Positions 1-64,000 of a stretch of DNA of 64,000 nucleotides are shown piece by piece. The translations under genes were made by a program, and so were the position numbers. Below the pieces are notes generated by a model. That model was given only the letters and a program-made list of their open reading frames with translations, was not told where the DNA came from and searched no databases. Positions within the stretch are counted from its first letter, which is position 1. Each line of letters opens with the position of its first letter. This stretch comes from Acetomicrobium thermoterrenum DSM 13490 (GTDB lineage: Bacteria; Synergistota; Synergistia; Synergistales; Acetomicrobiaceae), in NCBI RefSeq assembly GCF_900107215.1, contig NZ_FNPD01000008.1, positions 1 through 64,000 of the forward strand, given 5' to 3'.

Positions 1-336
1 CCAAACCTCAAAGGCTTCTACTGGGCCAAGGAACGCTTAAGGGACGTATATAGAGCGAAGGAGAAGAACGAGGCAGCCAAGCTTTTAGACCTGATCATCA
101 TGAACCTGAAGGCTTCTGACGATGCCGAGTTGTACAGGTGGGGCAATACCCTAAAACGGTGGCGACAGCCTATATTAAACTACTTCGACAACAAAACTAC
201 CAATGCCTATACCGAAGGATGTAATACGAAGGTGAAGATGCTAAAACGAATCTCCTTTGGTCTTAGAAACGTAGAGGTCTACACAAAAAAGATAATGTTG
301 GGATTCTTACCACCGGAGTGTTTCCACACTATTTGA
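1..336 (+). CDS. ISL3-family transposase, C-terminal part (cut by window edge)
   Basis: The frame is open from the first base and ends at 336, giving 111 residues. The sequence has the typical end of an ISL3 DDE transposase: a region rich in Trp/Arg around WGNTLKRWRQPIL, then NAYTEGCNTKVKMLKRISFG, in which the terminal Glu-Gly-x-N-x-x-K-x-x-K-R pattern holds the last catalytic acid. The 5' part lies outside the window, so intactness cannot be judged. It reads toward the DUF3798 transporter operon and is followed by that operon's own promoter. No terminal inverted repeat is obvious between 337 and 354. Family assignment rests on motif recognition. Confidence 0.75.
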   Translation, partial: PNLKGFYWAKERLRDVYRAKEKNEAAKLLDLIIMNLKASDDAELYRWGNTLKRWRQPILNYFDNKTTNAYTEGCNTKVKMLKRISFGLRNVEVYTKKIMLGFLPPECFHTI

Positions 337-354
337 AATAGAGCCTGGACCGCG

Positions 355-383
355 TTGACCTTTTCATGTCAAAATGAGATAAT
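355..383 (+). promoter_or_regulatory. Sigma-70 promoter of the DUF3798 ABC operon
   Basis: TTGACC at 355-360 and GATAAT at 378-383 are separated by exactly 17 bases, and the gene starts about 45 bases downstream. A strong ribosome binding site (gaggaggga) precedes the ATG at 429. The promoter lies just after the transposase fragment, so the operon appears to have its own start signal. Confidence 0.6.
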
Positions 384-428
384 TAGCGTTGAATAAATAT
401 TTTTTCAATTTAGAGGAGGGAACCATTT

Positions 429-1619
429 ATGAGGAAGGCTTGGGGTCTACTGGTTGTTGCGATGGCAGTGTTGCTACTAGGGACAGGCCTTGCTTTTGCG
501 GAAGCTCCGTACCACATCGGCATCGTGACAGGAACGGTTTCTCAGTCCGAAGATGACCTAAGGGGGGCCGAGCGTTTAATCGAGGAATATGGCGATGTAG
601 CCAGCGGAGGTATCATTCAGCATATCACCTACCCTGACAATTTCATGCAAGAGATGGAGACCACTATTAGCCAGATTGCCGGGCTTTCCGATGATCCCTT
701 GATGAAGGCAATCATCGTCAACCAATCCATCCCCGGAACCACCGAGGCATTTAGGCGCGTAAAGGAAAGAAGGCCTGATATCCTTTGCTTCGCCGGAGAA
801 GCACACGAAGACCCCGGAGTTATCGAATCCGTAGCCGACCTTGCGATCAACGTACACAACATCTACAGAGGTTACCTAATACCTCTTGCCGCCAAGAAGA
901 TGGGGGCTACTGACTTCGTCCACATATCCTTCCCTCGCCATATGAGCTACGAGCTGCTATCGAGAAGGCGCAACATAATGGAAGCAGCATGTAACGACAT
1001 AGGCCTTAAATTCCACTTCGAGACGGCACCGGATCCCGTAAGCGATGTGGGAGTAGCGGGAGCACAGCAGTTCATACTCGAAAAAGTCCCGGCATGGCTT
1101 GAAAAATACGGACCCAATACTGCCTTTTTCTGCACCAACGACGCCCACACCGAACCTTTGCTCAGGCAAATAGTCGCTCACGGCGGATACTTCGTAGAAG
1201 CCGATCTGCCTTCGCCTCTGATGGGATACCCCGGAGCATTGGGAATTGACCTCTCTGCCGAGAAGGGCGATTTTCAGGCCATAACCAAGAAGATCGAAGA
1301 GGTAATCATTGAAAAAGGTGCATCCGGACGATTGGGAACCTGGGTTTACTCCTACGGCTATACGACTACTGCAGGATTAGGTGAGCTGGCAATACGCATC
1401 CTCGATGGAAAGGCCGAGATATCCCTGGAAGACCTGGTAGCCTGCTATGAAAAATTCACTCCCGGCGCTACGTGGAACTGCGGTTATTACGTGGACCTCA
1501 ACACAGGCATAGAAAAGACAAATCACATGTTGGTGTACCAAGATACATATGTCTTCGGTAAGGGCTTCCTCGAGATGACCAAGGTTGAAGTTCCGGAGAA
1601 ATATCTAACCATTAAGTAA
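429..1619 (+). CDS. DUF3798 periplasmic substrate-binding protein
   Basis: This 396-residue protein starts with a signal peptide: Arg/Lys start, hydrophobic core LLVVAMAVLLLGTGL, and a likely cleavage after AFA. There is no lipobox cysteine. The mature part (YHIGIVTGTVSQSEDD onward) matches the DUF3798 family, which has a periplasmic-binding-protein fold. It is the first gene of an operon with a sugar-type ABC ATPase and two permeases, so it is probably the binding component of that importer. The substrate is unknown. An unusually strong hairpin separates it from the ATPase, as is common for binding proteins that must be made in excess. Confidence 0.75.
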   Translation: MRKAWGLLVVAMAVLLLGTGLAFAEAPYHIGIVTGTVSQSEDDLRGAERLIEEYGDVASGGIIQHITYPDNFMQEMETTISQIAGLSDDPLMKAIIVNQSIPGTTEAFRRVKERRPDILCFAGEAHEDPGVIESVADLAINVHNIYRGYLIPLAAKKMGATDFVHISFPRHMSYELLSRRRNIMEAACNDIGLKFHFETAPDPVSDVGVAGAQQFILEKVPAWLEKYGPNTAFFCTNDAHTEPLLRQIVAHGGYFVEADLPSPLMGYPGALGIDLSAEKGDFQAITKKIEEVIIEKGASGRLGTWVYSYGYTTTAGLGELAIRILDGKAEISLEDLVACYEKFTPGATWNCGYYVDLNTGIEKTNHMLVYQDTYVFGKGFLEMTKVEVPEKYLTIK

Positions 1620-1656
1620 GTGATTCTCTGCAAAAGGCATGTAAATCAGTGTTATC

Positions 1657-1683
1657 CAGAGGGGAAGCGGGGCTTCCCCTCTG
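1657..1683 (+). other. Intercistronic hairpin after the binding-protein gene
   Basis: A perfect 12-bp stem (CAGAGGGGAAGC at 1657-1668 pairing with GCTTCCCCTCTG at 1672-1683) closes a GGG loop. It is not followed by a run of T, so it is more likely a 3' mRNA stabiliser or partial attenuator than a full terminator. This would give more binding protein than membrane subunits. Confidence 0.55.
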
Positions 1684-1723
1684 CAATCTTATGCTCATGC
1701 TAAAGGAGTAAGAGGTGAATTGA

Positions 1724-3334
1724 ATGTCTTCAACGCTGCTTAAAATGCAAGGTATTACCAAGTCCTTTTTCGAGAACAAGGTATTGCGGAATGTCAATAT
1801 CACTCTCGAAAGAGGGGAAATATTAGGCTTGGTTGGCGAAAACGGTGCCGGGAAATCTACTTTAATGAACATACTTTTCGGCCTGCCCATCATATTTGAA
1901 ACAGGTGGCTTTGAGGGGAAAATCTATCTTGAGGACCAAGAGGTGCGCTTTACCAGCCCGTTACAGGCTCTTGATGCCGGCATCGGAATGGTGCACCAAG
2001 AATTTTCACTAATACCGGGGTTCACCGCCGCAGAAAACATCGTTCTCAACAGAGAGTCCACAATGTATAACTTTTTGGTAGAAATATTTGGCGAAAGGCT
2101 TGCAACTTTAGATTACCCAAAGATCAAATCCAGAGCCACAAACGCTATCGGAAGATTAGGGCTTTCCCTGGATCCGGACATGATTGTTTCCGAAATGCCC
2201 GTAGGACACAAGCAGTTCACCGAGATAGCACGGGAAATCGAAAAGGAAAACACCAAATTACTGGTATTGGACGAACCTACTGCCGTACTAACCGAATCAG
2301 AGGCAAAGATATTGCTCGATGCCATGAGACGCCTGGCATCTCAAGGAATAGGCATTATATTCATATCGCACAGGCTGCAGGAAGTATTAGAAGCATGCGA
2401 TCGCATCGTCGTCTTGAGAGATGGAGAGATAACCCTCGAGAAAAAGGCCAACGAAACGAACCTGCGCGAGGTAGCAAGTGCAATGGTAGGGCGCAGGATT
2501 GAAGGTTTGACCGAAAGGACCGGAGAGGAAAGGGCCTTTACAAAGCCGATTTTAACGATCGAACATCTCTGGGTAGACATGCCCGGCGAAACTGTGAGGG
2601 ACGTCAATCTAGAGGTATACGAGGGTGAAATATTGGGCATTGGCGGTTTGGCAGGTCAGGGAAAGCTCGGAATAGCAAACGGAATAATGGGGCTTTTTCC
2701 GGCTGGCGGAAAGGTCACCTTTCAAGGAGATGAACTGCCTTTGAATAATCCCGCCGTTCCCTTAAAAAAGGGGATCGGCTTCGTGTCCGAAGACAGACGA
2801 GGAGTAGGATTGATCCTCGATGAGGGAATTGCGTTTAATATAGTCTTTACCGCGATGCAAATACACGACGCATATCTCAAAACTTACCTGGGCGGTCTAG
2901 TAAAGTGGAGGAACGATCAAGAGATCGTAAAGGCAGCGAAACAATACATAGAGATGCTTGCAATCAGATGCGTTCACGAAAATCAAAAGGTCAAGGAGCT
3001 CTCAGGAGGAAACCAGCAGAAGGTATGTCTGGCCAGAGCTTTTGCCCTCGACCCGAAGCTGCTTTTCGTATCCGAGCCCACAAGGGGTATCGATATCGGA
3101 GCGAAAAAACTTGTTCTCGATATGATATATCAGCGCAACAGGCAACACGGGACCACAATTGTAGTGACCTCCTCCGAGCTCGAAGAAATGCGTGCCATTT
3201 GCGATCGTATAGCAATAGTTCACGAAGGAAAAATTGCGGGCATACTTCCCGCTTCAAGTGACAGCTCAGAGTTTGGCCTTCTCCTGATGGGAGCTAAGGC
3301 ATCAAACGAGGAAGGTGTGATCTCAGTTGGATAG
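1724..3334 (+). CDS. Sugar-type ABC transporter ATPase (duplicated nucleotide-binding domain)
   Basis: This 536-residue protein has two ABC domains, as in RbsA/MglA. The first has Walker A GENGAGKST near residue 40, a Walker B region (LLVLDEPTAVL) and a degenerate signature. The second (from about residue 270) has a degenerate Walker A (GGLAGQGKLG), a good signature (KELSGGNQQKVCLARA) and Walker B LLFVSEPTRGID. This asymmetry is usual for the family, where one site is catalytically weak. The start is ATG at 1724 behind ggagtaagaggtg. The gene overlaps the next permease by 8 bases. It energises the importer whose binding protein is DUF3798. Confidence 0.85.
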   Translation: MSSTLLKMQGITKSFFENKVLRNVNITLERGEILGLVGENGAGKSTLMNILFGLPIIFETGGFEGKIYLEDQEVRFTSPLQALDAGIGMVHQEFSLIPGFTAAENIVLNRESTMYNFLVEIFGERLATLDYPKIKSRATNAIGRLGLSLDPDMIVSEMPVGHKQFTEIAREIEKENTKLLVLDEPTAVLTESEAKILLDAMRRLASQGIGIIFISHRLQEVLEACDRIVVLRDGEITLEKKANETNLREVASAMVGRRIEGLTERTGEERAFTKPILTIEHLWVDMPGETVRDVNLEVYEGEILGIGGLAGQGKLGIANGIMGLFPAGGKVTFQGDELPLNNPAVPLKKGIGFVSEDRRGVGLILDEGIAFNIVFTAMQIHDAYLKTYLGGLVKWRNDQEIVKAAKQYIEMLAIRCVHENQKVKELSGGNQQKVCLARAFALDPKLLFVSEPTRGIDIGAKKLVLDMIYQRNRQHGTTIVVTSSELEEMRAICDRIAIVHEGKIAGILPASSDSSEFGLLLMGAKASNEEGVISVG

Positions 3335-4373
3335 GATAAAAAAATTCATCATTGACATTGGGTGGCCTCGTGCCATCATCGCTTTCTTTTTGTTGGCCCT
3401 CTTCGTCATAGCGCCATTCGTAAACGTCCGACTTGACTCTTCCATAAGCGATACCTTGGTAAGATTTGGTATGAACGGCGTATTGGTTTTAGCTATGGTT
3501 CCGATGATACAATCCGGTTGCGGGCTCAATTTTGGATTGCCTCTTGGAATCATAGCTGGGCTTTTAGGTGCAACGATGAGCCTGGAGTTCAACGCTGTCG
3601 GATTTCTTGGTTTTTTCATGGCAATCGCCTTGGCCACGCCATTCGCTCTCATATTTGGTTGGGGTTACGGACAGCTTTTGAACAGGGTCAAGGGCGGAGA
3701 GATGATGATAGCGACCTATGTTGGTTTCTCCTCCGTCGCTTTCATGTGCATAATGTGGTTGCTTTTGCCTTATAAGAATCCCACTATGGTATGGGGATAC
3801 GCCGGGAAAGGCCTTCGAACTACAATTAGCGTTCAAGAATATTGGGGCGGCGTTCTTAACAATTTCCTTTCGATAAGGATCGGCGAATTTTTCTTCATCC
3901 CCACTGGAACCATATTGTTTTTTGCCCTTATGTCCCTACTAATATGGATGTTCTTTCGCACCAAAATGGGTACTGCCATATCGGCTGTCGGCGCCAATCC
4001 CGACTTTGCCCGAGCTGCAGGGATAAACATAGACAGAATGCGAACGATATCTGTAATGTTGTCCACGCTGCTTGGAGCTATAGGAATAATCGTTTACGAA
4101 CAGAGCTTCGGATTCATTCAGCTTTACATGGGACCCTTCTTTATGGCCTTCCCGTCGGTGGCAGCCATCCTGCTCGGCGGTGCCTCTATCAATAGAGCCA
4201 CTCTAACGCATGTCGTGATCGGCACGTTCTTATTTCAAGGCATATTAACGATGACGCCTTCCGTAATTAATAGCATGCTGCAGACGGATATCTCGGAGGT
4301 AATTAGGATCATCGCCTCCAACGGTATGATCCTCTATGCATTGACGAGGGGAGTAAGGGTGAAATCGCGATGA
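3327..4373 (+). CDS. ABC transporter permease 1 (RbsC-like)
   Basis: This 348-residue integral membrane protein has about 8-10 hydrophobic segments and the BPD_transp_2 family look, including the cytoplasmic coupling region AISAVGANPDFARAAGIN near residue 220. The start is TTG at 3327, inside the end of the ATPase gene, which implies translational coupling. It pairs with the next gene as a heterodimeric membrane channel. The substrate is unknown, probably a sugar or nucleoside-like compound by family. Confidence 0.8.
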   Translation: MDRIKKFIIDIGWPRAIIAFFLLALFVIAPFVNVRLDSSISDTLVRFGMNGVLVLAMVPMIQSGCGLNFGLPLGIIAGLLGATMSLEFNAVGFLGFFMAIALATPFALIFGWGYGQLLNRVKGGEMMIATYVGFSSVAFMCIMWLLLPYKNPTMVWGYAGKGLRTTISVQEYWGGVLNNFLSIRIGEFFFIPTGTILFFALMSLLIWMFFRTKMGTAISAVGANPDFARAAGINIDRMRTISVMLSTLLGAIGIIVYEQSFGFIQLYMGPFFMAFPSVAAILLGGASINRATLTHVVIGTFLFQGILTMTPSVINSMLQTDISEVIRIIASNGMILYALTRGVRVKSR

Positions 4374-5470
4374 AAAAGAGAGAGGCTAAATTTACAATAA
4401 AAAGATTTTTGATGACTAACATCGTGCCAATTCTTTTTATACTTTTGTCAGCCTTTGCCATACCAATTTCGCAATTTTCGGCGAACTACCTGATACAGGA
4501 AATGCTAATTCGCTTGGCGAGAAACTCTTTTCTGGTGCTTTCCCTTCTGATACCGATCATAGCAGGCATGGGCCTGAATTTTGGCATGGTGCTAGGTGCA
4601 ATGGCCGGACAAATAGGGCTGATACTCATAACCGACTGGAAGATATTAGGCATTCCGGGAATGGTCTTGGCCGCCATAATAGCAACCCCTCTGGCGATAG
4701 CCTTGGGGTGGATGTGCGGCACTATACTAAATCGTGCCAAGGGAAGAGAAATGGTCACTTCCTATATATTGGGGTTCTTCGTAAATGGCCTCTATCAGCT
4801 GGTCGTACTCTACTTTTTCGGATATTTAATACCAATACGCAGCCCGGAACTGGTGCTTTCCAGAGGCTATGGCATCAGAAACGCCGTCAATCTCTTGGGC
4901 ATCAGGAACTGTCTGGACTATTTTATTCCAGTTACAATTCATGGCGTTAAAGTCCCCCTGGGAACTTTCATCGTTATTGCCATATTCAGCGCCTTCATAG
5001 TATGGTTCCGTCGCACCAAGCTAGGGCAGGATATGCGAGCTGTCGGCCAAGATATGGAAGTGGCTCGTTCGGCGGGCATTGCCGTAGAGCGCACCAGATT
5101 GATCTCTATAGTGATTTCGACGGTGTTGGCAGCTTACGGACAGATAATATTTTTACAAAACATAGGCACCCTCAACACTTATAACAGCCATGAACAGGCC
5201 GGGATGTTCGCCATCGCAGCGCTGTTGGTAGGAGGAGCAAGTGTAGCGAAGGCAACTCTGCCCAACGTCTTCGTAGGAGTCGTGTTATTCCACCTCATGT
5301 TCGTCGTATCGCCTATGGCCGGCAAATACCTAATAGGACAAGCACAGCTTGGAGAATACTTCCGAGTTTTCGTCTCTTACGGGGTTGTCGCCTTGGCTCT
5401 GGCTATATACGAGTGGCGCCGCGCTCAGGAACGGGCATATGCAAGGCGCATGTTTAGGGGCGAAGCGTAA
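4370..5470 (+). CDS. ABC transporter permease 2 (RbsC-like)
   Basis: This 366-residue membrane protein is paralogous to the preceding permease: it shares the GMGLNFGMVLGAMAGQIG segment near the start and the coupling helix (DMRAVGQDMEVARSAGI) near residue 225. Its ATG overlaps the preceding stop (ATGA), so the two are translationally coupled. The pair probably arose by an old duplication and forms the transmembrane part of the importer. Confidence 0.8.
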   Translation: MKKREAKFTIKRFLMTNIVPILFILLSAFAIPISQFSANYLIQEMLIRLARNSFLVLSLLIPIIAGMGLNFGMVLGAMAGQIGLILITDWKILGIPGMVLAAIIATPLAIALGWMCGTILNRAKGREMVTSYILGFFVNGLYQLVVLYFFGYLIPIRSPELVLSRGYGIRNAVNLLGIRNCLDYFIPVTIHGVKVPLGTFIVIAIFSAFIVWFRRTKLGQDMRAVGQDMEVARSAGIAVERTRLISIVISTVLAAYGQIIFLQNIGTLNTYNSHEQAGMFAIAALLVGGASVAKATLPNVFVGVVLFHLMFVVSPMAGKYLIGQAQLGEYFRVFVSYGVVALALAIYEWRRAQERAYARRMFRGEA

Positions 5471-5515
5471 AAAGATGTACGTCCCATGCAATTTTTCCCG
5501 GAGGAGGTAATAAAT

Positions 5516-5905
5516 TTGAAGAAACGCCTTATTATGCAAATTGGCCTCGTAGTTCTGCTAATCGTAATAAGCATATTCTTATATCGAATCGGCAAGGGCT
5601 TCCAGCTGATCGTAGAAAATAAAAATTTTACTCTGGGCGACATCGTGTACGAAGCAGAGGGTCCAGTTAGGGTTACTTTCGATGACGAAATCCAGTTAGA
5701 CCTCAAGAAAAACAGGGCTGATCTGGCCATCTTGGTTGGCTACGGCAAACATAAGATAAAAGTGGAAGTTTTGGACAACAACGGCAACACCATAAGGACA
5801 GTCGAAAAGACCTTTTCCCTCAGCGGCAAAGAGGGAGATCTTGTAAGCATACCCGCTCTGCTCAACGGAAGTGACAAATGGATCTTCAGGCGAAACGTCA
5901 CTTAA
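5516..5905 (+). CDS. Small membrane-anchored protein of the ABC operon (possibly DUF6672)
   Basis: About 129 residues with a single N-terminal membrane helix (IMQIGLVVLLIVISIFLY) and an exported beta-rich tail. TTG at 5516 is the likely start because ggaggaggt lies 7 bases before it; an in-frame ATG at 5486 lies upstream of that site. It is the last gene of the operon and ends just before a terminator. Similar small anchored proteins accompany DUF3798 transporters, and I believe this family is DUF6672, but I cannot verify that. Function unknown; it may be an accessory of the importer. Confidence 0.6.
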   Translation: MKKRLIMQIGLVVLLIVISIFLYRIGKGFQLIVENKNFTLGDIVYEAEGPVRVTFDDEIQLDLKKNRADLAILVGYGKHKIKVEVLDNNGNTIRTVEKTFSLSGKEGDLVSIPALLNGSDKWIFRRNVT

Positions 5906-5923
5906 GGCATGCTTAAACACCCG

Positions 5924-5965
5924 ATAAGCTCCCACTCCAAGACATGAGTGGGAGCTTATTTTTTC
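5924..5965 (+). terminator. Intrinsic terminator of the ABC operon
   Basis: A 14-bp stem (ataagctcccactc / gagtgggagcttat) with an 8-base loop is followed by TTTTTT on the plus strand. It lies between the converging ABC operon and ilvB, so it may serve both sides, although the run of U favours the plus-strand transcript. Confidence 0.85.
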
Positions 5966-6004
5966 GATTACGAAGCAATTTGGTTGGCATCAATTTGTGG
6001 ATTC

Positions 6005-7678
6005 TCAAGCTTCAAGGATCATTTCGTCCATCCCGCCGCCCGGAGGAATCATCGGGAAGACCTTCTCCTTCGTAGGAACGATGCATTCCACCAATGTAGG
6101 CCCATCTTGACTTAATGCCATTTGAAGTGTAGAGCTAATCTCATGAGAACGTTCAATTCGATAACCCTTCACTCCAAACCCGCTTGCTATTTCCACCAAA
6201 GAGCGCGACGGCGCTTCATTGGTGGCCGAATACCTTTCGCTCCAGAACAGCTCTTGCCACTGCCTTACCATGCCAAGGCTGGAATTGTTTATGACAATCA
6301 GCTTGACGGGCAAATTATATCTGACGCAAGTCTCGAGCTCCTGTACGTTCATCAAAAAACTTCCGTCACCGGAAATACAAAGGACGGGTCGGTCTAAAAG
6401 AGCAAAGGCCGCCCCAATTGCAGCAGGAAGGCCGTATCCCATAGTCCCGAGACCTCCGGAAGACAAAAAGGTTCCGGGAAACTTTACTTGCCAGTGAAGG
6501 GCAGCCCACATCTGGTTTTGTCCCACTTCAGTCGAGACTATTTGTTGAGGCTCGACCATTTTTCTAAGAGACATCAAAAGGGCGCGAGGAGTTATGTAAG
6601 AGTTGTCATCGTCGCATACTTCCTCCTGTTTAAATTTCTCTATGCCTTGGAGCCAGGTGGAACGGTCGCGAGCTTTAATTTCCCCATGCAAACCCGATAT
6701 AATCTTTCCTGCATCGCCTATCAGAAAGTGGGACGCTCTTATGTTCTTGTTGATTTCCGCAGGATCGACATCGATATGTATTATCTTTGCATTCGGAGCA
6801 AAGCAGGTCGCTCTACCCGTCGTCCTGTCGGAAAAACGTGTTCCTACCCCAATGACCAGATCAGCTTCCAGGATCGCCCTATTGGCCGCAGGGCGCCCGT
6901 GCATTCCGGCCATACCTAAAGACAAAAAATTTCCTTCTGGATAGGCGCCTTTGCCCATGAGAGTGGTAGCCACAGGCATCCTGAATTCGTCGATAAAACT
7001 GCTAAATGCTGCGCTTGCTCGAGAGTGTATCACCCCTCCCCCAAGAAGCAACAAGGGCCGTTCGGCTTTATTAATGGCCTCTACCACATCGCCCCACATC
7101 GTAAGATCCTCGTTCCTTTCGGGATGATATCCCGGAAATTCTAACTTGGGAGGATAGACAAACTCTCCTTCCTCGTTTTGAACGTCCACGGGCAAAACTA
7201 TCAAAACGGGACCCGGTCTTCCTGTTGTGGCGATGTAAAAGGCCCCACGCACCGCCTTTGGAATTTCAGAAGCACTTTTTACCAAAAAGCTGTGCTTCAC
7301 CATTGACATGGAACAGCCAAAGATATCGGCCTCCTGAAATGCATCAGTTCCCATCACCTTCGTAGCTACCTGGCCGGCGATCACGACCACAGGAATGGAA
7401 TCCATATAGGCCGAAGCCAAGGGAGTCACTATATTGGTAGCACCGGGTCCCGACGTAACGAAACAGACGCCCGGTTTTCCCCTTACCCTCGCATACCCGT
7501 CGGCCGCATGCCCTACCGCTTGTTCATGGCGCATCAATACGTGTCTTATCTTTGAATCGTAAAGGGCATCATAAAGCGGAATTACTGTCCCTCCAGGGTA
7601 TCCGAACACCGTCTCCACGGCCTCTTCTTCCAAGGCCTTAATTATCATCTGTGCCCCTGTCAAACGCATTTTACTCAC
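6005..7678 (-). CDS. ilvB: Acetolactate synthase, large (catalytic) subunit
   Basis: This 557-residue ThDP enzyme condenses two pyruvates, or pyruvate plus 2-oxobutyrate, in valine/leucine/isoleucine synthesis. The catalytic Glu lies in MRHEQAVGHAADGYARV near residue 50, followed by TSGPGATN. The ThDP-binding GDGSFLMN...NNSS motif is near residue 430. It is the last gene of the ilv-leu operon, and its GTG start overlaps the leuB stop (GTGA). An ATG nine bases in (7669) is better spaced from the aaagga site and is an alternative start. Its regulatory subunit is encoded at the operon's other end. Confidence 0.93.
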   Translation of the reverse strand: MSKMRLTGAQMIIKALEEEAVETVFGYPGGTVIPLYDALYDSKIRHVLMRHEQAVGHAADGYARVRGKPGVCFVTSGPGATNIVTPLASAYMDSIPVVVIAGQVATKVMGTDAFQEADIFGCSMSMVKHSFLVKSASEIPKAVRGAFYIATTGRPGPVLIVLPVDVQNEEGEFVYPPKLEFPGYHPERNEDLTMWGDVVEAINKAERPLLLLGGGVIHSRASAAFSSFIDEFRMPVATTLMGKGAYPEGNFLSLGMAGMHGRPAANRAILEADLVIGVGTRFSDRTTGRATCFAPNAKIIHIDVDPAEINKNIRASHFLIGDAGKIISGLHGEIKARDRSTWLQGIEKFKQEEVCDDDNSYITPRALLMSLRKMVEPQQIVSTEVGQNQMWAALHWQVKFPGTFLSSGGLGTMGYGLPAAIGAAFALLDRPVLCISGDGSFLMNVQELETCVRYNLPVKLIVINNSSLGMVRQWQELFWSERYSATNEAPSRSLVEIASGFGVKGYRIERSHEISSTLQMALSQDGPTLVECIVPTKEKVFPMIPPGGGMDEMILEA

Positions 7679-8823
7679 ATCCTTTGGATAATTGAGGCAA
7701 CACTGTCTCCGACCTCTGAAGTTGTCGCCTCGCCACCAAGCTCCATAGGATGTCTTTGCCGCGGAAAGGCCCTTAAATATTCCAAAACAGCATTTTTTAC
7801 GGCTTCGGACGCCTCAACTTGTGTAAGATGTTCAAGCATTAAACTTGCCGACAATATGGCAGCTAAGGGATTTGCCCTTCCTGTACCGGCTATATCGGGC
7901 GCAGAACCATGAACCGGCTCGAACATCGATAGGCCATCTCCTATGTTTGCGCTGGGTGACAAACCCAACCCGCCCGTAAGTCCCGCCAGAAGATCGCTTA
8001 CGATGTCGCCAAACAAATTTGGACATAAGATCACGCCATATCCCGAGGGATCTCTTGCAAGCTGATAACAGAGGGCATCTACATTGACCAGTTTTAGTGA
8101 TATCCCCTCTTTTGAGGTCTCCTCTTTCGCTATTTCTTCCCAAAGGCCGTACAGCTCTTTCACGGCGTTTGATTTCGTCGCTAGCACTATTTCGCTTGCC
8201 TTTCTGCGACGGGCCAAGTTGCAGGCATAGCGCGTAATGCGCCTAACGCCCATTTCCGTAGCCAAAGCCAACTGTGCAGCAAATTTCATGGAAGGATCAA
8301 CTTTTAGGGAAAGAGCTCCCTTTAACGTATATGAAGGTCTCTTCATATCCACCGTCGCCTCGATCTCTTCATTAGAAAGAAAGCCCAAACCTACGTAAAG
8401 GTCTTCAGTGTTTTCTCTGACCACAACTATATCCATGTCCTCTCCCCTCTTCAAAGGCGTAGGAACATTGGGATAGGTTGAGGCAGGCCTCAAATTAACG
8501 TATTGATCGAAATAAAACCTCGTCTTCAGCAATATTCCCCGCTCAAGGACACCCGGAGGAACCCTGGGATCTCCTATGGCTCCCTGCAGCAGCGCGCAGC
8601 ACTGCTGCATCTCTTCCAGCGCTTCGTCCGGCAAGATCTCTCCTGTATTCAAGTAGTGTTCGGCCCCGTAGGGAAATTCTCTCCACTCCACGGAAAAACC
8701 AAACGAACTTGCAGCAGTTTCAACGACCTTTCGCGCCTCAGTAATCACGTCTTTCCCTATGCCATCTCCCGGCAAAAGCCCAATACGATACGTCATTTTA
8801 GCATCATGAGTCATCTTCCCCAC
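7675..8823 (-). CDS. leuB: 3-isopropylmalate dehydrogenase
   Basis: The protein is about 380 residues of the isocitrate/isopropylmalate dehydrogenase family (GDGIGKDV at the start; substrate loop GVLERGILLKTRFYFDQYVNLRP; FGDIVSDLLAGLTGGLG metal-binding Asp region; FEPVHGSAPDIAGTGRANPLA). It oxidises and decarboxylates 3-isopropylmalate in leucine synthesis. The position next to leuA supports LeuB over isocitrate dehydrogenase. The start may be GTG at 8823 or ATG at 8814; a gaggag site lies just upstream. No leuCD is present in this window. Confidence 0.88.
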   Translation of the reverse strand: MGKMTHDAKMTYRIGLLPGDGIGKDVITEARKVVETAASSFGFSVEWREFPYGAEHYLNTGEILPDEALEEMQQCCALLQGAIGDPRVPPGVLERGILLKTRFYFDQYVNLRPASTYPNVPTPLKRGEDMDIVVVRENTEDLYVGLGFLSNEEIEATVDMKRPSYTLKGALSLKVDPSMKFAAQLALATEMGVRRITRYACNLARRRKASEIVLATKSNAVKELYGLWEEIAKEETSKEGISLKLVNVDALCYQLARDPSGYGVILCPNLFGDIVSDLLAGLTGGLGLSPSANIGDGLSMFEPVHGSAPDIAGTGRANPLAAILSASLMLEHLTQVEASEAVKNAVLEYLRAFPRQRHPMELGGEATTSEVGDSVASIIQRM

Positions 8824-8838
8824 TCCCTCTCCTCGACA

Positions 8839-10401
8839 TTACACCGTGCTCACATACTGCGGAAAGATGTTAATCCCTCTAGCCTCCGCAATTTGGACCA
8901 GTCGATTTACGGCGTTTAAATAGGCCTTTATGCTCGCCTCTATGACGTCGGTGCTCGCTCCTCTTCCTTGGGCCAACACGCCCTTCAATTTCACAACTAC
9001 CACCGCTTCTCCCACTGCATCGGAGCGCTCGCTGACTGCGGAAATCTTGTAGCTGACCAACTCCGGTTCGATGTTTATTATCCTTTTTATCGCCTTGTAA
9101 GCTGCATCAACAGGGCCGTTGCCTGTGGCGGCATCGCTCACAGTCCTTTCGCCGTCGGAAATCACCACGGTAGCAGATCCCCTGCCGCCCGCTCCCACAT
9201 TGACCATGAAATCCCTCAACTCAAAGGTCCTCTTCGTTGCGCCTCCAAGAATTTCGTCCACGACCAAAGCTTCAATATCGCCGTCGCTGACGATGCCCTT
9301 TTTATCGCATAAATCCTTGAATAACACGAAGGCCTTTGCCATCTCTTCTTCGTTTAAATGATATCCGAGGCCTTTTATCCTCTCCGAAAAGGCGTGTCTC
9401 CCGGAATGCTTTCCCAACACCAATTTAGTGTCGGGAGCTCCTACGTCCTGAGGTCTCATGATCTCGTATGTCCTCTTATCGCACAAGACACCGTGCTGGT
9501 GTATTCCTGCCTCATGAGAAAAGGCGTTATCTCCTACGACTGCTTTATTGGGAGGTATGACGAAACCAGTCAATCGCGACACAAGCCTGCTAGTAGGATA
9601 AAGGTGAGTGGTGTTTATGCCTGTCTCGGTTCCAAAGTACTCTTTTCTGGTACGCAGGGCCATGACAATTTCTTCCAGTGAAGCGTTGCCGGCGCGTTCG
9701 CCTATTCCGTTTATTGTGCACTCTACCTGTCTTGCTCCCGCCTTAACTGCCACCAGGGAATTTGCCACGGCCAAGCCCAAGTCATCATGACAGTGAACCG
9801 ACCATATTACATCTTCTCTACCTACGCCCTTCATCACCCTAGAAAAGAAATCTCCAAATTCTTCGGGTATGGCGTATCCCACGGTATCGGGCAAGTTTAA
9901 AGTGGTTGCCCCGCAATCTGCTGCGACCTTAAAGGCTTCTATCAGAAATTCGGGGTCGGACCTGCTGCCATCCTCGGCGGAAAATTCCACGTCGGCAACG
10001 AGGCTTTTGGCATAACCTACAGCGGAACGAATTTCTTCCAACACTTCTTCCCTCGTCATCTTGAGCTTATATTGCATATGGATATCGCTTGTGGCTATGA
10101 ACACGTGAATGCGCGGACGCTCTCCATATTTTACCGCCTCAAAGGCAGCCCTTATATCTTCTCTTCTTGTTCTAGACAATCCTGCTATGATGGGACCTTT
10201 AACCTTTTCAGCTATAAGTCGGACGGCCTCTGCGTCTCCCGGTGAAGCGGCAGGGAAACCGGCTTCTATGATATCTACGCCTAAGGCAGCCAATTGATAG
10301 GCAATGTGAAGCTTTTCCTGCGAATTTAAATTTATTCCCGGCGACTGCTCTCCATCCCTAAGCGTCGTATCGAATACTCTCACACGATCGTCACTCATCA
10401 T
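8839..10401 (-). CDS. leuA: 2-isopropylmalate synthase
   Basis: A 520-residue protein. The catalytic HMGL-like TIM barrel begins [16 protein letters not shown] and carries the metal ligands of [14 protein letters not shown]. The C-terminal LeuA dimer/allosteric domain is from about residue 380 ([21 protein letters not shown]...). It condenses acetyl-CoA with 2-oxoisovalerate. ATG at 10401 is chosen because aggag stands 7 bases upstream; longer upstream starts would overlap the end of ilvC. The C-terminal domain suggests leucine feedback inhibition, adding to transcript attenuation. Confidence 0.93.
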
Positions 10402-10417
10402 TCTACATCTCCTTTTT

Positions 10418-11428
10418 TTAATTTTCCGGAGCTTTTTTGGCATCGAGCCAGGGCATCATCTTTCTAAGTTCAAAGCCGACCCTTTCTATAAGGTGATTTT
10501 TCTCCCTCTGCTGCCAAGCTCTCATTTGAGGCCTGTTGCATTGATTTTCAAGTATCCAGTCTTTAGCAAAGCTGCCCTCTTGAATGTTTTTCAAAAGCTC
10601 CTTCATCGTCTCTCTGACTTTCGAGTCAATGACTTTCTTACCTGCTACCATGTCCCCATATTTGGCCGTATCGCTCACCGAATAGCGCATCCAAGACAGC
10701 CCGCCCTCATACATCATGTCCACTATCAGCTTAAGCTCGTTCAAACATTCGAAATAAGCAATTTCCGGCTGATATCCGGCCTCGACCAGGGTATCGAAAC
10801 CTGCTTTGACCAACTCCGTCACTCCACCGCAGAGGACAGCCTGTTCTCCAAATAGATCCGTTTCCGTCTCCTCGGCAAAAGTTGTCTCAATCAAACCTGC
10901 TCGTCCGCAACCTAAAGCACAGGCATAAGCTAAAGCCATCTCTCTGGCCGAACCCGACGCATTCTGATGAACTGCAAATAGCGCAGGAACGCCCTTTCCT
11001 TCCTGATAGGTTCTACGCAGCAGATGCCCAGGGCTTTTGGGAGCGACCATGAAGACGTCTACGGTGGAAGGGGGTATGATCTGATGAAAATGAATGGTAA
11101 AACCGTGGGCGAAAACCAGCGCTGCTCCATCTTTTAGGACAGGAGCCACTTGTTCTTCGTAGATTTTAGCCTGGATGTGATCGGGAACGAGAAAGACGAC
11201 CAGGTCGCTCATGGCCACCGCCTCTTTTACATCCCGCACCTCCAAGCCATCCTGGCGTGCCCTTTCTATAGAAGAACTCCCTTTGTGAAGACCAACCACT
11301 ACGCTCAGACCACTGTCCCGCAAGTTCTGCGCATGGGCATGGCCTTGACTTCCGTAACCCAATACTGCGACCTTTTTATTAGCCAAAACTTTTATGTCAG
11401 CATCTCCGTCATAATAAACCCTTGCCAT
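10418..11428 (-). CDS. ilvC: Ketol-acid reductoisomerase
   Basis: This 336-residue class I enzyme has the NADPH-binding motif [17 protein letters not shown] near residue 24, the loop [10 protein letters not shown] and the knotted C-terminal metal-binding domain ([27 protein letters not shown]...). It isomerises and reduces acetolactate or acetohydroxybutyrate. It lies between ilvN and leuA in the same operon. The start at 11428 follows a good aggaggaat site. Loop residues Ser-Ser-Ser suggest NADPH preference, as is usual. Confidence 0.95.
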
Positions 11429-11463
11429 ATTCTATTCCTCCTTAATATTAGTCGTGCAAAATT

Positions 11464-11991
11464 TTATGCTAGTTTCAATTCATACTCTTCGCATCGGCCT
11501 GAAACTTTGTCTTCAAATCCTACGCGCTGCATTGCCACGGCTCCGCTTGAAGCTACTTCCAAAATCCCGAAAGGCCTCATGGCAGACAAGAAGGCTTCAA
11601 CCTTGCCCTTGTCTCCGGTGACCTCGAAGACCAAGGCATCTCCGCCCACATCTACAGCTTTTCCTCGAAAGGCTTCGGCCGTTTGAAGGACATGAGGCCT
11701 GATCTCCAATGGAGCCGAAACTTTGATCAACATGATCCAACGTTCCACATAGGGAGCCTGACTCAAATTTCTCACCTCCACTATCTCTATTAATTTATCC
11801 AGCTGCTTCACAATCTGGTCGACAACCCTTTCGTCGCCTTCTACAACCATGGTAAATCGAGAAAATCCCTCGATATGGCTATGACCCACGCTTAAGCTCT
11901 CCACGTTGTATCCTCTTCGTGCTATTAGGGCTGCTATGCGAGAAAGCACTCCGGGATTGTCCTCAGCTAATACTCCTATAACATATTTCAC
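11464..11991 (-). CDS. ilvN: Acetolactate synthase, small (regulatory) subunit
   Basis: The protein of about 175 residues contains an N-terminal ACT domain (VLAEDNPGVLSRIAALIARRGYN) and the ALS_ss C-terminal domain. It binds valine and confers feedback control on IlvB. GTG at 11991 is the start: aaggaggtgat stands just before it, whereas the in-frame ATG at 12009 lies upstream of that site. It is the first structural gene after the attenuator. The catalytic partner IlvB is encoded four genes later, an unusual separation of subunits. Confidence 0.92.
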   Translation of the reverse strand: MKYVIGVLAEDNPGVLSRIAALIARRGYNVESLSVGHSHIEGFSRFTMVVEGDERVVDQIVKQLDKLIEIVEVRNLSQAPYVERWIMLIKVSAPLEIRPHVLQTAEAFRGKAVDVGGDALVFEVTGDKGKVEAFLSAMRPFGILEVASSGAVAMQRVGFEDKVSGRCEEYELKLA

Positions 11992-12009
11992 AATTATCAC
12001 CTCCTTCAT

Positions 12010-12059
12010 AAAAAAATAAAAAGGTCGGGACCCCTGTAACGCTTACGGGTCCCGACCTT
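12010..12059 (-). terminator. Attenuator terminator of the ilv-leu operon
   Basis: On the minus strand, aaggtcgggaccc pairs with gggtcccgacctt across a short loop, followed by a U-rich tract (tttattttttt at 12020-12010), directly before the ilvN ribosome binding site. The leader segment cgggtccc (12104-12097) can pair with gggacccg of the terminator's first arm, providing an antiterminator. Together with the leader peptide upstream this is a complete transcription attenuator. Confidence 0.9.
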
Positions 12060-12082
12060 GGAAGCTAAGGGTAATAAGAGCC

Positions 12083-12169
12083 CTATGCTCCGGGAGGGGA
12101 CCCGCAGCTTATAATTATTAGAACTAGCACTAGGACCAATTCCATGCATACTACGCCTTGGTGTAACAT
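12083..12169 (-). CDS. ilvL: Branched-chain amino acid leader peptide (ilvL-type)
   Basis: A 28-residue open frame starts at ATG 12169 behind a strong aaggagggg site (8-base spacing) and ends at TAG 12085-12083. Its middle reads E-L-V-L-V-L-V-L-I-I-I-S, a run of Leu, Val and Ile codons exactly as in regulatory leader peptides. The control codons end just before the segment that competes with the terminator stem (12097-12104), so a ribosome stalled for lack of charged tRNA would favour antitermination. It lies 38 bases downstream of a consensus promoter. The symbol is by function; I see no sequence identity with enteric ilvL beyond composition. Confidence 0.9.
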   Translation of the reverse strand: MLHQGVVCMELVLVLVLIIISCGSPPGA

Positions 12170-12206
12170 CTGCGTTTCCCCTCCTTCTAGCGGTAAATTT
12201 CCGATC

Positions 12207-12235
12207 ATTCTAATTTGATCGCAGAGACATGTCAA
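12207..12235 (-). promoter_or_regulatory. Promoter of the ilv-leu operon
   Basis: On the minus strand, TTGACA (12235-12230) and TAGAAT (12212-12207) are separated by 17 bases. Transcription would begin near 12200, about 30 bases before the leader peptide ATG. No other good promoter is seen between mrp and ilvN. Confidence 0.8.
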
Positions 12236-12285
12236 GCAAATAAAATTAACTTGCAATTCAGAATATTTAGGAGCCGCGTCCGTCG

Positions 12286-13065
12286 CTACTTAATTGTTGC
12301 GATAGCTAAAAGACTCTGCATCACCTCCGCGTTATCGTAGGTTTCAAGCTTGCCTTCATCTCCAAGTTTGGCAATTGACGGATCTATGGGCAGTTTGGCC
12401 AAAATAGGGATGTTATGTTCTTCCAACTCTTCCGAGTGGCTAGAACCGAAGGGCTCCCACGCCTGATGACAGTAAGGACATATGGCATAACTCATATTTT
12501 CCACTGCACCTAAAACTGGTATGGACAACATGTTAGCCATGTTCACTGCCTTAATTACAACCATGGCCGAAAGGGACTGGGGTGATGTGACAGCCAAAAA
12601 ACCATCTAAAGGCAATAGTTGCATGATCGTGAGGGGGGCATCAGAAGTGCCAGGTGGCAAGTCTACCAACAGATAGTCAATCTCTCCCCACGTCACATCT
12701 TCCCAAAATTGCTTTATAACGTTTGCTACAAGGGGTCCTCTCCATATCACAGGTTTGTAAGGATCATCTAAGAGAAGATTTATGGACATTACGCGGATCC
12801 CAAGATTTGGCGAAACCGGTGGAATTAAGCTGGAAAAAGCAGCCTTAGGCATTCCATCCACCCCTAAAAGTTTTGGAATGGATGGCCCTGTGAGGTCTGC
12901 GTCCAGAATACCTACCTTAAATCCTTGTCGCTGTAAAGCTACAGCTAACAGAGCAGTAACAGAGCTTTTTCCAACGCCCCCTTTGCCACTTCCTATAGCT
13001 AATACATGATCCACTCCCACTTTCTTGGCTTTGGCGATTGGCGCACTATCGTGGTCTTCATTCAT
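12286..13065 (-). CDS. mrp: Mrp/NBP35-family iron-sulfur carrier ATPase
   Basis: A 259-residue P-loop protein with the deviant Walker A GSGKGGVGKSSVTALLA near residue 25, Walker A' ILDADLTGPSIP, and a C-terminal CPYC motif (ENMSYAICPYCHQAW) that bridges a [4Fe-4S] cluster in the dimer. It is expected to carry and deliver Fe-S clusters in the cytosol. ATG at 13065 follows aaggaggg with 7-base spacing. Its promoter is overlapped by a Fur-like box, which fits an iron-responsive Fe-S function. It is monocistronic: the ilv promoter starts just after its stop. Confidence 0.88.
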   Translation of the reverse strand: MNEDHDSAPIAKAKKVGVDHVLAIGSGKGGVGKSSVTALLAVALQRQGFKVGILDADLTGPSIPKLLGVDGMPKAAFSSLIPPVSPNLGIRVMSINLLLDDPYKPVIWRGPLVANVIKQFWEDVTWGEIDYLLVDLPPGTSDAPLTIMQLLPLDGFLAVTSPQSLSAMVVIKAVNMANMLSIPVLGAVENMSYAICPYCHQAWEPFGSSHSEELEEHNIPILAKLPIDPSIAKLGDEGKLETYDNAEVMQSLLAIATIK

Positions 13066-13178
13066 AACAAATCCCTCCTTCGTTCCCAATTGATTATCCT
13101 GATCCAAACATACATGACTCTCTGTGAGGAAAAAACACAAGAAATTCCTTTTCGTTCCTCGTAAAGCAAACGCTGTAT

Positions 13179-13210
13179 ATTATACTTTATAGATAATGAA
13201 TATCAATATC
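13179..13210 (-). promoter_or_regulatory. mrp promoter with overlapping Fur-like operator
   Basis: On the minus strand, TTGATA (13206-13201), 16 bases, then TATAAT (13184-13179). The plus-strand sequence 13192-13210, GATAATGAATATCAATATC, matches the classical 19-bp Fur box at 16 of 19 positions and covers the -35 element and spacer. A short tatatc repeat follows (13207-13224). Iron control is inferred; a Fur-family gene lies at 28934-29458. Confidence 0.6.
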
Positions 13211-13308
13211 TATATCTATATCTATAATACCGAGCGAAGGAACTATTCTTTTGGATTCTCATCACCGGTAAGTTTTCGCACTAACTATTGAATAGAGCCT
13301 CCCATATA

Positions 13309-13336
13309 TTGACATAGCAACTCTTCTTGATAAAAT
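13309..13336 (+). promoter_or_regulatory. Promoter of the 13425-15778 gene pair
   Basis: TTGACA (13309-13314) and TAAAAT (13331-13336) are 16 bases apart. Just after the -10 lies TGAGTATCAATTTCA (13343-13357), which matches the 7-1-7 Fur consensus at 10 of 14 informative positions and occupies the same place relative to the promoter as the perfect Fur box at 27051. The operator call is weak; the promoter call is good. Confidence 0.6.
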
Positions 13337-13424
13337 CATAAATGAGTATCAATTTCAATATACTTAAAGTTAAGGAAATAACGCAAAGAGATTCGTCAAC
13401 CAAAGAATAGGAGGTGTAACAGAA

Positions 13425-15215
13425 ATGCAAAAGGAGATAGGTTCAGCAATTATGGCGGCAAATACCTTCGTCGAAAATGAGACCAGCGATCGTCTTGAAG
13501 CACTCACGAGAGGACATGGAATGCTCAATCTTGCTGTGTATAGTGTAGCTAACGTAGTAGTCAAAGAAATCCTTCAGGGGCGCAGCATAAAGCTTTCAGA
13601 CGCTAATATGGAATATCTACCAGTGGATGCAATAGTAGAAGCTGGGATAAAAGCGGCCAAAGAGGCTGGTGCCGATGCAGCAAACGCTGCCCTCATTGTT
13701 GCAGCGTTCTTAAATCTCATGGGAACAGCGTCGAGAGCCGGAGTCCCGGCTGGGAACAGAAAGCTTGGTTCGTTGGCCAGGATTAAGGCCGGTGCATGCA
13801 GAGCCGGTGTTCAAGCAATACCCACTTCTAAGCTAACTAACAAAGTTTCAGGCTTTCCTGCAGTTAAAGCAATTTACGAAGCTATTGACAAGGGCGAGAT
13901 ATGTCGTTTTAGCGGAGAAGTTGTCCCTCCCTTCGTAGCAGGTGGAGCCGTTTATGGTCATAGCGTTTTAGGAGAGGATATGATTTACGTTGATCTAGCT
14001 AAAAAGGGGACGAAGGTAGGAGTGGAGGCCATGTTTAGAGCATACCAAGGTGTTGGCATCAACCCTAATCCATGGCTTTCGGCTGCAATCGCAGCAGCAG
14101 CTGTTCTAGAAATAGTTAATCCGGATGGAATGATAGGTCAAGAATATGGCGAATTTTTTGTCCAGGGAACAGGATATCTTGTCGGCAAGGGCGCTGCAGA
14201 AGCGGCCGGACTTCCCCCAAAGCTTCATATGCGCGGAACAGGGAAGGAATACGACACAGCGACGTTAATTGGAGATATGGGAATGATCTTGAAGGATGTT
14301 GGAGCACCCACCGTTGTCGGAATGATGACCCTTAACGAGATGATAGCGATCTTTCAGGAAGGTCCCATGATTGGCGCAGGATTTGGAGCAGGTCCCGTTA
14401 ACCCCCCGCTTGCTCATCTTGTAGCTGACTCCATATGTGCTTCCATGAAGCTCCTTGAGACTGGCGGAGATGTCGAGGCAACTGCGGACATGATACGTGA
14501 CATGAAGCTTAATGAATGGATCGATCCAGAGATTGCCGCAGCTTCGGCAAATATGGTAGCTCACAAAGCAGAGCAACTCACGCGCGGCCCGGTTACAGAA
14601 GCAGTCATTAAGGGAACCCAGGGAATTCGTTACAACATGGAGTACCGCATAGCCAAGTACACATGGGATGGCCTCAAGGCAGGCAAGACCCTTGAAGAAA
14701 TATGCCACGACATAGATCTCAAGAGGCTAACGAAGGTTGAGGAACGTTCGAGCATGATATTCAGCAACTTTTTCAATCGAAAGATATCGATTAAGTTCAA
14801 CAAGCTAAAGGGGGGAGCCCGCAGAGACCATCCTTTCGCTCAAACCTTCTGGGGGTTCGATGCCGATATAGATGCAGTTGTCACGGTAGATGGCAAGGAG
14901 TTTAAGATTGAAGGTTTATCTCATAAAGTAACGCCGGATGTTGTGCTTAATCAAAGAACCGAGTGGACCATCCCCATAACTGTAGCATCAGCAGTGGCTC
15001 AGGAGTTAATGTACATTGGTTGCTGCACTGTCAATGCGGTCATACCTGCTGCTGTAGCTGCCGCTTCTGGCAAATTGGATCCAAAAGATGCTGCTAAACG
15101 AGCTGTAAAAGGAGCCAACATCACAAACGCTATACCTGGAGCCGAAGAGAAGGCCTATAAAGTGGGCCAGCTTGCAGTGCGTTTAGCGAAAGATATGCAA
15201 GATGTAGTTGATTAG
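13425..15215 (+). CDS. Large conserved-looking protein of unknown function
   Basis: 596 residues, start ATG at 13425 behind aggaggtgt. I do not recognise the family. It is soluble, rich in Ala and Gly, with no signal peptide or clear membrane helix. Notable segments are [29 protein letters not shown] near residue 105, a Gly/Ala helix stretch ([12 protein letters not shown]) near 220, [15 protein letters not shown] near 320, and a C-terminal [20 protein letters not shown] with a Cys pair near 530. It is 29 bases upstream of, and presumably co-transcribed with, a LarC C-terminal-like gene. That suggests, as inference only, a role with a metal or organometallic cofactor. The promoter carries a weak Fur-like site. 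Confidence 0.7.
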
Positions 15216-15244
15216 GTAAAAAACAGCGAAGAAAGGGGATAACA

Positions 15245-15778
15245 ATGCTCCTGATAGTTAACGTGGATAGCATAACAGGGGAGGCATTACCTTATCTGAT
15301 CGATGGGTTGATGGCTCGCGGTGCCTCAAGCGTTCACGCTATACCAGCCATTACGAAAAAAGGAAGAAGCGAATATATTTTTTTAATCGACTTGCCCAAA
15401 TCACAGCTTGAAGGCATAAGATCTTTTTTATCAATTGAGCTGGACACATTGGGCATGAGAGCTATAGAGCCCGAACATATCCCCTTTCACCCCATCCGCA
15501 ACGGTATTGTGCGAATGGAATTTCCAAATGGGGAGGGCGATGTCATCAATGTTAATGTGAAGATTTTAGCTGGAACCAATGAAGAGATTCTTCAATGCAA
15601 AGCCGAATATGAGGATTTGAAAGCAGCACTAAATAAAATAAATAGGAATAACAAGCACGTATTCTCCTTTAAAGTCCTCAAAGCAGCAGTTGAATTGGCT
15701 GTAATGAGCAAAACACAAGTCAATGTATATGGGTATGTGTTCAATTTCGAGGAACCCTACTTTCCCCCATCACATTAA
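15245..15778 (+). CDS. LarC C-terminal-like protein (DUF111 part only)
   Basis: 177 residues. The N-terminal pattern NVDSITGEALPYLIDGLMARGASSVHAIPAITKKGR resembles the start of the C-terminal half of LarC, the nickel-insertion cyclometallase that finishes the nickel-pincer cofactor (family pattern N-x-D-D-M-T-G-E-x-L, then KKxRP). The next segment (SFLSIELDTLGMRAIEPEHIPF) follows the same layout. Full LarC is about 400 residues, so this is a stand-alone half. The first Asp-Asp is Asp-Ser here, so catalysis may be changed. No larA, larB or larE is seen nearby. Good ribosome site (aaagggg); 29 bases after the large unknown gene. Confidence 0.6.
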   Translation: MLLIVNVDSITGEALPYLIDGLMARGASSVHAIPAITKKGRSEYIFLIDLPKSQLEGIRSFLSIELDTLGMRAIEPEHIPFHPIRNGIVRMEFPNGEGDVINVNVKILAGTNEEILQCKAEYEDLKAALNKINRNNKHVFSFKVLKAAVELAVMSKTQVNVYGYVFNFEEPYFPPSH

Positions 15779-15899
15779 GCAAATTAGGAACATAAAGAAC
15801 AATATACATTACAGCTATAAGATTGTATGTGTGGAATAGCTTGCATATTACCCTTGGGGGGTATATATCGGCGGAGGGCCGGGTGGACGCATCTCCTAT

Positions 15900-17300
15900 A
15901 TGGCTTTGCGAATGATGGGCGAGGACAACGTGAAGATAGTTATGAATGAAGAACCAACGATCATCTGTAGCTTACCATATGGGGTTGGCAGAAGGCTCGT
16001 ACCCCAAGGCCCTGAAGCACTGGTGGTAGACCTTTCCAAGGGTGGGCGCCTGCCCAAAGATATGCCGAAAGATGTCGTGCATGGCGTCGTGAAAGAACTT
16101 GATATAGCTTCCAAAAAAGCTTATATGGAAGAGGCTGATGGGCAGGTCGAGATTTCCTTTGAAAAGCTCATTTTAGCCACCGGCGCCGTCCCATGGATTC
16201 CTCCTGTATCAGGTGTTTTGCGGGAAGGCTCGTCACCTGTAACATCTGATGGCAAAGACACATGGGTTATGTATGGAAATGAACTTGTCGAGAAATCCAG
16301 GTTGGCGCCCAACGTCTATGTCATCAGGGGAGCAGATGACGCTCGAAGACTTGATAAGTTCGCCTCTCGCGGCAAAAGCGTGGTTGTAGTGGGAAGCGGT
16401 GCCATTGGACTGGAAATGACAGAAGCCCTCCACGATCGCGGACTTAAAGTCCATATTGTCGAGGTATTGCCGCATTTGAGCGTGGCCTTGGACGCAGATA
16501 TGGCATCTTTGATTGAAAAGCGTGCGCTCGAGCGGGGCGTTAAAGCCTATACCGGCGTGAGTGTGACTGACGTAACACCCGAAGGTGTAGTTTTGTCCGA
16601 TGGCTCCACTATCAAAGCTGATGGTGTGCTCTTCGCTACAGGCGTGCGCCCTAACCTAGCATTAGCTAAAGCTTGCGGGCTCAAAATGGAGCGGGGAATC
16701 GTGGTCGACTCTCACATGAGGACATCTCATCCCGATGTCTACGCCGTGGGGGATGCCGTACAGGTCGTTGATGCACCCACTGGCAGGTCGATGTTGCCCC
16801 TAATAGGCACCCTTGCCATGCGACAAGGGTTGGTTGCGGCGTCAAACATTACAGGTATGCCTGCAGAGCTTCCGCCCGTTACAATATGGGGAGTTAGCTC
16901 ATTCTTTGACCTGCATTGGGCCAGCGTAGGGTGGAGCGAAGAGGCGGCAAACAAAGCAGGGATCCCTGTAAAGACGATCGTCCTTCCTGTTAGAACGAGG
17001 GATAATGCTATGCCTTTGGGGAAAGACGGTTATTGGAAGGTCGTTATCTCGAAAGAAAAAGCTGCTGGTTTAAAAGAAGGGCAAATAATCGGTTTTCAAG
17101 TTGTGATCGAAGGCGATCCCGTGATCAACTTGAGCGAGCGTTTTTTGGACATCATTACCGCGAAGGAAAGCATATCAGAGATTTTGCGCCACTACTTTGC
17201 TCATTGTCCTTCGCAAAACGCCGTGGACGACCCCTACCTCGCGCTATTCTTTAATTATCAGGCAACCCTTGCCTCCAAATCCAGGCCACGGCCTATATAG
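15900..17300 (+). CDS. FAD-dependent NAD(P)-disulfide oxidoreductase (NADH oxidase/CoA-disulfide reductase type), damaged start
   Basis: The frame is open from 15840 and reads YIGGGPGGRISYMALRMMG from 15864, the FAD-binding dinucleotide motif, but no ATG, GTG or TTG precedes that motif in frame. ATG 15900 would remove the FAD site. A run of six G at 15856-15861 lies just upstream; with five G, TTG 15854 would be in frame and give a normal N-terminus. The NAD motif VVVVGSGAIGLEMTEAL is near residue 160, the second FAD motif YAVGDAVQV near 280, and a dimerisation tail follows. Either a sequencing error, a pseudogene, or phase variation. The redox substrate cannot be told. Confidence 0.75.
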   Translation: MALRMMGEDNVKIVMNEEPTIICSLPYGVGRRLVPQGPEALVVDLSKGGRLPKDMPKDVVHGVVKELDIASKKAYMEEADGQVEISFEKLILATGAVPWIPPVSGVLREGSSPVTSDGKDTWVMYGNELVEKSRLAPNVYVIRGADDARRLDKFASRGKSVVVVGSGAIGLEMTEALHDRGLKVHIVEVLPHLSVALDADMASLIEKRALERGVKAYTGVSVTDVTPEGVVLSDGSTIKADGVLFATGVRPNLALAKACGLKMERGIVVDSHMRTSHPDVYAVGDAVQVVDAPTGRSMLPLIGTLAMRQGLVAASNITGMPAELPPVTIWGVSSFFDLHWASVGWSEEAANKAGIPVKTIVLPVRTRDNAMPLGKDGYWKVVISKEKAAGLKEGQIIGFQVVIEGDPVINLSERFLDIITAKESISEILRHYFAHCPSQNAVDDPYLALFFNYQATLASKSRPRPI

Positions 17301-17366
17301 GCTGGGTACGCCAAAGCTAGGTTATAATATATACTACTGGCAATATATTTTTAGGGGTGAAAAGTC

Positions 17367-17579
17367 ATGAAAAGTGGTGCTGAGAAAAAAACACCTGAAT
17401 TTGTATATCGAGATGGCAAACCAGTGGCTGTAATTTTAGATATTAATGAATATCGGGAGCTGTTAGAACGCTTGGAAGACGTGGAAGATCTGAAACTTTT
17501 GGAAGAGATGCGCAAAAAGCCCCTGCATTTTAGGGAATTGGATGAATTTTTGAGAGAATGTCAGAGTGGACGAGTATAG
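17367..17579 (+). CDS. Type II antitoxin, Phd/YefM/RelB-like
   Basis: 70 residues. The core FVYRDGKPVAVILDINEYRELLERLEDVEDLKLLEEM is the Phd/YefM-type DNA-binding and dimer fold followed by a toxin-wrapping helix. Start ATG 17367 behind taggggtga. A TATAAT element at 17323-17328 suggests a local promoter. It overlaps the toxin gene by 14 bases, the usual antitoxin-first arrangement, and probably represses its own operon. Confidence 0.8.
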   Translation: MKSGAEKKTPEFVYRDGKPVAVILDINEYRELLERLEDVEDLKLLEEMRKKPLHFRELDEFLRECQSGRV

Positions 17580-17826
17580 AGTTTACCTGGAACGGGCAGC
17601 CGAACGGGATTTAAAGCGCCTTTCTTCCGAAGATTTTGACCGCATTATCTCTAATATCAGAGCTTTGGCCGAAAATCCAAGACCTGCAGGTTGCCGTAAA
17701 ATAGTGGGGTCAAAGAATGATTGGCGGATCCGTGTCAGAGAATATCGCATAATTTATGAAGTTGACGACGAGAAAAAGGCTGTAATGGTAATGCGGGTAA
17801 GACATCGCAGAGATGCATATCGGTAG
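17566..17826 (+). CDS. Type II toxin, RelE/ParE family
   Basis: 86 residues, GTG start at 17566 inside the antitoxin gene. The sequence YLERAAERDLKRLSSEDFDRI, NPRPAGCRKIVGSKNDWRIRVREYRIIYEVDDE and the closing VRHRRDAYR are typical of RelE-like ribosome-dependent mRNA interferases, with the basic residues (R in WRIRVREYRIIY, and the final RHRR) kept. It likely cleaves mRNA at the ribosome when the antitoxin is degraded. Confidence 0.85.
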   Translation: MDEYRVYLERAAERDLKRLSSEDFDRIISNIRALAENPRPAGCRKIVGSKNDWRIRVREYRIIYEVDDEKKAVMVMRVRHRRDAYR

Positions 17827-18028
17827 TCAACAATAGTATTGGTTCTCTATATTCCTAGGTAGAATTACATATATTCCGTATCATGCTTCGCTAAGGAAAC
17901 CACGAGAAGAAGTTGGATCCATTTGGGTCTGATGCCGCTTGTTGTAATGTCGTAGCAAGCGACATGCATTGCTAATCGGGACTATCCTAGATTTTGCGTA
18001 AAGTTCCAACAGATGCAAAACGAGGCGT

Positions 18029-19117
18029 TTAAAATATGGGGCCGTAGCCGCCGAAGCTCCTTTTCATATCATCATATGCGCCTTTGCCTAAGAGAAATTT
18101 ATATATATCATTGGCCTTTTTCTCCGGATCGATGTCTTTGAACGCCTCTGGGTATAAGACGGTACCCACGTAATAAGCGTTGGCAAAACAAGTGCCCAAG
18201 TTTGTGGTGTAGTGGTTATAGGGGAGAGTCAAATAAACTCTCCCCTGTTTAAACGCCGACAGGTGTTTGTAAAAGTGCGGATTTTTTTCTATATCTGCCT
18301 GGATTAGATGTCTTCCGCCGCCATCGATGAAAATCACGTCCGGATCCCATTCCAAGAGTTTTTCCCTGTCTATAAAAATATGGTCGCCTTTTAGTCCCTC
18401 TACGACGCTTTTAACGCCTAAAAACTCAAAAGGAGGATAGGACTTAAGGGTGCTATCGATGCCATGCGACCCTTTATGTCCAATCCCGCCTACATATACT
18501 TTTTGCCGATGTTCGCTCACTGCTGCTGTTCGTTCAAATAAGTCTTGCTTCATCTGCGTGAAAAATTCGACGAGGGCATCTGCCCTTCTATCGTTGCATT
18601 CCATTATTCGTCCGATCAGCCCGAAGGAATCGAAAACTGTCTCGTCGAAAGTCGCCAAGGGACCATAGGACAGCACTACAACGGGAACGCCCAGTTTGTC
18701 CTGTAGTTTTTCTGCGTTTTGCCCTTGCATGTATGTTACAAAAAGCAGGTCGGGTTTGCAGGCAAGGGTTGCTTCTGGATCTGGTCCGCGGTCTATATAG
18801 GCTGGCCCTCCGGGGCCTATCGTGGGAAGGGATTTGAACTCTGGGTGGGCATAGGCATAAGGTCGCCCTGTTGGGTCTTTTTCCATCTCTTCCACGCCGA
18901 CCACTTTTTCTGTTTGGTTCATATAGACTACAAGCCTAAGCGCTCCCGGTCCTGCGCAAACTATCCTTTTCACAGGAAGGTCAATCGTTACAGATCTACC
19001 TGCCAGATCTGTAACGGTTAGAGGTTCCGCCCCTACAACAGAAGAGGTCATCCAAAGGAGGGCGAGCGCCGCTCCAAAAGCCAAAACGCGTTTTGGTGCA
19101 AATATTCCTTTTTTCAT
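18029..19117 (-). CDS. Iron/cobalamin-type ABC transporter substrate-binding protein
   Basis: 362 residues with a signal peptide (VLAFGAALALLWMTSSVVGA) and the periplasmic-binding fold of siderophore/B12 binding proteins: LTVTDLAGRSVTIDLPVKRIVCAGPGA at the start, KPDLLFVTYMQGQNAEKL, and WDPDVIFIDGGG. There is no lipobox. It is the last gene of a permease-ATPase-binding protein operon and overlaps the ATPase stop by 4 bases. The ligand may be an iron chelate, haem or cobinamide. The window's heavy use of B12 makes a corrinoid attractive but unproved. Confidence 0.82.
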   Translation of the reverse strand: MKKGIFAPKRVLAFGAALALLWMTSSVVGAEPLTVTDLAGRSVTIDLPVKRIVCAGPGALRLVVYMNQTEKVVGVEEMEKDPTGRPYAYAHPEFKSLPTIGPGGPAYIDRGPDPEATLACKPDLLFVTYMQGQNAEKLQDKLGVPVVVLSYGPLATFDETVFDSFGLIGRIMECNDRRADALVEFFTQMKQDLFERTAAVSEHRQKVYVGGIGHKGSHGIDSTLKSYPPFEFLGVKSVVEGLKGDHIFIDREKLLEWDPDVIFIDGGGRHLIQADIEKNPHFYKHLSAFKQGRVYLTLPYNHYTTNLGTCFANAYYVGTVLYPEAFKDIDPEKKANDIYKFLLGKGAYDDMKRSFGGYGPIF

Positions 19118-19920
19118 GCTCCTACCTCAACTTTTGTAAAAATTCTTTCCTTTTTGGTATCGAATGTTGGAATGACTATGAAGTGATCATCTACGCGGTG
19201 CATAACAACACGAATGTCAAAGACCTCTTCTATGAGCTTAGGAGTAAGGATCTCCCGTCCACCGTAGGCATAAACCTCGCCATCTCGCAGCAAGAGAAAT
19301 TTGTCGGCAAAACGAAGGGCCAGGTTTATGTCGTGGAGAGAAAAAATTATCGCCATGCCCCTTTCTCTTGCCAACTCGCAGAGCAAATTCATCACCTCGA
19401 ACTGTCGATGGAGGTCGAGGCTGCTGGTCGGTTCATCGAGCAGGAGTGCATCTGGCTCTTGAGCTATGGCTCGGGCCAAAGCGACTCGCTGGATTTCGCC
19501 CCCGGAGAGTTCTCTGACGGGACGAAGGGCGTACTTCTCAAGCCCCATAGCGCACAGGGCTTCGTCAACTACTTCGAAGTCTCTATCTGTAGGATTCCAC
19601 CTCATGTGGGGTTTTCGTCCCAACAGCACGGCATCGAAGACGGAAAGCTCACCTTCAGGAGAACGTTGCGGTACATAAGCGACCTTTTGCGATATCTGCT
19701 GGCGATTTAGCTCGCTTAGGTTGTCGCCATCGAGCATAACAACTCCTAACCACGGCTTCAGTAAGCCATTGAGGCACTTTATAAGCGTCGATTTACCCGA
19801 GCCGTTCATACCGAGGATTGCCGTTGTGGTCCCTCTCTCCACTGAGATCGTTATCCCTTTTAGGACTACATCTTTTCGGTATCCAAATGAGACATCTTTG
19901 GCTGTTAGGATTTTCCATAT
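19114..19920 (-). CDS. FecE/BtuD-like ABC transporter ATPase (start in doubt)
   Basis: About 265 residues. Walker A is GMNGSGKST, the signature LSGGEIQRVALARA, Walker B ALLLDEPTSSLD and the switch His SLHDINLALRF, all intact. The frame overlaps the permease end with no ATG, GTG or TTG where the domain begins (ILTAKDVSFGYRKD). An ATG at 19918-19916, just after ggagg, is one frame off; losing one A from the AAAA run at 19911-19914 would give M-E-I-L-T-A-K-D, a perfect family start. A longer start inside the permease gene (up to 20058) yields about 46 residues of non-homologous sequence and is unlikely. Boundary given is the first plausible codon. Confidence 0.8.
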   Translation of the reverse strand: MWKILTAKDVSFGYRKDVVLKGITISVERGTTTAILGMNGSGKSTLIKCLNGLLKPWLGVVMLDGDNLSELNRQQISQKVAYVPQRSPEGELSVFDAVLLGRKPHMRWNPTDRDFEVVDEALCAMGLEKYALRPVRELSGGEIQRVALARAIAQEPDALLLDEPTSSLDLHRQFEVMNLLCELARERGMAIIFSLHDINLALRFADKFLLLRDGEVYAYGGREILTPKLIEEVFDIRVVMHRVDDHFIVIPTFDTKKERIFTKVEVGA

Positions 19921-20966
19921 CCTCCCTTCATGAGCAGATAGAGAAAAAGCGGTGCCCCCATGAAAGAGGTTACGATGCCGACGGGAAGCACAATTGGCGC
20001 CATAACGCTCCTGGCAGCCGTGTCTGCGCAGAGCAGTATCAAAGCTCCCACAACGCACGATTGGGGCAATAGATGGCGGTGATCTCCGCCCACCAATCTA
20101 CGGGTTATGTGTGGTGCGACGAGGCCTACGAATCCGATAACGCCAAAAGTTGCGACCGCTACAGCGGCAATTAAAGCAGCTATTATGAGGCTCATCTTTC
20201 TCAGGCGTTCGGCATTTACGCCGAGGCTCTTCGCAACATCGTCTCCTGCGGCGAGGGCGTTCATGTTCCAGCGGTTGAGCAAAAAGAACAAGCTCGCGGG
20301 CACGATGAAGAGGACCATTAGAAGGAGTTCATTCCAGGAAGCCCTCCCCACATCGCCGAAGGTCCAAAACACGATAGATGCCACCTCAATGTCGCTGGCG
20401 AAATATTGGATCATCATAGTGCCCGACGTGGCGAGCGCTGACAGGGCGACCCCCGATAGCACAATAGCTTCGGGAGATAGGCGCCTTCTTTGGCTCAGGA
20501 ACAAGATGAGCCATGTGGAGGCGAAAGCCCCTAAAAAGGCGAACATGCTCACGCCCCAAGGCAAACCTGCCAAGAAGCTTTCGTTTTTGCCGCTCGGTCC
20601 CAAACCTAAAATGACGAGAGCAACGGCAGCTCCAAACGCCGCCCCCTGAGAGACCCCAAGCGTATAAGGAGAAGCAAGGGGGTTGTGCAGGATGCACTGC
20701 ATCGCCACCCCTCCCATGGCAAGACCCCATCCGGCGAGGACCGCTCCAATGATCCTAGGAAGCCTGATACGCCATAGGATGGTAGATGTAACGTCATCGG
20801 AACGCCCTAACAAGGCTGCAAAGGCATCGCTTAAATTTACTTGGAAGGAGCCTACGGAGAGGGAGACGAAGACCATCGCCATAAGCCCTAAGGCGAGAGT
20901 GAAAAACATCACTTTGCGACGGTAAGTATATGCTTTATATGCCTCGATAGTAGATCTGCTTGACAT
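19905..20966 (-). CDS. FecCD-family ABC transporter permease
   Basis: 353 residues, about ten membrane helices of the BtuC/FecCD type. Landmarks are RLPRIIGAVLAGWGLAMGGVAMQCILHNPLASPYTLG near residue 70 and FVGLVAPHITRRLVGGDHR near 285. ATG at 20966 follows aaggggg at 6-base spacing; a longer in-frame start upstream has no ribosome site. First gene of the importer operon, with its own promoter at 21000-21027. Confidence 0.88.
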   Translation of the reverse strand: MSSRSTIEAYKAYTYRRKVMFFTLALGLMAMVFVSLSVGSFQVNLSDAFAALLGRSDDVTSTILWRIRLPRIIGAVLAGWGLAMGGVAMQCILHNPLASPYTLGVSQGAAFGAAVALVILGLGPSGKNESFLAGLPWGVSMFAFLGAFASTWLILFLSQRRRLSPEAIVLSGVALSALATSGTMMIQYFASDIEVASIVFWTFGDVGRASWNELLLMVLFIVPASLFFLLNRWNMNALAAGDDVAKSLGVNAERLRKMSLIIAALIAAVAVATFGVIGFVGLVAPHITRRLVGGDHRHLLPQSCVVGALILLCADTAARSVMAPIVLPVGIVTSFMGAPLFLYLLMKGGYGKS

Positions 20967-20999
20967 TGGGAGCCCCCTTATAAAATGAGTATTACGAAT

Positions 21000-21027
21000 A
21001 ATATAATCCATAACACTCAGATGTCAA
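21000..21027 (-). promoter_or_regulatory. Promoter of the iron/cobalamin importer operon
   Basis: On the minus strand, TTGACA (21027-21022), 16 bases, TATATT (21005-21000). It lies about 35 bases before the permease start. I looked for a Fur box and a cobalamin riboswitch here and saw neither; the leader is too short for a riboswitch. Confidence 0.6.
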
Positions 21028-21141
21028 CTCTCCTATCTTCCTCAAAAATAATCTCTTCGAAAGGAGTTTGTATCCTAATAATTGACAAAGAGGATAACCA
21101 TCTCGAGAATCCCTTTTAGATGAAATTTTTCTTTAAGGATC

Positions 21142-21420
21142 TAAGCCATTACGGCCACGGAGGTATCTACGGGCTGGACCAAAGTACATGCATTAAAGCA
21201 CAAAGCCATGGTGAGGACATATACAGGCTGGAGGAGATGCGACACGGATAAAAAACTGCTGGTAACTAGGAACTCTATAGACATTGTATGGCTATCCAGG
21301 GAAATAGTTCAATCTTCAGAAAGACTATCCCACGCCTCTGAGAACAAGATAAGGAGTCTTAACGATATGGTAAAGGGGTAGACATGTCGTTTCAGGACGA
21401 CAAGAGAAAATTTCGACATT
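21142..21420 (+). pseudogene. Remnant of a transposase with integrase-type core
   Basis: After a stop at 21142 the frame reads AITATEVSTGWTKVHALKHKA to a stop near 21381. The phrase T-A-T-D/E-V-S-T-G-W-T-x-x-x-A-L-x-N/H-K-A is typical of the first part of the DDE integrase core in IS481-like transposases. The rest of the core is missing or scrambled. Downstream (21382-21420) comes a sequence with short repeats of the gacat/cgacat kind (gacatgtcg ... cgacat), as at the end of such an element. The region has no other gene, so it is a decayed insertion. Confidence 0.4.
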
Positions 21421-21421
21421 T

Positions 21422-22372
21422 TTACCGTTCCCCTTCTTTCATAACTCGGACATAATAAACCCAATTCCCGTATTGAACCCGTCTGATCCTGCCTTCGGCG
21501 ACGAGGCGATCAATGCTTTTTTCGTCGGAGCCCTTGCGGCGCAAAACCTCTTTGACGGCGTCGCTGCGCATGGGGTGGACGGCGGTGATGTTTAAAATTT
21601 CCTCTACAGGGTCGTCGGTAACTACAAAGGCGTTGCCCTCGTAGCCCGTTAGCGTTTCTGTATCAATCCCTTGCTCTGTAAATATTGCATAGGCGGCTGC
21701 GACCGTCTCTGCATCGGGCATCTGTACCCATGAGGCGGCAGGAGGACGGGTGGGGACGGAAATGTAGGCCTTGCTGGGACTCAGGCTGGAGGAGATAAAC
21801 CGAGCAACTTTTTCAAGTTCCGCCGGTCCGTCGTTAAGACCCTTCACAAGCATGGTTTCGCTGCACAGCGTGCCTTTATAGGAACGAGCGAATTCCTCCA
21901 TGCCGACAAGGATATCGCCATGATCAAGGGATGGGTGCGGGCGGTCGATTCGTTTCCATAAGTTTTCCGTAAGGGCGTCAATTTTCAGGCTGACCCAATC
22001 CGCAACATATAGAGCCCTCCTTACATCTGCCTTCGAGATGAGAGAGGCGTTGGAAATAACGGCTACAGGAATGCCCGTTTCCTTCAACCTCAATAGCAAC
22101 TCTTCAAGGGCGAGGTCAAGTGTGGGTTCACCATCGGGAACGATTGTTAGATAATCGACTCGTTCTCCCGTTTCCACAAGCTGCGAGAGTCTTTTTTTGA
22201 CACGAGCAGCGAGTTCTTCCGGATCGCTGTAGTGCTGGCGCTGGGTCTCCATGCGCAACGTTGGCCCGATCTGGCAATAGACACATGTATAAGAACAGAT
22301 CTTATAGGGGATGTTGTTAATGCCAAGGCTCGAGCCCAACCGACGAGACGGAACGGGACCGAATATGCTCAT
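21422..22372 (-). CDS. Radical SAM protein (COG0731-like)
   Basis: 316 residues. The SAM [4Fe-4S] motif is CSYTCVYC near residue 25 (Cx3Cx2C), followed by PDGEPTLD (the GE-like SAM-binding motif). This layout, starting MSIFGPVPSRRLG-SLGINN, is that of the COG0731 group related to wyosine-forming enzymes; bacterial members have no assigned function. The C-terminal 60 residues look like a small winged-helix domain. ATG 22372 follows aaggagg with 8-base spacing. It is the last of the minus-strand redox gene group. Confidence 0.75.
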   Translation of the reverse strand: MSIFGPVPSRRLGSSLGINNIPYKICSYTCVYCQIGPTLRMETQRQHYSDPEELAARVKKRLSQLVETGERVDYLTIVPDGEPTLDLALEELLLRLKETGIPVAVISNASLISKADVRRALYVADWVSLKIDALTENLWKRIDRPHPSLDHGDILVGMEEFARSYKGTLCSETMLVKGLNDGPAELEKVARFISSSLSPSKAYISVPTRPPAASWVQMPDAETVAAAYAIFTEQGIDTETLTGYEGNAFVVTDDPVEEILNITAVHPMRSDAVKEVLRRKGSDEKSIDRLVAEGRIRRVQYGNWVYYVRVMKEGER

Positions 22373-22446
22373 GAGAAACACCTCCTTCTAGATGACCTTT
22401 CTCATTTTGATGATTATGCACCCTCTTGCCCGCCTTCAACGACGTC

Positions 22447-22481
22447 GCCAAGCCCTATTTTGACAGAAAATAGGGCTTGGC
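22447..22481. repeat. Perfect 15-bp inverted repeat (hairpin)
   Basis: GCCAAGCCCTATTTT (22447-22461) and its exact reverse complement (22467-22481) flank a 5-base loop. It lies between the zinc-ribbon gene and the radical SAM gene. There is no T-run on either side, so it is not a standard terminator. It may be an RNA-processing or stability element. Confidence 0.6.
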
Positions 22482-22495
22482 AGTCTTCCACAAAC

Positions 22496-22678
22496 TTAAA
22501 TACTGCATAATGGGCAGCTGCCGCCGTCGCTTCCACTGCTGCCTGCTGCTTTGCGCAACGACGGGCCTTCGAGGAGCATAACCACGTGGCCGCGGCATTG
22601 AGGGCACTGAATCTCCCTCTCTGATTCTCCATAAAACTCCTCACCGCAATTGAGGCATCGAAAACGCCTTTGATTCAT
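22496..22678 (-). CDS. Small zinc-ribbon protein
   Basis: 60 residues with two CxxC pairs, FRCLNCGEEF and IQCPQCRGHV, as in rubredoxin-like or FmdB-type zinc ribbons, and a C-terminal tail with one more CPLC pair. ATG 22678 follows ggaggtgaagg. It sits between the NapH-like ferredoxin and the radical SAM gene and is probably co-transcribed with them. Metal binding is likely; the role is unknown. Confidence 0.65.
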   Translation of the reverse strand: MNQRRFRCLNCGEEFYGESEREIQCPQCRGHVVMLLEGPSLRKAAGSSGSDGGSCPLCSI

Positions 22679-22708
22679 ATCCTTCACCTCCGACAAAAAT
22701 TATTGCTG

Positions 22709-23494
22709 TTACTGTACCTCTTTCAAGAAAACTTCCTCTGTTTCAGATGCCTTTAAGGTTTCTACGCGCAGAGCGCCTTTGGGACAAACCGCCACACAGT
22801 CGATACACCCGTAGCATTCTGGCGAAATGGGAAGCTTTTCCTTCTTGCCTTGGGTCTGTAACGCCTGTGATTTCTCGATGAGCGGCACGAGAAGACGGTC
22901 TGGGGCATCGCAGACGGAAGTGCAAACCCTACAACCTGCGCACTTCTCCGTATCCATCACTATAGGGCTCCTTTTGATCAATGCAGCTGCTATCGTCCCT
23001 ATTGTGCCGCCTGGACACAGGTGAGCGCAGAACGTTCTGGGCTCAAATACGATTGCTAAACCCGCCGCCAAAGCCAGCATGACTTGGCAAAATCGCAGGA
23101 ACAAATAGCCATGCTGAGCGTAAGAAGCATAAGCTACTGGCAAGCCCTTATGGATATTGACAAGCCAAACGATCCAGGCGAAATATCCAATCATACCGAT
23201 GAGGAATGCGCTTTGAAGGACTCTGTCCTTGTTTAGCCATCTGGGGAAGGGCAATAATCTCAAAGAGATCTTTGACCAGATTAGATCGATGAATCCGCCA
23301 TTAGGGCAGAGTAGGCCGCACCATATCCTCCCATGGAATGCGGAGAGTAAGCCACCCAAGGCTATCATCAAGACGCAAAACCACCATTGTTTCAGCAGGA
23401 GCACAGCCACGACGAAAGCTACCATAAGCTGCACTTGCATCACAGAGCGAATGCCCTTCCACGTTTTGGGGTCTATCTGCCCTTTCCCTTCCAT
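22709..23494 (-). CDS. NapH/YccM-like membrane polyferredoxin
   Basis: 261 residues. Four or so membrane helices (VQLMVAFVVAVLLL, FCVLMIALGGLLSAF, AFLIGMIGYFAWIVWLV, VMLALAAGLAIV) with the characteristic cytoplasmic CGLLCP and CAHLCPGG motifs. The C-terminal domain has two [4Fe-4S] motifs: CAGCRVCTSVCDAP and CYGCIDCVAVCPKG. Such proteins pass electrons between the membrane quinone or flavin pool and soluble partners. ATG 23494 behind ggaggga. Confidence 0.85.
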   Translation of the reverse strand: MEGKGQIDPKTWKGIRSVMQVQLMVAFVVAVLLLKQWWFCVLMIALGGLLSAFHGRIWCGLLCPNGGFIDLIWSKISLRLLPFPRWLNKDRVLQSAFLIGMIGYFAWIVWLVNIHKGLPVAYASYAQHGYLFLRFCQVMLALAAGLAIVFEPRTFCAHLCPGGTIGTIAAALIKRSPIVMDTEKCAGCRVCTSVCDAPDRLLVPLIEKSQALQTQGKKEKLPISPECYGCIDCVAVCPKGALRVETLKASETEEVFLKEVQ

Positions 23495-23667
23495 CTATAT
23501 ATCCCTCCGCTTCTGAGAGCGCTGCGCTCCAACTTGTGGGAATTTATTTTACCATACCCATGTAAGGTATATCAAGCCAGACAAATCAAATGTCTACCAT
23601 CTCATTTCAGCACCAAAAGATTAGTCCAAAGATCTACAAAAGTTCTCAACTTCAGCCATAAATAGGC

Positions 23668-23928
23668 TCAGCACGAGATTTTTTTCGCCCTTATAACTAT
23701 AAAAGACCCTTCGCCATACCCCTCTTTGACCGACTCTGGTCCCTGAATCTCGGAAAGGTCTCGAAATATGGCTCCGTAGGGGCAAACTGTGACACATGCA
23801 CCACACTGGTTGCAGAGAGTTTGGTCTATGATTGCTTTGCCATCTTCCACTTTTATGGCTCCTGTGGGGCATGTCTTAGCGCATACCCCGCAACCTTGAC
23901 ATATATTGGGATTTACAGCATATGCCAA
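23668..23928 (-). CDS. 2[4Fe-4S] ferredoxin
   Basis: 86 residues with two complete cluster motifs, [14 protein letters not shown] and [17 protein letters not shown] 23928 is preferred (ggggg site 7 bases upstream, and it avoids overlap); an ATG at 24003 would overlap the NifX-type gene by 53 bases and add an unrelated N-terminus. Likely an electron donor for the neighbouring MinD-NifX system. Confidence 0.8.
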
Positions 23929-23950
23929 TTTATTGCCCCCGCAATTCCTC

Positions 23951-24328
23951 TTATGCTTCGTGATGCCCGTTACAAGCAGTGTCTGCACTATGTTCCTTGC
24001 CATGATGACAAGAGTTGGAACTTCCGGAAAGATTGCCCTTTATAAATGCTTCGAGCGCGCTATCTACGCTCATGGGATCGCACGTTTGAACCGTTATGCC
24101 GAAAGAGGCAAACAAATCTCTTGCCCTTGGCCCCATATCTCCTGCTATCACTATATCCACATCAAGATCCTTCATCCATCTGGGCAGCACTCCCGGTGCA
24201 TGTCCAGGATTAGTGTAAATCTCTTCTTTTACAACCTTGCTTCCATCGATCTCAACGAGTCTAAATTCTGGAGCGTGGCCGAAATGGGGACAAACAACAC
24301 CCCTATCAGCAGCAATCATCACTTTCAT
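23951..24328 (-). CDS. NifX/NifB-domain (dinitrogenase Fe-Mo cofactor-like) protein
   Basis: 125 residues. [28 protein letters not shown] starts the Nitro_FeMo-Co domain; [24 protein letters not shown] forms its middle. The C-terminus is rich in His and Cys ([18 protein letters not shown]), which could bind metal. Such single-domain proteins occur widely in non-nitrogen-fixing anaerobes next to MinD-ferredoxin ATPases. A role in handling Fe-S or metal clusters is inferred. Confidence 0.82.
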
Positions 24329-24332
24329 GACA

Positions 24333-25208
24333 TCATCTCCTCTTTCTATTGATTTCTACCATTGTAACAATGGCATCCCACATTCGCTCTATTTCGTCTT
24401 TTATATTTCCTCTATCGACCTCTACCACCGGCACTCCTCGCGATATAGCTTCAACAAAAACCTCGTCGAAGGGAAGTTTACCGATCAATTCTATGCCTCG
24501 CTGATTACAGTATCTTTCGATCTCGCGGCCTATTTCCTCGTTTAAGTCGTATTTGTTTATGCAGACTGCAGCCGGAACGCGGAAGTGTTTGCAAACTCCC
24601 GCCACGCGTTCCAAATCGTAGACCCCTGACACAGTGGGTTCAGCTACCAATAAAGCCATGGTAGCTCCTGAAAGGGACGATATTACCGGGCAACCTATAC
24701 CTGGCGGCCCATCGGTGATAATATACTTTAACGCTTTTTCTTCGGCCAATGCCTTAGCTTTCTGCCTCACCAAAGCCACGAGCTTTCCCGAGTTCTCTTC
24801 TCCGGGAATGAGTCTTGCATAAACCAAAGGGCCATACCTGGTCTCGGACACGAACCAGTGGCCCGATAGGACATCTTCCATCACTATTGCGCCGGCTGGG
24901 CATGCATGAAAACAGAAACTGCACCCTTCACACGAGAGGCGATCGACCTTAAAGTCTTTTATTGCGCCGAACCGACATAGCTTTTGACAAAGGCCGCACT
25001 TGTTGCACTTTTCCTCTTCGATGCGAGCTTTTTTCCCGCTCCAAAATTCACCCTTTTCTGCTATTCTGGGAGACATGACAAGGTGAAGATCGGAGGCGTC
25101 TACATCACAATCTGCCAAAATCTTGCTCTTCCCAATGGCAGCGAACGAAGCTGCTATACTGGTTTTTCCCGTGCCGCCTTTACCGCTTATTATTACAATT
25201 TCGTTCAT
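24333..25208 (-). CDS. MinD-superfamily ATPase with inserted ferredoxin domain (first copy)
   Basis: 291 residues. Deviant Walker A SGKGGTGKTSIAASFA begins at residue 8; Walker A' ILADCDVDASDLH; then an inserted pair of [4Fe-4S] motifs (CNKCGLCQKLCRFG, CEGCSFCFHACPAG) around residues 65-110; then the ATPase resumes (YIITDGPPGIGCPVISSLSGA). This COG1149-type architecture is common in anaerobes, always near NifX-like proteins. Proposed to load or move Fe-S clusters. Paralogue of the next gene. Confidence 0.87.
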   Translation of the reverse strand: MNEIVIISGKGGTGKTSIAASFAAIGKSKILADCDVDASDLHLVMSPRIAEKGEFWSGKKARIEEEKCNKCGLCQKLCRFGAIKDFKVDRLSCEGCSFCFHACPAGAIVMEDVLSGHWFVSETRYGPLVYARLIPGEENSGKLVALVRQKAKALAEEKALKYIITDGPPGIGCPVISSLSGATMALLVAEPTVSGVYDLERVAGVCKHFRVPAAVCINKYDLNEEIGREIERYCNQRGIELIGKLPFDEVFVEAISRGVPVVEVDRGNIKDEIERMWDAIVTMVEINRKRR

Positions 25209-25229
25209 AGGGCTTTCCTTTCTTGGTGT

Positions 25230-26105
25230 TTAAGCGTTATATGTGGCATGAAGCCGACCTTTTTTAAGTGTGTAGAAGAGATCTAAAAAGGCATCGTGCC
25301 ATCGCGTCTTCCCTTCTACCAGGGGAATACCTTTGGAGTAAAGAGTAGCGATATCCCTGTCGAAAGGAATTTTTAGCAACACAGGTATCTCGCTCTCGCG
25401 ACAATATTTCTCTATCAGGCTATCGCGTGAAGGACTCGAACGATTGATTACGACCCCGCAAGGGATGTTAAGATATCTTATCATCTCCACTGCCAGAGAA
25501 AGATCATTCAGCCCAAAGGGGGTCGGCTCGGTGACCAAGATAGTATAGTCGCTCCCCTGTACAGCCTCTACCACTGGACAAGAGGTGCCCGGAGCCACGT
25601 CGATTATCACGTCCCTTTGATTATCAATTTGACCATCTATATACATCTTGGCTTTCCTTATTACTGGTGTTGACATGGGTTCCCCTGTATTGAGCCTTCC
25701 TTGGACAAGTTCCAGATTTTTGCGATAACCTATTTCAACAACACCCACCTGCCTATTAGCTTCTGCAATAGCTGACTCTGGACACAAATAAGAACAGGCT
25801 CCACAACCGTGACACAGCTCAGGGAAAACAATCACCTTGCTCGGAAGGGACGCTATGGCATGATAAGCACATACTTCTGCGCATCTGCCACAATGATTAC
25901 ACCTATCAGCGTCTATTCTGGGAGTGGGGACATGCACAGGCTCTGCTCTTTCGATAGACGCGTGCACAAACAGGTTGGCATTCGGTTCTTCTACGTCACA
26001 GTCCAATATCTGTACTGAAGCACGTTCGCTTACGGCCAAGGCTAAACTCGTGGCCACCAACGTTTTCCCTGTACCGCCTTTGCCGCTCGCTACGGAGACG
26101 ATCAC
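25230..26105 (-). CDS. MinD-superfamily ATPase with inserted ferredoxin domain (second copy)
   Basis: 291 residues from GTG 26105, chosen because gagggggtg stands just upstream; a longer start at 26123 is possible. Walker A is SGKGGTGKTLVATSLA, A' is ILDCDVEEPNANLF, the ferredoxin insert has CNHCGRCAEVCAYH and CHGCGACSYLCPES, and the switch region is IIDVAPGTSCPVVEA. The two paralogues are adjacent and probably work as a heterodimer. Confidence 0.87.
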   Translation of the reverse strand: MIVSVASGKGGTGKTLVATSLALAVSERASVQILDCDVEEPNANLFVHASIERAEPVHVPTPRIDADRCNHCGRCAEVCAYHAIASLPSKVIVFPELCHGCGACSYLCPESAIAEANRQVGVVEIGYRKNLELVQGRLNTGEPMSTPVIRKAKMYIDGQIDNQRDVIIDVAPGTSCPVVEAVQGSDYTILVTEPTPFGLNDLSLAVEMIRYLNIPCGVVINRSSPSRDSLIEKYCRESEIPVLLKIPFDRDIATLYSKGIPLVEGKTRWHDAFLDLFYTLKKGRLHATYNA

Positions 26106-26153
26106 ATCCCCACCCCCTCGCACGTATTTACAGCTCTTGCTGCCATTGCCGCT

Positions 26154-26711
26154 CTAATCTTCAGAAGTTATCTCATCAATGCGACGGTTTATTTCAGAAA
26201 GTTGCTGCTTCAACGCTTCTGCTTGACCTTTCAGCTGCCTGAGCCCTTCTTCTTCGCTCGGCGGTTGGGACACAACCCCTGACATGCTAACGCCTCCGTG
26301 CATCCCGAAGCCGCCCATACCTCGACCCCCACCTTTGCCAAACCCTCCGCCCATCCCGAAGTGAGGAGGGACATCTGGGGCAGATGTAGACGCCGGCTTC
26401 CCCTGCTTAAAAGATAGAACGGCATCCCTTACTGTGCCAGAAACACCTGTGATGATCTGCACGCCAGCGGCAGATAAGACCTCATATGCATTGGGGCCAC
26501 AGCTTCCTGTAAGCACTACCTGTACCCCTTTCCCCACTATCGCCTGAGCAACGCTGATTCCTGTCCCTCCTGGAGCACTTGCGCTGCTGTTTTCCATAGT
26601 CTCAAATTGCATGGAATCAGGATCGACGATGATGAAGTAGGGAGCGCGTCCAAAGCGAGGATCTACCAACGCATCTAAATTAGGAGCGGTCGCCGATACG
26701 GCTATCTTCAT
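26154..26711 (-). CDS. NifX-domain protein with Gly/Met-rich tail
   Basis: 185 residues. The N-terminal 110 residues form the NifX-like domain (MKIAVSATAPNLDALVDPRFGRAPYFIIVD ... GSCGPNAYEVLSAAGVQI). A Gly/Met/His-rich linker (GMGGGFGKGGGRGMGGFGMHGG) follows, then a 45-residue coiled-coil segment (LRQLKGQAEALKQQLSEINRRIDEI). ATG 26711 follows aggtgg. The tail resembles the coiled coil of the neighbouring DUF5320 protein, suggesting that the two interact. Confidence 0.82.
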   Translation of the reverse strand: MKIAVSATAPNLDALVDPRFGRAPYFIIVDPDSMQFETMENSSASAPGGTGISVAQAIVGKGVQVVLTGSCGPNAYEVLSAAGVQIITGVSGTVRDAVLSFKQGKPASTSAPDVPPHFGMGGGFGKGGGRGMGGFGMHGGVSMSGVVSQPPSEEEGLRQLKGQAEALKQQLSEINRRIDEITSED

Positions 26712-26722
26712 AAAATCCACCT

Positions 26723-27025
26723 CTACTTTCCCTCAAGTTCTCTGACGCGTGCTTCAATAGCATCGAGTTGGGCCTTTACGGCATCAGCTTGAGCTTTTAG
26801 AAGCTCAATTTCCTGCTCTTTACTCATTGCTTGAGGGTTAGAAGCACCTTGCGCATACCCCCACCAAGGACGAGGGATATATCCTTCGTAAGGTGCCCCT
26901 GCAGCACCGCCCAAGAAGTACCAACACCGGGGAAGACCACCTCTGCCCATACCAACATATGGCCATGCTGGACTCCACCCCCGAAAGCCAAACCCATAAC
27001 CGCCTCTGCCAAACCCTCTGGGCAT
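26723..27025 (-). CDS. DUF5320-type Gly/Trp-rich protein
   Basis: 100 residues. An N-terminal low-complexity part (PRGFGRGGYGFGFRGWSPAWPYVGMGRGGLPRCW) rich in Gly, Trp and Tyr, then a C-terminal coiled coil (QEIELLKAQADAVKAQLDAIEARVRELEG). This is the DUF5320 pattern, a partner of MinD/NifX operons in anaerobes. ATG 27025 follows aaggggggg; a TTG two codons upstream is an alternative. First gene after the Fur-controlled promoter. Confidence 0.8.
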   Translation of the reverse strand: MPRGFGRGGYGFGFRGWSPAWPYVGMGRGGLPRCWYFLGGAAGAPYEGYIPRPWWGYAQGASNPQAMSKEQEIELLKAQADAVKAQLDAIEARVRELEGK

Positions 27026-27050
27026 ACCCAAACCCCCCCTTTATATTAAT

Positions 27051-27069
27051 ATTGATAATCATTATCAAT
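27051..27069. promoter_or_regulatory. Perfect Fur-type operator
   Basis: ATTGATAATCATTATCAAT is a fully symmetrical 19-mer containing TGATAAT-C-ATTATCA, an exact match to the 7-1-7 Fur consensus. It begins 5 bases downstream of the -10 element of the DUF5320-MinD operon and covers its transcription start, so bound Fur should block transcription when iron is plentiful. Confidence 0.85.
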
Positions 27070-27073
27070 TGTA

Positions 27074-27101
27074 ATTATACTAAAATAACCGTCATTGTCA
27101 A
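27074..27101 (-). promoter_or_regulatory. Promoter of the DUF5320-NifX-MinD operon
   Basis: On the minus strand, TTGACA (27101-27096), 16 bases, TATAAT (27079-27074): both hexamers are exact consensus. It drives the iron-regulated operon running to at least 23668 and perhaps to 21422. Confidence 0.85.
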
Positions 27102-27196
27102 TACATTTGCCAACAAAGGAGAGGCAATAGGTATATGATTATACGATTCTTAAACGAAATAACCAGTCAATATGTTCCTATCAAGCATATGAAAAG

Positions 27197-27928
27197 TCAT
27201 TCAAATTTTTTTGATAGCAAATTGGCCGCCGGAAGGAAAAAAATTAAAAAGAAGGCCATCAAAACAGCAGCATGAAGTGCTACAGTAACACCTTGACTAA
27301 CACCTGAAACGCCCTGGAATCCTTTAACTGCGTATGTGAGGGGAAAAAGATGAGCTAAAAATTGCAAGGCTTTCGGCATGGCCTCAACAGGATATACCAC
27401 ACCGCTTATAAATACCATGACAAAGCGAGGAAGATTGAGCAGGGTTTGAGCCTCAAAGACCTCCTTCACCATTAAACAAAGAAGTGATCCCATAGTGGAA
27501 AATGCCAGCAGGGCCGGCAAAAGAATTGATAAAAAGGATATCCAGTTCAAGTCAAAATTTAAGAAAAGGGCGCACACCACTGCCACTAGCGAGCTCATAA
27601 GAAGGCCAAAGATGGCTCCGCCAAGAATTTTCCCAAGTAAAATTGCCTTAATGCTAATGGGAGCAAGCAAAAGCCTCTCCAATGACCCGAGGCGAAGCTC
27701 GAAGTTTATCACCACCGCTTCCGCAGCAGTAGTGCTGAACAACGCGGTCATGGCAAGGAGCCCAGGGATCAACCCCTTAAAATCCACTGGGTTTCTAAGA
27801 TAGAAGGCCAGAACCCATGCAATAGGAAAGACTATTCCCCAACTTATGGCGGGAGGTTTAAGGTAATAGGTCCTCATGTCTTTTGCAATGATGCACCATA
27901 TTCCCCTCAAGTCATCGCGCATCGTCAC
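27197..27928 (-). CDS. ABC-2 type export permease
   Basis: 243 residues with about six membrane helices. FELRLGSLERLLLAPISIKAILLGKILGGAIFGLLMSSLVAVV and the closing segment GVVYPVEAMPKALQFLAHLFPLTYAVKGFQGV are typical of ABC2_membrane exporters (daunorubicin/NodJ type). Overlaps the ATPase stop by 4 bases. Substrate unknown; could be a lipid, drug or small peptide. Confidence 0.85.
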   Translation of the reverse strand: MTMRDDLRGIWCIIAKDMRTYYLKPPAISWGIVFPIAWVLAFYLRNPVDFKGLIPGLLAMTALFSTTAAEAVVINFELRLGSLERLLLAPISIKAILLGKILGGAIFGLLMSSLVAVVCALFLNFDLNWISFLSILLPALLAFSTMGSLLCLMVKEVFEAQTLLNLPRFVMVFISGVVYPVEAMPKALQFLAHLFPLTYAVKGFQGVSGVSQGVTVALHAAVLMAFFLIFFLPAANLLSKKFE

Positions 27929-28926
27929 TTACCTCCCTTTTCCATCGCCATCATACTTGAGGAAAGCCCGGTGATCCTCACAAAAGCTTCCTCAAGAGTG
28001 GGTTTTATAGTATTAATAGACTCAATTTCTGCCCCTGCATCTTGTATTGCTCGACAGATATGAGGAAGCAGACTATTTGTGGTTCCACTGCAACGCAAAG
28101 TGTTCGAGTCTACAATGATGGGCTTAGTCCCTATAAGAGCGGCTAGCCGTTCTACCAATATTGAGACAGATCCCCTTATGGTAAGTTCAATGGCCTGTTC
28201 CTTAATCGCCATTTTCTTTAGCTCTTCAGGCTTTTCGACCGAGACAATTTGTCCCCTTACGATGATCGCGATGCGGTCGCATAAAACGTCTGCCTCTTCC
28301 AGGTAATGGGTGGTCAAAAATATCGTCATCCCTTGATCGCGCAATTTTTGAATAGCACTTCTCAGAGAGCGTGCAGTCATGACGTCAAGTCCAACAGTTG
28401 GTTCATCCAAAAACAATATCTTAGGGTTGTGAATGAGGGCTGCGGCAATGGTAAGAGACCTCTTCATCCCCCGAGAGAGCGTCCGAAATGGACGATCCCT
28501 CTTTTCCTGCAGGCTAAAGAGCTCAAGCAGCGTCATAGCTCGTTCATATCTCTCCTTCCTTCTTACGCCATAGAGTTTGCCCATAAAGAGGAGATTTTCC
28601 AAGGCCGTAAGTTCGTCGTAAAGGTTTGAGGCCTCCGGCACTACTCCCGTAAACCCCTTGGTCATTGCAGCGTTCGCCTTAATGTCAAGACCCAACAGCT
28701 CCACATTGCCTGCTGTAGGTTTAGATAGCCCAGTAAGCATGCGGATGGTGGTGGTTTTTCCAGCACCATTGGGGCCTAAAAAGCCAAAAAGTTCTCCTTC
28801 TTCCACATCGAAGCTTACGCCGTTGACGGCAACTAAATCCCCATACCGCTTGATTAACCCTTCAGCTTTAATAGCTATGGACGTGACAATGCACTCCTTT
28901 CTTTTTGGGCAATGAAGATATTGCAA
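27925..28926 (-). CDS. ABC exporter ATPase (start uncertain)
   Basis: About 320 residues. Domain begins IAIKAEGLIKRYGDLVAVNGVSF; Walker A GPNGAGKTTT, signature LSRGMKRSLTIAAAL, Walker B ILFLDEPTVGLD, switch HYLEEAD. A C-terminal DUF4162-like tail follows. A ribosome site (aaaggag at 28901-28895) is followed not by NTG but by TGC-ATT-GTC, so the nearest ordinary in-frame start is TTG 28926, which would lie upstream of that site; ATT 28890 is the unusual alternative. The frame also extends further up into the fur gene. Pairs with the permease that follows. Confidence 0.82.
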   Translation of the reverse strand: MQYLHCPKRKECIVTSIAIKAEGLIKRYGDLVAVNGVSFDVEEGELFGFLGPNGAGKTTTIRMLTGLSKPTAGNVELLGLDIKANAAMTKGFTGVVPEASNLYDELTALENLLFMGKLYGVRRKERYERAMTLLELFSLQEKRDRPFRTLSRGMKRSLTIAAALIHNPKILFLDEPTVGLDVMTARSLRSAIQKLRDQGMTIFLTTHYLEEADVLCDRIAIIVRGQIVSVEKPEELKKMAIKEQAIELTIRGSVSILVERLAALIGTKPIIVDSNTLRCSGTTNSLLPHICRAIQDAGAEIESINTIKPTLEEAFVRITGLSSSMMAMEKGGK

Positions 28927-28933
28927 CAGTACA

Positions 28934-29458
28934 TCACATAAGTCCGCGATGCATGCGCCTCCTGCGACGACAACGACATTCCCCTTGGGGCATTCTTGAG
29001 GGGTCAAAACCTTTTCTGAGGCATTCATGACATACGCCAAAGAGCTCAATGCTTTGCGGAAGTAGAGTAAACCCCATATCTTCAGCCCACTCTTCCGCGA
29101 CCTGGCTCTTTTGATCTTCATCTTTAAGATGCACCACCCTGCCACAGCCGCGACAGACAAGATGGAAATGGATATCCTTGAGCGACACCTCAAATCGGCT
29201 AAAACCCTCATCTAAATTTACCTCGTGCAGAAAGCCCATCTCCACCAAGAGCTCTACTGTACGGTAGATCGTGGCAAGACCTATGGAGGGATCCTTTTCC
29301 TGTATGAGGTCCAAAAGCTCTCTAACGTTCGGATGTTTATCCCAATTTTGAAGTATGGTCTCTACTATGAGCCTCCGAGGACTGGTAATGCGAAAACCTT
29401 TTTCTTGCAAGGAGCGCAAGTACTCCTCCACCTTTTCCTTCACTTTCTCTTCATCCAC
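28934..29458 (-). CDS. Fur-family metalloregulator
   Basis: About 174 residues. Winged helix with GFRITSPRRLIVETILQ and GLATIYRTVELLVEMGF, then the metal/dimer domain HFHLVCRGCGRVVHL and CHECL, giving the structural-zinc Cys pairs. GTG 29458 follows gaggtgat with good spacing; a TTG at 29509 would add 17 residues and overlaps the likely promoter zone (TATAAT on the minus strand at 29550-29545). The basic, Cys-containing C-terminal tail (GECRCRRRRRMHRG) is unusual. It may read the Fur box at 27051; a Zur or PerR role is not excluded. Confidence 0.85.
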   Translation of the reverse strand: MDEEKVKEKVEEYLRSLQEKGFRITSPRRLIVETILQNWDKHPNVRELLDLIQEKDPSIGLATIYRTVELLVEMGFLHEVNLDEGFSRFEVSLKDIHFHLVCRGCGRVVHLKDEDQKSQVAEEWAEDMGFTLLPQSIELFGVCHECLRKGFDPSRMPQGECRCRRRRRMHRGLM

Positions 29459-29580
29459 TATCTCAATCACCTCTCGATCAGCTTTCGGGTCATATAAAAA
29501 AGGCAGCAAAGCCTATTGGTCATTTTTTTAGAGGCCTTGCCACCATTATATTTCTATCTACTCTACTTCGTCCAACTGGT

Positions 29581-31140
29581 TTAGGTTCGACCCTTTTTCT
29601 TTATGTACGCTCTCCATGTGGTTGCCCAACGCTTGGGATCATCCAGCGCAGACTCATCGGCCAACTTGTGGGATGCGCACTTATGAGGCGCATTTTTCAC
29701 AACTTCAGGATTGGAGTAGGCCTCATCGCGAATGTGTTTTAAAACTGCTGCGTATTCATCCAAATCCTCCTTACCGTAGCTTTCACAGGGCTCAAGCGTC
29801 ATGGGCTCGGGAACCACCCAGGGATGATGGCTCGTCCAGTAATGCTGCAATCCAAAGTCGCCCACTCGTCTCATGATATCCGTCGTGCTAACTCCCGTCG
29901 CCTCGAACAACTTCTGCCAACAGTAACGGGCTTCCTCAAGGCGTCTTCTTCCTGGTGCGTAAGGTACGTCCATTTCAGGGATCAATTCCTGCAGCTTCTT
30001 TTGCAGGTAATTGTGGTTTATCGTAGATATCTCGGATACTTCCTTGAGGTATTCCTGACCTACGGCCCTGATCCAGGCATAGGCGCGCACCAATACCCCT
30101 GCAGGACCTTGAAACTGCCTTATTTTGCCCACGCTTTCCGGCCTGTCGAAATCGAGGTAATACTTTTCCCCGTCGTATTCGACCGTTGGGAAGGGCAAGT
30201 ACTTTGCCAGGTAATCCCTTACGCCTAGTGCACCTAAGCCTGGCCCCGAACAGCCGTGAGGAGTGCCGAAGGTCTTGTGAATATTGAAGTGGCACATGTC
30301 AAATCCGGCCTCGCGTGCCCTTGCTATTCCCAGAAGGACGTTTGCGTTTGCCTGGTCGTAAAAGCACAGGCCGCCTGCATCGTGTACTATCTTGACGAAT
30401 TGGTCGATCTCCGTGTTGTATATCCCCGTATCCTCGGGGTTGGTTATGAACATCCCGGCGGTCCTTTCCGATACGGCAGCCTTGACCGCTTCTATTGAAG
30501 GATAGCCGTTTTCGCTGGGAGGAAGGATTATCAGCCTGAAGCCAGCCGTTGCAGGGGCTGCGTGATCACAGGGGTGCGTAAAGGCTGCGCTTATGATTTC
30601 CCTGCGTTTATCCAACTCGCCGCGATCGCGATGATAAGCCCTCATTATGCTTGCTGCCGTATAAACGGCATGAGCTCCGCCCTGTGGATGCAAACTGAAC
30701 TTGTCCATCCCGGAGATTTCTTTGAGGATCTCCTCGAATTCGTAATACATTTGAAGTATCCCTTGAACGGTATCCACATCCTGCCAGGGATGAAGGGAAG
30801 CTATACCCGGATGTGCCGCCAGCTCTTCGTTGATCCTGGGGTTATATTTCATCGTGCACGTGCCTTGGCTTATGTCGTTACACAGGTTTGCTCCAAGCGT
30901 CTCCTGGGCAAGGTGGATATAATGCGCTAAGACCCTCTTTTGATCTAGCTCGGGCAATGCCGGAAGTTGCTCTCGAAACATCCCCTTTGGCACAAGATTT
31001 TTTGCATCGCCCGCCTCCTTCTTGATTTCCTCGTCCGGAGCCGGAGGGATTAGGCCCCTTCGCCCCGGGACGGAGAGCTCAAATATTATCGGCTCGTTCC
31101 AATGGGCCTGATGGAAATTTCTCAATTTAACGTCCCCCAT
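29581..31140 (-). CDS. gcvPB: Glycine dehydrogenase (decarboxylating) subunit 2
   Basis: 519 residues, the PLP-binding half of the two-subunit P-protein. The PLP lysine is in HFNIHKTFGTPHGCSGPG near residue 280. It decarboxylates glycine onto the lipoyl arm of GcvH together with GcvPA. ATG 31140 behind ggagggg, 19 bases after gcvPA. No gcvT, gcvH or lpd lies in the window, so the rest of the system is elsewhere. Confidence 0.93.
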   Translation of the reverse strand: MGDVKLRNFHQAHWNEPIIFELSVPGRRGLIPPAPDEEIKKEAGDAKNLVPKGMFREQLPALPELDQKRVLAHYIHLAQETLGANLCNDISQGTCTMKYNPRINEELAAHPGIASLHPWQDVDTVQGILQMYYEFEEILKEISGMDKFSLHPQGGAHAVYTAASIMRAYHRDRGELDKRREIISAAFTHPCDHAAPATAGFRLIILPPSENGYPSIEAVKAAVSERTAGMFITNPEDTGIYNTEIDQFVKIVHDAGGLCFYDQANANVLLGIARAREAGFDMCHFNIHKTFGTPHGCSGPGLGALGVRDYLAKYLPFPTVEYDGEKYYLDFDRPESVGKIRQFQGPAGVLVRAYAWIRAVGQEYLKEVSEISTINHNYLQKKLQELIPEMDVPYAPGRRRLEEARYCWQKLFEATGVSTTDIMRRVGDFGLQHYWTSHHPWVVPEPMTLEPCESYGKEDLDEYAAVLKHIRDEAYSNPEVVKNAPHKCASHKLADESALDDPKRWATTWRAYIKKKGRT

Positions 31141-31159
31141 CTCATATCCCCTCCTACCA

Positions 31160-32566
31160 TTACATGCCTACGACGGAAGCCAGAGCATCCGCCAGCATGT
31201 CTATGTCCTCTTTGCTGTGAAGCTCCGTCACGCAAAAGAGGGCGCTTTGCCCCATTTCAGGGAAGTCCTTCGACAGGTCTTTGCCGCCAAATATTTTGTG
31301 GTCAAGCAGGGCTTTATTTATCTCCGCTACCGTCTTTTTTGTCCCGTCGAAATTGACCGTAAATTCTTTAAAGTGATAGGAATCAAAGAGCGGCGCCTTA
31401 ACTCCCTTGACGGACGAAAGCTTTTTAGTGGCATAAGAAGCCCTCTGAAGCAATCCCTCGCCTAATTCATTCATTCCCTGCGGTCCCATCAAAGCCATGT
31501 AGACGCCTGCGACGATGCCGTGAAGCTGGGCCATCGTACCCAAGAAGTCCTTGGCCTTATCGCGAGATGCATAAGACGTCCTCTCGTACAAGACCTCTCC
31601 AAATCCGTATTCTCCCTCTTCCACTGTCTCAGCTATTCCAAAAAGCAAAGAGGGATACTCCGCCACGAACTTAGGCTCATCAGGGGTGGCTATGAATCCT
31701 CCCAAGCCGCCGCCATAGCTCATGGGAATACCCATAGGCTGCACGTCGCCACAGGCGAAATCGGCACCGTAGTGGGCAGGCGGTTCAAGCACGCCTAAAG
31801 AAAGAGGATCCACGCCCACCGACAGCAACGCTCCCTTAGAATGAAGAAGGTCGGCTATCTCTTGTCCCTGGCTTTCAATGACGCCGAAGAAATTGGGGTT
31901 TTCCATATACAAGACGCAAACATCGTCGGACAGTTTGCTCTTTAAGTCGTCAACGTCGAGCAAGCCGGTTTTCGGATCGTACTTGACCGTCTCTATATCT
32001 GAAGTAGAAGACCATGCGTAGTTTTCGATGCAGGACAGTCGCTCAGGGCTGATCGATGCAGCTATCAATGCCTTGCCTCTTCCCGTCATGCGCGATGCCA
32101 TCCTTACGGTGGTGGCACATGCCATGGCCCAATCGTAGGTAGGAGTGTTAACCATATCCATGTCGACCAGTTCACCTATGCAGCTTGCGTATTCAAACTG
32201 GGCCTGAAATTTGCCGTGATCTGCGAAGGCCTCTCCTACGTAGGCGGACAAAAATTCATCCCTTTCCATTATGGTCTTACAAACTGCCGGCACGTAATGC
32301 TGCCAGCATCCGCCGCCCAGAAAGTTTAGGTATTCCTCGCAATTTTTGTTCTTGGAAAGCAGGTTCGTTACGTGTTTTTTAAGCTCGTATTCGGATGTGA
32401 TTGCCTTGGGGATGTTTAGAGGCCTATTAAGCCTTAAATGTTCTGGAATTTGACCGAAAATATCCTCCGCGCTTTCAATCCCTATTTCCTTCAGCAACTC
32501 CTCCTTAATTTCAGGAACGGAATTGGGGATATAAGGATGAGCCCTTCTCTTTTCCTTCTCTTCCAT
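31160..32566 (-). CDS. gcvPA: Glycine dehydrogenase (decarboxylating) subunit 1
   Basis: 468 residues, the N-terminal half-type subunit: HPYIPNSVPEIKEELLKEIGIESAEDIF at the start, FLGGGCWQHYVPAVCKTI, then YASCIGELVDMDMVNTPTYDWAMACATTVRMASRMTGR. Lacks the PLP lysine, as expected. Located upstream of gcvPB, 59 bases after the radical SAM gene. In an amino-acid fermenter the enzyme can run either in glycine breakdown or in synthesis. Confidence 0.92.
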   Translation of the reverse strand: MEEKEKRRAHPYIPNSVPEIKEELLKEIGIESAEDIFGQIPEHLRLNRPLNIPKAITSEYELKKHVTNLLSKNKNCEEYLNFLGGGCWQHYVPAVCKTIMERDEFLSAYVGEAFADHGKFQAQFEYASCIGELVDMDMVNTPTYDWAMACATTVRMASRMTGRGKALIAASISPERLSCIENYAWSSTSDIETVKYDPKTGLLDVDDLKSKLSDDVCVLYMENPNFFGVIESQGQEIADLLHSKGALLSVGVDPLSLGVLEPPAHYGADFACGDVQPMGIPMSYGGGLGGFIATPDEPKFVAEYPSLLFGIAETVEEGEYGFGEVLYERTSYASRDKAKDFLGTMAQLHGIVAGVYMALMGPQGMNELGEGLLQRASYATKKLSSVKGVKAPLFDSYHFKEFTVNFDGTKKTVAEINKALLDHKIFGGKDLSKDFPEMGQSALFCVTELHSKEDIDMLADALASVVGM

Positions 32567-32625
32567 GCTGTTACCCCTCCCAAATGATAAATTTTGAGGC
32601 GCTAAAAATAACCAGATACATTTCC

Positions 32626-34533
32626 TCAGGGCATCACCTCTTCTTCAGTCACAAGGCTCAATAACATCTCACCTTCCTTTAATACCATGCCATATTTTAT
32701 TAAATTGATAATAGATTGCTTAATCTTATCTTCATCTTCTACGAAACCTTTTTCGCTTAAACTTAACGCGATAGCCTCAATGGTCACGGGCTTACTGCAA
32801 GCTTTGCAAACTGCCAATGTAAAGGGATCAAGCTTTATGTGCCATTCGCCCTCACCGGACCTTCTGTCGATTATGAGCCCTTCTTCGTCGCGTGAAAAAC
32901 AAAGCGAACTTTTGGGATGAATTTCCTTCCAGAAAAATATGTTTTCCATAAGTTCATGGGTATACTCGGCGCAATTTTGGGGGAGCTGATATTCAAAGGT
33001 AAAAAAAGAGGCAAGATTGCTCACTGATTCATCATCAAAGGGGTAAACGTAAGAATAGGATGGATAGGGACTTACGTCCTTTATACCATATCCTGAGGGA
33101 TCTTCGAAACAGGGACTAAAGCGGTCTAGCCTGAATTGACCAGCATAGTTGGGCGGATGTAAATGAGTCAACAGGGGCACTAGCTTCGCCATGTTTTCGT
33201 AAGCCTCCACAGGTTCGCCCGGGAAACCCCATAGAAAGTTCCACACCGGCATTATTTTTGCTTCGCGACACCCTTTGAGAAATGCTATGTTTTGAAGTAC
33301 ACTCACTCCTTTGCCAATTATGGACAAAACCCTTGAGCTTAAGGATTCAATGCCGACTTCAAGCCTTTTTAGCCCACAGGCAGATAGCTTCTCAAGTAAT
33401 CCAAAGTCAATGTCCGGCCTTACCTGGAGATAAATGATTTCCGGCTTTTTTTCAAATGCGGACAGCGCATCCGCCAAAGCCTCGAGCATTTCCTTATCGG
33501 CCGATTCGTCGCTTGCGCATAAACTAAAGCCCTCGTATTTGCTTGCAAGAGTTCTTACTTCTGAGACTATTCTGCCTCTGTTTTTCTTTCTGAAGACGAG
33601 CGTCTCGCTCGATTGGCCGCAAAAGATACACCTTTTTTTCTGGCCCCAGTAACAACCCCTGGACATCTCGAAAAACAACCTCGGCTTTACTCGCGAATCG
33701 GACCTTCTTTTTCTATAAATGTTCGCGAAATCATCGTAATCTGGAATTGGTACCGAACCCATATCCATCTCCAAAACATGACGGTAATGATCAGAAAATT
33801 TTTCACCTTCGCTTTTCAGATTCATAGGAGTTACAATTCCATCTACCTTGGACAGGCCGCCCAAGTCGAAACCTTCAAGGCAAAGACCGACGAATTTTTT
33901 AAATGAAGTATCTCCCTCTCCAAGGCATATGGCATCCACGAAGGGGTGTTTCGCCAAAAATTCCAGGCCCATCGCTCCTTTGCAATTGGCTCCACCAAAG
34001 ACCACTGTGGTGTCTGGGAGAACCTCTTTTATCCTCCTTGCCAACGCCAAAGAGGCGACCTGCTGATGAAACATGCTTGTGAAAGCTGCTATTTTCGGCC
34101 TTTCCCTTGCGACGACCTTTGAAATTTCTTCTAAAAAAGAGCCTGCCGAGTTTTGAACCTTTAACAGTTCATCGGAAAGATGAGCGTCAACGCCAGGTTT
34201 ATCGTATGGTGCTTTATGCTCCTTTAAATTTCCTATGAGCACTTGGTCAACATATTCCTCGAATGTAGGAATATTATTACCATATAGCATTTCGGCAAAC
34301 AGCCTGTCTCCAAGCAAATCTACAATATGCCAAGTAGATATTTTATCATACAAATCTACACCGATCTTTTCAGAAAAAGTAACGTTGAAATCAAAAACCT
34401 TGACGTTGAATTCATCTTTCAAAGCGCTTTTTAAAATACCGAGGGCAAAGGAAGGTTGCCTAAAACTGGCGAAGGGCATGTTGATCAAAGCGACATCCAG
34501 GTTGGCTTTTGCTTTTGGTATTGATAAGATCAT
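32626..34533 (-). CDS. B12-binding radical SAM protein resembling RiPP maturation radical SAM protein 1
   Basis: 635 residues. N-terminal cobalamin-binding-like domain (VALINMPFASFRQPSFALGILKSAL ... VVFGGANCKGAMGLEFL ... AICLGEGDTSF), then the SAM cluster motif in SRGCYWGQKKRCIFCGQ near residue 300, then VGIESLSSRVLSIIGKGVSVLQN and WNFLWGFPGEP. The RGC-W-G-x-K/H-x-x-C-x-F-C-G spacing is that of the rSAM_ocin_1 family that modifies ribosomal peptides. The C-terminal 100 residues (DPFTLAVCKACSKPVTIEAIALSLSEKG...) look like a winged helix of the PqqD/RRE kind. Its ATG overlaps the YwlG-like stop. No precursor peptide gene is visible, so its substrate is open. Confidence 0.75.
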   Translation of the reverse strand: MILSIPKAKANLDVALINMPFASFRQPSFALGILKSALKDEFNVKVFDFNVTFSEKIGVDLYDKISTWHIVDLLGDRLFAEMLYGNNIPTFEEYVDQVLIGNLKEHKAPYDKPGVDAHLSDELLKVQNSAGSFLEEISKVVARERPKIAAFTSMFHQQVASLALARRIKEVLPDTTVVFGGANCKGAMGLEFLAKHPFVDAICLGEGDTSFKKFVGLCLEGFDLGGLSKVDGIVTPMNLKSEGEKFSDHYRHVLEMDMGSVPIPDYDDFANIYRKRRSDSRVKPRLFFEMSRGCYWGQKKRCIFCGQSSETLVFRKKNRGRIVSEVRTLASKYEGFSLCASDESADKEMLEALADALSAFEKKPEIIYLQVRPDIDFGLLEKLSACGLKRLEVGIESLSSRVLSIIGKGVSVLQNIAFLKGCREAKIMPVWNFLWGFPGEPVEAYENMAKLVPLLTHLHPPNYAGQFRLDRFSPCFEDPSGYGIKDVSPYPSYSYVYPFDDESVSNLASFFTFEYQLPQNCAEYTHELMENIFFWKEIHPKSSLCFSRDEEGLIIDRRSGEGEWHIKLDPFTLAVCKACSKPVTIEAIALSLSEKGFVEDEDKIKQSIINLIKYGMVLKEGEMLLSLVTEEEVMP

Positions 34534-35087
34534 TTCTTGTAGTAAGAGGGGTATTGAGCCCTCTCTCCTCCAATTAATTTCGGTCTCGTTCTTGCCATGA
34601 CCAGGTTGGCAGCGCCAATCTTTTTAATCTCGCTCCTGACCGGGACAGCAACATGTTTGAGGTGCATTCCTATCATTGTATCTCCAATGTCGATTCCCGC
34701 ATGACCCCTTATGCCTTCAACTACCCTTGGATCTTCGAATTCTCCGTAAGCCGTCACCGCCAGGGCACCACCTGCTTTGAGGTGGGGCAGGACGGTAACA
34801 ATCTCGAGCTGATATTTCTCAGCGCACTCTCCCTCTACGACAAGAGATCTGTTCAAATGCTCACAACACTGCACTGCGAGGTATAAATCAAATTTCCTGA
34901 CAAGAGGCTTAATGCCATCCATAACAGCCTTGGCAATCTCAAGATTCGATGCCGAACCTATCTTTTTTCCCAAGATCTCGCTGGTACTGCATCCAACGAC
35001 GAGTATGTCCTTTGATTTAAGCTCGCTAACGGACAAAAGTTCTGACAGTGCCCTGTGTAGGAATGACGTTATTTCACTTAACTCCAC
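34530..35087 (-). CDS. YwlG-like UPF0340/TIGR01440 family protein
   Basis: 185 residues, GTG start. ILVVGCSTSEILGKKIGSASNLEIAKAVMDGI and AVQCCEHLNRSLVVEGECAEKY are the family hallmarks; the C-terminus HLKHVAVPVRSEIKKIGAANLVMARTRPKLIGGERA is also typical. Function unknown across the family; conserved Cys-Cys-Glu-His may form an active site. 22 bases downstream of the NAD-kinase-like gene and overlapping the radical SAM gene. Confidence 0.82.
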   Translation of the reverse strand: MELSEITSFLHRALSELLSVSELKSKDILVVGCSTSEILGKKIGSASNLEIAKAVMDGIKPLVRKFDLYLAVQCCEHLNRSLVVEGECAEKYQLEIVTVLPHLKAGGALAVTAYGEFEDPRVVEGIRGHAGIDIGDTMIGMHLKHVAVPVRSEIKKIGAANLVMARTRPKLIGGERAQYPSYYKK

Positions 35088-35109
35088 GCCAAAACCTCCT
35101 CTTTTAAAT

Positions 35110-36243
35110 TTAAGCTGAGACTTTCATAATGCGTTGCTCGAGATATCCCGTAACCACTCTAATATATCCGCAGAGTGCCCGATCCAGCTCTTCGTCTCCC
35201 GTGTCGACCAGAAGGGGATTATGGCCGAAGGCCGATACCTTATTGCGCGTCGAAATTACGATGAGGTTGTCAAGGCCAACCTTTCTTATGACCTTTGGAC
35301 TGATCTGTTGATTGCCCCTTCCAAATATATATCCCTGTCCCCCAATTACCGTGACGACTATAAAGGCTTCTTTGGCATCCGATAAAATTTCGAGCAACTT
35401 TTCTTCGTCGGCATCGAAGGTTACAAGTCGCTTGCCCTTGGCGACGTCAACACCAAGCAACGTGTAGCCTTCTCCCAACTTCTCTTTAATGGCCCTCGTT
35501 GTTGTGCCGGGGCCCAAAATGTAAAGGGCATCCTTGTGCTTCTCCATATGATCCAAAATGTAATAGGATATTCCCTCCAGGTCGATCGCGTCAGAAGCTG
35601 CTTGCCCCGCCTTCTTGCTTTGAACGAAAGTCCTCTCGTGAGGAATGAACAAATATCCGTAAAGGGCAGCACTAACCCGGCCTTTGCGGAAGGCCTCTTC
35701 GTCTATATCCATGACTTCCGCTTCCTTTACATCCTTTGTCTTTCCCTGCAAATAAAGGAGAGCTAGTTCGCCCGCTCTCCTTGGATTTATTGCAAATACG
35801 CCGGAATGGATTTTAACGCCCGCCGGAATTCCCAAAACAGGTTGCCTTTTTTCTTTTATAGCCGAATATATGTCTCTGGCAGTTCCATCTCCGCCCGCGA
35901 ACAATAAAAGTTCAACGCCGTAATCTGCTATTTCTCTTGCCGCCTTCTTTGTGTCTTCCGAGGTCGTATTTCCCGGGGTAATCTTGCCTATAACGGTAGG
36001 GTTAAAACCTGCATCTTTTGCCTCGATCTCGCCCATTTCTCCACCGTATGTGACTATCTCTATTTCGTTTTTTAAGGGGGCTAGGCGGAGGAGGGCCTCT
36101 ACGGCCTTTTTGGGCGCCTCAGCTATCGCCCCCCTTTCCCTGCAGATCCTCAAGACCTCCTCGCCGTCGGTACCTTTTAAACCCAATCTGCCTCCCATGC
36201 CGGCAATGGGATTGACCACAAGCCCCAGTCTATGACGAATCAT
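35110..36243 (-). CDS. ATP-NAD kinase-like protein (COG3199/AcoX type)
   Basis: 377 residues. LGLVVNPIAGMGGRLGLKGTDG at the start and LLLFAGGDGTARDIYSAI (the GGDGT motif of NAD/diacylglycerol kinases) near residue 105, followed by PAGVKIHSGVFAINP. The extra C-terminal domain (VIGGQGYIFGRGNQQISPKVIRKVG) is that of the AcoX-like group. Likely binds ATP and NAD or a keto compound; the true reaction is unknown. First gene of the operon running to gcvPB. Confidence 0.78.
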   Translation of the reverse strand: MIRHRLGLVVNPIAGMGGRLGLKGTDGEEVLRICRERGAIAEAPKKAVEALLRLAPLKNEIEIVTYGGEMGEIEAKDAGFNPTVIGKITPGNTTSEDTKKAAREIADYGVELLLFAGGDGTARDIYSAIKEKRQPVLGIPAGVKIHSGVFAINPRRAGELALLYLQGKTKDVKEAEVMDIDEEAFRKGRVSAALYGYLFIPHERTFVQSKKAGQAASDAIDLEGISYYILDHMEKHKDALYILGPGTTTRAIKEKLGEGYTLLGVDVAKGKRLVTFDADEEKLLEILSDAKEAFIVVTVIGGQGYIFGRGNQQISPKVIRKVGLDNLIVISTRNKVSAFGHNPLLVDTGDEELDRALCGYIRVVTGYLEQRIMKVSA

Positions 36244-36634
36244 TAATAAACCCCCTAACGATGATACAGCAGAAATAAGTCATTCACACAGTAGAAAACC
36301 GACAGATAACCTTCGTTCATTATACAACATTAACTATCTTTCAACATCACAAATATAGTTTAGCTTATTAGATACATTAACATTGCCGATGATAAGCTAG
36401 CCGTATGCTATATTGCCGTCATAAAAGTAAGGACTTGAATGTAATAAAGTTAAATCACACATACCTGTCTTTTGAAAGGTTATATAAATGTTTCAACACT
36501 TTTTTTCTATAAGAGAAGGAATCGATTTAATATTTTAAATAAAAGGTGGGTTCTCTATAGGATTATAAATTTTCAATTTCAATTGGACTCAAGATCTGGC
36601 ATCTTGGGAAGTACTTAATCAAGATGGCTACATA
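36244..36634. other. AT-rich gap between the gcv operon and the microcompartment operon
   Basis: 391 bases without a convincing gene. A TATAAT on the minus strand (36324-36319) may be the -10 of the NAD-kinase-like operon, but its -35 is poor (TTGAAA only 14 bases away). Two weak inverted repeats (tagcttat / ataagcta around 36361-36399) are too far apart to be a clear terminator. I see no recognisable end signal for the microcompartment operon. Confidence 0.4.
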
Positions 36635-37141
36635 TTAAACTAATTCTCCATTGCGCAATAGCCCCCTTTGCTTGTAAACATCAGCAGCTTCACGAACCCA
36701 TTCCGCACATTTCTTCGCATGATAAACGTTTTCAAGCTCTTCTGCCATCTTAAGCAGCTCATCTTCGGTAGAACGCCGCGGTCGTAAGGCCTCATATATT
36801 TCCAAAAGGCGCTGGTCAGGGATCTGAGTCATCTCGGCTGCACGCTGCAAATTATTGGCAAAACATGGCCTTTTTGCCTCTAAAGCTATCTTTGCCTGTA
36901 GTTCCAGCGTTAAGGGTGATATGCGAAATTCTTCCGGTGCTACACTCCCCTTTAGCATTCCATCAAATGTCACTTCTTTAAACGGACGACCTTTGGGAGT
37001 CTGAAGCAATTCCGGCCTTTTTTCTCCTAAGGGATAGTCTGCAATGGACACCTCAGCAGAATCGGAATCTGTCTTTTGGTTGCATTGCATCTCATCCATG
37101 ACTTGACGTATTATAGTCTTTAAAGTCTCTTCAGAAATCAT
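36635..37141 (-). CDS. Second B12-dependent diol/glycerol dehydratase, small subunit
   Basis: 168 residues of the PduE type. Starts with an amphipathic helix (ISEETLKTIIRQVMDEM) like the encapsulation peptides of microcompartment cargo; conserved core DYPLGEKRPELLQTPKGRPFKEVTFDGMLKG, NNLQRAAEMTQIPDQRLLEIYEALRPRRSTEDEL. ATG 37141 follows ggagg at 9 bases and lies one base after the medium-subunit stop. Last gene of the operon. Paralogous to the subunit at 50984-51526. Confidence 0.88.
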   Translation of the reverse strand: MISEETLKTIIRQVMDEMQCNQKTDSDSAEVSIADYPLGEKRPELLQTPKGRPFKEVTFDGMLKGSVAPEEFRISPLTLELQAKIALEAKRPCFANNLQRAAEMTQIPDQRLLEIYEALRPRRSTEDELLKMAEELENVYHAKKCAEWVREAADVYKQRGLLRNGELV

Positions 37142-37142
37142 A

Positions 37143-37805
37143 TCATACAGCCTCCTTTTTCCGTAGTTCCAGTTCCATCGACGGAGTTTCCTCTTGAACA
37201 TATTTTACTTCTTCCATATGCATAATTGCTGACTTAGCTTGATAACGTGGCCTCGACATCGGGTCCTGTAATGTAGGAACAGGCTGAGGTGTTTCACCTT
37301 TGGCGTATTTGGCAGCATTTTTCCCAATGGCCCGAAAGACTTGAAGGGTCATCACCGGCGCTTGAGGAAACAATTCCAAGTTGGATAACGGAAGAAGGTC
37401 ACGCTGATGAATAACAGCCGTACCACGGGTCTGCAAGCCGATGCCTACCCCGGAACCGCTTAATTTTGCTGCCTCATGACCAATAAAAGCACAATCTGCA
37501 GTCTTAAGCACACGGACGATCCTGGGTTTGACTCCTTCCTCCTCTATTCCAGCCATAATCTCTCTAAGAACTGCCATAACATCGATCCCCGTAATAGTTT
37601 TCGTTAAACGTCGACCGTAAGCTGGACTAATGCCGATTACTACTTCATCACGCTGTATACCACGTTTTGCCGGCCCTATTTCCCTAAGTTCAAATTTATC
37701 GTCAACATCATGAAGATTATTTACAGAAGACACTTCTTTTGCGTCTAAGTTTCTTATAACTTCTCCCACAATTTTTTTAAGTAATTCTTTGTCAGAAATT
37801 TCCAT
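37143..37805 (-). CDS. Second B12-dependent diol/glycerol dehydratase, medium subunit
   Basis: 220 residues of the PduD type: N-terminal helix EISDKELLKKIVGEVIRNLDAKE (probable encapsulation and solubility helix), then EIGPAKRGIQRDEVVIGISPAYGRRLTKTITGI, FIGHEAAKLSGSGVGIGLQTRGTAVIHQRDLLPLSNLELFPQAP (B12-contact region) and GKNAAKYAKGETPQPVPTLQDPM. ATG 37805 chosen for spacing from aggagag. Thirteen bases after the large subunit. With its partners forms the catalytic hexamer. Confidence 0.88.
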   Translation of the reverse strand: MEISDKELLKKIVGEVIRNLDAKEVSSVNNLHDVDDKFELREIGPAKRGIQRDEVVIGISPAYGRRLTKTITGIDVMAVLREIMAGIEEEGVKPRIVRVLKTADCAFIGHEAAKLSGSGVGIGLQTRGTAVIHQRDLLPLSNLELFPQAPVMTLQVFRAIGKNAAKYAKGETPQPVPTLQDPMSRPRYQAKSAIMHMEEVKYVQEETPSMELELRKKEAV

Positions 37806-37818
37806 GACCATCTCTCCT

Positions 37819-39495
37819 TTAAATCAGGTCTTCTGGTCCAAGCTCCATGGGTATCTTTTGGATCTCTTTCCACTTCTCATCGGACACCCGGTAACCTGTT
37901 CCTGGACCCGAATAATCGTTTGGTTCATTTACTGAGCTGATGACGTGGAAGTTTTTATCGATAATGGCTGAGGTCTGTAAATAATCTCCAGCAATTCGCT
38001 GCTTGAGGACTTCAAAAATGCCTCTTGCCGCATCTGTATAGCCATTTTTTGCTAGTATCTTAGCGATATCAATTCCAGATATCCCATCTTCTACTAACCG
38101 TTGTGCAGCTTTCATATCAGCGACCATGTCGCGCTCTGGCATTTCACGGCTTCCGTTGCAATAAATAGCCGCTTCGATTTCATCATCTGTTATGGAGGGT
38201 AAACCCAATTCGTTGAAGACGCATTGTATAGCCCTAGCCGCTCGACTGCGTATTTCAATTGCCTGTTCTTCCTTTATCGGCCGCAGACCACCGTCGACCT
38301 TGAGGTCGCGTTGCAAAACCATCCAGTCATAATAATCGGCCGTATCCCAATTGGATCCAGCAAACATGTTATCGTAGTTCGGCGTAGCGCTATATCCTCC
38401 ACATATAAAATCCGTACCTGGGAGCAATTGCATCAGCGTACGGGCTACACGCCTGATATCGGAATGCGTAAAGCTCTGATCATTACCGGTTACCGTCTCC
38501 AAATCCAAGATGGCGGCAGCTAAATTTTCTGCCAAGATAGCTCGAATACCGCCCGGCAATGCGGCTCCCACCCCAATGCAACTCTTACATCCGTTCTGCG
38601 TGCCTTGAGCGCCATCGCCCTTGGTGACCATAAGAGTCCTTACTTCCAAATAGAGCATCGATTTGCCATCCGGGTATCCCATAAGTAATTCTGCCGCTCC
38701 ACCTGAAGTAAATCGTGTTTTAGCACCTCGAGATTGGTAGGCAGAGCATAGGAACCCTTTTGACCAAGGGGTATCGTCGCCATCCACAAAGACCCGCTCT
38801 GTCCCGTAAGTGGAAATGGTCTCCGCATACGAAGTCCAGCCTGACATCGCTTGCCTAAGTTCTACGCTCTCTTCCATACTGCAGCAGGTAAGAACTCCAG
38901 GACGGCCAATATGCCCACCTACTAAGAGAGAAATAGCATTAAGAGGACCGTAACGAGTATTAGCTACGGTAGTTTCCAATTCATCGAATCCATATAATGC
39001 CCCTTCGGCAGCATCTGCTGCTATCAATACAGGGTTGTCACGGACATTCGTAACGTGGCATTGTTCAGCCGGGCGCTTACGGGCACGCATCTTGTACATT
39101 GCCATCATCAACTCAACTACGTTTAACAGGCTAAGCACTTTAGCGATCTTAGCAGGGGTAAGGGCGCCAAAAATTTTGATCAACTCAGACCTTGAAACTG
39201 CAGGATCGACCAACATATAGGCCAGCTTTGAACAATCAATCGCCATCATTTCCGAAGCCAAGGAAACGTCGATCGTATGATCAGCTATGAATCTGTCAAT
39301 CATATCAAACTTCTCGCGCCTAACCCCGTCCATTTCTACAATTTTGCCGTTAACGACTTCTACGCTGGGTTTTGGATCAAATGGGCTATCCATAGCAATT
39401 AATCCAGATTCCGGAATTTCCTTTAAGAAACCATCCAGTGCAACTGGACGCTGCTCTAAGATTTCAAATCTCTTCTGTCTCTTGCTCTTAGCCAA
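37819..39495 (-). CDS. Second B12-dependent diol/glycerol dehydratase, large subunit (altered pocket)
   Basis: 558 residues of the PduC family, TTG start at 39495 behind aaaggag. Catalytic residues keep Klebsiella numbering Gln141, His143, Glu170, Glu221, Gln296, Ser301, Asp335, Gln336 and Phe374. But QNGSVSCIG of the classical enzyme is QNGCKSCIG here (Ser299 to Cys, Val300 to Lys), and the ISSGYS loop is ICGGYS (Ser362 to Gly); Gln267 is Leu and Ser264 is Ala. These positions line the substrate or adenosyl site, so the substrate probably differs from 1,2-propanediol. It follows a glycerol dehydrogenase gene by 62 bases. No second reactivase accompanies it. Confidence 0.88.
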   Translation of the reverse strand: MAKSKRQKRFEILEQRPVALDGFLKEIPESGLIAMDSPFDPKPSVEVVNGKIVEMDGVRREKFDMIDRFIADHTIDVSLASEMMAIDCSKLAYMLVDPAVSRSELIKIFGALTPAKIAKVLSLLNVVELMMAMYKMRARKRPAEQCHVTNVRDNPVLIAADAAEGALYGFDELETTVANTRYGPLNAISLLVGGHIGRPGVLTCCSMEESVELRQAMSGWTSYAETISTYGTERVFVDGDDTPWSKGFLCSAYQSRGAKTRFTSGGAAELLMGYPDGKSMLYLEVRTLMVTKGDGAQGTQNGCKSCIGVGAALPGGIRAILAENLAAAILDLETVTGNDQSFTHSDIRRVARTLMQLLPGTDFICGGYSATPNYDNMFAGSNWDTADYYDWMVLQRDLKVDGGLRPIKEEQAIEIRSRAARAIQCVFNELGLPSITDDEIEAAIYCNGSREMPERDMVADMKAAQRLVEDGISGIDIAKILAKNGYTDAARGIFEVLKQRIAGDYLQTSAIIDKNFHVISSVNEPNDYSGPGTGYRVSDEKWKEIQKIPMELGPEDLI

Positions 39496-39557
39496 ATTTG
39501 AACACTCCTTTCGCAATTACTGCAACTTGAACAACTTATGATGAGGCTAATATCTTT

Positions 39558-40655
39558 TTACTCCTCTAAAAAGGCCCTTCCCAATGCATCGGCGCCCAAC
39601 ATGGCATTTACGACCATATCGGGGGTCACTTTGAACGGCATATTTGCCATCGTGGTGCCTTCCGCACAGGCAGCTTCAGCAGCCGGGAACAATTTCTCAT
39701 AGCTTACCTCCTTGAGCCCAAGCTGCTTTAGCGTTACCGGAAGACCAATTGAGCATGCGAAATCCAGCACCTCATATATGGTGTCAGGATCTGCGTCCTG
39801 AAGCACCAACTGCGTCAACGTACCAAAGGATACCTTCTCCCCATGATAGGATTTATGCGTCTCTTCCAGGACTGTCATGCCGTCGTGGACCGCATGAGCG
39901 GCGGCAAGCCCGCTGCTTTCAAACCCCAAGCCGGAAAGCAGGGTATTGGCTTCGACGATCTTTTCCAATGCAGGAGTCACGGCATGGGCTTCGCAGGCGA
40001 TCTTGGCATCCAAGCCGTATTCCAATAACAATTCGTAACAGAGTTTAGCCAAGGCCAGTGCTGCGGCAGTCCCCTCGCCTCCTGGCATGTTAGGGGCTTT
40101 CGTGAAGCTGCACGCTTCTGCCTCAAACCACGTAGCTAAGGCGTCTCCCATGCCGGATACGAGCAAGCGGGTTGGGGCTTTAGCAATTATATTGGTATCT
40201 ACCAACACCAAATTGGGATTATGAGGAAGGACAAAATACCTTTCAAATACGCCTTCAGGTGTATAGATGACGGCCAGCGCACTGCAAGGAGCGTCCGTTG
40301 CTGCTATGGTGGGTATTGAGGCCACGGGGACCTTCATGTACTCGGCAACGGCCTTGGCGGTATCGAGCGCCTTTCCTCCGCCAACGCCAACTATAACGTC
40401 AGCACCGCTTTGCTTGGCAATCGCCGTTAGCCTGTCGATTTCCTGGTCGCAGCATTCCCCGCCAAAGTGCTCTTCAAAATATTCTATGCCGTTTTCGGAA
40501 AAACTTTTCTTCATGGCATCCCTAACGGAATCTAGCCCTCGTTTTCCGCCAAGCACCAGTGCCTTTTTGCCAAGCAATGCTACGTGCTTTCCGACCTCGT
40601 TCATTGCCCCTGCCCCCTGGACATACCTGCCCGGGGCTATCATTATTCTGGCCAT
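39558..40655 (-). CDS. gldA: Glycerol dehydrogenase (iron/zinc alcohol dehydrogenase superfamily)
   Basis: 365 residues. GGGKALDTAKAVAEYMKVPVASIPTIAATDAPCSALAVIY is the GldA NAD and metal region; Asp and His ligands occur in MGDALATWFEAEAC and AHAVHDG. The family oxidises glycerol to dihydroxyacetone or reduces hydroxyacetone and related carbonyls. It takes the place where pduQ (propanol dehydrogenase) might be expected, so it may regenerate NAD for the compartment. Between pduT and the second dehydratase. Confidence 0.88.
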   Translation of the reverse strand: MARIMIAPGRYVQGAGAMNEVGKHVALLGKKALVLGGKRGLDSVRDAMKKSFSENGIEYFEEHFGGECCDQEIDRLTAIAKQSGADVIVGVGGGKALDTAKAVAEYMKVPVASIPTIAATDAPCSALAVIYTPEGVFERYFVLPHNPNLVLVDTNIIAKAPTRLLVSGMGDALATWFEAEACSFTKAPNMPGGEGTAAALALAKLCYELLLEYGLDAKIACEAHAVTPALEKIVEANTLLSGLGFESSGLAAAHAVHDGMTVLEETHKSYHGEKVSFGTLTQLVLQDADPDTIYEVLDFACSIGLPVTLKQLGLKEVSYEKLFPAAEAACAEGTTMANMPFKVTPDMVVNAMLGADALGRAFLEE

Positions 40656-40684
40656 CTCAATTCCTCCTTATAAGTTTAAATAGG

Positions 40685-41233
40685 TTACAAAACTGCACCC
40701 TTCAGGTCGGGATGGGGATTGGGGATAAAAGAGGTATCCACAAGCAAACCCTTGCTTGCGACCAACTCTTTGGCGACCGTAAGGGCCGTCTTGACCTCAG
40801 AAATATCTCCTCCCATGGAGAAGAAGGACTTAGCCCCCATGCCCCTTCCCAACCTGATCTCTATCAAAACTACCTTAGCAGCCTTGGCAGCCGCATCTGC
40901 TGCCTCTATGATGCAGGGAGCAGCCAACGCTTCTACCACGCCCAATGCTCCCATATCGCCCACCTCTGTAGTGCATGCCAGGGCAGGAAAGACGGAAGGG
41001 TGAACGTTTGGAAGCAGCATCTCGTCTGTCAACATCTCCTCCGCCACTTGCTTTCCTGCGTTTAAGGCGTTTCTGACGGCACCCACCTGTCCCCATACCA
41101 CGATCAGGTATTTACCGGGGCATATTGGCGAGGCATGAAAAAGTTTCACGTTTGCAGCCTTAAGCATAGCATCAACCGTCGCTACACCCCTGGCTACGCT
41201 AATAAGCTCGAAAGTTCCTATAGCCCTTTCCAT
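40685..41233 (-). CDS. pduT: BMC shell protein PduT (tandem BMC, Fe-S type)
   Basis: 182 residues with two BMC domains: ERAIGTFELISVARGVATVDAMLKAANVKL and ALGVVEALAAPCIIEAADAAAKAAKVVLIEIRLG. The Cys in ASPICPGKY is at the pore position that holds the central [4Fe-4S] cluster in PduT. ATG 41233 follows aggggg; an upstream start would overlap pduS. Probably passes electrons through the shell to PduS, encoded next door. Confidence 0.9.
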   Translation of the reverse strand: MERAIGTFELISVARGVATVDAMLKAANVKLFHASPICPGKYLIVVWGQVGAVRNALNAGKQVAEEMLTDEMLLPNVHPSVFPALACTTEVGDMGALGVVEALAAPCIIEAADAAAKAAKVVLIEIRLGRGMGAKSFFSMGGDISEVKTALTVAKELVASKGLLVDTSFIPNPHPDLKGAVL

Positions 41234-41246
41234 GACAACCATCCCC

Positions 41247-42569
41247 CTACAGGCTTGAAGCCCTAATTGCAATATATTCCGAAGTTATCTCCTCGACCAA
41301 GCCGCTGATAGAGGCATGGACGTTAGCTCCCAAGGCATTATCCGGCAGCTTGGCTATCAAATCTCCCTCCTGAACCTCATCATGCAACGACACGACGGGA
41401 ACAGAGGGTGCACCGGTATGTTGTTTAAGAGGTATCTTCACCCTTTCAGCCACAAACTCGCCGTTAAAGGGAAGATGTACGTCGTATGTGTCCAAACCCA
41501 GACGCGACATCAATCTCTTGGTCGGGACCAACCTGAAGGGCCTTTCTGCTCTAGGATATATCGCCTTTTTCTCGAACTGTGGCTTTACCCCCTGTTGCCT
41601 CATGGCTCCCTTTATCACCTGATTTACCCGCCTTGGGGAAAGGTGCATGGGACATGCATAAAGGCCGCTGCACAAATTGCATTCCGAACAAAGCATGGCC
41701 GACTGGACTATTTCAGGCAATCTCATGGATTCATAAGCCATGGCCTGCATAATCTTATGGGGACGAAGGTCGTAGCCTATAAGATAGCGAGAACAAACCA
41801 TGGTACACTCGTTACATTGGCAACAGGCCACACGAGCCTGCCTAAGCATTACGCTGACCGGCATGTTCTCGTATCTTGCAAAGGCGGAGTTTGATGGCAG
41901 TACCAATATGGCCTTTGTCATCTTGGTGACGGGGAAATTTGCATCTTTGTGATATTGCCCCATCATTGGGCCACCGTCCACAAACACGGGCTCATCAATG
42001 GTCGGACCCCCGGCAGCCTCGACCAACCTTGAGGCCTCCACTCCAAGGGGGACGCTCCATACACCTGGCGAACTGACCGCTCCTCCGACCTGAACGAAGC
42101 TATGAGTTACGGGTTTTCCCTCTAAAGCCCGACCTATATTGTAAAGCGTCTCTACGTTGTTTACGATGGCACCCACATGGAGGGGCAAACCACCCTCAGG
42201 GACAATACGGCCAACGCACTCGTGAAGCAGGATAACCTCATCTCCGGCCGGGTAGTAATCGCCTAAAACGCATACATCGCCTCCTGCAACCTGCAAGGCG
42301 TTTATGCAGTCGCCATGTTTTTGTTTTACCCCAAAAACGACCTTACACCCAATGGCAGACGATATAGCCTGAGATGCAGCTATCAAATAGGAGGCCCAAT
42401 TTAACATCAAGGTCTGATCTACGTAAAGGAGCGGCTCGCATTCAGCGCCGTTTATGACGTAGGTATCTATATCTGTAGCCTGAAGCTTCACATGTGTGGG
42501 GAATCCCGCTCCTCCAGCTCCCACAACACCTGCATTTCTTACAAGCTCTGTCAATTCATCCTTAGTCAT
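41247..42569 (-). CDS. pduS: Cobalamin reductase PduS (RnfC-like)
   Basis: 440 residues. GVVGAGGAGFPTHVKLQA (flavin/NADH Gly-rich loop), GAECEPLLYVDQTLML (RnfC type), two ferredoxin motifs CCQCNECTMVCSRYLIG and CSECNLCSGLYACPMHLS, and a C-terminal SLBB/lipoyl-like end. Reduces Co(III)/Co(II) corrinoid so that PduO can adenosylate it inside the microcompartment. Between pduP and pduT. Confidence 0.92.
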   Translation of the reverse strand: MTKDELTELVRNAGVVGAGGAGFPTHVKLQATDIDTYVINGAECEPLLYVDQTLMLNWASYLIAASQAISSAIGCKVVFGVKQKHGDCINALQVAGGDVCVLGDYYPAGDEVILLHECVGRIVPEGGLPLHVGAIVNNVETLYNIGRALEGKPVTHSFVQVGGAVSSPGVWSVPLGVEASRLVEAAGGPTIDEPVFVDGGPMMGQYHKDANFPVTKMTKAILVLPSNSAFARYENMPVSVMLRQARVACCQCNECTMVCSRYLIGYDLRPHKIMQAMAYESMRLPEIVQSAMLCSECNLCSGLYACPMHLSPRRVNQVIKGAMRQQGVKPQFEKKAIYPRAERPFRLVPTKRLMSRLGLDTYDVHLPFNGEFVAERVKIPLKQHTGAPSVPVVSLHDEVQEGDLIAKLPDNALGANVHASISGLVEEITSEYIAIRASSL

Positions 42570-42582
42570 AGGTTTCGCCCGC

Positions 42583-43965
42583 CTAAACTATGCGAAACGC
42601 TCCGTGAAGGACGCAACGGCGCAGCCTGCAGAAGGACAGCGGCGTAGTCGGGCCATCTCCGGTGGTCGTTCCTATAGTAAATGCCGTGGGGCAATCGCCT
42701 CCAACGCCTATAGATGCAAATGAGGGTGCATTTTTGACGAACATCGACGTCTCCATTACCTTTGCCATGTCGCTCATGTTGTCTATGTTGGTGCTGTGGA
42801 TTATGGCAGAATGCTTGAAGCCGTGTTCTACGCGCTTTGCCATGGCCAGTCCCTCTTTGAAATCGGCAACCCTTACCATGGCAAGTATTGGCATCATGAG
42901 CTCTTCCTGGACGAAGGGATGTCTTTCGTCACATTCGACTAATATAAGCCGCACATTGGGAGGAGGGGTAATGCCCAACTTTTCCAAGTATACTGAGGCA
43001 TTTTTGCCAACCATATCCTTTTTTATCTTGTGATCCTTTGTCAACACCAGGTCGACCAAAGCGTCTATCTTCGATCGATCCTTTAATTCGTACGCCCCGT
43101 TATGGCACATTAGATCTTTCAGCTCGTCGGCGATACAATTGACGGCTATCAGTTCCTTTTCCGCGATGCATGGAAGGTTGTTGTCGAAGGAAGCACCGGC
43201 GATTATGTCTTTAGCAGCTTTTTCGAGATGCGCCGTCTCGTCGACCAGGACCGGAGGGTTACCTGGGCCTGCTCCTATGGCAGGCTTGCCTGAAGAAAGG
43301 GCTGCCTTTACCACTCCGGGGCCTCCTGTGGCCGATATCAGCTTAATGTCCGGATGGAACATTAACTCCTTTAAGCTATCCAGCGACGCATCGCTCAATA
43401 CCGACACCACCTCGACTGGCGCCCCTTCCTCGGCCAAAATGTCTCTGATCAGCTCTACGGTTCTTAAGGTACAACGCAATGCACCTGGGTGGGGTGAGAA
43501 TACTACCCCGTTGCCTCCCGACAACATGCAGATAGTATTGTTTATTACGGTAGCGACCGGATTGGTGGAGGGCGTTATCGAGGCAATGACTCCGAAGGGA
43601 GCCAACTCCTCCAGTATAAGGCCGTTGTCTCCTGATATTGCCTTGGTAGTGAAGTATTCGGGTCCTGGCGTTTTGGTAATTGCAAGTTTTTTCTTTAATA
43701 TCTTATCATCTAAACGGCCCATATCCGTATCGTCTCGCGCAAGCTTGGCCAGCTCTTCAGCGTGGGGCAGGAGCTTCGACTTGATCGCCGATAGGATTTT
43801 AGTTCGAGCATCGAGGTTGTAATCCCATTGCCATGCCCTTTGGGCTTCGACGGCAGCTCCTACGATTTCCCCAACAGAAGTTCGACCTTTGGCCTCCTGA
43901 GCCAGTTCCTTCGTTACCTTCTCGACAATTTTTTTAACAAGATCATCTACCCGAACTGATTCCAT
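42583..43965 (-). CDS. pduP: CoA-acylating propionaldehyde dehydrogenase
   Basis: 460 residues of the aldehyde dehydrogenase family. The catalytic Cys is in FDNNLPCIAEKELIAV near residue 240. The first 20 residues (ESVRVDDLVKKIVEKVTKEL) form the PduP encapsulation helix. ATG 43965 follows aggggggg; the earlier in-frame start would overlap pduO. Converts propionaldehyde, or 3-hydroxypropionaldehyde, to the acyl-CoA using NAD. Confidence 0.92.
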   Translation of the reverse strand: MESVRVDDLVKKIVEKVTKELAQEAKGRTSVGEIVGAAVEAQRAWQWDYNLDARTKILSAIKSKLLPHAEELAKLARDDTDMGRLDDKILKKKLAITKTPGPEYFTTKAISGDNGLILEELAPFGVIASITPSTNPVATVINNTICMLSGGNGVVFSPHPGALRCTLRTVELIRDILAEEGAPVEVVSVLSDASLDSLKELMFHPDIKLISATGGPGVVKAALSSGKPAIGAGPGNPPVLVDETAHLEKAAKDIIAGASFDNNLPCIAEKELIAVNCIADELKDLMCHNGAYELKDRSKIDALVDLVLTKDHKIKKDMVGKNASVYLEKLGITPPPNVRLILVECDERHPFVQEELMMPILAMVRVADFKEGLAMAKRVEHGFKHSAIIHSTNIDNMSDMAKVMETSMFVKNAPSFASIGVGGDCPTAFTIGTTTGDGPTTPLSFCRLRRCVLHGAFRIV

Positions 43966-43976
43966 AAAGACCCCCC

Positions 43977-44918
43977 CTAACGCTCCCACGCTCTGACCAT
44001 GGCTTCGGCAACGCTTACATCTTGCTCAACAGATCCTCCGCTTACTCCAACTGCACCTACAATCTCCGCACCATCCTTCAGCAGCAGACCCCCACCGAAT
44101 ACCACCAGCTCGGGGTCATTTTGAAGACCGTAAAGATCCTTGCCCGGTTGCACTAAGCGAGACAATGCCTCAGTGGACATCTTCAGCTTTATGGCGGTAG
44201 AGGCTTTTTTGGGCGCAAGACCCAGACTGACTTGAAGAACGCCCTCCATTCTCTCGAAAGCGATCAAAAAACCGTAAGAATCACAAACTGCCATGGCCAT
44301 CGGAACTCCTATCTCTTGTGCCTTTCTGCGCCCCTCATTTATCAGTTCGCGCGCCCTCTGTGCATCAAGGCCACTTATGCCTTTGTTCATTTTGGTCACC
44401 ACCAATTTTGTAATTTTTCTTATAGCGCTCTCCCAGTAAGCCGAAACAGCCAGGGCATATATATAATCGGAAAGCCTATTCAGATATCTATAGGTCTCTT
44501 CGCCGATTAAATTGGACTCAAGGGACTTAAGGCCCACTCTTTCGGCCCTTCTTGCAAAGGCCCTCGCAAGGTGAAGAGCTGCGCTTGTTTCATCGTCTCC
44601 GGGAAGAACGAATTTATTATAAAAAGGGTATTCACTGATAAGATGATCGATACGTCTTTCCAGTTCGGTTGACGACACCTTTCCTTTATCGGCCTTCCCG
44701 CGAGCAATGTAAGCCATGACCTCTATCAATTCAGCCTGAAGTTCTGCAATCCAATTCGAAACCTTAGAAGGTGCCTTTGATCTAGCGATTCCCAAAGCAC
44801 AGGTCACTTCATCCAAGGTGCCGTTTAAGATGATCCTTGGATCGTCTTTTCTGACCTTGGTACCATCGTAGAGAGACGTTTCTCCCAAGTCGCCCCTTTT
44901 GGTATATATTCTCACCAT
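43977..44918 (-). CDS. pduO: PduO: corrinoid adenosyltransferase fused to a GlcG/HbpS domain
   Basis: 313 residues. The N-terminal 175 residues form the PduO-type ATP:cob(I)alamin adenosyltransferase (YTKRGDLGETSLYDGTKVRKDDPRI, LDEVTCALGIARS, ARAFARRAERV); the rest is a GlcG/DUF336 domain (AQRARELINEGRRKAQEIGVPMAMAVCDSYGFLIAFERMEG), giving the full-length PduO layout of the enteric protein. Makes AdoCbl for the two dehydratases. It ends 12 bases before the pduP start. Confidence 0.92.
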   Translation of the reverse strand: MVRIYTKRGDLGETSLYDGTKVRKDDPRIILNGTLDEVTCALGIARSKAPSKVSNWIAELQAELIEVMAYIARGKADKGKVSSTELERRIDHLISEYPFYNKFVLPGDDETSAALHLARAFARRAERVGLKSLESNLIGEETYRYLNRLSDYIYALAVSAYWESAIRKITKLVVTKMNKGISGLDAQRARELINEGRRKAQEIGVPMAMAVCDSYGFLIAFERMEGVLQVSLGLAPKKASTAIKLKMSTEALSRLVQPGKDLYGLQNDPELVVFGGGLLLKDGAEIVGAVGVSGGSVEQDVSVAEAMVRAWER

Positions 44919-44939
44919 AACCCTCTACGGCTCCTGCAC

Positions 44940-45236
44940 CTATTCGTCGTAAAACACGTCAACGGTATCGATAATTCCCACGATGGCGTAGTCAATTGGA
45001 GCATTTATTACTCCGGTAGCGTTTCTGGCCGAGCTGCCCGAACAGAGAAGGACCGTCTCTCCCACACCTGCGCCCACAAGATCAACGGAAACTTCGACGC
45101 GACCGTCGCTACGGGCAATCGCAAGTTTTCCATCCTTTGTCGGTTCCAGAAATTGAACAAGCAGCAATTTATGGCCTACAAGCCTTTCATCTTTACGGGT
45201 CGAAACAATTTGACCTATCACCTTGCCCAGCTTCAC
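44940..45236 (-). CDS. pduN: BMC vertex protein PduN/EutN
   Basis: 98 residues, OB-fold pentamer (BMC-P): KLGKVIGQIVSTRKDERLVGHKLLLVQ at the start and GVGETVLLCSGSSARNATGVINAPIDYAIVGIID near the end. Caps the 12 shell vertices. Start overlaps the previous stop by 4 bases. Confidence 0.92.
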   Translation of the reverse strand: MKLGKVIGQIVSTRKDERLVGHKLLLVQFLEPTKDGKLAIARSDGRVEVSVDLVGAGVGETVLLCSGSSARNATGVINAPIDYAIVGIIDTVDVFYDE

Positions 45237-45556
45237 AGCAATTTACCCCCACTCTTTAAAGCTTCAAGAGCCCTTTCCACTTCGCCCACAGATCCGACAA
45301 TAGCTACAGCCGGCATGTGCTGAGGACAATTTCCCATTACCTCAAATGCCTCTACTGAAGCGATGTCAGTGGCTATATCTACAGCAGCTATCGTCTGTGC
45401 TATCATTCCCTGCAATAGCAAAACTGCGCCCCACTTCACTCTGTTGAGCAGCTCCTCTTGATCTACAGGCATACTTTTCATAATTCGGTTCATCAAAATC
45501 CTCTTACATGAAGGGGAGGGTGCAATTATGAGCTCCCATTGAAGGGCCATCGTCAT
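45233..45556 (-). CDS. Divergent, apparently circularly permuted BMC-domain protein
   Basis: 107 residues. The part KWGAVLLLQGMIAQTIAAVDIATDIASVEAFEVMG...PAVAIVGSVGEVERALEAL lines up with a BMC-H domain ([25 protein letters not shown]...[13 protein letters not shown]). The segment before it, WELIIAPSPSCKRIL, resembles the strand and tail that end a normal BMC protein ([15 protein letters not shown]), as if the chain were permuted as in PduU/EutS. Function presumably shell-related. Overlaps the genes on both sides by 4 bases. Confidence 0.65.
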   Translation of the reverse strand: MTMALQWELIIAPSPSCKRILMNRIMKSMPVDQEELLNRVKWGAVLLLQGMIAQTIAAVDIATDIASVEAFEVMGNCPQHMPAVAIVGSVGEVERALEALKSGGKLL

Positions 45557-46209
45557 CTCTCCTCCACTTTAATTCCGAGAGACCGGAGTCTGTCCAAAGC
45601 CTCATCGGTCAAACGAGCCTTCTTGCCCAAAAGCACTCTACAAACGCCTGACAGACGATCTGCTATTTCACACCAACTTATCCAGCCTTCCTCTTCGACA
45701 TACAAGGTTTTGCTGACCGTACCTTCTTTTGTAACGAATTCATCGCCAGCAATTACAGCTATGCCCTTTTTGGAAAGTTTCAATAAAATATCTTCAAAGG
45801 TGCCTTTCTTCGCCGCAGTCGTTTCCGGATGACATTTGACGGAGCCAATATGGAGCACGATCGGCATGCCCTTTTCAAGACAACCATCGACGAGCAACCC
45901 GGCAGCAGAATAGGGGATTCCCAAATATATTTCGGAAATCAGCTGCATGGAGGCCATCGGTATCGCCAAGGCCGATAACGTAGCAGATTCACGCCGCGGG
46001 TCTTCCAGGGATTCCACGAAATAACAGGGATTATTGTTGACTTTAAACACCTCGGAAAAATTCTCTGGCACATAATGTACCCATGTCACCTCGTCACATG
46101 ATTGCCATTGATACATTTTGGGTCCTTCCGAAGACCATAGAACCCCTACCCTGGGCATAAATACCCTTTTCATCACGATATCGCGTACGTTACTTACAAT
46201 ATCCCCCAT
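45553..46209 (-). CDS. PduM-like microcompartment protein
   Basis: 218 residues, longer than enteric PduM (about 163). The segment AAGLLVDGCLEKGMPIVLHIGSVKCHPETTAAKKG...FEDILLKLSKKGIAVIAGDEFVTKEG recalls the PduM layout (small-molecule flavoprotein-like fold, then HAGS). ATG 46209 follows ggagg at 7 bases. Located between eutJ and the divergent BMC gene. PduM is needed for proper compartment assembly; assignment here is tentative. Confidence 0.5.
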   Translation of the reverse strand: MGDIVSNVRDIVMKRVFMPRVGVLWSSEGPKMYQWQSCDEVTWVHYVPENFSEVFKVNNNPCYFVESLEDPRRESATLSALAIPMASMQLISEIYLGIPYSAAGLLVDGCLEKGMPIVLHIGSVKCHPETTAAKKGTFEDILLKLSKKGIAVIAGDEFVTKEGTVSKTLYVEEEGWISWCEIADRLSGVCRVLLGKKARLTDEALDRLRSLGIKVEER

Positions 46210-47089
46210 GACATCGCCTCCACAGGCATTCAGCAATTCCGCTAGGGGTCACAACCAATGGATATGGAGCCAAGGTAGCCTCAACTCCTAATACCTTAGA
46301 TATAACTTCCGAGGCACCTTGCATATTTGCTCCACCGCCAACGACTACGACCGGCACTCTCCCGAGAAAGCCGCTTTTGGTAAGATGGTCCTTTGCAATC
46401 AAACCCATCTTTTCAAATACGGGACGAACTATATTAAAGACTTTTTTGTGGGAATTTACGTCACGTTTTAATCTTTCGGCTTCATCGAAGGATATGCCCA
46501 AAGCGCCGGCAATAACTAACGTTACATGGGTACCCCCTGTTGGCTCGTCAGCAGAATACACCACTTCATCATCTGAAATCACAGCTATGCCCGTCGTGCC
46601 TCCGCCTATATCTATTATTGCTCCCCTTTTTAAACCCAAAGCCACCGCCGCAACCACGGGTTCTTCGTAGAGGCCGAGGCATGAAAATCCCAAGGCCTCT
46701 ACCACATTAGCACACACTTCGGCAGTCCTTCTGGAAATCCCCGGCGGGTAGGCCGATGCGCCCACTCCGGGAAATTCATCGACTCCCAAACGCTCTCTCA
46801 ATGTCATCAGGCAATGTTCCATGCCATCGATGGCGGCGATATAATCCACTATTACGCCATCGCGTATGGAAGAACGGGAGTCGTATAAAGCAGCGGTAAC
46901 AGGCTGACCCCGCTCATTCAATGCGACAAGCTTCATGTTAGTGGTGCCCAGATCGAAGCCGAGATAAAGCTCCTCCCAATCTGCCAAAGGCTCGCTGCAG
47001 TCTAAGGCTTGATCGATAGATGCAAGCTTACCTAGGACATTTTCGTCGATTAAATCACCATGCAAGACGCTTTGATTTCCGTAAGTCAT
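46190..47089 (-). CDS. eutJ: EutJ-type Hsp70-like chaperone
   Basis: 299 residues of the ASKHA ATPase fold: YLGFDLGTTNMKLVALNERG, SAYPPGISRRTAEVCANVVEALG, AAIDIGGGTTGIAVISDDE-like segment (IIDIGGGTTGIAV) and VVVGGGANMQGASEV. Family EutJ, usually found in ethanolamine loci but also in some Pdu-type ones. Overlaps pduL by 4 bases. Probably helps fold or reactivate the B12 enzymes or load cargo. Confidence 0.85.
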   Translation of the reverse strand: MTYGNQSVLHGDLIDENVLGKLASIDQALDCSEPLADWEELYLGFDLGTTNMKLVALNERGQPVTAALYDSRSSIRDGVIVDYIAAIDGMEHCLMTLRERLGVDEFPGVGASAYPPGISRRTAEVCANVVEALGFSCLGLYEEPVVAAVALGLKRGAIIDIGGGTTGIAVISDDEVVYSADEPTGGTHVTLVIAGALGISFDEAERLKRDVNSHKKVFNIVRPVFEKMGLIAKDHLTKSGFLGRVPVVVVGGGANMQGASEVISKVLGVEATLAPYPLVVTPSGIAECLWRRCHGGYCK

Positions 47090-47715
47090 ACCAAAACCCT
47101 CACGTAATCGCCTGTTTTCAAGCCACAGGCATTTGCCTCATCTATGTCCACATGAAACTCGCTCACCATATTTGGACCTACTCTAACCCACACCCTTTTG
47201 AAAATGAGCCCCCGATCTCCCCCCACCTCCACGTCTACCTCCAGGCCGTCTTTTAGGCCAAGGGTTTCTGCTTCTGAGGGAGAAAGGTGCATATGACGCC
47301 AAGCCATGCCTACGCCTTTCTTTAAAACTATGTGCCCATTTGGTCCGATTACGACAAGGGGAGGGCAGGGTTGAGATGACCCGCTCTTAACCAGAGGTAT
47401 GTCGATATGCAACTTTCTAGCATCCGAAGGCGCCATCTCAACCTGCGTGTTTTTCCTGGTAGGCCCCAAAATGCGGACGTTTTCCAATACCCCGCCCGCT
47501 GTGGCCAAAGTAACCGTCTCCTTACATGCATATTGCCCCGGCTGACGAAGATCGCGGACTTTGGTCAACATATAATCTTCACCAAACAAAATCTTGACAT
47601 CCACTTCCGTAAGATGAATATGACGATTGCTAACTCCGGCTACAACCTGCGTCGGATCCGAGTCAAGCCTGTCCAATAATCTACGGACAACCTCCCTCAC
47701 CAGAGCCTCATCCAT
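47086..47715 (-). CDS. pduL: Phosphotransacylase PduL
   Basis: 209 residues. Two PduL domains with the zinc ligands: GVSNRHIHLTEVD near residue 30 and WRHMHLSPSEAE near 140. Amphipathic N-terminal helix (DEALVREVVRRLLDRLD) is the likely encapsulation peptide. Turns propionyl-CoA (or 3-hydroxypropionyl-CoA) into the acyl phosphate and recycles CoA in the compartment. No acyl kinase (PduW) is in the window. Confidence 0.93.
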   Translation of the reverse strand: MDEALVREVVRRLLDRLDSDPTQVVAGVSNRHIHLTEVDVKILFGEDYMLTKVRDLRQPGQYACKETVTLATAGGVLENVRILGPTRKNTQVEMAPSDARKLHIDIPLVKSGSSQPCPPLVVIGPNGHIVLKKGVGMAWRHMHLSPSEAETLGLKDGLEVDVEVGGDRGLIFKRVWVRVGPNMVSEFHVDIDEANACGLKTGDYVRVLV

Positions 47716-47764
47716 AATTAACACATCCTCTTAGATAGCATTTTCTCTTTGCAAAGCAATTAAA

Positions 47765-48079
47765 CTAATCCCTTTGCACATCAACAGGCTCGGTCTTGGG
47801 AGCCTCTTCATGGGGTAATATGCCCTCGGTATCTGTATGCGGTCTTGGGATGACATGGGACGACACGACTTCTCCTACTCTCGATGCAGCGGCCACTCCT
47901 GCATCGACAGCTGCTTTTACCGCTCCAACATCACCTCTCACCATGACGGTCACCAAGCCAGCTCCTGAAAACCTCTGTCCCGCCAAATGGACATTTGCAG
48001 CTTTTACCATGGCATCCGCTGCCTCTATAGCACCGATAAGCCCTCTAGTTTCGATCATTCCCAGGGCTTCCTGAGTCAT
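47765..48079 (-). CDS. BMC-H shell protein (PduA/PduJ type), second copy
   Basis: 104 residues with a single canonical BMC domain ([61 protein letters not shown]) and a short charged tail ([15 protein letters not shown]). ATG 48079 follows gaggggaagc; the gene begins inside the end of the PduK-like gene (35-base overlap). Confidence 0.92.
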
Positions 48080-48644
48080 GAGCTTCCCCTCCCTTGTTAT
48101 TTACATTTACGTTTCGACTGCCCCTTTTCTGCGTCTTCTTTGAACTTGTTTTGCTTGATCTCTTCCTTCTGTCCTGCTCCGGTTTTATAAAATCTTCTTC
48201 AACTTCGGTAGCTTCGGCTTTTAATTCTTCATCATGCTTCGGAGGTGTAGTCCGATCTGCTTCGTCCTCAGTCTCTCTTTCATCTGAAACGATTGGCTCG
48301 CTCTTTTCCGCCTTTTTGCTAGGAAGAAGCGAATCAAGCCACTCCTCTGACCCCAAGGTCGCTTTGTTATAAGCCAATGTCTCGCCAATTCCTCGTCCGG
48401 GCCTTGGGATAACATCAATTGACCATACTCGATTGACCCCTTCGGAGGCAGCTTTAGCAGCAGATAGGGCAGCTTTCACTGCACTTACGTCTCCTGCAAT
48501 TTTTACTGTCATCATGCCGCCTTGAGAATTTTCTCGGCCTATCAGGGTAATATTTGCGGCCTTTAAAGCAGCATCTGCAGCAGCTACGGCAGCCACCAAC
48601 CCTATTGTCTCTATGAACCCCAAGGCTAACTTAATATCCTGCAC
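48045..48644 (-). CDS. PduK-like BMC shell protein with long charged tail
   Basis: 199 residues. N-terminal BMC domain ([55 protein letters not shown]), then an acidic and finally basic low-complexity tail ([19 protein letters not shown] ... [18 protein letters not shown]). Enteric PduK has a C-terminal Fe-S Cys motif; here the tail has no Cys. GTG start at 48644 (agggggatccccagt upstream). Possibly binds nucleic acid or another scaffold through the basic end. Confidence 0.78.
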
Positions 48645-48662
48645 ACTGGGGATCCCCCTTTC

Positions 48663-49124
48663 CTAAGTCAAACCCATTTGTCGCAAAACTTTAGCGATTA
48701 CTGCAGCAACCTCTTGTTCGCTCGCTTGTCCGCGGGCCTTACCCTTATTGAAAGTGCTCTTGGCTAATTGAGGCATTGGGGGCAGGGGAAGGCCTTTGAC
48801 CAAACGTGCTGCTGCCTGCCCCAACCAACGAAGCGCTCCTCCGTCCTCGTGATAAATCAATGGCTTCCCCGGATCGAGATTTGCTAAGGTTAAGGCACAC
48901 CCTTCTTGAGTAACGCCTATTCCGACCCGCAAACGGGATCGATTTGCTGCTTCCCATGCGAGCTTTTTGGCATCTCCCTCCATGACATCCCATGCCAGAG
49001 GAACCCCCTCTTCTTCGGCACCGATACCCACCTCGCCGGCAATAGACCTGGAGGACTCGTCAAGCAACAGCAAAATCGTGGGTCGTTCCTCTTTCATCTC
49101 GCCCAATCTACCGCACCAAGTCAT
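48663..49124 (-). CDS. pduH: Diol dehydratase reactivase, small subunit
   Basis: 153 residues: PTILLLLDESSRSIAGEVGIGAEEEGVPLAW and AWEAANRSRLRVGIGVTQEGCALTLANLDPGKPLIYHE match the PduH/DdrB fold. ATG 49124 overlaps the pduG stop (ATGA). With PduG it exchanges damaged cobalamin for intact AdoCbl in the dehydratase; it must serve both dehydratases since no other copy is seen. Confidence 0.9.
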   Translation of the reverse strand: MTWCGRLGEMKEERPTILLLLDESSRSIAGEVGIGAEEEGVPLAWDVMEGDAKKLAWEAANRSRLRVGIGVTQEGCALTLANLDPGKPLIYHEDGGALRWLGQAAARLVKGLPLPPMPQLAKSTFNKGKARGQASEQEVAAVIAKVLRQMGLT

Positions 49125-50956
49125 AAAGCCTTCCTCCCAGCGCTCGATAGAACAAGACCGGTCGCCACAGCATTGCGCGGCCCTAAACTACCCCTGATAT
49201 TCCCTCTCCCGGCAACGACGGAATACTTGGCCAATTCTTCCGTGATCATGCTTGGAATTTCGAAATCCAGGGCAGAACCTCCGACGAGCACCACAAAATC
49301 TATGAGACGTATATTTTGTGCCGGGGCGACACGCTTTAAAGCCCTTAAAGCATTTGTCACGAAGACCTCTTTCTTTGCCTTCCTCCTTACATCCCTGATC
49401 TTTTCGATAGATGTATCCAACAAAATCGGACTTAAAAAGTCCTCTTTTATCATCAAGGCAACTCTACCGAATAGCTCGGGAGCCAGAGGCTTTTCAAAAA
49501 ACCTCACCGTTCCATCCTCGAGGCGGACGTGGAAAACGCTTTCGACCTTGCATAGAGGATGTTCTTTAATGTTCTCGACTAACTCCATATCATCTATGCC
49601 CAATTCGCTGGAAATTATGGTGTTAACCATGTTACCCGCGCCCGCCAGATGAATTAGTTCTACCTGACTATTAGAGCGGAGCAGTGAGGCATCGGTGCTG
49701 CCAGCACCCAAATCCAAGACCGCCAGAGGAGCATCCGTTCCGGGAGTGGTCAATGCTCCCAAAACTGCCATTTCGGCCTCAACCCCTCCGATTTCGACTT
49801 TTACGCCCATATCGGACTCTATTGCAGAGGCCAATTTTTGCATTGGCAGCTCCTGGGCTTCTACCATTACGGCCAAAGCCACTCCGGTTTCCATTGCAAA
49901 TTCCTCTGCCAAGCCTCCCACGACTCTCTGGGGAACCATTGTATCGACTGCCAATAGATCTTTGATGTGTATCTCCCCCAGAGGCAAACCCGTCAATTCC
50001 GACATGGTCTTACGAACCCGCTCCATCATTCCCCCAACGTTGGTGCCTGGTTGGCCAAAAATATCAGTAATGGGCCAATTAGCATCAACAATTTCCATGA
50101 TCGCCTTGGCGCCTTCGTCAATGTTGATGCTCCTCTTGCCCGTTGGGCCTAGGATATACAGCTCTCCGGCTGGAATACGCCTTTCCTTCACCTCGCCCAA
50201 GGGTGTCCGTATCACAACGGCTGACCTGTTGCCTATTAGGGCCTTGGCAACGGGAACGATCTGACGAGTTTCATCGGAAGACAAACCAAAAATAGTTGCA
50301 ATACCGTAAGGATTGGACAAAAGTTCCACAGATCTTCCCGGAGGAGCTACCTCCACACAGCACTGCATACCCAAAGGAACACGATCGATTGCCTTGACTT
50401 CGTCGACAATAGGAATAGTTTTATTGATCCGGTTTGCTATAAGCACTCCGTCGTCTGACTGGCAAATAACCCCATTGACGGCTATTCCACGAGATAAGGC
50501 TAGATTGATCATGTTTGCAGCCTCTTCAAAACTAACGCTTTCTGGAATGACAACTACCACAGGATCTTCAGGCTTCGTCTTTTCGAGATCGTAAATCGAT
50601 ATCGTCCTTCCAACGCCAATCCCAACTCCGCCCGGCGTCGATGGATTATGACCAATCATCGTTGACTCGGTAATGATCGTTTCGGTAATAGTCTCCATTG
50701 CAACGTCTCCGATCACAGGAGCTGCCTTGTTCAATCGAATTATGTCGATCCTTTTGAAATCTTCATGTGGCCATCCCGCTTGCTCCAAAGCAAGAGACAG
50801 AGCTCGGCGAACGCCGGTTACGTTCTGCAATGTTCCCTTTATTCCCGTAGTATAGGCAGTAGAGGAAGAGATAAAGTCCACCGAGCCATCTTCCACTCGC
50901 GCAAGGGCCACTTCAGTAGTAGCATTTCCTATGTCAACGCCAGCAATAATAGGCAC
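49121..50956 (-). CDS. pduG: Diol dehydratase reactivase, large subunit
   Basis: 611 residues, ATPase of the Hsp70-like fold: IIAGVDIGNATTEVALARV at the start, GGVGIGVGRTIS, LAVLDLGAGSTDASLLR and VVLVGGSALDFEIP. PduG/DdrA. Works with PduH; the gene lies between pduE and pduH as in enteric loci. Confidence 0.94.
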   Translation of the reverse strand: MPIIAGVDIGNATTEVALARVEDGSVDFISSSTAYTTGIKGTLQNVTGVRRALSLALEQAGWPHEDFKRIDIIRLNKAAPVIGDVAMETITETIITESTMIGHNPSTPGGVGIGVGRTISIYDLEKTKPEDPVVVVIPESVSFEEAANMINLALSRGIAVNGVICQSDDGVLIANRINKTIPIVDEVKAIDRVPLGMQCCVEVAPPGRSVELLSNPYGIATIFGLSSDETRQIVPVAKALIGNRSAVVIRTPLGEVKERRIPAGELYILGPTGKRSINIDEGAKAIMEIVDANWPITDIFGQPGTNVGGMMERVRKTMSELTGLPLGEIHIKDLLAVDTMVPQRVVGGLAEEFAMETGVALAVMVEAQELPMQKLASAIESDMGVKVEIGGVEAEMAVLGALTTPGTDAPLAVLDLGAGSTDASLLRSNSQVELIHLAGAGNMVNTIISSELGIDDMELVENIKEHPLCKVESVFHVRLEDGTVRFFEKPLAPELFGRVALMIKEDFLSPILLDTSIEKIRDVRRKAKKEVFVTNALRALKRVAPAQNIRLIDFVVLVGGSALDFEIPSMITEELAKYSVVAGRGNIRGSLGPRNAVATGLVLSSAGRKAL

Positions 50957-50983
50957 TGAAGACCCTCCTTTTTAACTGTGCCG

Positions 50984-51526
50984 CTATTCCGGTATATCGC
51001 CACGTAAAAGTTTACGTCGTTCGTAAACAGAGACCGCTTCTCTAACGAAGGTGGCACATGCCGTTGCGTTATATTTGTTCTCAAGCTCATCGGCAATTGC
51101 CATGAGTTCTTCCTTGGTCGATCTATGTGGTCTTAGGGCGTTATAGATCTCCAACACCCTATCATCGGGCACTTTCGTCAATTCGGCAGCTCTTCTTAAA
51201 TTTGATGCCACCTGACGCCTTCCGGCCGACTCTGCTATTTCCGCCTGCATCAACAAGGCTTCCGGAGCAATTCGAAAGTCCTCAAAGGTAGCCTTGCCCT
51301 GCAAGACAGCATCTAAGGTGAGTTCACTAAAGGCATTGCCCCTTGGACTCTTTATGGTGTCGGGCTTTTTGGAACCTAAGGGATAATCCTTTACGGAAAG
51401 GCTCCCTTTCTGTCCCGTGCTTTCTTTTGGAGTGGGGGCCTTTCCTTCTCCTCCCGAAGAACTCATACCCTTTAAGACCTCTTTTACCAGTTCAGCTATC
51501 ATTTCTTCATTAAGCATTTGAGCCAA
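50984..51526 (-). CDS. pduE: B12-dependent diol/glycerol dehydratase, small subunit (first copy)
   Basis: 180 residues; TTG start at 51526 behind agggggcg. N-terminal amphipathic helix (LNEEMIAELVKEVLKGM), linker, then VKDYPLGSKKPDTIKSPRGNAFSELTLDAVLQG and NLRRAAELTKVPDDRVLEIYNALRPHRSTKEEL. Third subunit of the first dehydratase. Confidence 0.92.
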   Translation of the reverse strand: MAQMLNEEMIAELVKEVLKGMSSSGGEGKAPTPKESTGQKGSLSVKDYPLGSKKPDTIKSPRGNAFSELTLDAVLQGKATFEDFRIAPEALLMQAEIAESAGRRQVASNLRRAAELTKVPDDRVLEIYNALRPHRSTKEELMAIADELENKYNATACATFVREAVSVYERRKLLRGDIPE

Positions 51527-51541
51527 CTTTAACGCCCCCTC

Positions 51542-52201
51542 TTATTCGAAACGAACTTCAAGCTCCATCGGTGACTTGGAGCGGTCTAAATAGCGCACTT
51601 CTTTATTGTGTAATAGTGCTGCAATACCCTGATAACGAGGACGAGCCATGGGATCGTTTCTTGTCGGAACCGGAGTGGGGTGTTCTCCTTTAGCATATTT
51701 CGCCGCATTGCGGCCTATTGCCCTGAAAACTTCGGCATCGAGAAGTGGTGCCTGGGGAAAAAGTTCTAAATTGTTCAGTGGGTTTAGATCCCGTTGATGT
51801 ATGACCGTCGTGCCCCTGGACAATATACCGATACCTATGCCCGAACCGGACAACTTAGCGCCCTGGTGAGCTATGAACCCCACATCGGCAGTGTGATATA
51901 CGCGCACAAGTCTTGTATTAAGACCTTCTTCTTCAATACCTGCAAAGACCTGCCTCAAAACCTCGCTATGAGGGACTCCCACTATCGTTTCGGTAAACAC
52001 GGTTCCAAAGGCCGGAGGGATGGCAACTACCACTTCCTTTGGATCGGTCCCCTTCTTAGCTACACCAACCTCCACTAAAGTCATTTTCCCTCCCCTTTGA
52101 GGCAGAGTGGCCGTGGGGGAAGACATCTTGCCCTGCTCTCCCATTACTTCTTGTAAAACTTCCGCTATTACCTTTTTAATCAATTCTTCGTTGACCTGCA
52201 T
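51542..52201 (-). CDS. pduD: B12-dependent diol/glycerol dehydratase, medium subunit (first copy)
   Basis: 219 residues: N-terminal helix VNEELIKKVIAEVLQEVMG (encapsulation), then LVEVGVAKKGTDPKEVVVAIPPAFGTVFTETIVG, GFIAHQGAKLSGSGIGIGILSRGTTVIHQRDLNPLNNLELFPQAP. Contacts the B12 lower face. 13 bases after the large subunit. Confidence 0.92.
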   Translation of the reverse strand: MQVNEELIKKVIAEVLQEVMGEQGKMSSPTATLPQRGGKMTLVEVGVAKKGTDPKEVVVAIPPAFGTVFTETIVGVPHSEVLRQVFAGIEEEGLNTRLVRVYHTADVGFIAHQGAKLSGSGIGIGILSRGTTVIHQRDLNPLNNLELFPQAPLLDAEVFRAIGRNAAKYAKGEHPTPVPTRNDPMARPRYQGIAALLHNKEVRYLDRSKSPMELEVRFE

Positions 52202-52214
52202 TGTCTTCCCCTCC

Positions 52215-53885
52215 CTATACGTCCTCGGGCCTTATCGCCCAGGGGATTTCCTTTATTTCCTTCCAACGCTCTTCAGATATCCTGTAGCCCGTGCCAGGGC
52301 CCTGGTAATCGTTGGGGTCGTTGACGGCACTGTAAACTGTACCATCGCTGTCTATCCATGCAGATGTCTGCAAATAGTCTCCGGAAACCCGCTGGCGCAT
52401 CATCATTACGATAGCTTCAGCTATATCTCTGAAACCCCTTTGAGCTAGTATTTTAACAATGTCAATGCCGTTTATACCCTCGTTCAAAAGCCTTTCCGCC
52501 GCCCTCAAGTCCTCAGTCACGTTTCTGTCCGGCAAATCTTTGCTGCCGTTAGCATAAGTTGCAGCTTCGACTTCGGCATCGGTTATAGGCGGAAATCCCA
52601 GCGCATCGTAAACGGCCTGGAGCGCTCTTGCAGCCTTATTGCGGACAGCGACTACTTCTTCTTCGGAGACAGGCTTATTACCGCCATCGACCTTGAAATC
52701 ACGCTGAATAGCCAGATAATCGTCCATATCCTCAATATCCCAGTTGGAACCGGCAAACATGTTGTCGTAATTGGGTACGGCTGAATAACCGGAGAAGATG
52801 AGATCTGTCCCAGAGAAAAGCTGAGGTATGGTGCGTGCAGTTCGTCTCAAGTCCGAATGCGAGAAGGTCTGGTCGTTACCTGAAGCAACTTCCATATCAA
52901 GCGTAACGGTGATCAAGTTTTCTGCCGCAACGGCCCTTAAACCGCTTGGAACGGCTCCGGGAACTCCTATGCAGGAGATAGAGCCATTCTGCAGACCCTG
53001 CACTCCGGCGCCTTTGGTTATCATAACGCACCTGGTTTCAAGATATAGCATGCTTTTCCCCTCGGCTGCACCCATCTGAACCTCTGAACCGGTGCCGCTG
53101 GTGAAGCGCATTTTCAGCCCTCGACTTGCATAGGCAGATGCCAAAAAAGCTTTAGACCAAGGCGTATCGTCCCCGTCTATGAACACGCTTTCGGTGCCAT
53201 ATACGGATACCGTTTCAGCGTAACTCGTAAGCCCTCTCATTCCTATCTGCAGTTCGAAGGCCTCTTCAAGAGCGCATTGGGTGAGCACCCCTGGCCTGCC
53301 AGTCTGAGAACCTATCAGCAATGAGAGCGCGTTTAAAGGAGCATATCGATTCACGCCCACCGTTGTTTCCAGTTCCACAAATCCCCTCAGGGCTCCTTCT
53401 GCAGCATCGGCGGCAAGCTGGACAGGATGATCCTTTGCGCTCGTGATGTGAGCCTGGTTTGCAGGAGTCTTGCGGGATCTCATTTTGGATATGCCCATCA
53501 TTATTTCAACGATGTTCAAACAGTCCATTACGTTGTTTATCTTGGCCGGCGTCAAACCCTGAAAGATTTTTGTGACTTCATTTCTCGATACATTGGGATC
53601 CACCAACATCTTCGCCAGTTCTAGATCACTTTTTGCCATGGCTTGCGGAGCTATCTCGATATCGATAGCATAATTAGCAATGAACTGTTCTATCATGTCG
53701 AAGTCATCGCGTTTTTTGCCATCCATTTCGGTAATTTTGCCGTTTTCGATCTTTATTGACGGAACTGGGTCCTTGGGGCTTCCCATTGCATAAAGTCCTA
53801 CATCCACCCATTCGGCAATAAAACCGTCTTTATGTACCGGCCTATTGTTCAGTACTTCAAATCTTTTACTCTTCTTCTCAGCCAA
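52215..53885 (-). CDS. pduC: B12-dependent diol/glycerol dehydratase, large subunit (first copy)
   Basis: 556 residues from TTG 53885 (ggaggggg upstream). All catalytic residues of the Klebsiella enzyme are in place: Gln141/His143 in NQAHITS, Glu170, Glu221 (SYAETVS), Gln296/Ser301 in QNGSISCIG (Val300 is Ile), Asp335/Gln336 in NDQTF, Ser362 in IFSGYS and Phe374. Dehydrates 1,2-propanediol to propionaldehyde and/or glycerol to 3-hydroxypropionaldehyde. Together with pduDE and reactivase genes it forms the standard set. Confidence 0.94.
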   Translation of the reverse strand: MAEKKSKRFEVLNNRPVHKDGFIAEWVDVGLYAMGSPKDPVPSIKIENGKITEMDGKKRDDFDMIEQFIANYAIDIEIAPQAMAKSDLELAKMLVDPNVSRNEVTKIFQGLTPAKINNVMDCLNIVEIMMGISKMRSRKTPANQAHITSAKDHPVQLAADAAEGALRGFVELETTVGVNRYAPLNALSLLIGSQTGRPGVLTQCALEEAFELQIGMRGLTSYAETVSVYGTESVFIDGDDTPWSKAFLASAYASRGLKMRFTSGTGSEVQMGAAEGKSMLYLETRCVMITKGAGVQGLQNGSISCIGVPGAVPSGLRAVAAENLITVTLDMEVASGNDQTFSHSDLRRTARTIPQLFSGTDLIFSGYSAVPNYDNMFAGSNWDIEDMDDYLAIQRDFKVDGGNKPVSEEEVVAVRNKAARALQAVYDALGFPPITDAEVEAATYANGSKDLPDRNVTEDLRAAERLLNEGINGIDIVKILAQRGFRDIAEAIVMMMRQRVSGDYLQTSAWIDSDGTVYSAVNDPNDYQGPGTGYRISEERWKEIKEIPWAIRPEDV

Positions 53886-53915
53886 TTTGTTCGCCCCCTC
53901 CGTATTCAACAATCC

Positions 53916-54740
53916 CTAAATGTAAGGGGTCGTAACCGATTTGGGCTCGGCACCCATTGCGCCAAGCAGCTTTTTACCTATCATTCTTGCCGCTATCAAA
54001 GCCTGCCGAACGGCGCCGGAATCACCCGTGAAGGTTATAACCACTTCGTTCGTAAGGGATAATCCTTTTGTAGGCGACAAATAATCGATCAAATCAACTT
54101 CAGCGGCCTTTAAAGCCGTATCGCTCATGACGAAACCAATGCCTGCAGGAGCTCCCACTATTAATCCGAAGGCCCTTCCGACAGGCGCGTTGAAGGCTTT
54201 ATTGCAGGCATAGCTGGCCCTGGCAGTATATTGAAATTCAAGATGTCCTGCGTCATTCGCATAAACATCTCCGAAGGTGCGGCGCAAGTCCTTCAAAGCC
54301 ACCTCAATGGCTCTCCTTGCATCGGATACGTCCTCCGCCCCGAAAATTATCAACGATCCGTGACCGGCTCCACCTTTGGTATCCCTGGGAAGCTCTAAGG
54401 ACACTATCTCGGTATTGGTAGCTTTTACCGCCTCATCGGCAGCCATTATTTGAGGCCCTGCACCTGTTCTGGCCGAAAAGATCCCCACGGATCTGAATTT
54501 TTTGTCTATGCCCAACTTTTCCTGAAGCATAGGCTCAACGTTGGCCACGACCAGGCCTATGGTGTCGCCCTCGGAGATGCCGACGTATTCGGTAACGCCA
54601 ACGACGCTCTGTACGCTTACATTTGGCGTTTCACACTTCTCCTTTTCTTGCGCAGCCTTCTCGGGGGTTACGACAGTGCTGCCGCTTCCGAGGCGTTTCA
54701 TAACTTCGTCCATGACCTTTTGCATGATATCCTGTTCCAT
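53916..54740 (-). CDS. pduB: BMC-T shell protein PduB
   Basis: 274 residues: N-terminal helix (EQDIMQKVMDEVMKRLG), then tandem BMC domains (TEYVGISEGDTIGLVVANVEPMLQEKLGI...; GRAFGLIVGAPAGIGFVMSDTALKAAEVDLIDYLSPTKG). Trimeric tile, in PduB the N-terminal helix links shell and cargo. ATG 54740 follows ggaggtgtgattg. Confidence 0.92.
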   Translation of the reverse strand: MEQDIMQKVMDEVMKRLGSGSTVVTPEKAAQEKEKCETPNVSVQSVVGVTEYVGISEGDTIGLVVANVEPMLQEKLGIDKKFRSVGIFSARTGAGPQIMAADEAVKATNTEIVSLELPRDTKGGAGHGSLIIFGAEDVSDARRAIEVALKDLRRTFGDVYANDAGHLEFQYTARASYACNKAFNAPVGRAFGLIVGAPAGIGFVMSDTALKAAEVDLIDYLSPTKGLSLTNEVVITFTGDSGAVRQALIAARMIGKKLLGAMGAEPKSVTTPYI

Positions 54741-54763
54741 CAATCACACCTCCACAAGGTGGC

Positions 54764-55042
54764 TTAGCCCAGTTTAGGCAAAAGCTTCTCGGTATCACTG
54801 TGTGGCCTTGGAATGACGTGAACCGAAACTATCTCGCCTACACGTTTCGCCGAGGCCGCTCCCGCATCAACCGCTGCCTTCACCGCTCCAACGTCACCGC
54901 GAACCATTACGGTAACCAGGCCCGAACCAATTTTCTCGTAGCCGATAAGTCTGACGTTCGCTGCTTTGACCATTGCATCGGCAGCCTCGATGGCTCCGAC
55001 CAGTCCCTTTGTTTCGATCATTCCCAACGCTTCTCCATTCAC
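54764..55042 (-). CDS. BMC-H shell protein (PduA/PduJ type), first copy
   Basis: 92 residues; GTG 55042 overlaps the pduV stop (GTGA) and has ggaggtg upstream. Canonical hexamer domain ([58 protein letters not shown]). Facet protein; cannot be told apart as PduA or PduJ from sequence. Confidence 0.92.
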
Positions 55043-55491
55043 GGTCTTGCACACCTCCTGATGAACTTTTCAATTTTTTGCTTTAAAGCAGCTATCCCTT
55101 CTCCTGTTAAGGCAGAGACGCAAACCACCTCCTCAACTCCCGCTTCCGCCAAAAACTTTTTTGCAATTTTTATCCGATCTTCATCGACTAAATCCGCTTT
55201 GCTTATAACCCCGATGACCTTAGACCTCAGAGACTTAGTAAAGCGGGAGGGAAACTGTCTTAAATTTGTGGGGTCAATTAAAAGGAGTATTATTTGTGAA
55301 CGCGAAGAAACCGTAATTAATGCATGATAAAAACGAGGTAGATCAAAAAATTCACCGGGCGTATCAATTGCCTTCCCGGAAAATTGAAAAAAGGGCGTTT
55401 TGCGAAGGGGCCCTTCATCTTCCAGCAACTTTAAGGCCTTCAACAGCGTTGTCTTGCCGGCACCTGACGGCCCGATAACCATGACACACAT
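55039..55491 (-). CDS. pduV: EutP/PduV-type GTPase-like protein
   Basis: 150 residues with P-loop [11 protein letters not shown], switch IDTPGEFFD and [12 protein letters not shown] (NKxD-like). Microcompartment-associated Ras-like protein; enteric PduV localises to the compartment surface. Start ATG 55491 overlaps the pduU stop by one base. Confidence 0.9.
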
Positions 55492-55835
55492 TATGTAAAG
55501 GTGACCTCGGCAGGAAAAAATCCAAGCGCATCCTTGAGGGAATTAACAGCTGTGCTTAGGGCATTTTCCACGGAGGCAACTTCGCCCGTAAGGATGACAC
55601 AACCCGTGAATCTATCCACAAACTCCACGTTTACGGCAGAGGATTTACTCGCTATGTCGGCGGCTATTATGGCACCCTCGCCGGGGGTAATTGTCATGAT
55701 GCCTATCGCTCCAGCCCTGTCGATACCCACTTTCTGACAAAGGTCTCCCTTTGGATTTCTTATAATATGCGCCAAAGTGACTTGTTTGCCGGGGACGTAT
55801 TCCTGGATAACTCTTAAACGTTCGCTACCCTCCAC
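55491..55835 (-). CDS. pduU: BMC-H shell protein PduU/EutS (permuted)
   Basis: 114 residues from GTG 55835 (gggggtg upstream; earlier in-frame codons add unrelated residues). RVIQEYVPGKQVTLAHIIRNPKGDLCQKVGI forms the beta-barrel cap, then AIGIMTITPGEGAIIAADIASKSSAVNVEFVDRFTGCVILTGEVASVENALSTAVNSL is the permuted BMC fold. First gene of the microcompartment operon. Confidence 0.92.
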   Translation of the reverse strand: MEGSERLRVIQEYVPGKQVTLAHIIRNPKGDLCQKVGIDRAGAIGIMTITPGEGAIIAADIASKSSAVNVEFVDRFTGCVILTGEVASVENALSTAVNSLKDALGFFPAEVTFT

Positions 55836-55874
55836 TTGAGCACCCCCTATACCATGTATTAGTAAACTAGGAAA

Positions 55875-55887
55875 GCAATAATATTGC
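55875..55887. promoter_or_regulatory. Palindrome upstream of the microcompartment operon
   Basis: GCAATAATATTGC is a perfect 13-base palindrome about 40 bases before the pduU start and between pduU and the response-regulator terminator. It might bind the AraC-type response regulator, but AraC sites are usually direct repeats, so this is tentative. A possible weak promoter (TTGATC, then TTTAAT, 18-base spacer) overlaps this region. Confidence 0.3.
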
Positions 55888-55939
55888 ATTAAAAGCAAAT
55901 AACTCATTTTTGATCAAATTTTGTGCTAGCGCATACGAC

Positions 55940-55972
55940 AAAGGACCTGAGATGCTCTTCCTCAGGTCCTTT
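55940..55972 (-). terminator. Terminator after the response-regulator gene
   Basis: AAAGGACCTGAG / CTCAGGTCCTTT forms a 12-bp stem with a 9-base loop. It separates the two-component operon from the microcompartment operon, so the latter must have its own promoter between 55836 and 55940. The short T-tract makes it moderate in strength on the minus strand. Confidence 0.75.
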
Positions 55973-56031
55973 TACTAAACTTTTGTTTTCTTGCTCATAT
56001 TTCTATTACTGAAAAAACAATTCATCCGGCA

Positions 56032-57627
56032 TCAGGTGCCATCTTTTAAAAAGGGAAGTGATTTCTTGTATTCACTTGGGGAATAACCAACCATTTCCTT
56101 AAAGAGGGTGCTGAAGTAAGCGATATTTTCATATCCCACAGCGGAAGCTGTCTCGGTGACGTTGTATCCCATTGCAAGTAATTTCTTAGCGCGTTCTATG
56201 CGCTTTTCTTTTATGACATCAATAAACCTCTTGTTCAAGACCCTTCCGAACATCCTGCTCAAATGGCTGGGGCTAACATATACGTGTTGGGCAACTTTGG
56301 ATAAATTAGCCTCGCCCAAATTTTCCTCAATGTACGTTAAGGCCTTTTGAATCAATACCAATTCCGGATCTTTTACACTCTGCCTGACCCTCCACGCCTC
56401 TTCGAGGGAGATAAAAAACATGTTTTTTAGGTCGACGAGGCTCCTGACCGGTATCATCATATCCCTAACCTGCCTTCTGGCCCAAGTCTTGATAGCCTCT
56501 TCGTCGCATTTCAGATCTAAAAGCAACTGACATATTTGACCTAAATAGCCTCCAAACAGCAATCTTACAACTTCTACGTTGGCCCTTGTTACTTCACATT
56601 GAGATAAAAGAGAGAACAACCTGTTGACTCCCTCGTTTACAAGTTGCAATTGCCCATCTCTTATACCTTCCAAAACGACCGAAAATGATTCGTTGAAATC
56701 AATTTGGCCGGCATCCGTTTTTACCTTTTCCACTTTGGGCTTAAGTTGCCCGTATATGAAGTTCCCAAAACCCTCTAAAATGCTTTCTTCCAGCGTCTCT
56801 TCCAAACTGGGTAGAATCTCCGAAATTTCGTTTAAATCTCTGATTTTCCCCATATAAACGATATTGCAATGGATATCGTTTTGTAAAGCCATGTCGAAAA
56901 CTTTATACGCAACTGTCTCAGGACTTTCCAAGGGAGCATTAAAAAATATGAGAGTTATGTAATGAACCCAGGGTACCAAAAAAACAGACTCCCCCAAGGT
57001 TCTTTGAAGTTCTCCCAAAAGGGTCAGCTGAGGCCACTGGTTCTCCTCTACATCTGATGTACCCAAAGCTACCACTCCAAAGACATGCAACTCCCTTGTA
57101 GGTAAAAATCCAACTTCCCTAGCCACGTTTTTGAGCCCCTCGGTAATCTCTTCGCCGTTAATTATGCTCTGCATCATCAGGGATGCCACGAAGTTCTTGT
57201 TATCCAATATAAACTTTTTCAGCCTCAACAGTTGTTGGGACGTTCTGTTGGCTTCCTTTATTTCATCTATCGCTTTGCCTATGGCGTCGCAAAGAGCTTC
57301 ATCCTTGATCGGTTTTACCAAAAAAGCATTTACGTTTAGCCCCACAGCCTGCTGGGCGTATTCGAAAAAATCGTAGGCAGTCACAATTATAACCTTGCCC
57401 TGAAAACCTTCGCTTCGCAGCTTTCCCAGTGATGTCAAAGTGTTTCCGCCGGGAACCTTTATATCGAGCAAAACCACGTCAGGATTCCACGAACGTACCT
57501 TATTTTCAAAATCCACCGTATTAGAAGCCTCGTCCAATTCCAAGTAGACAGGAAAAGATTTGAGCCTTTCGACCAGTGCGCGTCTTTCCAGCGGCTCATC
57601 CTCAACGACGAGTATTTTCCTGGACAT
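56032..57627 (-). CDS. AraC-type response regulator (YesN-like)
   Basis: 531 residues. N-terminal receiver (KILVVEDEPLERRALV...; phospho-Asp in DVVLLDIKVPGG; KPIKDEAL), a long middle region of about 250 residues, then an AraC HTH (ALTYIEENLGEANLSKVAQHVYVSPSHLSRMFGRVLNKRFIDVIKEKRIERAKKLL...ENIAYFSTLFKEMVGYSPSEYKK). Three bases after the kinase gene stop. It likely activates the microcompartment operon whose first gene lies 200 bases downstream. Confidence 0.88.
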   Translation of the reverse strand: MSRKILVVEDEPLERRALVERLKSFPVYLELDEASNTVDFENKVRSWNPDVVLLDIKVPGGNTLTSLGKLRSEGFQGKVIIVTAYDFFEYAQQAVGLNVNAFLVKPIKDEALCDAIGKAIDEIKEANRTSQQLLRLKKFILDNKNFVASLMMQSIINGEEITEGLKNVAREVGFLPTRELHVFGVVALGTSDVEENQWPQLTLLGELQRTLGESVFLVPWVHYITLIFFNAPLESPETVAYKVFDMALQNDIHCNIVYMGKIRDLNEISEILPSLEETLEESILEGFGNFIYGQLKPKVEKVKTDAGQIDFNESFSVVLEGIRDGQLQLVNEGVNRLFSLLSQCEVTRANVEVVRLLFGGYLGQICQLLLDLKCDEEAIKTWARRQVRDMMIPVRSLVDLKNMFFISLEEAWRVRQSVKDPELVLIQKALTYIEENLGEANLSKVAQHVYVSPSHLSRMFGRVLNKRFIDVIKEKRIERAKKLLAMGYNVTETASAVGYENIAYFSTLFKEMVGYSPSEYKKSLPFLKDGT

Positions 57628-57630
57628 GAC

Positions 57631-58839
57631 CTAATCCTCCACAGATGGTAAGCTTAGACTTACTTTCGTACCGACTTCTGGTTCGCTCCATATATCGAAT
57701 AATGCCTCTCTTCCGTAAAGTAATTTAAGCCTCTCTTTAACATGGGAAATACCCACGCCCTCGGATATTTCGTCCAAGGAACAACCGACTCCGTTGTCCT
57801 CTATGGTGATCTCCAGTTTCTTATTCTCAATCTTGGCGCTTATGCAAACCAATCCCGGTTTGAGAGAAGGCTCGATCCCATGAACAACGGCATTTTCAAC
57901 TATTGGTTGAAGTATTAAAAAGGGAATCTTGCACGATAAAGCCTCAGGCTCTATGTCTAAAATATATGAAAAACGATCGCCAAATCTGACCTTTTGTATG
58001 GCTAAATACTGTTTCAGGCACTCGATCTCGCTTGAAAGGGGGACCATTTCTTCCCTGGATTGCCTTTTCAGTATATATCTTAAATAGTCAGCGAATTGGA
58101 CAGTAAGTTCTTGTGTTTGAGGAGCTCCTTCGAACATTGCCAAGCGAGACATGATATTTAAAGTATTAAACATAAAATGAGGGTTTAACTGGTTTTGGAG
58201 GGCCTTGAGCTGAGTCATTTTCAAGTTCCTTTCAAGCATCTCCTTGTCGCGCTGAGCTGTGACCAACTCCATAGTCCTGTGCAGCAGCTTGCTTTCTATC
58301 AAATGGCGCTCGCATAACTCTACGACGTGAGAAGCCATGACATTTAAGAGATTCATGGCATTCATTACGGTTGACTCGTCTACAACGGGAAGAGCCAAAA
58401 AATCATTGACCCAATCGTCCAATTCATCGGCGCTACATGGCCAAAGGGGAGCTATTTCGCTGCGAACCTCCTCCTCTGTATAGGGCCTGAGTAACACCTG
58501 GCCGCACAATAACGTGCCTACCAATCTACCTTCGATCATGAGCGGACTTGCCATATCGATCAACCCGCAATGGCATCGATAAACCAGAGGACCTCCCGAA
58601 TCTAGGGCATGTAGACCTCCCCAAGCATCGCTTTTTTCGCAACCGCACCTACCTTCGGGGTGAGAGCGAAGCCTCCGACAAAAGGCACAAAAATTGCTGG
58701 GTATCGTCAGCGCAGTTCCGTCAGTAGCAGCTATCACGGCACCAACATGCATAGCCGCGGCAAATCTGTCTACCAGATCTTTGAGTTTTTCCAGCTCGAC
58801 TATCTCATTCCACCATTCATAGGAACCATAACTCGCCAT
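57631..58839 (-). CDS. PocR-domain sensor histidine kinase (LytS/YesM-type)
   Basis: 402 residues with no membrane helix. N-terminal PocR sensory domain with its Cys set (CAFCRRLRSHPEGRCGCEKSDAWGG, YRCHCGLIDMASPLMIEGRLVGTLLCGQV), then a His kinase domain (LNPHFMFNTLNIMSRL phospho-His; ILQPIVENAVVHGIEP; IEDNGVGCSLDEI). In enteric bacteria PocR itself is an AraC regulator that responds to propanediol; here its sensing domain is moved onto a cytoplasmic kinase. Pairs with the response regulator downstream. Confidence 0.88.
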   Translation of the reverse strand: MASYGSYEWWNEIVELEKLKDLVDRFAAAMHVGAVIAATDGTALTIPSNFCAFCRRLRSHPEGRCGCEKSDAWGGLHALDSGGPLVYRCHCGLIDMASPLMIEGRLVGTLLCGQVLLRPYTEEEVRSEIAPLWPCSADELDDWVNDFLALPVVDESTVMNAMNLLNVMASHVVELCERHLIESKLLHRTMELVTAQRDKEMLERNLKMTQLKALQNQLNPHFMFNTLNIMSRLAMFEGAPQTQELTVQFADYLRYILKRQSREEMVPLSSEIECLKQYLAIQKVRFGDRFSYILDIEPEALSCKIPFLILQPIVENAVVHGIEPSLKPGLVCISAKIENKKLEITIEDNGVGCSLDEISEGVGISHVKERLKLLYGREALFDIWSEPEVGTKVSLSLPSVED

Positions 58840-58888
58840 CTTATCGTCTCTCTAGAAATCGCTAACATTATCTTAATTGCTATATTTA

Positions 58889-58916
58889 ATTATAACTTAT
58901 CATTTTCCTCTTCCAA
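58889..58916 (-). promoter_or_regulatory. Promoter of the two-component operon
   Basis: On the minus strand, TTGGAA (58916-58911), 16 bases, TATAAT (58894-58889), about 50 bases before the kinase ATG. Good -10, moderate -35. Confidence 0.55.
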
Positions 58917-58924
58917 AAGTTCTT

Positions 58925-59071
58925 TTATACAATGACAGTGTCAAATTCCTGTAAGATTCTAGAAACACGCCCCATAACATATCCAAAGGACTTGGTCTGC
59001 CCTTGTTTGGCTTTCTTTATAGCCAAATATCTTTCTCTACAATTAACTTCCAAAAGCCTCCTGAGCGCTTT
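58925..59071 (-). pseudogene. Short coding remnant of unknown origin
   Basis: A frame of about 48 codons starts after a stop at 59074 and ends at 58925. It reads LRRLLEVNCRERYLAIKKAKQGQTKSFGYVMGRVSRILQEFD, which looks like real helical protein, but has no good start and no ribosome site. Probably the tail of a decayed gene. Family not recognised. Confidence 0.25.
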
Positions 59072-59117
59072 TTAGAACTATTTCATATTATTTAATATTT
59101 ATCCGCAAGCCATGACA

Positions 59118-60530
59118 TCATGATGAAAAATTATGTAGTAGTTTTTCCAATACACTTACCACTCTCTTCACACATTGGGCTGTAAACTGATCAAAGATTT
59201 CGGCTCTGCCCTTCTTGTCGTTGCCACCAATTCGTTGTGCTCTTTCAATTATTTCGGGTACTTCCTGCTCAAAAGAAGACTCTAATTCGTCGAAATACGA
59301 TCGCACAACAGGATTTCTTTCGTCGTAATATCCTGGCAAGCTCGCTATTGGATCTCCTTTAGTAAGGTCCATCAACCTTCTAAAAAGCCACCAATAGGAC
59401 TTAGGGGAAAAACTGTCTTCGGTCGCACTGACAGGAGGAGTTAATACCTTTCCAAAAGAACCTGCCTCGCTTACAGTTTCTGGCAACGCCGATCCGTCCA
59501 CGAAAAAGGGGACATAACAGCTATTGCAGGGAGGTCCCGGAGCCCACCAAAAAACAGGTATATCATCGTCATTTTTAGGAAGCACAGCAACACAGGAACT
59601 TGAAGTATTGCCCCACGTAAATCCAGTAGGAGAAACATGCATACATATACTCTGGAAATCTGGATCAGCTGCGTCAAAATATGGACCTTCTAAAAATGTT
59701 CCCTCATAGTGATCTCTCGCTATTGTCTTCATGACAGATAAATCGATCCTGCCATAACTCTGTTTAAGTATATCTCTGCTTCTTTGTGCCCTAATGTGTG
59801 AAACCTGTCTTGAATTCATATCATCGATATACGCCCTGGCAAAATCAAAAGATCCTCTTAACTTTTCAGGCCACCACTTCATCATAATAGCATAGTCCAC
59901 GATATCCGATGAACCTGCATCCCAATGATTTCTTATCGATGGCTCATTAGATATCGAAGCAATCCCGCCAATAACCCTTCTGGCCACCCATCTTTTACCG
60001 ACTGTCTCTACAATCCATGCTTCTTTTCTATCTGCAACTATATAGGAATTATCATAACCTCCCTGAACATGATCCTGGGAAGGAACGCCGGAACCGAACT
60101 GGCCATGCTCTTCCACCAATTTTCCTATCACATAAATAGCTTCTTCTGCACTTATAGCCCTTTCTAATGCTAAACGTACAATATCCATCCCCGTCAAACC
60201 AAGATCGGGCCCTTTGCCAATCTGGTACTTTTTAGCTGAATCCCTAAACCCTTTGGTAAATATGGCTTCATTGCCAATCACAACACCATACTCGTTTATC
60301 CCCTCTTCATATCCCCAACACCAATAAGGGCTCGAGCCCAAGGTTGTTAAGGTCATATCAACCTGTGGAATTGAAATATATTCTAATTGTATGGCGCTAC
60401 CCCTTGGCCACTCACGGCTAGAATGAAGAACTAGGGGTTGACAATCGAAAAAAGGACGGTCGCTGTTTTTCCCAAATATTACACTGCCCGAAGCTGTTGC
60501 ATCTCTTAAAGCCACCCAAGTATCACACAC
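59118..60530 (-). CDS. C69-family dipeptidase (secernin/PepD-like)
   Basis: 470 residues, GTG start behind ggagag. Cys2 after the start (MCDTWVAL) becomes the N-terminal nucleophile after Met removal, then GSVIFGKNSDRP, GYEEGINEYGVVIGNEAIFTK and QGGYDNSYIVADRKEAWIVET follow the U34/C69 pattern. Cytosolic dipeptidase, consistent with an amino-acid fermenter. It stands alone between remnants; no link with the microcompartment is visible. Confidence 0.88.
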   Translation of the reverse strand: MCDTWVALRDATASGSVIFGKNSDRPFFDCQPLVLHSSREWPRGSAIQLEYISIPQVDMTLTTLGSSPYWCWGYEEGINEYGVVIGNEAIFTKGFRDSAKKYQIGKGPDLGLTGMDIVRLALERAISAEEAIYVIGKLVEEHGQFGSGVPSQDHVQGGYDNSYIVADRKEAWIVETVGKRWVARRVIGGIASISNEPSIRNHWDAGSSDIVDYAIMMKWWPEKLRGSFDFARAYIDDMNSRQVSHIRAQRSRDILKQSYGRIDLSVMKTIARDHYEGTFLEGPYFDAADPDFQSICMHVSPTGFTWGNTSSSCVAVLPKNDDDIPVFWWAPGPPCNSCYVPFFVDGSALPETVSEAGSFGKVLTPPVSATEDSFSPKSYWWLFRRLMDLTKGDPIASLPGYYDERNPVVRSYFDELESSFEQEVPEIIERAQRIGGNDKKGRAEIFDQFTAQCVKRVVSVLEKLLHNFSS

Positions 60531-60638
60531 GGTTATCTCTCCTCTCTATTGGTCTAGCTTTTATATACAAAAAGGTGTCGAATGGTTAGAATATCGACAA
60601 AACTCCCTTAAAACGAACTTCCATAGCATCACAGAACC

Positions 60639-60787
60639 TCACCGTGGGCAATATTTCAAGCAGTATGAAAACACTCCGATGGCAAGAGCTCTAACACCAT
60701 CTTTTTGTATATATTTCTGCCAAGTAATTCTTGTTATATATTTTCTCATCGCTTCATTCATACATTCATGCGATCTCGCTATTTTTG
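60639..60787 (-). pseudogene. Transposase remnant, possibly IS1182-type
   Basis: A minus-strand frame ending at 60639 reads MNEAMRKYITRITWQKYIQKDG near its middle, recalling the RKVITRHVWQEYLEDA segment near the end of IS1182-family transposases; the rest of the transposase is absent. The 320-base gap 60531-60850 holds only this and the terminator of the kinase operon. A decayed element is likely. Confidence 0.35.
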
Positions 60788-60832
60788 AAGGGACAAAAGG
60801 AAAGGCACTTGAGATATCCCCTTTTGTCCCTT
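60788..60832 (-). terminator. Terminator after the FGGY kinase gene
   Basis: AAGGGACAAAAGG (60788-60800) pairs with CCTTTTGTCCCTT (60820-60832) as a 13-bp stem. On the minus strand it is followed by TTCAAAAA rather than a clean T-run, so it may also act as an mRNA end stabiliser. Confidence 0.6.
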
Positions 60833-60850
60833 TGACAAATAATTTCAAGG

Positions 60851-62392
60851 TTAGAAACGTTGTGTCAGTATGTCCTGCAAAAGATCCCAATCGTCCCACA
60901 CGTGTTCATACAACCGTCGATACAACGTATAAAAGGCCCTTGCCCGTTTCGTCTTCTCCACATCTGGCTGGTATTGTCTCTCTAATTGGACTGTTTTATT
61001 GACGGCATCCTCGATATCTTTGTATAAACCGACAGCTATCCCTGCGACTAAAGCCGTACCCTTGGCTCCGAACTCGGAACCTTTAGGCACTTCCAGGGGA
61101 AGCCCGGTCATGTCCGATAGAAGCTGACACCAAAAGGCACTTTGGGCACCGCCCCCCGATATCCTTACTCGATTTACCTTCATGGGGATGTATTGATAAC
61201 AGTCCATCATTGAAAATCCCACGCCCTCATATACCGCTCTTACAAGATTGTCTCTATTGTGAGTAGCGGTGATCCCGAAAAACTGGGCTCTGGCAGTGGG
61301 CTTGACAAAGGGGGCTCTTTCGCCGCTAGCGCTAAGGTAGGGATGATATACCACTCCTCCGGCTCCTATCTCAAGCTTTTTCACGTGCTCTTCTATCACA
61401 TCGTAGAAGGACATACCTCTTTCTGCGGCTTCCTCTTCGTAGGGCCTCCCCACCTGCGCCAAAATCCAATCGAGGTTGGGCGTTCCCATCATGACTCCCA
61501 TGGCCCTCACCCACAGTCCGGAAAATCCGTGACACATTGTAAATCCAACGTTCATCGGCTCTATATAAGGACCGTCCATTACTACCTCGTTAAAGCATGT
61601 GGTACCAATTATGGAGCAGGCATCGCCAGGGTGTATAGCACCCACGCCGGTAGCCGTGGCGATCACATCGAAGGGTCCTCCTATTACCGGTATGCCCGAC
61701 GGAAGCCCTAGAAGCGAAGCCGCCTCTTGGCTAAGGGGTGCATGATTTTCAAGGGGAGCTTTTACAGGGGGAAGTAAATATTCATACTTTAAGGTCCCGT
61801 ACATCTTCAACAATTCTTCCGAATATCTGCGTTTAGCTATATCAAAATGCGGAACACATCCGTCGGTCTCATCTGTAGTGATTTCACCGGTTAATTTGTA
61901 CTTTAGCCAATCCTTGCAGTACAAGGCCCATCGCGATCTTGTCAAAGACTCCGGTTCGTTTTCGTCGAGCCATTTAATTATTGCAGCCTGAACCCCAGAA
62001 AAAAGAACGGAGCCCAAAATCTTATAGGCCTTATCGCTTATGCCCTCTGCTTGCCATCTTGCAATTAAATCTCCCGCTCTTCCGTCTGACCATAAAATGG
62101 CAGGACGCACCGGATTGCCCTTTTCGTCAATGAGCCAACACCCATCTCCTTGTCCCGTCACTCCCATGGCGCATACCTGTTTGCCGGGGACGCCGCTTTT
62201 TGTGACGGCCTCTTTAATAGTTTTGACTACGGCTTCCCATACTTCGTTCATATCCTGTTCGTCCCAATTTGGCCTTGGGTTTAACACAGCAGTCCTTTGC
62301 CTAGCCACTGCCAGCTCATTGCCCTCTTCGTCAAAAACCACGCTTTTGACCATAGATGTGCCCGCATCGATCCCTATCAAAAACTTTTTCAT
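60851..62392 (-). CDS. FGGY-family carbohydrate kinase
   Basis: 513 residues. FLIGIDAGTSMVKSVVFDEEG (phosphate-1), MGVTGQGDGCWLIDEKGNPVRPAILWSDGRAG, DTDGCVPHF-like TDETDGCVPHFDIAKRRY and VRISGGGAQSAFWCQLLSDMTGLPLEVP are family motifs. The substrate is a ketose or polyol; closeness to a class II aldolase suggests rhamnulose/fuculose- or xylulose/erythrulose-type sugars. Gene 42 bases after the dehydrogenase gene. Product may be cleaved by the aldolase. Confidence 0.82.
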   Translation of the reverse strand: MKKFLIGIDAGTSMVKSVVFDEEGNELAVARQRTAVLNPRPNWDEQDMNEVWEAVVKTIKEAVTKSGVPGKQVCAMGVTGQGDGCWLIDEKGNPVRPAILWSDGRAGDLIARWQAEGISDKAYKILGSVLFSGVQAAIIKWLDENEPESLTRSRWALYCKDWLKYKLTGEITTDETDGCVPHFDIAKRRYSEELLKMYGTLKYEYLLPPVKAPLENHAPLSQEAASLLGLPSGIPVIGGPFDVIATATGVGAIHPGDACSIIGTTCFNEVVMDGPYIEPMNVGFTMCHGFSGLWVRAMGVMMGTPNLDWILAQVGRPYEEEAAERGMSFYDVIEEHVKKLEIGAGGVVYHPYLSASGERAPFVKPTARAQFFGITATHNRDNLVRAVYEGVGFSMMDCYQYIPMKVNRVRISGGGAQSAFWCQLLSDMTGLPLEVPKGSEFGAKGTALVAGIAVGLYKDIEDAVNKTVQLERQYQPDVEKTKRARAFYTLYRRLYEHVWDDWDLLQDILTQRF

Positions 62393-62434
62393 CCCTATCC
62401 CTCCTCACTCGGTTTTCACTAAAGATCAAGCGAA

Positions 62435-63463
62435 TCAGCTAAATATTTCTTTATTGACGCAATTTTTTAGCTCTCCCTTATCAAAATACAAATAAAGCGA
62501 TCCGGCGACCGTTTCAATGCCCCTGATCGCACTTTTTTGCGACGCCCCTGCGATGTGGGGCGTCAACAGGACGTTATCCAGCTTCGTCAAAGGATGATCG
62601 GGGGGCAGCGGTTCGGGATCAAACACATCTAAAGCGGCACCCTTTATTTTCCCCTTCGCCAAAGCTTCGTAGAGGGCATCGTAATCCACTATGCCGCCTC
62701 TTGCCGTGTTGACGAAATAAGAAGTGGACTTCATCAAGTTAAATTTACTTCCATCCATCATCTTCTCCGTCTCGGGGGAAAGCCTGACATGCAAACTGAC
62801 CACATCTGCCGTCTTCAAAAGCTCCTCAAAACTTGTGCTTTTGTGTCCTTCTTCTTCAATAATTGAAGGCGTTACATAGGGATCGTAAACTAAAACTTGG
62901 CATCCAAATAGGGAAAACATCTTTGCGACGTTACGCCCTACTTTTCCGTAGCCCACTATGCCGACAGTAAGATCGGAAAGTTCCGGGCCGACCTTGTCGT
63001 AAAGATATAGGTCGCCCCTCCATATCCCACGTTTTAACTCATAGTGTCCTAAAGCCATGTTTTTCATCAAAGCCAGCGTTGCGCCAACAGTAAATTCGAC
63101 CACTGCCGATTCGTTTCTGCCGGGACTATTGAAAAGCGGAATTTTCATTGAGGTACAAGCTTTTATGTTGACGTTGACGGGACCTCCCCGTGTACACGCA
63201 ACTGCCTTTAGTTTTGAAGCAGCTTGTAATAAAGCTTCGGTAACGGGCGCCGTATCGACTACTAAGACATCTGCATCCTTGACTAGAGGCATCAGCTCAT
63301 CAGGGGTGCCAGAACACTCTTTTACTTCATCGGTATCGTAAAATGGTTCGTTGGGCCAAGGGACTTCGTGTTCGACAAATTCCGCATCGGGAAAATACTT
63401 CCTAAACACATCTACGAAGAGAAAGCTTTTTACGAAGCCATCTCCTACAACTAGAAACTTCAT
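62435..63463 (-). CDS. D-isomer-specific 2-hydroxyacid dehydrogenase
   Basis: 342 residues. Rossmann motif VGIVGYGKVGRNVAKMFSLFG near residue 160, catalytic Arg/Glu/His in HVRLSPETEKMMDG, NTARGGIVD, LDVFDPEPLPPDHPL and LTPHIAGAS. NAD(P)-dependent; related to phosphoglycerate and glyoxylate reductases. Adjacent to the kinase and the aldolase, so a sugar-acid or aldehyde-derived acid is the likely substrate. Confidence 0.82.
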   Translation of the reverse strand: MKFLVVGDGFVKSFLFVDVFRKYFPDAEFVEHEVPWPNEPFYDTDEVKECSGTPDELMPLVKDADVLVVDTAPVTEALLQAASKLKAVACTRGGPVNVNIKACTSMKIPLFNSPGRNESAVVEFTVGATLALMKNMALGHYELKRGIWRGDLYLYDKVGPELSDLTVGIVGYGKVGRNVAKMFSLFGCQVLVYDPYVTPSIIEEEGHKSTSFEELLKTADVVSLHVRLSPETEKMMDGSKFNLMKSTSYFVNTARGGIVDYDALYEALAKGKIKGAALDVFDPEPLPPDHPLTKLDNVLLTPHIAGASQKSAIRGIETVAGSLYLYFDKGELKNCVNKEIFS

Positions 63464-63473
63464 CTCGCATCAC

Positions 63474-64000
63474 TCACTTCTGCCCATAGGTCTTAAACTT
63501 TTCCAACATCAGATCCATCTCATCATCGGAGAGTATCGTCGGTTCACCAACGCACTTGGCCCTATAGTAGATTTCGCAAACCATCTCAATTATCTCTGCG
63601 ATACCGAAGGCAGAGGGCATATCGGGGCCAACGGCTATAAGGCCATGATTAGCCAACAGAACGGCGTTGTATTCTTTGCCCATCGTATTATACGCAGCGT
63701 CAGCTATCTCCTGGGTGCCGAAGGTAGCGTAGGGTGCACAGGGGACCTTCTTTCCTGCATAGGCTATAAGGTAACTGGCGGGAGGCACATCCCAACGCAA
63801 GGTTGCTATGGTAGTGGCAAACATGGAGTGCGTATGGACTACAGCTTTTACGTCCTCTCTGTTCTGATAGAAAATCAGATGCATCCTCCATTCGCTCGAT
63901 GGTTTTCTAAAGCCATCGACTACTTTGCCTTCAAGATTCATTAAAACGATATCCTCAGGCTTAGTCTCGAAATAATCCATCCCGCTGGGAGAGATGGCCA
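63474..64000 (-). CDS. Class II aldolase (fuculose/ribulose-phosphate type), N-terminal part cut off
   Basis: 176 residues visible; the frame continues past the window edge (AISPSGMDYF across 63980). Zinc ligand pair HTH in VVHTHSMFATTIATL, further His in LLANHGLIAVG; the family's SPSG motif is present. Cleaves a ketose 1-phosphate to DHAP and an aldehyde such as lactaldehyde or glycolaldehyde. First visible gene of the aldolase-dehydrogenase-kinase group. Confidence 0.85.
   Translation of the reverse strand, partial: AISPSGMDYFETKPEDIVLMNLEGKVVDGFRKPSSEWRMHLIFYQNREDVKAVVHTHSMFATTIATLRWDVPPASYLIAYAGKKVPCAPYATFGTQEIADAAYNTMGKEYNAVLLANHGLIAVGPDMPSAFGIAEIIEMVCEIYYRAKCVGEPTILSDDEMDLMLEKFKTYGQK

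Follow-up and report, generated by a model that had tools for sequence, protein, structure and literature searches.

The branched-chain amino acid (BCAA) operon ilvNC-leuAB-ilvB lies on the minus strand of the window (the whole stretch of 64,000 nucleotides analysed here), and the short region preceding it raises a question: is this operon governed by a switch that a translating ribosome reads, by a T-box, or by a repressor at its promoter? A first-pass annotation, made from the letters alone, had placed there a complete attenuator with a promoter, a leader peptide and mutually exclusive hairpins, in a background that it took to be Synergistetes. This background was correctly recognized, as the host is an Acetomicrobium, of the phylum Synergistota, and all of the claimed elements are present where they had been placed or within one or two bases. 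The attenuator interpretation is likewise strengthened, since most of the phylum keeps the leader frame, the sensor run, the terminator, and the antiterminator that competes with it.

The probability that positions 12235-12010 form a ribosome-mediated transcription attenuator of ilvNC-leuAB-ilvB, belonging to a Synergistota-wide family that uses one RNA switch, is put at about 0.9. This reading draws on observed anatomy, conservation, covariation, matching of sensors to genes, and folds predicted for each ribosome position. A clean ilv attenuator alone is ordinary; the interest comes from the family that surrounds it.

Anatomy of the leader and its operon

The features of the locus are the following, with the basis of each assignment in brackets:

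12207..12235, minus strand: sigma-70-type promoter, TTGACA-17-TAGAAT (consensus scan; conservation in L063-L065)
about 12178..12187, minus strand: leader Shine-Dalgarno, AAGGAGGGG / GAAGGAGGGG (sequence; fold)
12083..12169, minus strand: leader peptide open reading frame (ORF), 28 codons and TAG (translation; frame conserved in relatives)
12110..12139, minus strand: sensor run, codons 11-20, L V L V L V L I I I (sequence)
12097..12103, minus strand: A1, leader arm GGGUCCC, antiterminator 5' strand (covariation; folding)
12087..12094, minus strand: A2, second antiterminator strand, CCCGGAGC (folding; relatives)
12058..12092, minus strand: hairpin region around the leader stop codon, within the antiterminator loop (fold; covarying equivalent in relatives)
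12047..12057, minus strand: B, terminator 5' arm GGUCGGGACCC, partner of either A1 or C (folding)
12023..12033, minus strand: C, terminator 3' arm GGGUCCCGACC (folding; covariation in relatives)
12010..12022, minus strand: terminator U-tract (sequence)
11464..11991, minus strand: ilvN, acetolactate synthase small subunit (family match; start by inspection)
10418..11428, minus strand: ilvC, ketol-acid reductoisomerase (family match)
8839..10443, minus strand: leuA, 2-isopropylmalate synthase-like (protein sequence recognized by eye)
7675..8823, minus strand: leuB-like isopropylmalate dehydrogenase (family match)
6005..7678, minus strand: ilvB, acetolactate synthase large subunit (family match)

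Downstream of the leader, the operon runs in the order ilvN-ilvC-leuA-leuB-ilvB, while the gene upstream encodes an Mrp-type iron-sulfur carrier. The ilvN gene probably starts at GTG 11991, with AAGGAGG at 12006-12000; the listed ORF starts at ATG 12009. Its protein shares 99% identity with the counterpart in Acetomicrobium hydrogeniformans, and the genome comparison rates G015, evidently the A. hydrogeniformans genome, as the same species as the window's genome.

The promoter at 12235-12207 matches 11 of 12 consensus positions, a quality for which chance would supply about one site per 500 bp, and its TTGACA-17-TAGAAT is kept in three sister genomes (L063-L065). The strong ribosome site follows (AAGGAGGGG, at about 12186-12178), and is predicted, in naked RNA, to pair with the CCCCUCC of leader codons 24-26. 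The ORF at 12169-12083, translated as MLHQGVVCMELVLVLVLIIISCGSPPGA up to its stop, is the 28-codon leader that had been described. Its LVLVLVLIII is the only run of at least ten I/L/V codons in the six frames of the 64-kb window, and residue shuffles gave 0 I/L/V runs of such length.

The terminator announced before ilvN is an intrinsic hairpin (GGTCGGGACCC/GGGTCCCGACC, then TTTTTATTTTTTT) of -26.3 kcal/mol, located between the leader ORF and the first structural gene, directly before ilvN, with arms at 12057-12047 and 12033-12023 and a U-tract reaching 12010. A simple terminator scanner, which allows loops of up to 8 nt, reported none at this locus, probably owing to this limit. The leader segment said to be complementary to the terminator's first arm corresponds to A1, at 12103-12097; its GGGUCCC spans leader codons 23-25 and recurs identically inside the terminator 3' arm (C). 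The 191-nt leader region folds far better than its shuffles (z -5.1), beating all 200 of them.

Control could also be exerted at the promoter by a CodY-like repressor, leaving the leader a minor role. For Synergistetes, PMC9318921 (in which the words leader and attenuation are absent) predicts CodY-like proteins together with a CodY regulon to which ilvN belongs, and the best CodY-like site near the promoter (12267) has 2 mismatches to the Acetomicrobium consensus of that paper. Nevertheless, CodY control gives no reason for the conservation of the leader frame, of its sensor run, of the pairing arms, or of the terminator, and the two layers can coexist, as is reported for Staphylococcus (PMC5794164). 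A repressor acting with a nearly idle leader is, in our judgement, quite unlikely.

Ribosome position and the predicted switch

From this anatomy, we infer stalling, termination, and an amino-acid response in cells, which would proceed as follows. When Leu, Val, and Ile are sufficient, the leading ribosome would pass the sensor run and sit on the last codons and stop of the leader, where it would cover A1 (and A2), so that B would pair with C and transcription would end at the U-tract. When Leu, Val, or Ile is scarce, the ribosome would stall within codons 11-20, leaving A1/A2 free to pair with B once B is made, and this pairing would let RNA polymerase read through into ilvN. In untranslated RNA, the leader ribosome site could pair with the CCCCUCC next to A1, and this would favour termination by default.

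Folding as a function of ribosome position was computed with a 28-nt footprint masked, the leader ribosome site covered, and the RNA ending just past B; in the stalled states, this cover is assumed to come from a following ribosome or from steric hindrance. The mutually exclusive hairpins that had been claimed do emerge from these masked folds: with the A site of the stalled ribosome on any tested codon of the stretch Leu11-Ile19, P(A1:B1) is 1.00; it is 0.85 with Ile20 there, and 0.00 with Gly23, Ala28, or the stop codon. If the leader ribosome site is left free (masks one base off), most stalled states keep A1 trapped and lack the antiterminator; the antiterminator prediction thus depends on the assumption of a covered site. 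In naked RNA, the probability of A1:B is only 0.27, because the leader GGAGGGG pairs with the CCCCUCC beside A1. Once the RNA is full-length, the terminator is always the more stable fold at equilibrium (-45.0 kcal/mol, against -41.3 kcal/mol with the antiterminator, a gap of 3.7 kcal/mol), and the switch must, therefore, be kinetic and decided during transcription, which is also when classical attenuators make their choice.

Folding of the ilvN leaders of relatives favours the antiterminator with a stalled ribosome in 63 cases out of 69. In 27 of the 69, A1:B1 is not fully blocked by a ribosome standing motionless on the stop codon; the distance from A1 to the stop is mostly 24-30 nt in these leaders, rather than 18, and the hidden A2 arm with the stop-codon hairpin, or a passing ribosome, would have to act. 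The exclusion of the terminator by the antiterminator, dependent on ribosome position, was found at the level of prediction and covariation.

Conservation and spread in Synergistota

The first-pass annotation had named conservation in related genomes as a check on its reading, and both the leader frame and the hairpins turn out to be conserved. The DNA upstream of ilvN was compared at 90 loci of Synergistota, that of the window among them, and 80 have a leader rich in BCAA codons; the other ten include two that are cut by contig ends, and the six sampled in the genus g16 are also among them. A script detected a terminator for 72 of the leaders, and in 58 of these the antiterminator duplex surpasses shuffles by over 2 s.d. 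In g16, a large genus of the family f5, the six sampled ilvN genes (L139-L144) follow a 147-aa ORF without a leader, and none of the genomes of this genus is among those listed with an attenuator-family match, an apparent loss of attenuators.

For covariation, the ilvN leader clades were aligned apart (a joint MAFFT alignment shifts one clade by 3 nt), and alignment counts were preferred to a 7-mer count, whose choice of B by complementarity makes it partly circular. Among 20 leaders that form a well-aligned subgroup, 5 pairs of the antiterminator and inner hairpin changed on both sides (0/500 shuffles). The inner hairpin around the leader stop codon also covaries in this subgroup, and S-to-L codon changes in the leader are matched by changes in B. 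In the other group, of 25 leaders, covariation is seen in the terminator pairs; the antiterminator pairs of this group did not exceed shuffles, probably because A2 / the second helix shifts register between clades.

The matched changes bear on another possible role of the leader peptide, namely that the switch senses something other than charged tRNA, for example through a CGSPPGA tail that arrests the ribosome. This C-terminal tail is strikingly conserved across the phylum, but its codons are those of the antiterminator strand itself, and where its residue changes, B changes in compensation (in L082, L088, and L091, S becomes L and GGGAC becomes GGAGC), so that base pairing explains its conservation. 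Peptide arrest was rejected on this ground. As the sensor run, moreover, varies with the gene, sensing of anything but charged tRNA appears highly improbable.

Another alternative is a T-box or other metabolite riboswitch upstream of ilvN, with the short ORF being incidental; the first-pass annotation had considered a T-box the usual expectation in this background. For the phylum and the genome this expectation is sound, with T-boxes in 133 of 185 Synergistota genomes and three in the window's genome, but none of the matches listed lies at ilvN. Searching the leader region against Rfam at E up to 10 returned only two chance snoRNA matches, and a scan of the ilvN upstream regions of 40 relatives with all of Rfam revealed no T-box. 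The T-box family (RF00230) was rejected for ilvN, having no covariance-model match at the locus, and so were the known Rfam leader families, having no curated-model match. The three T-boxes of the window's genome (L001-L003; G000 C1:23259, C2:59220, and C3:223688) precede other genes, namely thrC-thrB, an argG-like gene (argininosuccinate-synthase-like, by eye), and dapA-dapB. The sensor codons, furthermore, match the downstream gene class. A riboswitch at ilvN is hardly credible under these circumstances. T-boxes and leader-peptide attenuators coexist in one cell.

The covariance model R1 was built from ilv leaders, and detects 355 sites in 122 of 185 Synergistota genomes; 84 genomes have more than one family site, with up to 15-16 per genome (16 in G119). 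The window's ilv leader matches R1 with an E-value of 1.9e-17, to be taken as rough, like all covariance-model E-values, and obtained with the window's own sequence among the model-building ones. This ilv copy is the one convincing R1 site of the window's genome, and a pan-family model found no further family members in Acetomicrobium.

About 99 sites other than the ilvN ones were inspected together with their downstream genes. An in-frame leader is present at nearly all of them, in most cases accompanied by a ribosome site; the antiterminator/terminator module is constant, while the sensor codons vary with the downstream gene. Met runs precede metQ, metN, metX, and metY (19 sites), and Leu-rich runs precede leuA (12 sites); an IIII run is found before threonine dehydratase (ilvA), a VVVVV run before panB, and a TTTT run before homoserine dehydrogenase (hom). 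F/Y runs occur before an AMP-ligase resembling phenylacetate-CoA ligase and before sodium:solute symporters, and BCAA runs also before ilvC and ilvD. One leuA leader, a leuC leader, and a lysC leader are without a clear cognate run. By the mechanism proposed above, the same A/B/C module would operate elsewhere in the phylum behind MMM, LLL, IIII, VVVVV, TTTT, and FF/YYY runs, at genes of the matching pathways.

The fit of sensor to gene was measured on 49 sites with an assignable gene, taken from about 35 chosen genomes rather than from the full set of 355. Cognate residues make up a fraction of 0.30 of the sensor in these sites, against 0.11 after permutation (0/20,000), and 46 of them have a cognate run of at least 2. 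The cognate codons peak 4-7 codons before A1; a ribosome stalled at roughly this distance would keep clear of A1, if its footprint extends, as is usual, about 12 nt past the first base of the P-site codon. Over 99 family matches, 13 of the 14 antiterminator pairs changed on both sides, in an alignment (A5) that was fitted to the model, inflating counts somewhat. With shuffle and slide controls using this same alignment, there are 135 double-changed cells vs 43 in shuffles (0/500) and 86% paired cells vs at most 66% when slid, the best register by far.

The multi-copy matches might, alternatively, be GC-rich terminators picked up by the model and not one family, and weak matches (20-30 bits) do occur in other phyla. 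Samples of 299, 198, and 198 genomes (about 695 in all), from the phyla of a Selenomonadales MAG, of Microbacterium, and of an Ignavibacteriales MAG, respectively, gave weak matches only with R1 or R3; those inspected, from the Selenomonadales and Microbacterium phyla, have no leader matching its gene. The in-frame leaders of the inspected family sites and the permutation result on sensor-gene fit also speak against chance terminators. Above roughly 32 bits, this explanation is already disfavoured, inspection having covered only some of the weakest among the 355 sites, and its overall likelihood is very low.

On our reading, the sites form a modular family of ribosome-mediated attenuators that is specific to this lineage and operates alongside T-boxes. 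They likely constitute one homologous, T-box-like family, in which a constant cassette was copied before genes of amino-acid biosynthesis, transport, or breakdown and the sensor codons were re-evolved or swapped; the common origin of the copies is suggested by shared architecture, rather than by a tree.

Several individual sites are worth describing. Two identical ilv leader copies stand in tandem, 240 bp apart, before an ilv operon (L215, G119 C8:513169-515300), with a partial third copy after a run of N, and represent either tandem attenuators or an assembly artefact. Leader runs containing Cys, Met, Phe, and Tyr precede SsuC/TauC/SaoP-like ABC permeases (L294 and L305, in G092), perhaps as a cysteine- or sulfur-responsive family member. 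Ala-run leaders (AAAAM, AAAMAM) are found at L296 and L299 (G020, G022); the protein downstream of L296 has no Pfam or NCBIfam match, and the role of the L296/L299 downstream protein may be guessable from the leader codons. Aromatic or BCAA leaders also precede genes without a Pfam match (L286, L309, L311, L221, and L264), whose products, membrane-protein-like by eye, are candidates for unknown amino-acid transporters.

Comparison with known systems

No report of attenuators in Synergistota was found in the open-access literature, so that priority is uncertain. According to PMC2965389, leader-peptide systems were in 2010 known only in Proteobacteria and Actinobacteria, to which it added Firmicutes cases; PMC9413887 describes histidine attenuators in Firmicutes and, in the parts consulted, treats Synergistetes only for the HisR repressor. 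An attenuation survey by Lopatovskaya and colleagues is cited in PMC4833913. According to the same parts (PMC9413887; PMC2965389), the Firmicutes histidine attenuators resemble the Synergistota family in being ribosome-mediated and outside Proteobacteria and Actinobacteria, but they concern one amino acid in few species, and no cross-operon scaffold is mentioned there. The Corynebacterium ilvBNC leader, with its terminator, antiterminator, and anti-antiterminator, is alike in combining a BCAA leader peptide with a terminator and an antiterminator, but its 15-residue leader peptide lies one base from the transcription start, and the system is described for ilv in one genus (PMC11857589, PMC10272879).

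The Synergistota leader has no sequence match to E. coli ilvL (ilvGMEDA) or leuL (no Rfam leader family match). Those E. coli systems have leader peptides rich in the operon's own amino acids, exclusive hairpins, and the ribosome as sensor, and the Synergistota leader is like them in the composition of its peptide, in the proposed sensing by the ribosome, and in its mutually exclusive antiterminator and terminator. It differs from them in using one arm competition, A1 being a copy of the terminator 3' arm, and in the reuse of its RNA module at many operons. Classical attenuators are usually seen as solitary devices, arising repeatedly and sharing little sequence.

Synergistota are little-studied amino-acid-fermenting anaerobes, in which the leader codon run would predict regulons and the functions of unannotated genes and transporters. 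Hundreds of comparable natural switches would also make it possible to test how codon position, spacing, and RNA pairing set the amino-acid response. The closest parallel to such a family is the T-box, which likewise places a constant RNA switch, with a small changeable specificity part, before many amino-acid genes. In a T-box, a specifier codon serves to bind uncharged tRNA directly, whereas the sensor of the Synergistota family is a translated codon run; if the reading holds, this phylum-wide module, whose sensor codons can be exchanged, would amount to a counterpart of the T-box that works through translation.

Follow-up and report, generated by a model that had tools for sequence, protein, structure and literature searches.

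A PoyC-type radical SAM methyltransferase gene in a metabolic operon of Acetomicrobium, possibly repurposed to act on a protein of that operon

The known members of the cobalamin-dependent radical SAM methyltransferase family considered here are tied to natural-product peptides. PoyB and PoyC, from the polytheonamide pathway, carry an unusual Cx7Cx2C spacing of the cysteines that bind the iron-sulphur cluster (PMC11285071; PMC5682303). In PoyC, as in the archaeal enzyme Mmp10, the methyl group comes from methylcobalamin and the radical from SAM, and methylation takes place at an sp3 carbon of an amino-acid residue (PMC5682303, PMC8828468). The family is catalogued as TIGR03975 (rSAM_ocin_1), and we found no literature on its biochemistry under that name. 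Here we describe a member encoded in the window, that is, the whole stretch of 64,000 nucleotides from Acetomicrobium thermoterrenum DSM 13490 that was analysed, where the gene sits in the middle of an operon of metabolic appearance.

The gene, which we will call rSAM, starts with ATG and encodes 635 residues on the minus strand (32,626–34,533). The protein matches TIGR03975 with 499 bits (E 1.9e-149) over positions 1–605 of the 606 in the profile, against a cut-off of 281.85, and the second-best NCBIfam model reaches 50 bits. This gap excludes a chance match: judged by its sequence, rSAM is a genuine, full-length member of the family, as the first-pass annotation had proposed, and a placement in an unrelated group of B12-dependent radical SAM enzymes is ruled out. 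The radical SAM core spans residues 290–452 (33,178–33,666, minus strand; Pfam PF04055, 51.2 bits, above the cut-off). A B12-binding domain is matched at residues 130–213 (33,895–34,146, minus strand; PF02310, E 1.4e-6), with 28.6 bits, which is 3.5 bits short of its cut-off of 32.1. The cluster-binding motif, located from the sequence and the family alignment at 33,619–33,654 (minus strand), reads S-R-G-C294-YWGQKKR-C302-IF-C305-G, which bears out the motif recognised earlier and gives a Cx7Cx2C spacing that is identical in every aligned TIGR03975 member.

The end of the protein (residues 541–635; 32,629–32,913, minus strand) is putatively a PqqD/RRE-like winged-helix domain. A profile built from the C-terminal ~95 residues in 11 members of the family aligned with the PqqD profile in hhalign collinearly over 54 columns, with a score of 29.6 (reported probability 55%), compared with a best score of 18.4 among 60 column-shuffled controls. 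Searches with single C-terminal sequences gave weak matches to PqqD for one of the 11 and to Lant_dehydr_N for three. Two AlphaFold models of low confidence (pLDDT 46 and 48), poor because the input consisted of four closely related sequences, show strands followed by three helices in the order of a winged helix. A fold search with the C-terminal model returned winged helices, including the RRE of TbiB1, with TM-scores of 0.54–0.60 and no E-value below 0.2. A profile search against PDB sequences also produced a ferredoxin-like subunit at low score, which we judged spurious. The C-terminus is probably RRE-like, with moderate support from these profile and model comparisons: the score against PqqD lies above all shuffled controls, in keeping with the original assignment, but the probability of that alignment is middling and the winged helix is modelled at low confidence. 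Since an RRE-like C-terminus is a trait of the whole TIGR03975 family, it is in any case not by itself proof of a peptide substrate in Acetomicrobium.

The retained domain would nevertheless suit an ordinary RiPP maturase with a precursor gene at some other place in the genome and a leader of no family described so far. The same reading is favoured by the many sampled relatives that have a precursor gene next door; outside Synergistota the relatives were sampled from plasmids only, and those with adjoining precursors include Ruegeria (Os1348-type), Sinorhizobium (Nif11), Methylomagnum (CefA) and S. globosus (pheganomycin type). On a plasmid of Paracoccus denitrificans, an ORF of 130 residues with a Cys-rich, repetitive C-terminus lies directly upstream of the TIGR03975 gene (L143:3556–3948) and is likely a RiPP precursor. 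Similarly, a TIGR03975 gene of Streptomyces sp. NBC_01450 is preceded immediately upstream by a pair of short ORFs related to each other (MEKTVVENDPQ... and MEKTVVHNNPQ...; L144:3455–3940), and these are likely unannotated precursors.

In Acetomicrobium the surroundings are different. No precursor-like or conserved small ORF was found in the short or flanking gaps of the operon, in agreement with the earlier remark that the locus has no precursor peptide. Beyond the locus, a search of the six Acetomicrobium genomes for the described leader families NHLP (TIGR03793) and Nif11 (PF07862) likewise found none, nor was a C39 peptidase/exporter found in any of the six. Four other Synergistota genomes hold TIGR03975 relatives, at about 26–35% identity, and there C39 is present in 4/4 and Nif11 in 3/4. 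At three of the loci in other Synergistota (L050, L051 and L052) the TIGR03975 gene adjoins genes for a protein of 310–326 residues, whose family was not recognised, and for one of 467–474 residues, which may be a second maturase.

The sequence of rSAM itself also departs from the family. We defined as near-invariant any position with at least 93% conservation across 14 other TIGR03975 members, a small sample that includes related rhizobial and Streptomyces sequences; there are 40 such positions. All five Acetomicrobium orthologues keep the cofactor motif and 34 of these positions, and all five are changed at the other six (W77R, F270A, W295Y/F, N308S, Q392E and Y509S), each of which is invariant in 14/14 of the other members. 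In the family tree no stem is longer than that of the Acetomicrobium clade (1.4), and this clade stands apart from the other Synergistota members. Such a placement would agree with an acquisition of its own, although the deep forks are weakly supported. With the missing leaders and peptidase, the altered family-invariant residues and the fixed place of the gene in a metabolic operon all counting against it, the ordinary RiPP maturase seems to us rather unlikely.

That operon consists of five genes on the minus strand in the order NADK'-DUF436-rSAM-gcvPA'-gcvPB', separated by 22, −4, 59 and 19 nt. NADK' (35,110–36,243) is an NAD-kinase-like gene with PF01513 and PF20143 matches. The DUF436/TIGR01440 gene (YwlG, UPF0340; 34,530–35,087) encodes a clear member of its family, related to structures 1v8d and 7z06, and its stop codon shares 4 nt (ATGA) with the rSAM start. 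On the other side gcvPA' (31,160–32,566) begins 59 nt downstream of rSAM and is followed after 19 nt by gcvPB' (29,581–31,140), so that the location of rSAM between a YwlG-like gene and gcvPA, with translational coupling, is as first described. The window also holds an extra set of genes for the large, medium and small subunits of a diol/glycerol dehydratase (36,635–39,516), between gldA and the NAD-kinase-like gene; the set is missing from that spot in three of the congeneric genomes (G003, G004 and G066), and a second one is found at 50,984–53,912.

The locus had initially been taken for a glycine-cleavage operon, and this has to be abandoned. The canonical gcvT-gcvH-gcvPA-gcvPB-lpd operon lies on a different contig (G000:C7; L109), and gcvPA' and gcvPB' are only 38–42% identical to its gcvPA and gcvPB. 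Both exceed the NCBIfam cut-offs, with 485 bits to NF001696 against 663 for the canonical copy and 537 bits to NF003346 against 790, and the PLP lysine motif HKTF is kept. On these comparisons the rSAM operon is not a glycine cleavage operon, and GcvPA'/GcvPB' belong to a second family, which we call type II. It occurs at some 60 places in Synergistota. Type-II gcvPA/gcvPB usually adjoin an AcoX-like NAD-kinase gene and short-chain dehydrogenases in the sampled Synergistota neighbourhoods (L091–L120), and the same widespread module is seen in the window at 29,581–32,566 and 35,110–36,243; we found no literature on GcvP with AcoX-like kinases. Neither gcvT nor gcvH was recognised beside the type-II genes in these neighbourhoods. 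Most genomes with only the type-II pair lack gcvH and gcvT entirely, including genomes that are single-contig or about 99% complete (G013, G052, G154, G048, G044 and G149), and the type-II reaction there cannot therefore be classical glycine cleavage.

Could rSAM serve all type-II GcvP proteins? We rejected this, since other modules lack it: in the sampled neighbourhoods neither an rSAM nor a DUF436 homologue was found beside type-II gcvP except at the rSAM-linked locus, and G004 holds, besides its rSAM-linked module, an ordinary type-II one that has no rSAM. A modification by rSAM is thus not generally needed by type-II GcvP. The rSAM-linked protein is, however, unusual within type II. When 39 type-II GcvPB proteins are placed in a tree, the GcvPB' linked to rSAM form one clade on the longest inner branch (0.77). 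Of the 125 columns that are near-invariant in type II, 15 are altered in this clade, compared with at most 5.5% in every other sequence. Inside the clade GcvPB' is highly constrained (98% identity between G000 and G004). By tree and column counts, GcvPB' linked to rSAM is the most divergent type-II protein.

The seat of rSAM among metabolic enzymes could also mean that it acts on a metabolite of the type-II GcvP pathway, for example by C-methylation of an amino acid, in which case the C-terminus would be a relic or a docking module. More distant cobalamin radical SAM families whose names refer to work on small molecules (BchE and HpnJ) do match rSAM, if weakly, and the changes at family-invariant positions would fit such a shift of substrate as well. 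On the other hand, the C-terminal domain is still 60–63% identical between the most distant orthologues, near the 65% of the whole protein, and we know of no TIGR03975 member that acts on a free metabolite. We regard a small-molecule substrate as unlikely.

Comparison between Acetomicrobium species adds a further link between the upstream genes. The rSAM proteins of G000 and G004 are only 69% identical, and we dropped fast evolution as the explanation, since dS and the nucleotide identity profile attribute this value mainly to a divergent-allele tract. The tract lies at about 33,020–36,100 (minus strand) and takes in most of NADK', all of DUF436 and the rSAM codons up to about 505, leaving the rSAM C-terminal domain and gcvPA' outside. 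Between these two genomes, nucleotide identity drops from about 0.95 outside the tract to 0.54–0.85 inside, and dS is about 0.2 for most flanking genes but about 1.1 or saturated for NADK', DUF436 and rSAM. Because the sharply bounded tract runs through all three genes, they were probably exchanged as a single piece, through homologous recombination in which the donor was diverged but bore the same gene block, and their joint exchange weakly suggests a joint function. A second divergent-allele tract between Acetomicrobium species is found at 42,583–44,918 of the window, over pduO and, to a lesser extent, an aldehyde dehydrogenase gene. In the comparison with G001, dS approaches saturation for all genes, and the dN of rSAM is 0.25, roughly four- to fivefold the value for gcvPA'/gcvPB' (0.05–0.07). 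The faster divergence of the rSAM protein speaks somewhat against a substrate within the operon, since a variable or separate substrate would suit it just as well.

Among 188 Synergistota genomes, rSAM orthologues (65–97% identity) are present only in Acetomicrobium, in five genomes (G000, G003, G004, G066 and G001), and the gene order NADK'-DUF436-rSAM-gcvPA'-gcvPB' is kept in 5/5, so the arrangement noted from the single sequence is a conserved one. Apart from these five, the only Synergistota genomes with DUF436 are four that belong to one other genus, and in them no rSAM gene could be recognised beside it; within Acetomicrobium the two genes strictly co-occur. The sixth genome of the genus, G002 (80% complete), lacks rSAM, DUF436 and type-II gcvPA/gcvPB and has the canonical gcv operon. 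A scan of genome contigs with the rSAM protein alone gave matches only in Acetomicrobium/Synergistaceae loci, and a search of viral contigs and phages brought nothing useful. The first-pass annotation had offered a housekeeping offshoot of a peptide-modifying family, or an action on a remote protein or peptide: the suggestion of an offshoot, with a protein or something encoded elsewhere as its target, survives, but 'housekeeping' is too strong, as within Synergistota the gene is confined to a single genus.

The strict co-occurrence of DUF436 and rSAM, together with their translational coupling, brings in another possible role, in which the pair would take part in making or attaching a modification on a protein, like the one carried by EF-P. 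The B. subtilis protein YfkA is a radical SAM protein too, but to our knowledge it lies outside the TIGR03975 family. In that species ywlG and yfkA each raise 5-aminopentanol on EF-P and loss of ywlG lowers EF-P modification, genetics that would favour such a role, although the authors assign both genes to precursor supply (PMC5885033). No EF-P gene was seen near the rSAM locus, and we consider an EF-P-like modification very improbable. The YwlG protein of S. aureus binds HPF and is able to make up for lost glutamate dehydrogenase activity (PMC9522360).

The reading that we prefer, tentatively and with somewhat less than even confidence, is that rSAM is a repurposed PoyC-type methyltransferase of the TIGR03975 family whose most likely substrate is a protein encoded in the same operon. 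In this view Acetomicrobium would have acquired a cobalamin-dependent radical SAM C-methyltransferase of the PoyC type and built it into the five-gene operon. By analogy with PoyC, methylcobalamin would be its methyl donor and SAM its radical source, the RRE-like C-terminal domain would grip a segment of the target protein, and that target, GcvPA'/GcvPB' or DUF436, would be C-methylated for its function, along the lines of Mmp10. Adjacency in an operon is no proof that a protein is modified by rSAM. A narrower form of the proposal, plausible but more doubtful, would make rSAM a PoyC-type counterpart of Mmp10 outside methanogenesis, a RiPP-family enzyme that C-methylates an enzyme of a new pathway based on the GcvH-independent, glycine-decarboxylase-like pair, with YwlG as partner. 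If repurposing is true, a peptide-less member in a conserved metabolic operon would show a promiscuous peptide modifier turning into a dedicated protein modifier, and the rSAM operon offers a test case in a cultured genus. The locus also points to a genetic partner of YwlG, a protein of unsettled function, and to a widespread GcvP-like pair of Synergistota that cannot belong to classical glycine cleavage where GcvH and GcvT are absent.

How does the locus compare with the known systems? With the other RiPP maturation radical SAM C-methyltransferases of TIGR03975, rSAM shares the full-length match and 34/40 near-invariant positions, and it differs from them in its six substitutions, its long stem branch and its lack of a precursor. 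Compared by motif and layout, it resembles PoyC and PoyB in the Cx7Cx2C motif and in a layout with a putative cobalamin-type N-terminal domain followed by the radical SAM domain; PoyB and PoyC, however, act on the proteusin precursor of their own cluster, while none was found for rSAM. The GcvPA'/GcvPB' pair shares with GcvPA/GcvPB of glycine cleavage the passing of the NCBIfam cut-offs and HKTF, but it belongs to the type-II clade, has no gcvT or gcvH as neighbours and has related pairs in genomes that lack both. The target of Mmp10 is methyl-coenzyme M reductase, in which it C-methylates an arginine (PMC8828468), and the likeness would lie in the proposed mode, a cobalamin radical SAM enzyme modifying a metabolic enzyme; Mmp10 belongs to archaeal methanogenesis and probably to a different radical SAM family. 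Finally, the DUF436 protein is a clear counterpart of YwlG of Firmicutes, but in Acetomicrobium its gene is coupled to that of a PoyC-type radical SAM enzyme.

Follow-up and report, generated by a model that had tools for sequence, protein, structure and literature searches.

The Pdu microcompartment operon of Acetomicrobium thermoterrenum DSM 13490 carries at its 3' end a second B12-dependent dehydratase, which we propose was acquired horizontally, probably works and has a changed substrate specificity within a compartment shared with the resident enzyme. We put the probability of this reading at about 0.55. The window analyzed here is a stretch of 64,000 nucleotides (contig NZ_FNPD01000008.1, positions 1 to 64,000), and the genes in question lie on its minus strand: the large subunit (C2) at 37819-39495 (NF011979, 877 bits, cut-off 788), the medium subunit (D2) at 37143-37811 (NF011616, 298 bits, cut-off 248) and the small subunit (E2) at 36635-37141 (NF011972, 203 bits, cut-off 183). 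Each of them passed the curated NCBIfam cut-off for propanediol/glycerol dehydratase. All three reading frames are intact and have good ribosome sites. C2 starts at a TTG with an AAGGAG site (the mechanical open reading frame begins upstream at 39516), and E2 starts at an ATG at 37141 with an AGGAGG site (the mechanical frame reaches 37201). Based on all curated models together with all catalytic residues, C2-D2-E2 is assigned to the propanediol/glycerol dehydratase family (PduCDE/DhaBCE).

The trio lies in an inserted segment (36371-39546, minus strand) that was delimited by homology breaks to three relatives. In a genome of the same species (G010) and in genomes of the same genus (G006 and G008), the operon has the same order and GldA is directly followed by an NAD-kinase-like gene. 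Homology to these genomes ends at approximately 39547-39558 and restarts at 36370, and about 3.2 kb in this genome stands where the relatives have 90–100 bp. This short stretch in the relatives contains a GC-rich hairpin of 9 bp (folding energy -19.7 kcal/mol, z about -4) followed by a T-run, which is an intrinsic terminator; its loop is longer than 8, and it was missed by the terminator scanner and revealed by folding. Directly after E2, weak structure was found and nothing comparable to this hairpin. The GldA-type glycerol/propanediol dehydrogenase gene (39558-40655, minus strand; NF006941, 538 bits), the native last gene before the insertion, is 98–99% identical in the relatives, where the terminator comes next. 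On the other side, the native NAD-kinase-like gene (35110-36243, minus strand; PF01513/PF20143) follows the insertion. Codon usage of the trio correlated with that of other window genes at r 0.34, compared with 0.74 ± 0.09 for random three-gene sets, none of which (0/434) was as low; the GC content of the insert is 0.446 versus 0.479 for the window. Moreover, the trio was found in this one genome and in none of the relatives compared. C2-D2-E2 is apparently foreign, a horizontally acquired and lineage-specific set of genes that was spliced onto the 3' end of the operon and replaced its terminator.

It is very improbable that the trio is instead an old tandem duplication of the first dehydratase genes of the operon (C1-D1-E1) that was lost from the relatives, or an assembly error. 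Either would agree with the presence of the trio in a single genome, and in the AU test a position of C2 as sister to the Synergistota large subunits was not rejected, nor was an origin on the Sporomusaceae side. However, the empty site with its terminator is common to all three relatives, the codon usage of the trio is foreign, and a misassembly would require two separate misjoins at a distance of 3.2 kb within one contig. Both junctions fall within a single contig of a 1.97 Mb genome with a listed completeness of 99.95% and contamination of 0.05%. The empty site, the codon usage and the two junctions were the grounds for rejecting simple duplication and misassembly.

The closest matches of C2 were large subunits of Sporomusaceae and Desulfosporosinus, with 63–65% identity. 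No relative of more than 65% identity was detected among GTDB species contigs or plasmids, nor in the sampled genomes of Synergistota, Negativicutes, Clostridia, Chloroflexota, Spirochaetota and Bacilli (the large groups being partly sampled), and viral contigs contained no relative whatsoever. The insert itself carries no transporter or other substrate-specific gene besides the trio.

The host operon begins with a PocR-domain kinase and a response regulator, followed by shell genes, C1-D1-E1, PduG/PduH, more shell genes, PduL, an EutJ-like gene, PduN, PduO, PduP, PduS, PduT, GldA and C2-D2-E2. The first dehydratase, whose large subunit (C1) has the canonical residues, is encoded at 52215-53912, with its medium subunit at 51542-52201 and small subunit at 50984-51526 (all minus strand). 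The same strand encodes the reactivase PduG (49121-50956; TIGR04491, 958 bits), a PduH-like reactivase subunit (48663-49124; PF02288) and a PduP-type CoA-acylating aldehyde dehydrogenase (42583-43989; NF011927, 593 bits). With shell proteins, PduP, PduL, reactivase and signature dehydratase all together, this is a confirmed PDU-type BMC locus. The whole genome has one full-length PF08841 reactivase, PduG/PduH being the sole pair, and the operon has one acylating aldehyde dehydrogenase. A preliminary description of this DNA had proposed that two different B12 dehydratases share one reactivase and one aldehyde dehydrogenase, and the gene content of this single BMC operon corresponds to that proposal. 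Among 53 PduC-containing loci with a length of 15 kb or more, no second PduC was found. Since there is one reactivase in the genome, a working C2D2E2 would have to depend on PduGH, unless it can do without reactivation. The trio would also be co-transcribed with the operon, because the terminator is lost, the strand is the same and the spacing is short. That one compartment serves two B12 dehydratases is anatomically well supported, with co-expression and encapsulation being what we infer from this layout.

Several other features of the operon and its upstream region were observed. A 227-amino-acid operon protein (45553-46236) in a PduM-like position had no Pfam or NCBIfam match and showed 48% identity in G006. 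The C69 peptidase, PocR kinase and response regulator genes at 56032-60530 were 100% identical to those of G010, and most of the operon was about 95–99% identical; this contrast may possibly reflect a recombination mosaic. Further upstream (60851-63980) are genes for an FGGY sugar kinase, a 2-hydroxyacid dehydrogenase and an L-fuculose-phosphate-aldolase-like class II aldolase. It is possible that these are a source of lactaldehyde or glycolaldehyde and hence of diol.

PduCDE of Salmonella and K. oxytoca (PDB 1dio, 3auj) is an AdoCbl-dependent 1,2-propanediol dehydratase, with which the trio shares the three-subunit architecture and fold, all metal and radical ligands, N-terminal extensions of the D and E subunits and the BMC operon context; C2 and the PduCDE large subunit are about 58–60% identical. 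Unlike PduCDE, the trio is a second copy in its operon, and C2 has Lys300, Gly362, Cys299 and other changes at family-invariant positions. The best PDB sequence match was a DhaB-type glycerol dehydratase (K. pneumoniae; PDB 1iwp, 1mmf), which has the same catalytic residues. However, the N-terminal extensions of D2 and E2 have no counterpart in the DhaB-type medium and small subunits, and the DhaB-type large subunit has Ala299, Val300 and Ser362, unlike C2.

The extensions bear on encapsulation. The D2 N-terminus, MVMEISDKELLKKIVGEVIRNL, aligns with residues 1-18 of Salmonella PduD, which are necessary and sufficient for encapsulation of PduCDE (PMC12108088); the medium subunit of the Klebsiella DhaB operon is without such an extension. 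The hydrophobic moment of the D2 extension relative to shuffles (p 0.12) was not significant on its own. E2 also carries an N-terminal extension, but the PduE extension was reported not to be a signal (PMC12108088). C2D2E2 would likely be encapsulated in the Pdu shell.

In the microcompartment literature that we read, we found no example of a Pdu operon that carries two dehydratases one after the other, and none of the other loci compared here had this layout. In the RMM2 BMC locus, diol dehydratase genes occur beside another signature enzyme, and this locus was suggested to be possibly bifunctional (PMC4207490). In RMM2, an aminotransferase is the partner and the dehydratase is encoded on the opposite strand, whereas here two dehydratases stand in line in one operon. 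The related shells PDU1AB and GRM4 interchange signature enzymes (PMC8217296).

Residues are numbered according to K. oxytoca by alignment (the residue of the 565-amino-acid C2 open reading frame minus 11). The metal and radical residues Q141, H143, E170, E221, Q296 and D335 are all kept in C2, and the known substrate and metal contacts, which comprise these residues together with S301, Q336 and F374, are intact. The C2 motifs are Q296-N-G-C299-K300-S301-C302 and C361-G362-G363, and those of C1 are Q-N-G-S299-I300-S301-C and F361-S362-G363. The preliminary description had claimed that C2 combines retained radical-chemistry residues with Cys299, Lys300 and Gly362 and that the first copy has a canonical pocket. 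Alignment to K. oxytoca and the codons themselves (TGT for Cys299 at 38587-38589, AAG for Lys300 at 38584-38586 and GGA for Gly362 at 38398-38400, all minus strand) agree with it in each respect. Since AAG is at least two bases away from any Ile or Val codon, no single base error could produce Lys300.

We compared these positions in 161 distinct PduC homologues spanning several phyla, drawn from Synergistota, Bacillota, Chloroflexota, Spirochaetota, Thermodesulfobacteriota, and enterobacterial and haloarchaeal plasmids. Position 300 was Ile in 116 and Val in 45 of these sequences and position 362 was Ser in 161/161, Lys300 and Gly362 being present in C2 alone. C2 also deviates at Gln200, Gly263 and Ser332, each invariant in the 161 homologues; the six metal and radical residues are invariant as well. 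The Sporomusaceae and Desulfosporosinus large subunits that were aligned have Ile/Val300 and Ser362, unlike C2. Free variation of the pocket positions, which the preliminary description had named as an outcome that would speak against its proposal, was seen at position 299 (Ser in 144, Ala in 14 and Gly in 3 homologues) and not at position 300. Ile/Val300 and Ser362, neither of which C2 has, are conserved in the sampled family members and are not formal membership criteria. A DNA pattern for QNGxKSC had no match across 20 genomes in the group around G192, and the literature searched contained nothing on Val300. Among Chloroflexota, three PduC homologues (L176, L177 and L178) occur in open frames of 746–855 amino acids, perhaps fused to another subunit, and that of L178 is very divergent, with Asp at position 301.

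The three substitutions differ in weight. Because position 299 varies between Ser, Ala and Gly (the enzyme of the Klebsiella operon annotated for glycerol dehydratase, L145, has Ala299), Cys299 by itself is unremarkable. Ser362 is a metal ligand whose contact is presumably made through the main-chain oxygen. The K. oxytoca S362A enzyme has a kcat of 105 s-1 and a kcat/Km of 1.3e6, compared with 304 and 5.1e6 for the wild type (PMC7674605; Km values were not used, as the Km column of the table appears displaced by one row). As this mutation is tolerated mildly, Gly362 tells little about the substrate, and since the S362A enzyme is active, Gly362 excludes neither function nor family membership. 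With Cys299 and Gly362 weak, the pocket argument rests on Lys300. This residue adjoins Ser301 in sequence, and the C3 hydroxyl of glycerol points toward Ser301 in one of its two conformations (PMC7674605).

The main alternative, conceivable if somewhat unlikely, is that the acquired enzyme is an ordinary one and continues to act on 1,2-propanediol, glycerol or ethylene glycol. Lys300 may then be directed away from the substrate, and the odd residues would alter kinetics, temperature behavior or resistance to suicide inactivation. The intact substrate and metal contacts agree with this, as do the mild effect of S362A, the natural variability of residue 299 and the arrival of the trio alone in an operon already handling these aldehydes. 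However, Ile or Val occupies position 300 in every homologue compared, across several phyla, C2 deviates at the otherwise invariant positions 200, 263, 332 and 362, and little would be gained from a second ordinary copy.

Several results limit how far the pocket of C2 can be interpreted. C2 deviates at 26 of 214 near-invariant positions (93% threshold). These deviations were not significantly clustered within three residues of active-site anchors (p 0.8 at the 93% and 0.5 at the 97% threshold) and were weakly enriched in residues 190-385 (p 0.09 and 0.045, respectively). The terminal branches of C2 (0.96 versus a median of 0.21), D2 (1.18 versus 0.40) and E2 (1.76 versus 0.59) are 3 to 4.6 times the median. 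Given the long branches of D2 and E2 and the lack of active-site clustering, part of the change in C2 may be general fast evolution. AlphaFold gave C2 a diol dehydratase fold (top PDB matches 1mmf, 1iwp and 3auj). The pLDDT of this model was below 50 around the pocket, and the C1 control, modelled with the same sequences, behaved likewise, somewhat more mildly, so that the models give no direction for Lys300.

The long terminal branches of all three subunits, the scattered unusual residues of C2 and the occurrence of the trio in one genome would also fit a recent passenger under relaxed constraint, which is drifting and has weak or no activity. We consider this unlikely. None of the three frames is disrupted and each has a good ribosome site, the catalytic residues are all kept, and D2 and E2 retain 51 of 55 and 24 of 25 near-invariant positions, respectively. 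In addition, a long branch common to three subunits at 55–65% identity is far older than the insertion; thus, most changes arose in the donor, where the catalytic residues were evidently held by constraint.

A working, horizontally acquired enzyme with changed specificity would be co-transcribed with the Pdu operon, would enter the same shell as C1D1E1 and would depend on the resident PduGH and cobalamin enzymes to stay active. Its chemistry would be that of PduCDE, with hydrogen abstraction by the adenosyl radical, a 1,2-OH shift and loss of water, and the resulting aldehyde would be passed to the same PduP/PduL/GldA. The remodelled C2 barrel, chiefly the replacement of Ile/Val300 by Lys beside Ser301, which meets the C3 substituent of the substrate, may alter substrate choice. 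It is plausible, as the preliminary description suggested, that the substrate is charged or larger than usual. The most specific guess we can offer is a 1,2-diol whose C3 group is polar or anionic, similar to glycerate or dihydroxypropanesulfonate, although an anionic diol takes up only a small part of the probability given to changed specificity. The idea that Lys300 binds a C3 carboxylate, sulfonate or phosphate, such that one compartment handles two substrates with a shared reactivase and aldehyde dehydrogenase, is quite doubtful. If true, C2D2E2 would be the first B12-dependent diol dehydratase whose substrate is a charged diol, such as an anionic one.

Around the substrate, known B12 diol dehydratases hardly vary, with Ile or Val at residue 300 in all 161 sequences. 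A natural Lys300 enzyme with full radical machinery offers a direct way to test what determines specificity and whether B12 dehydratase chemistry can also act on charged diols. The insertion further illustrates a simple route by which a microcompartment may gain function, in which a bare enzyme trio replaces an operon terminator and the resident shell, reactivase and downstream enzymes are ready to serve it.

Two other loci in the window were also observed. A cluster at 22709-26720 contains P-loop ferredoxin proteins (CbiA/ParA-type) and dinitrogenase iron-molybdenum-cofactor-domain proteins. A RiPP maturation radical SAM C-methyltransferase (32626-34533; TIGR03975, 499 bits) lies beside gcvPA/gcvPB and a TIGR01440 gene; it is 69% identical in G006, and its gcv neighbors are 97–98% identical.
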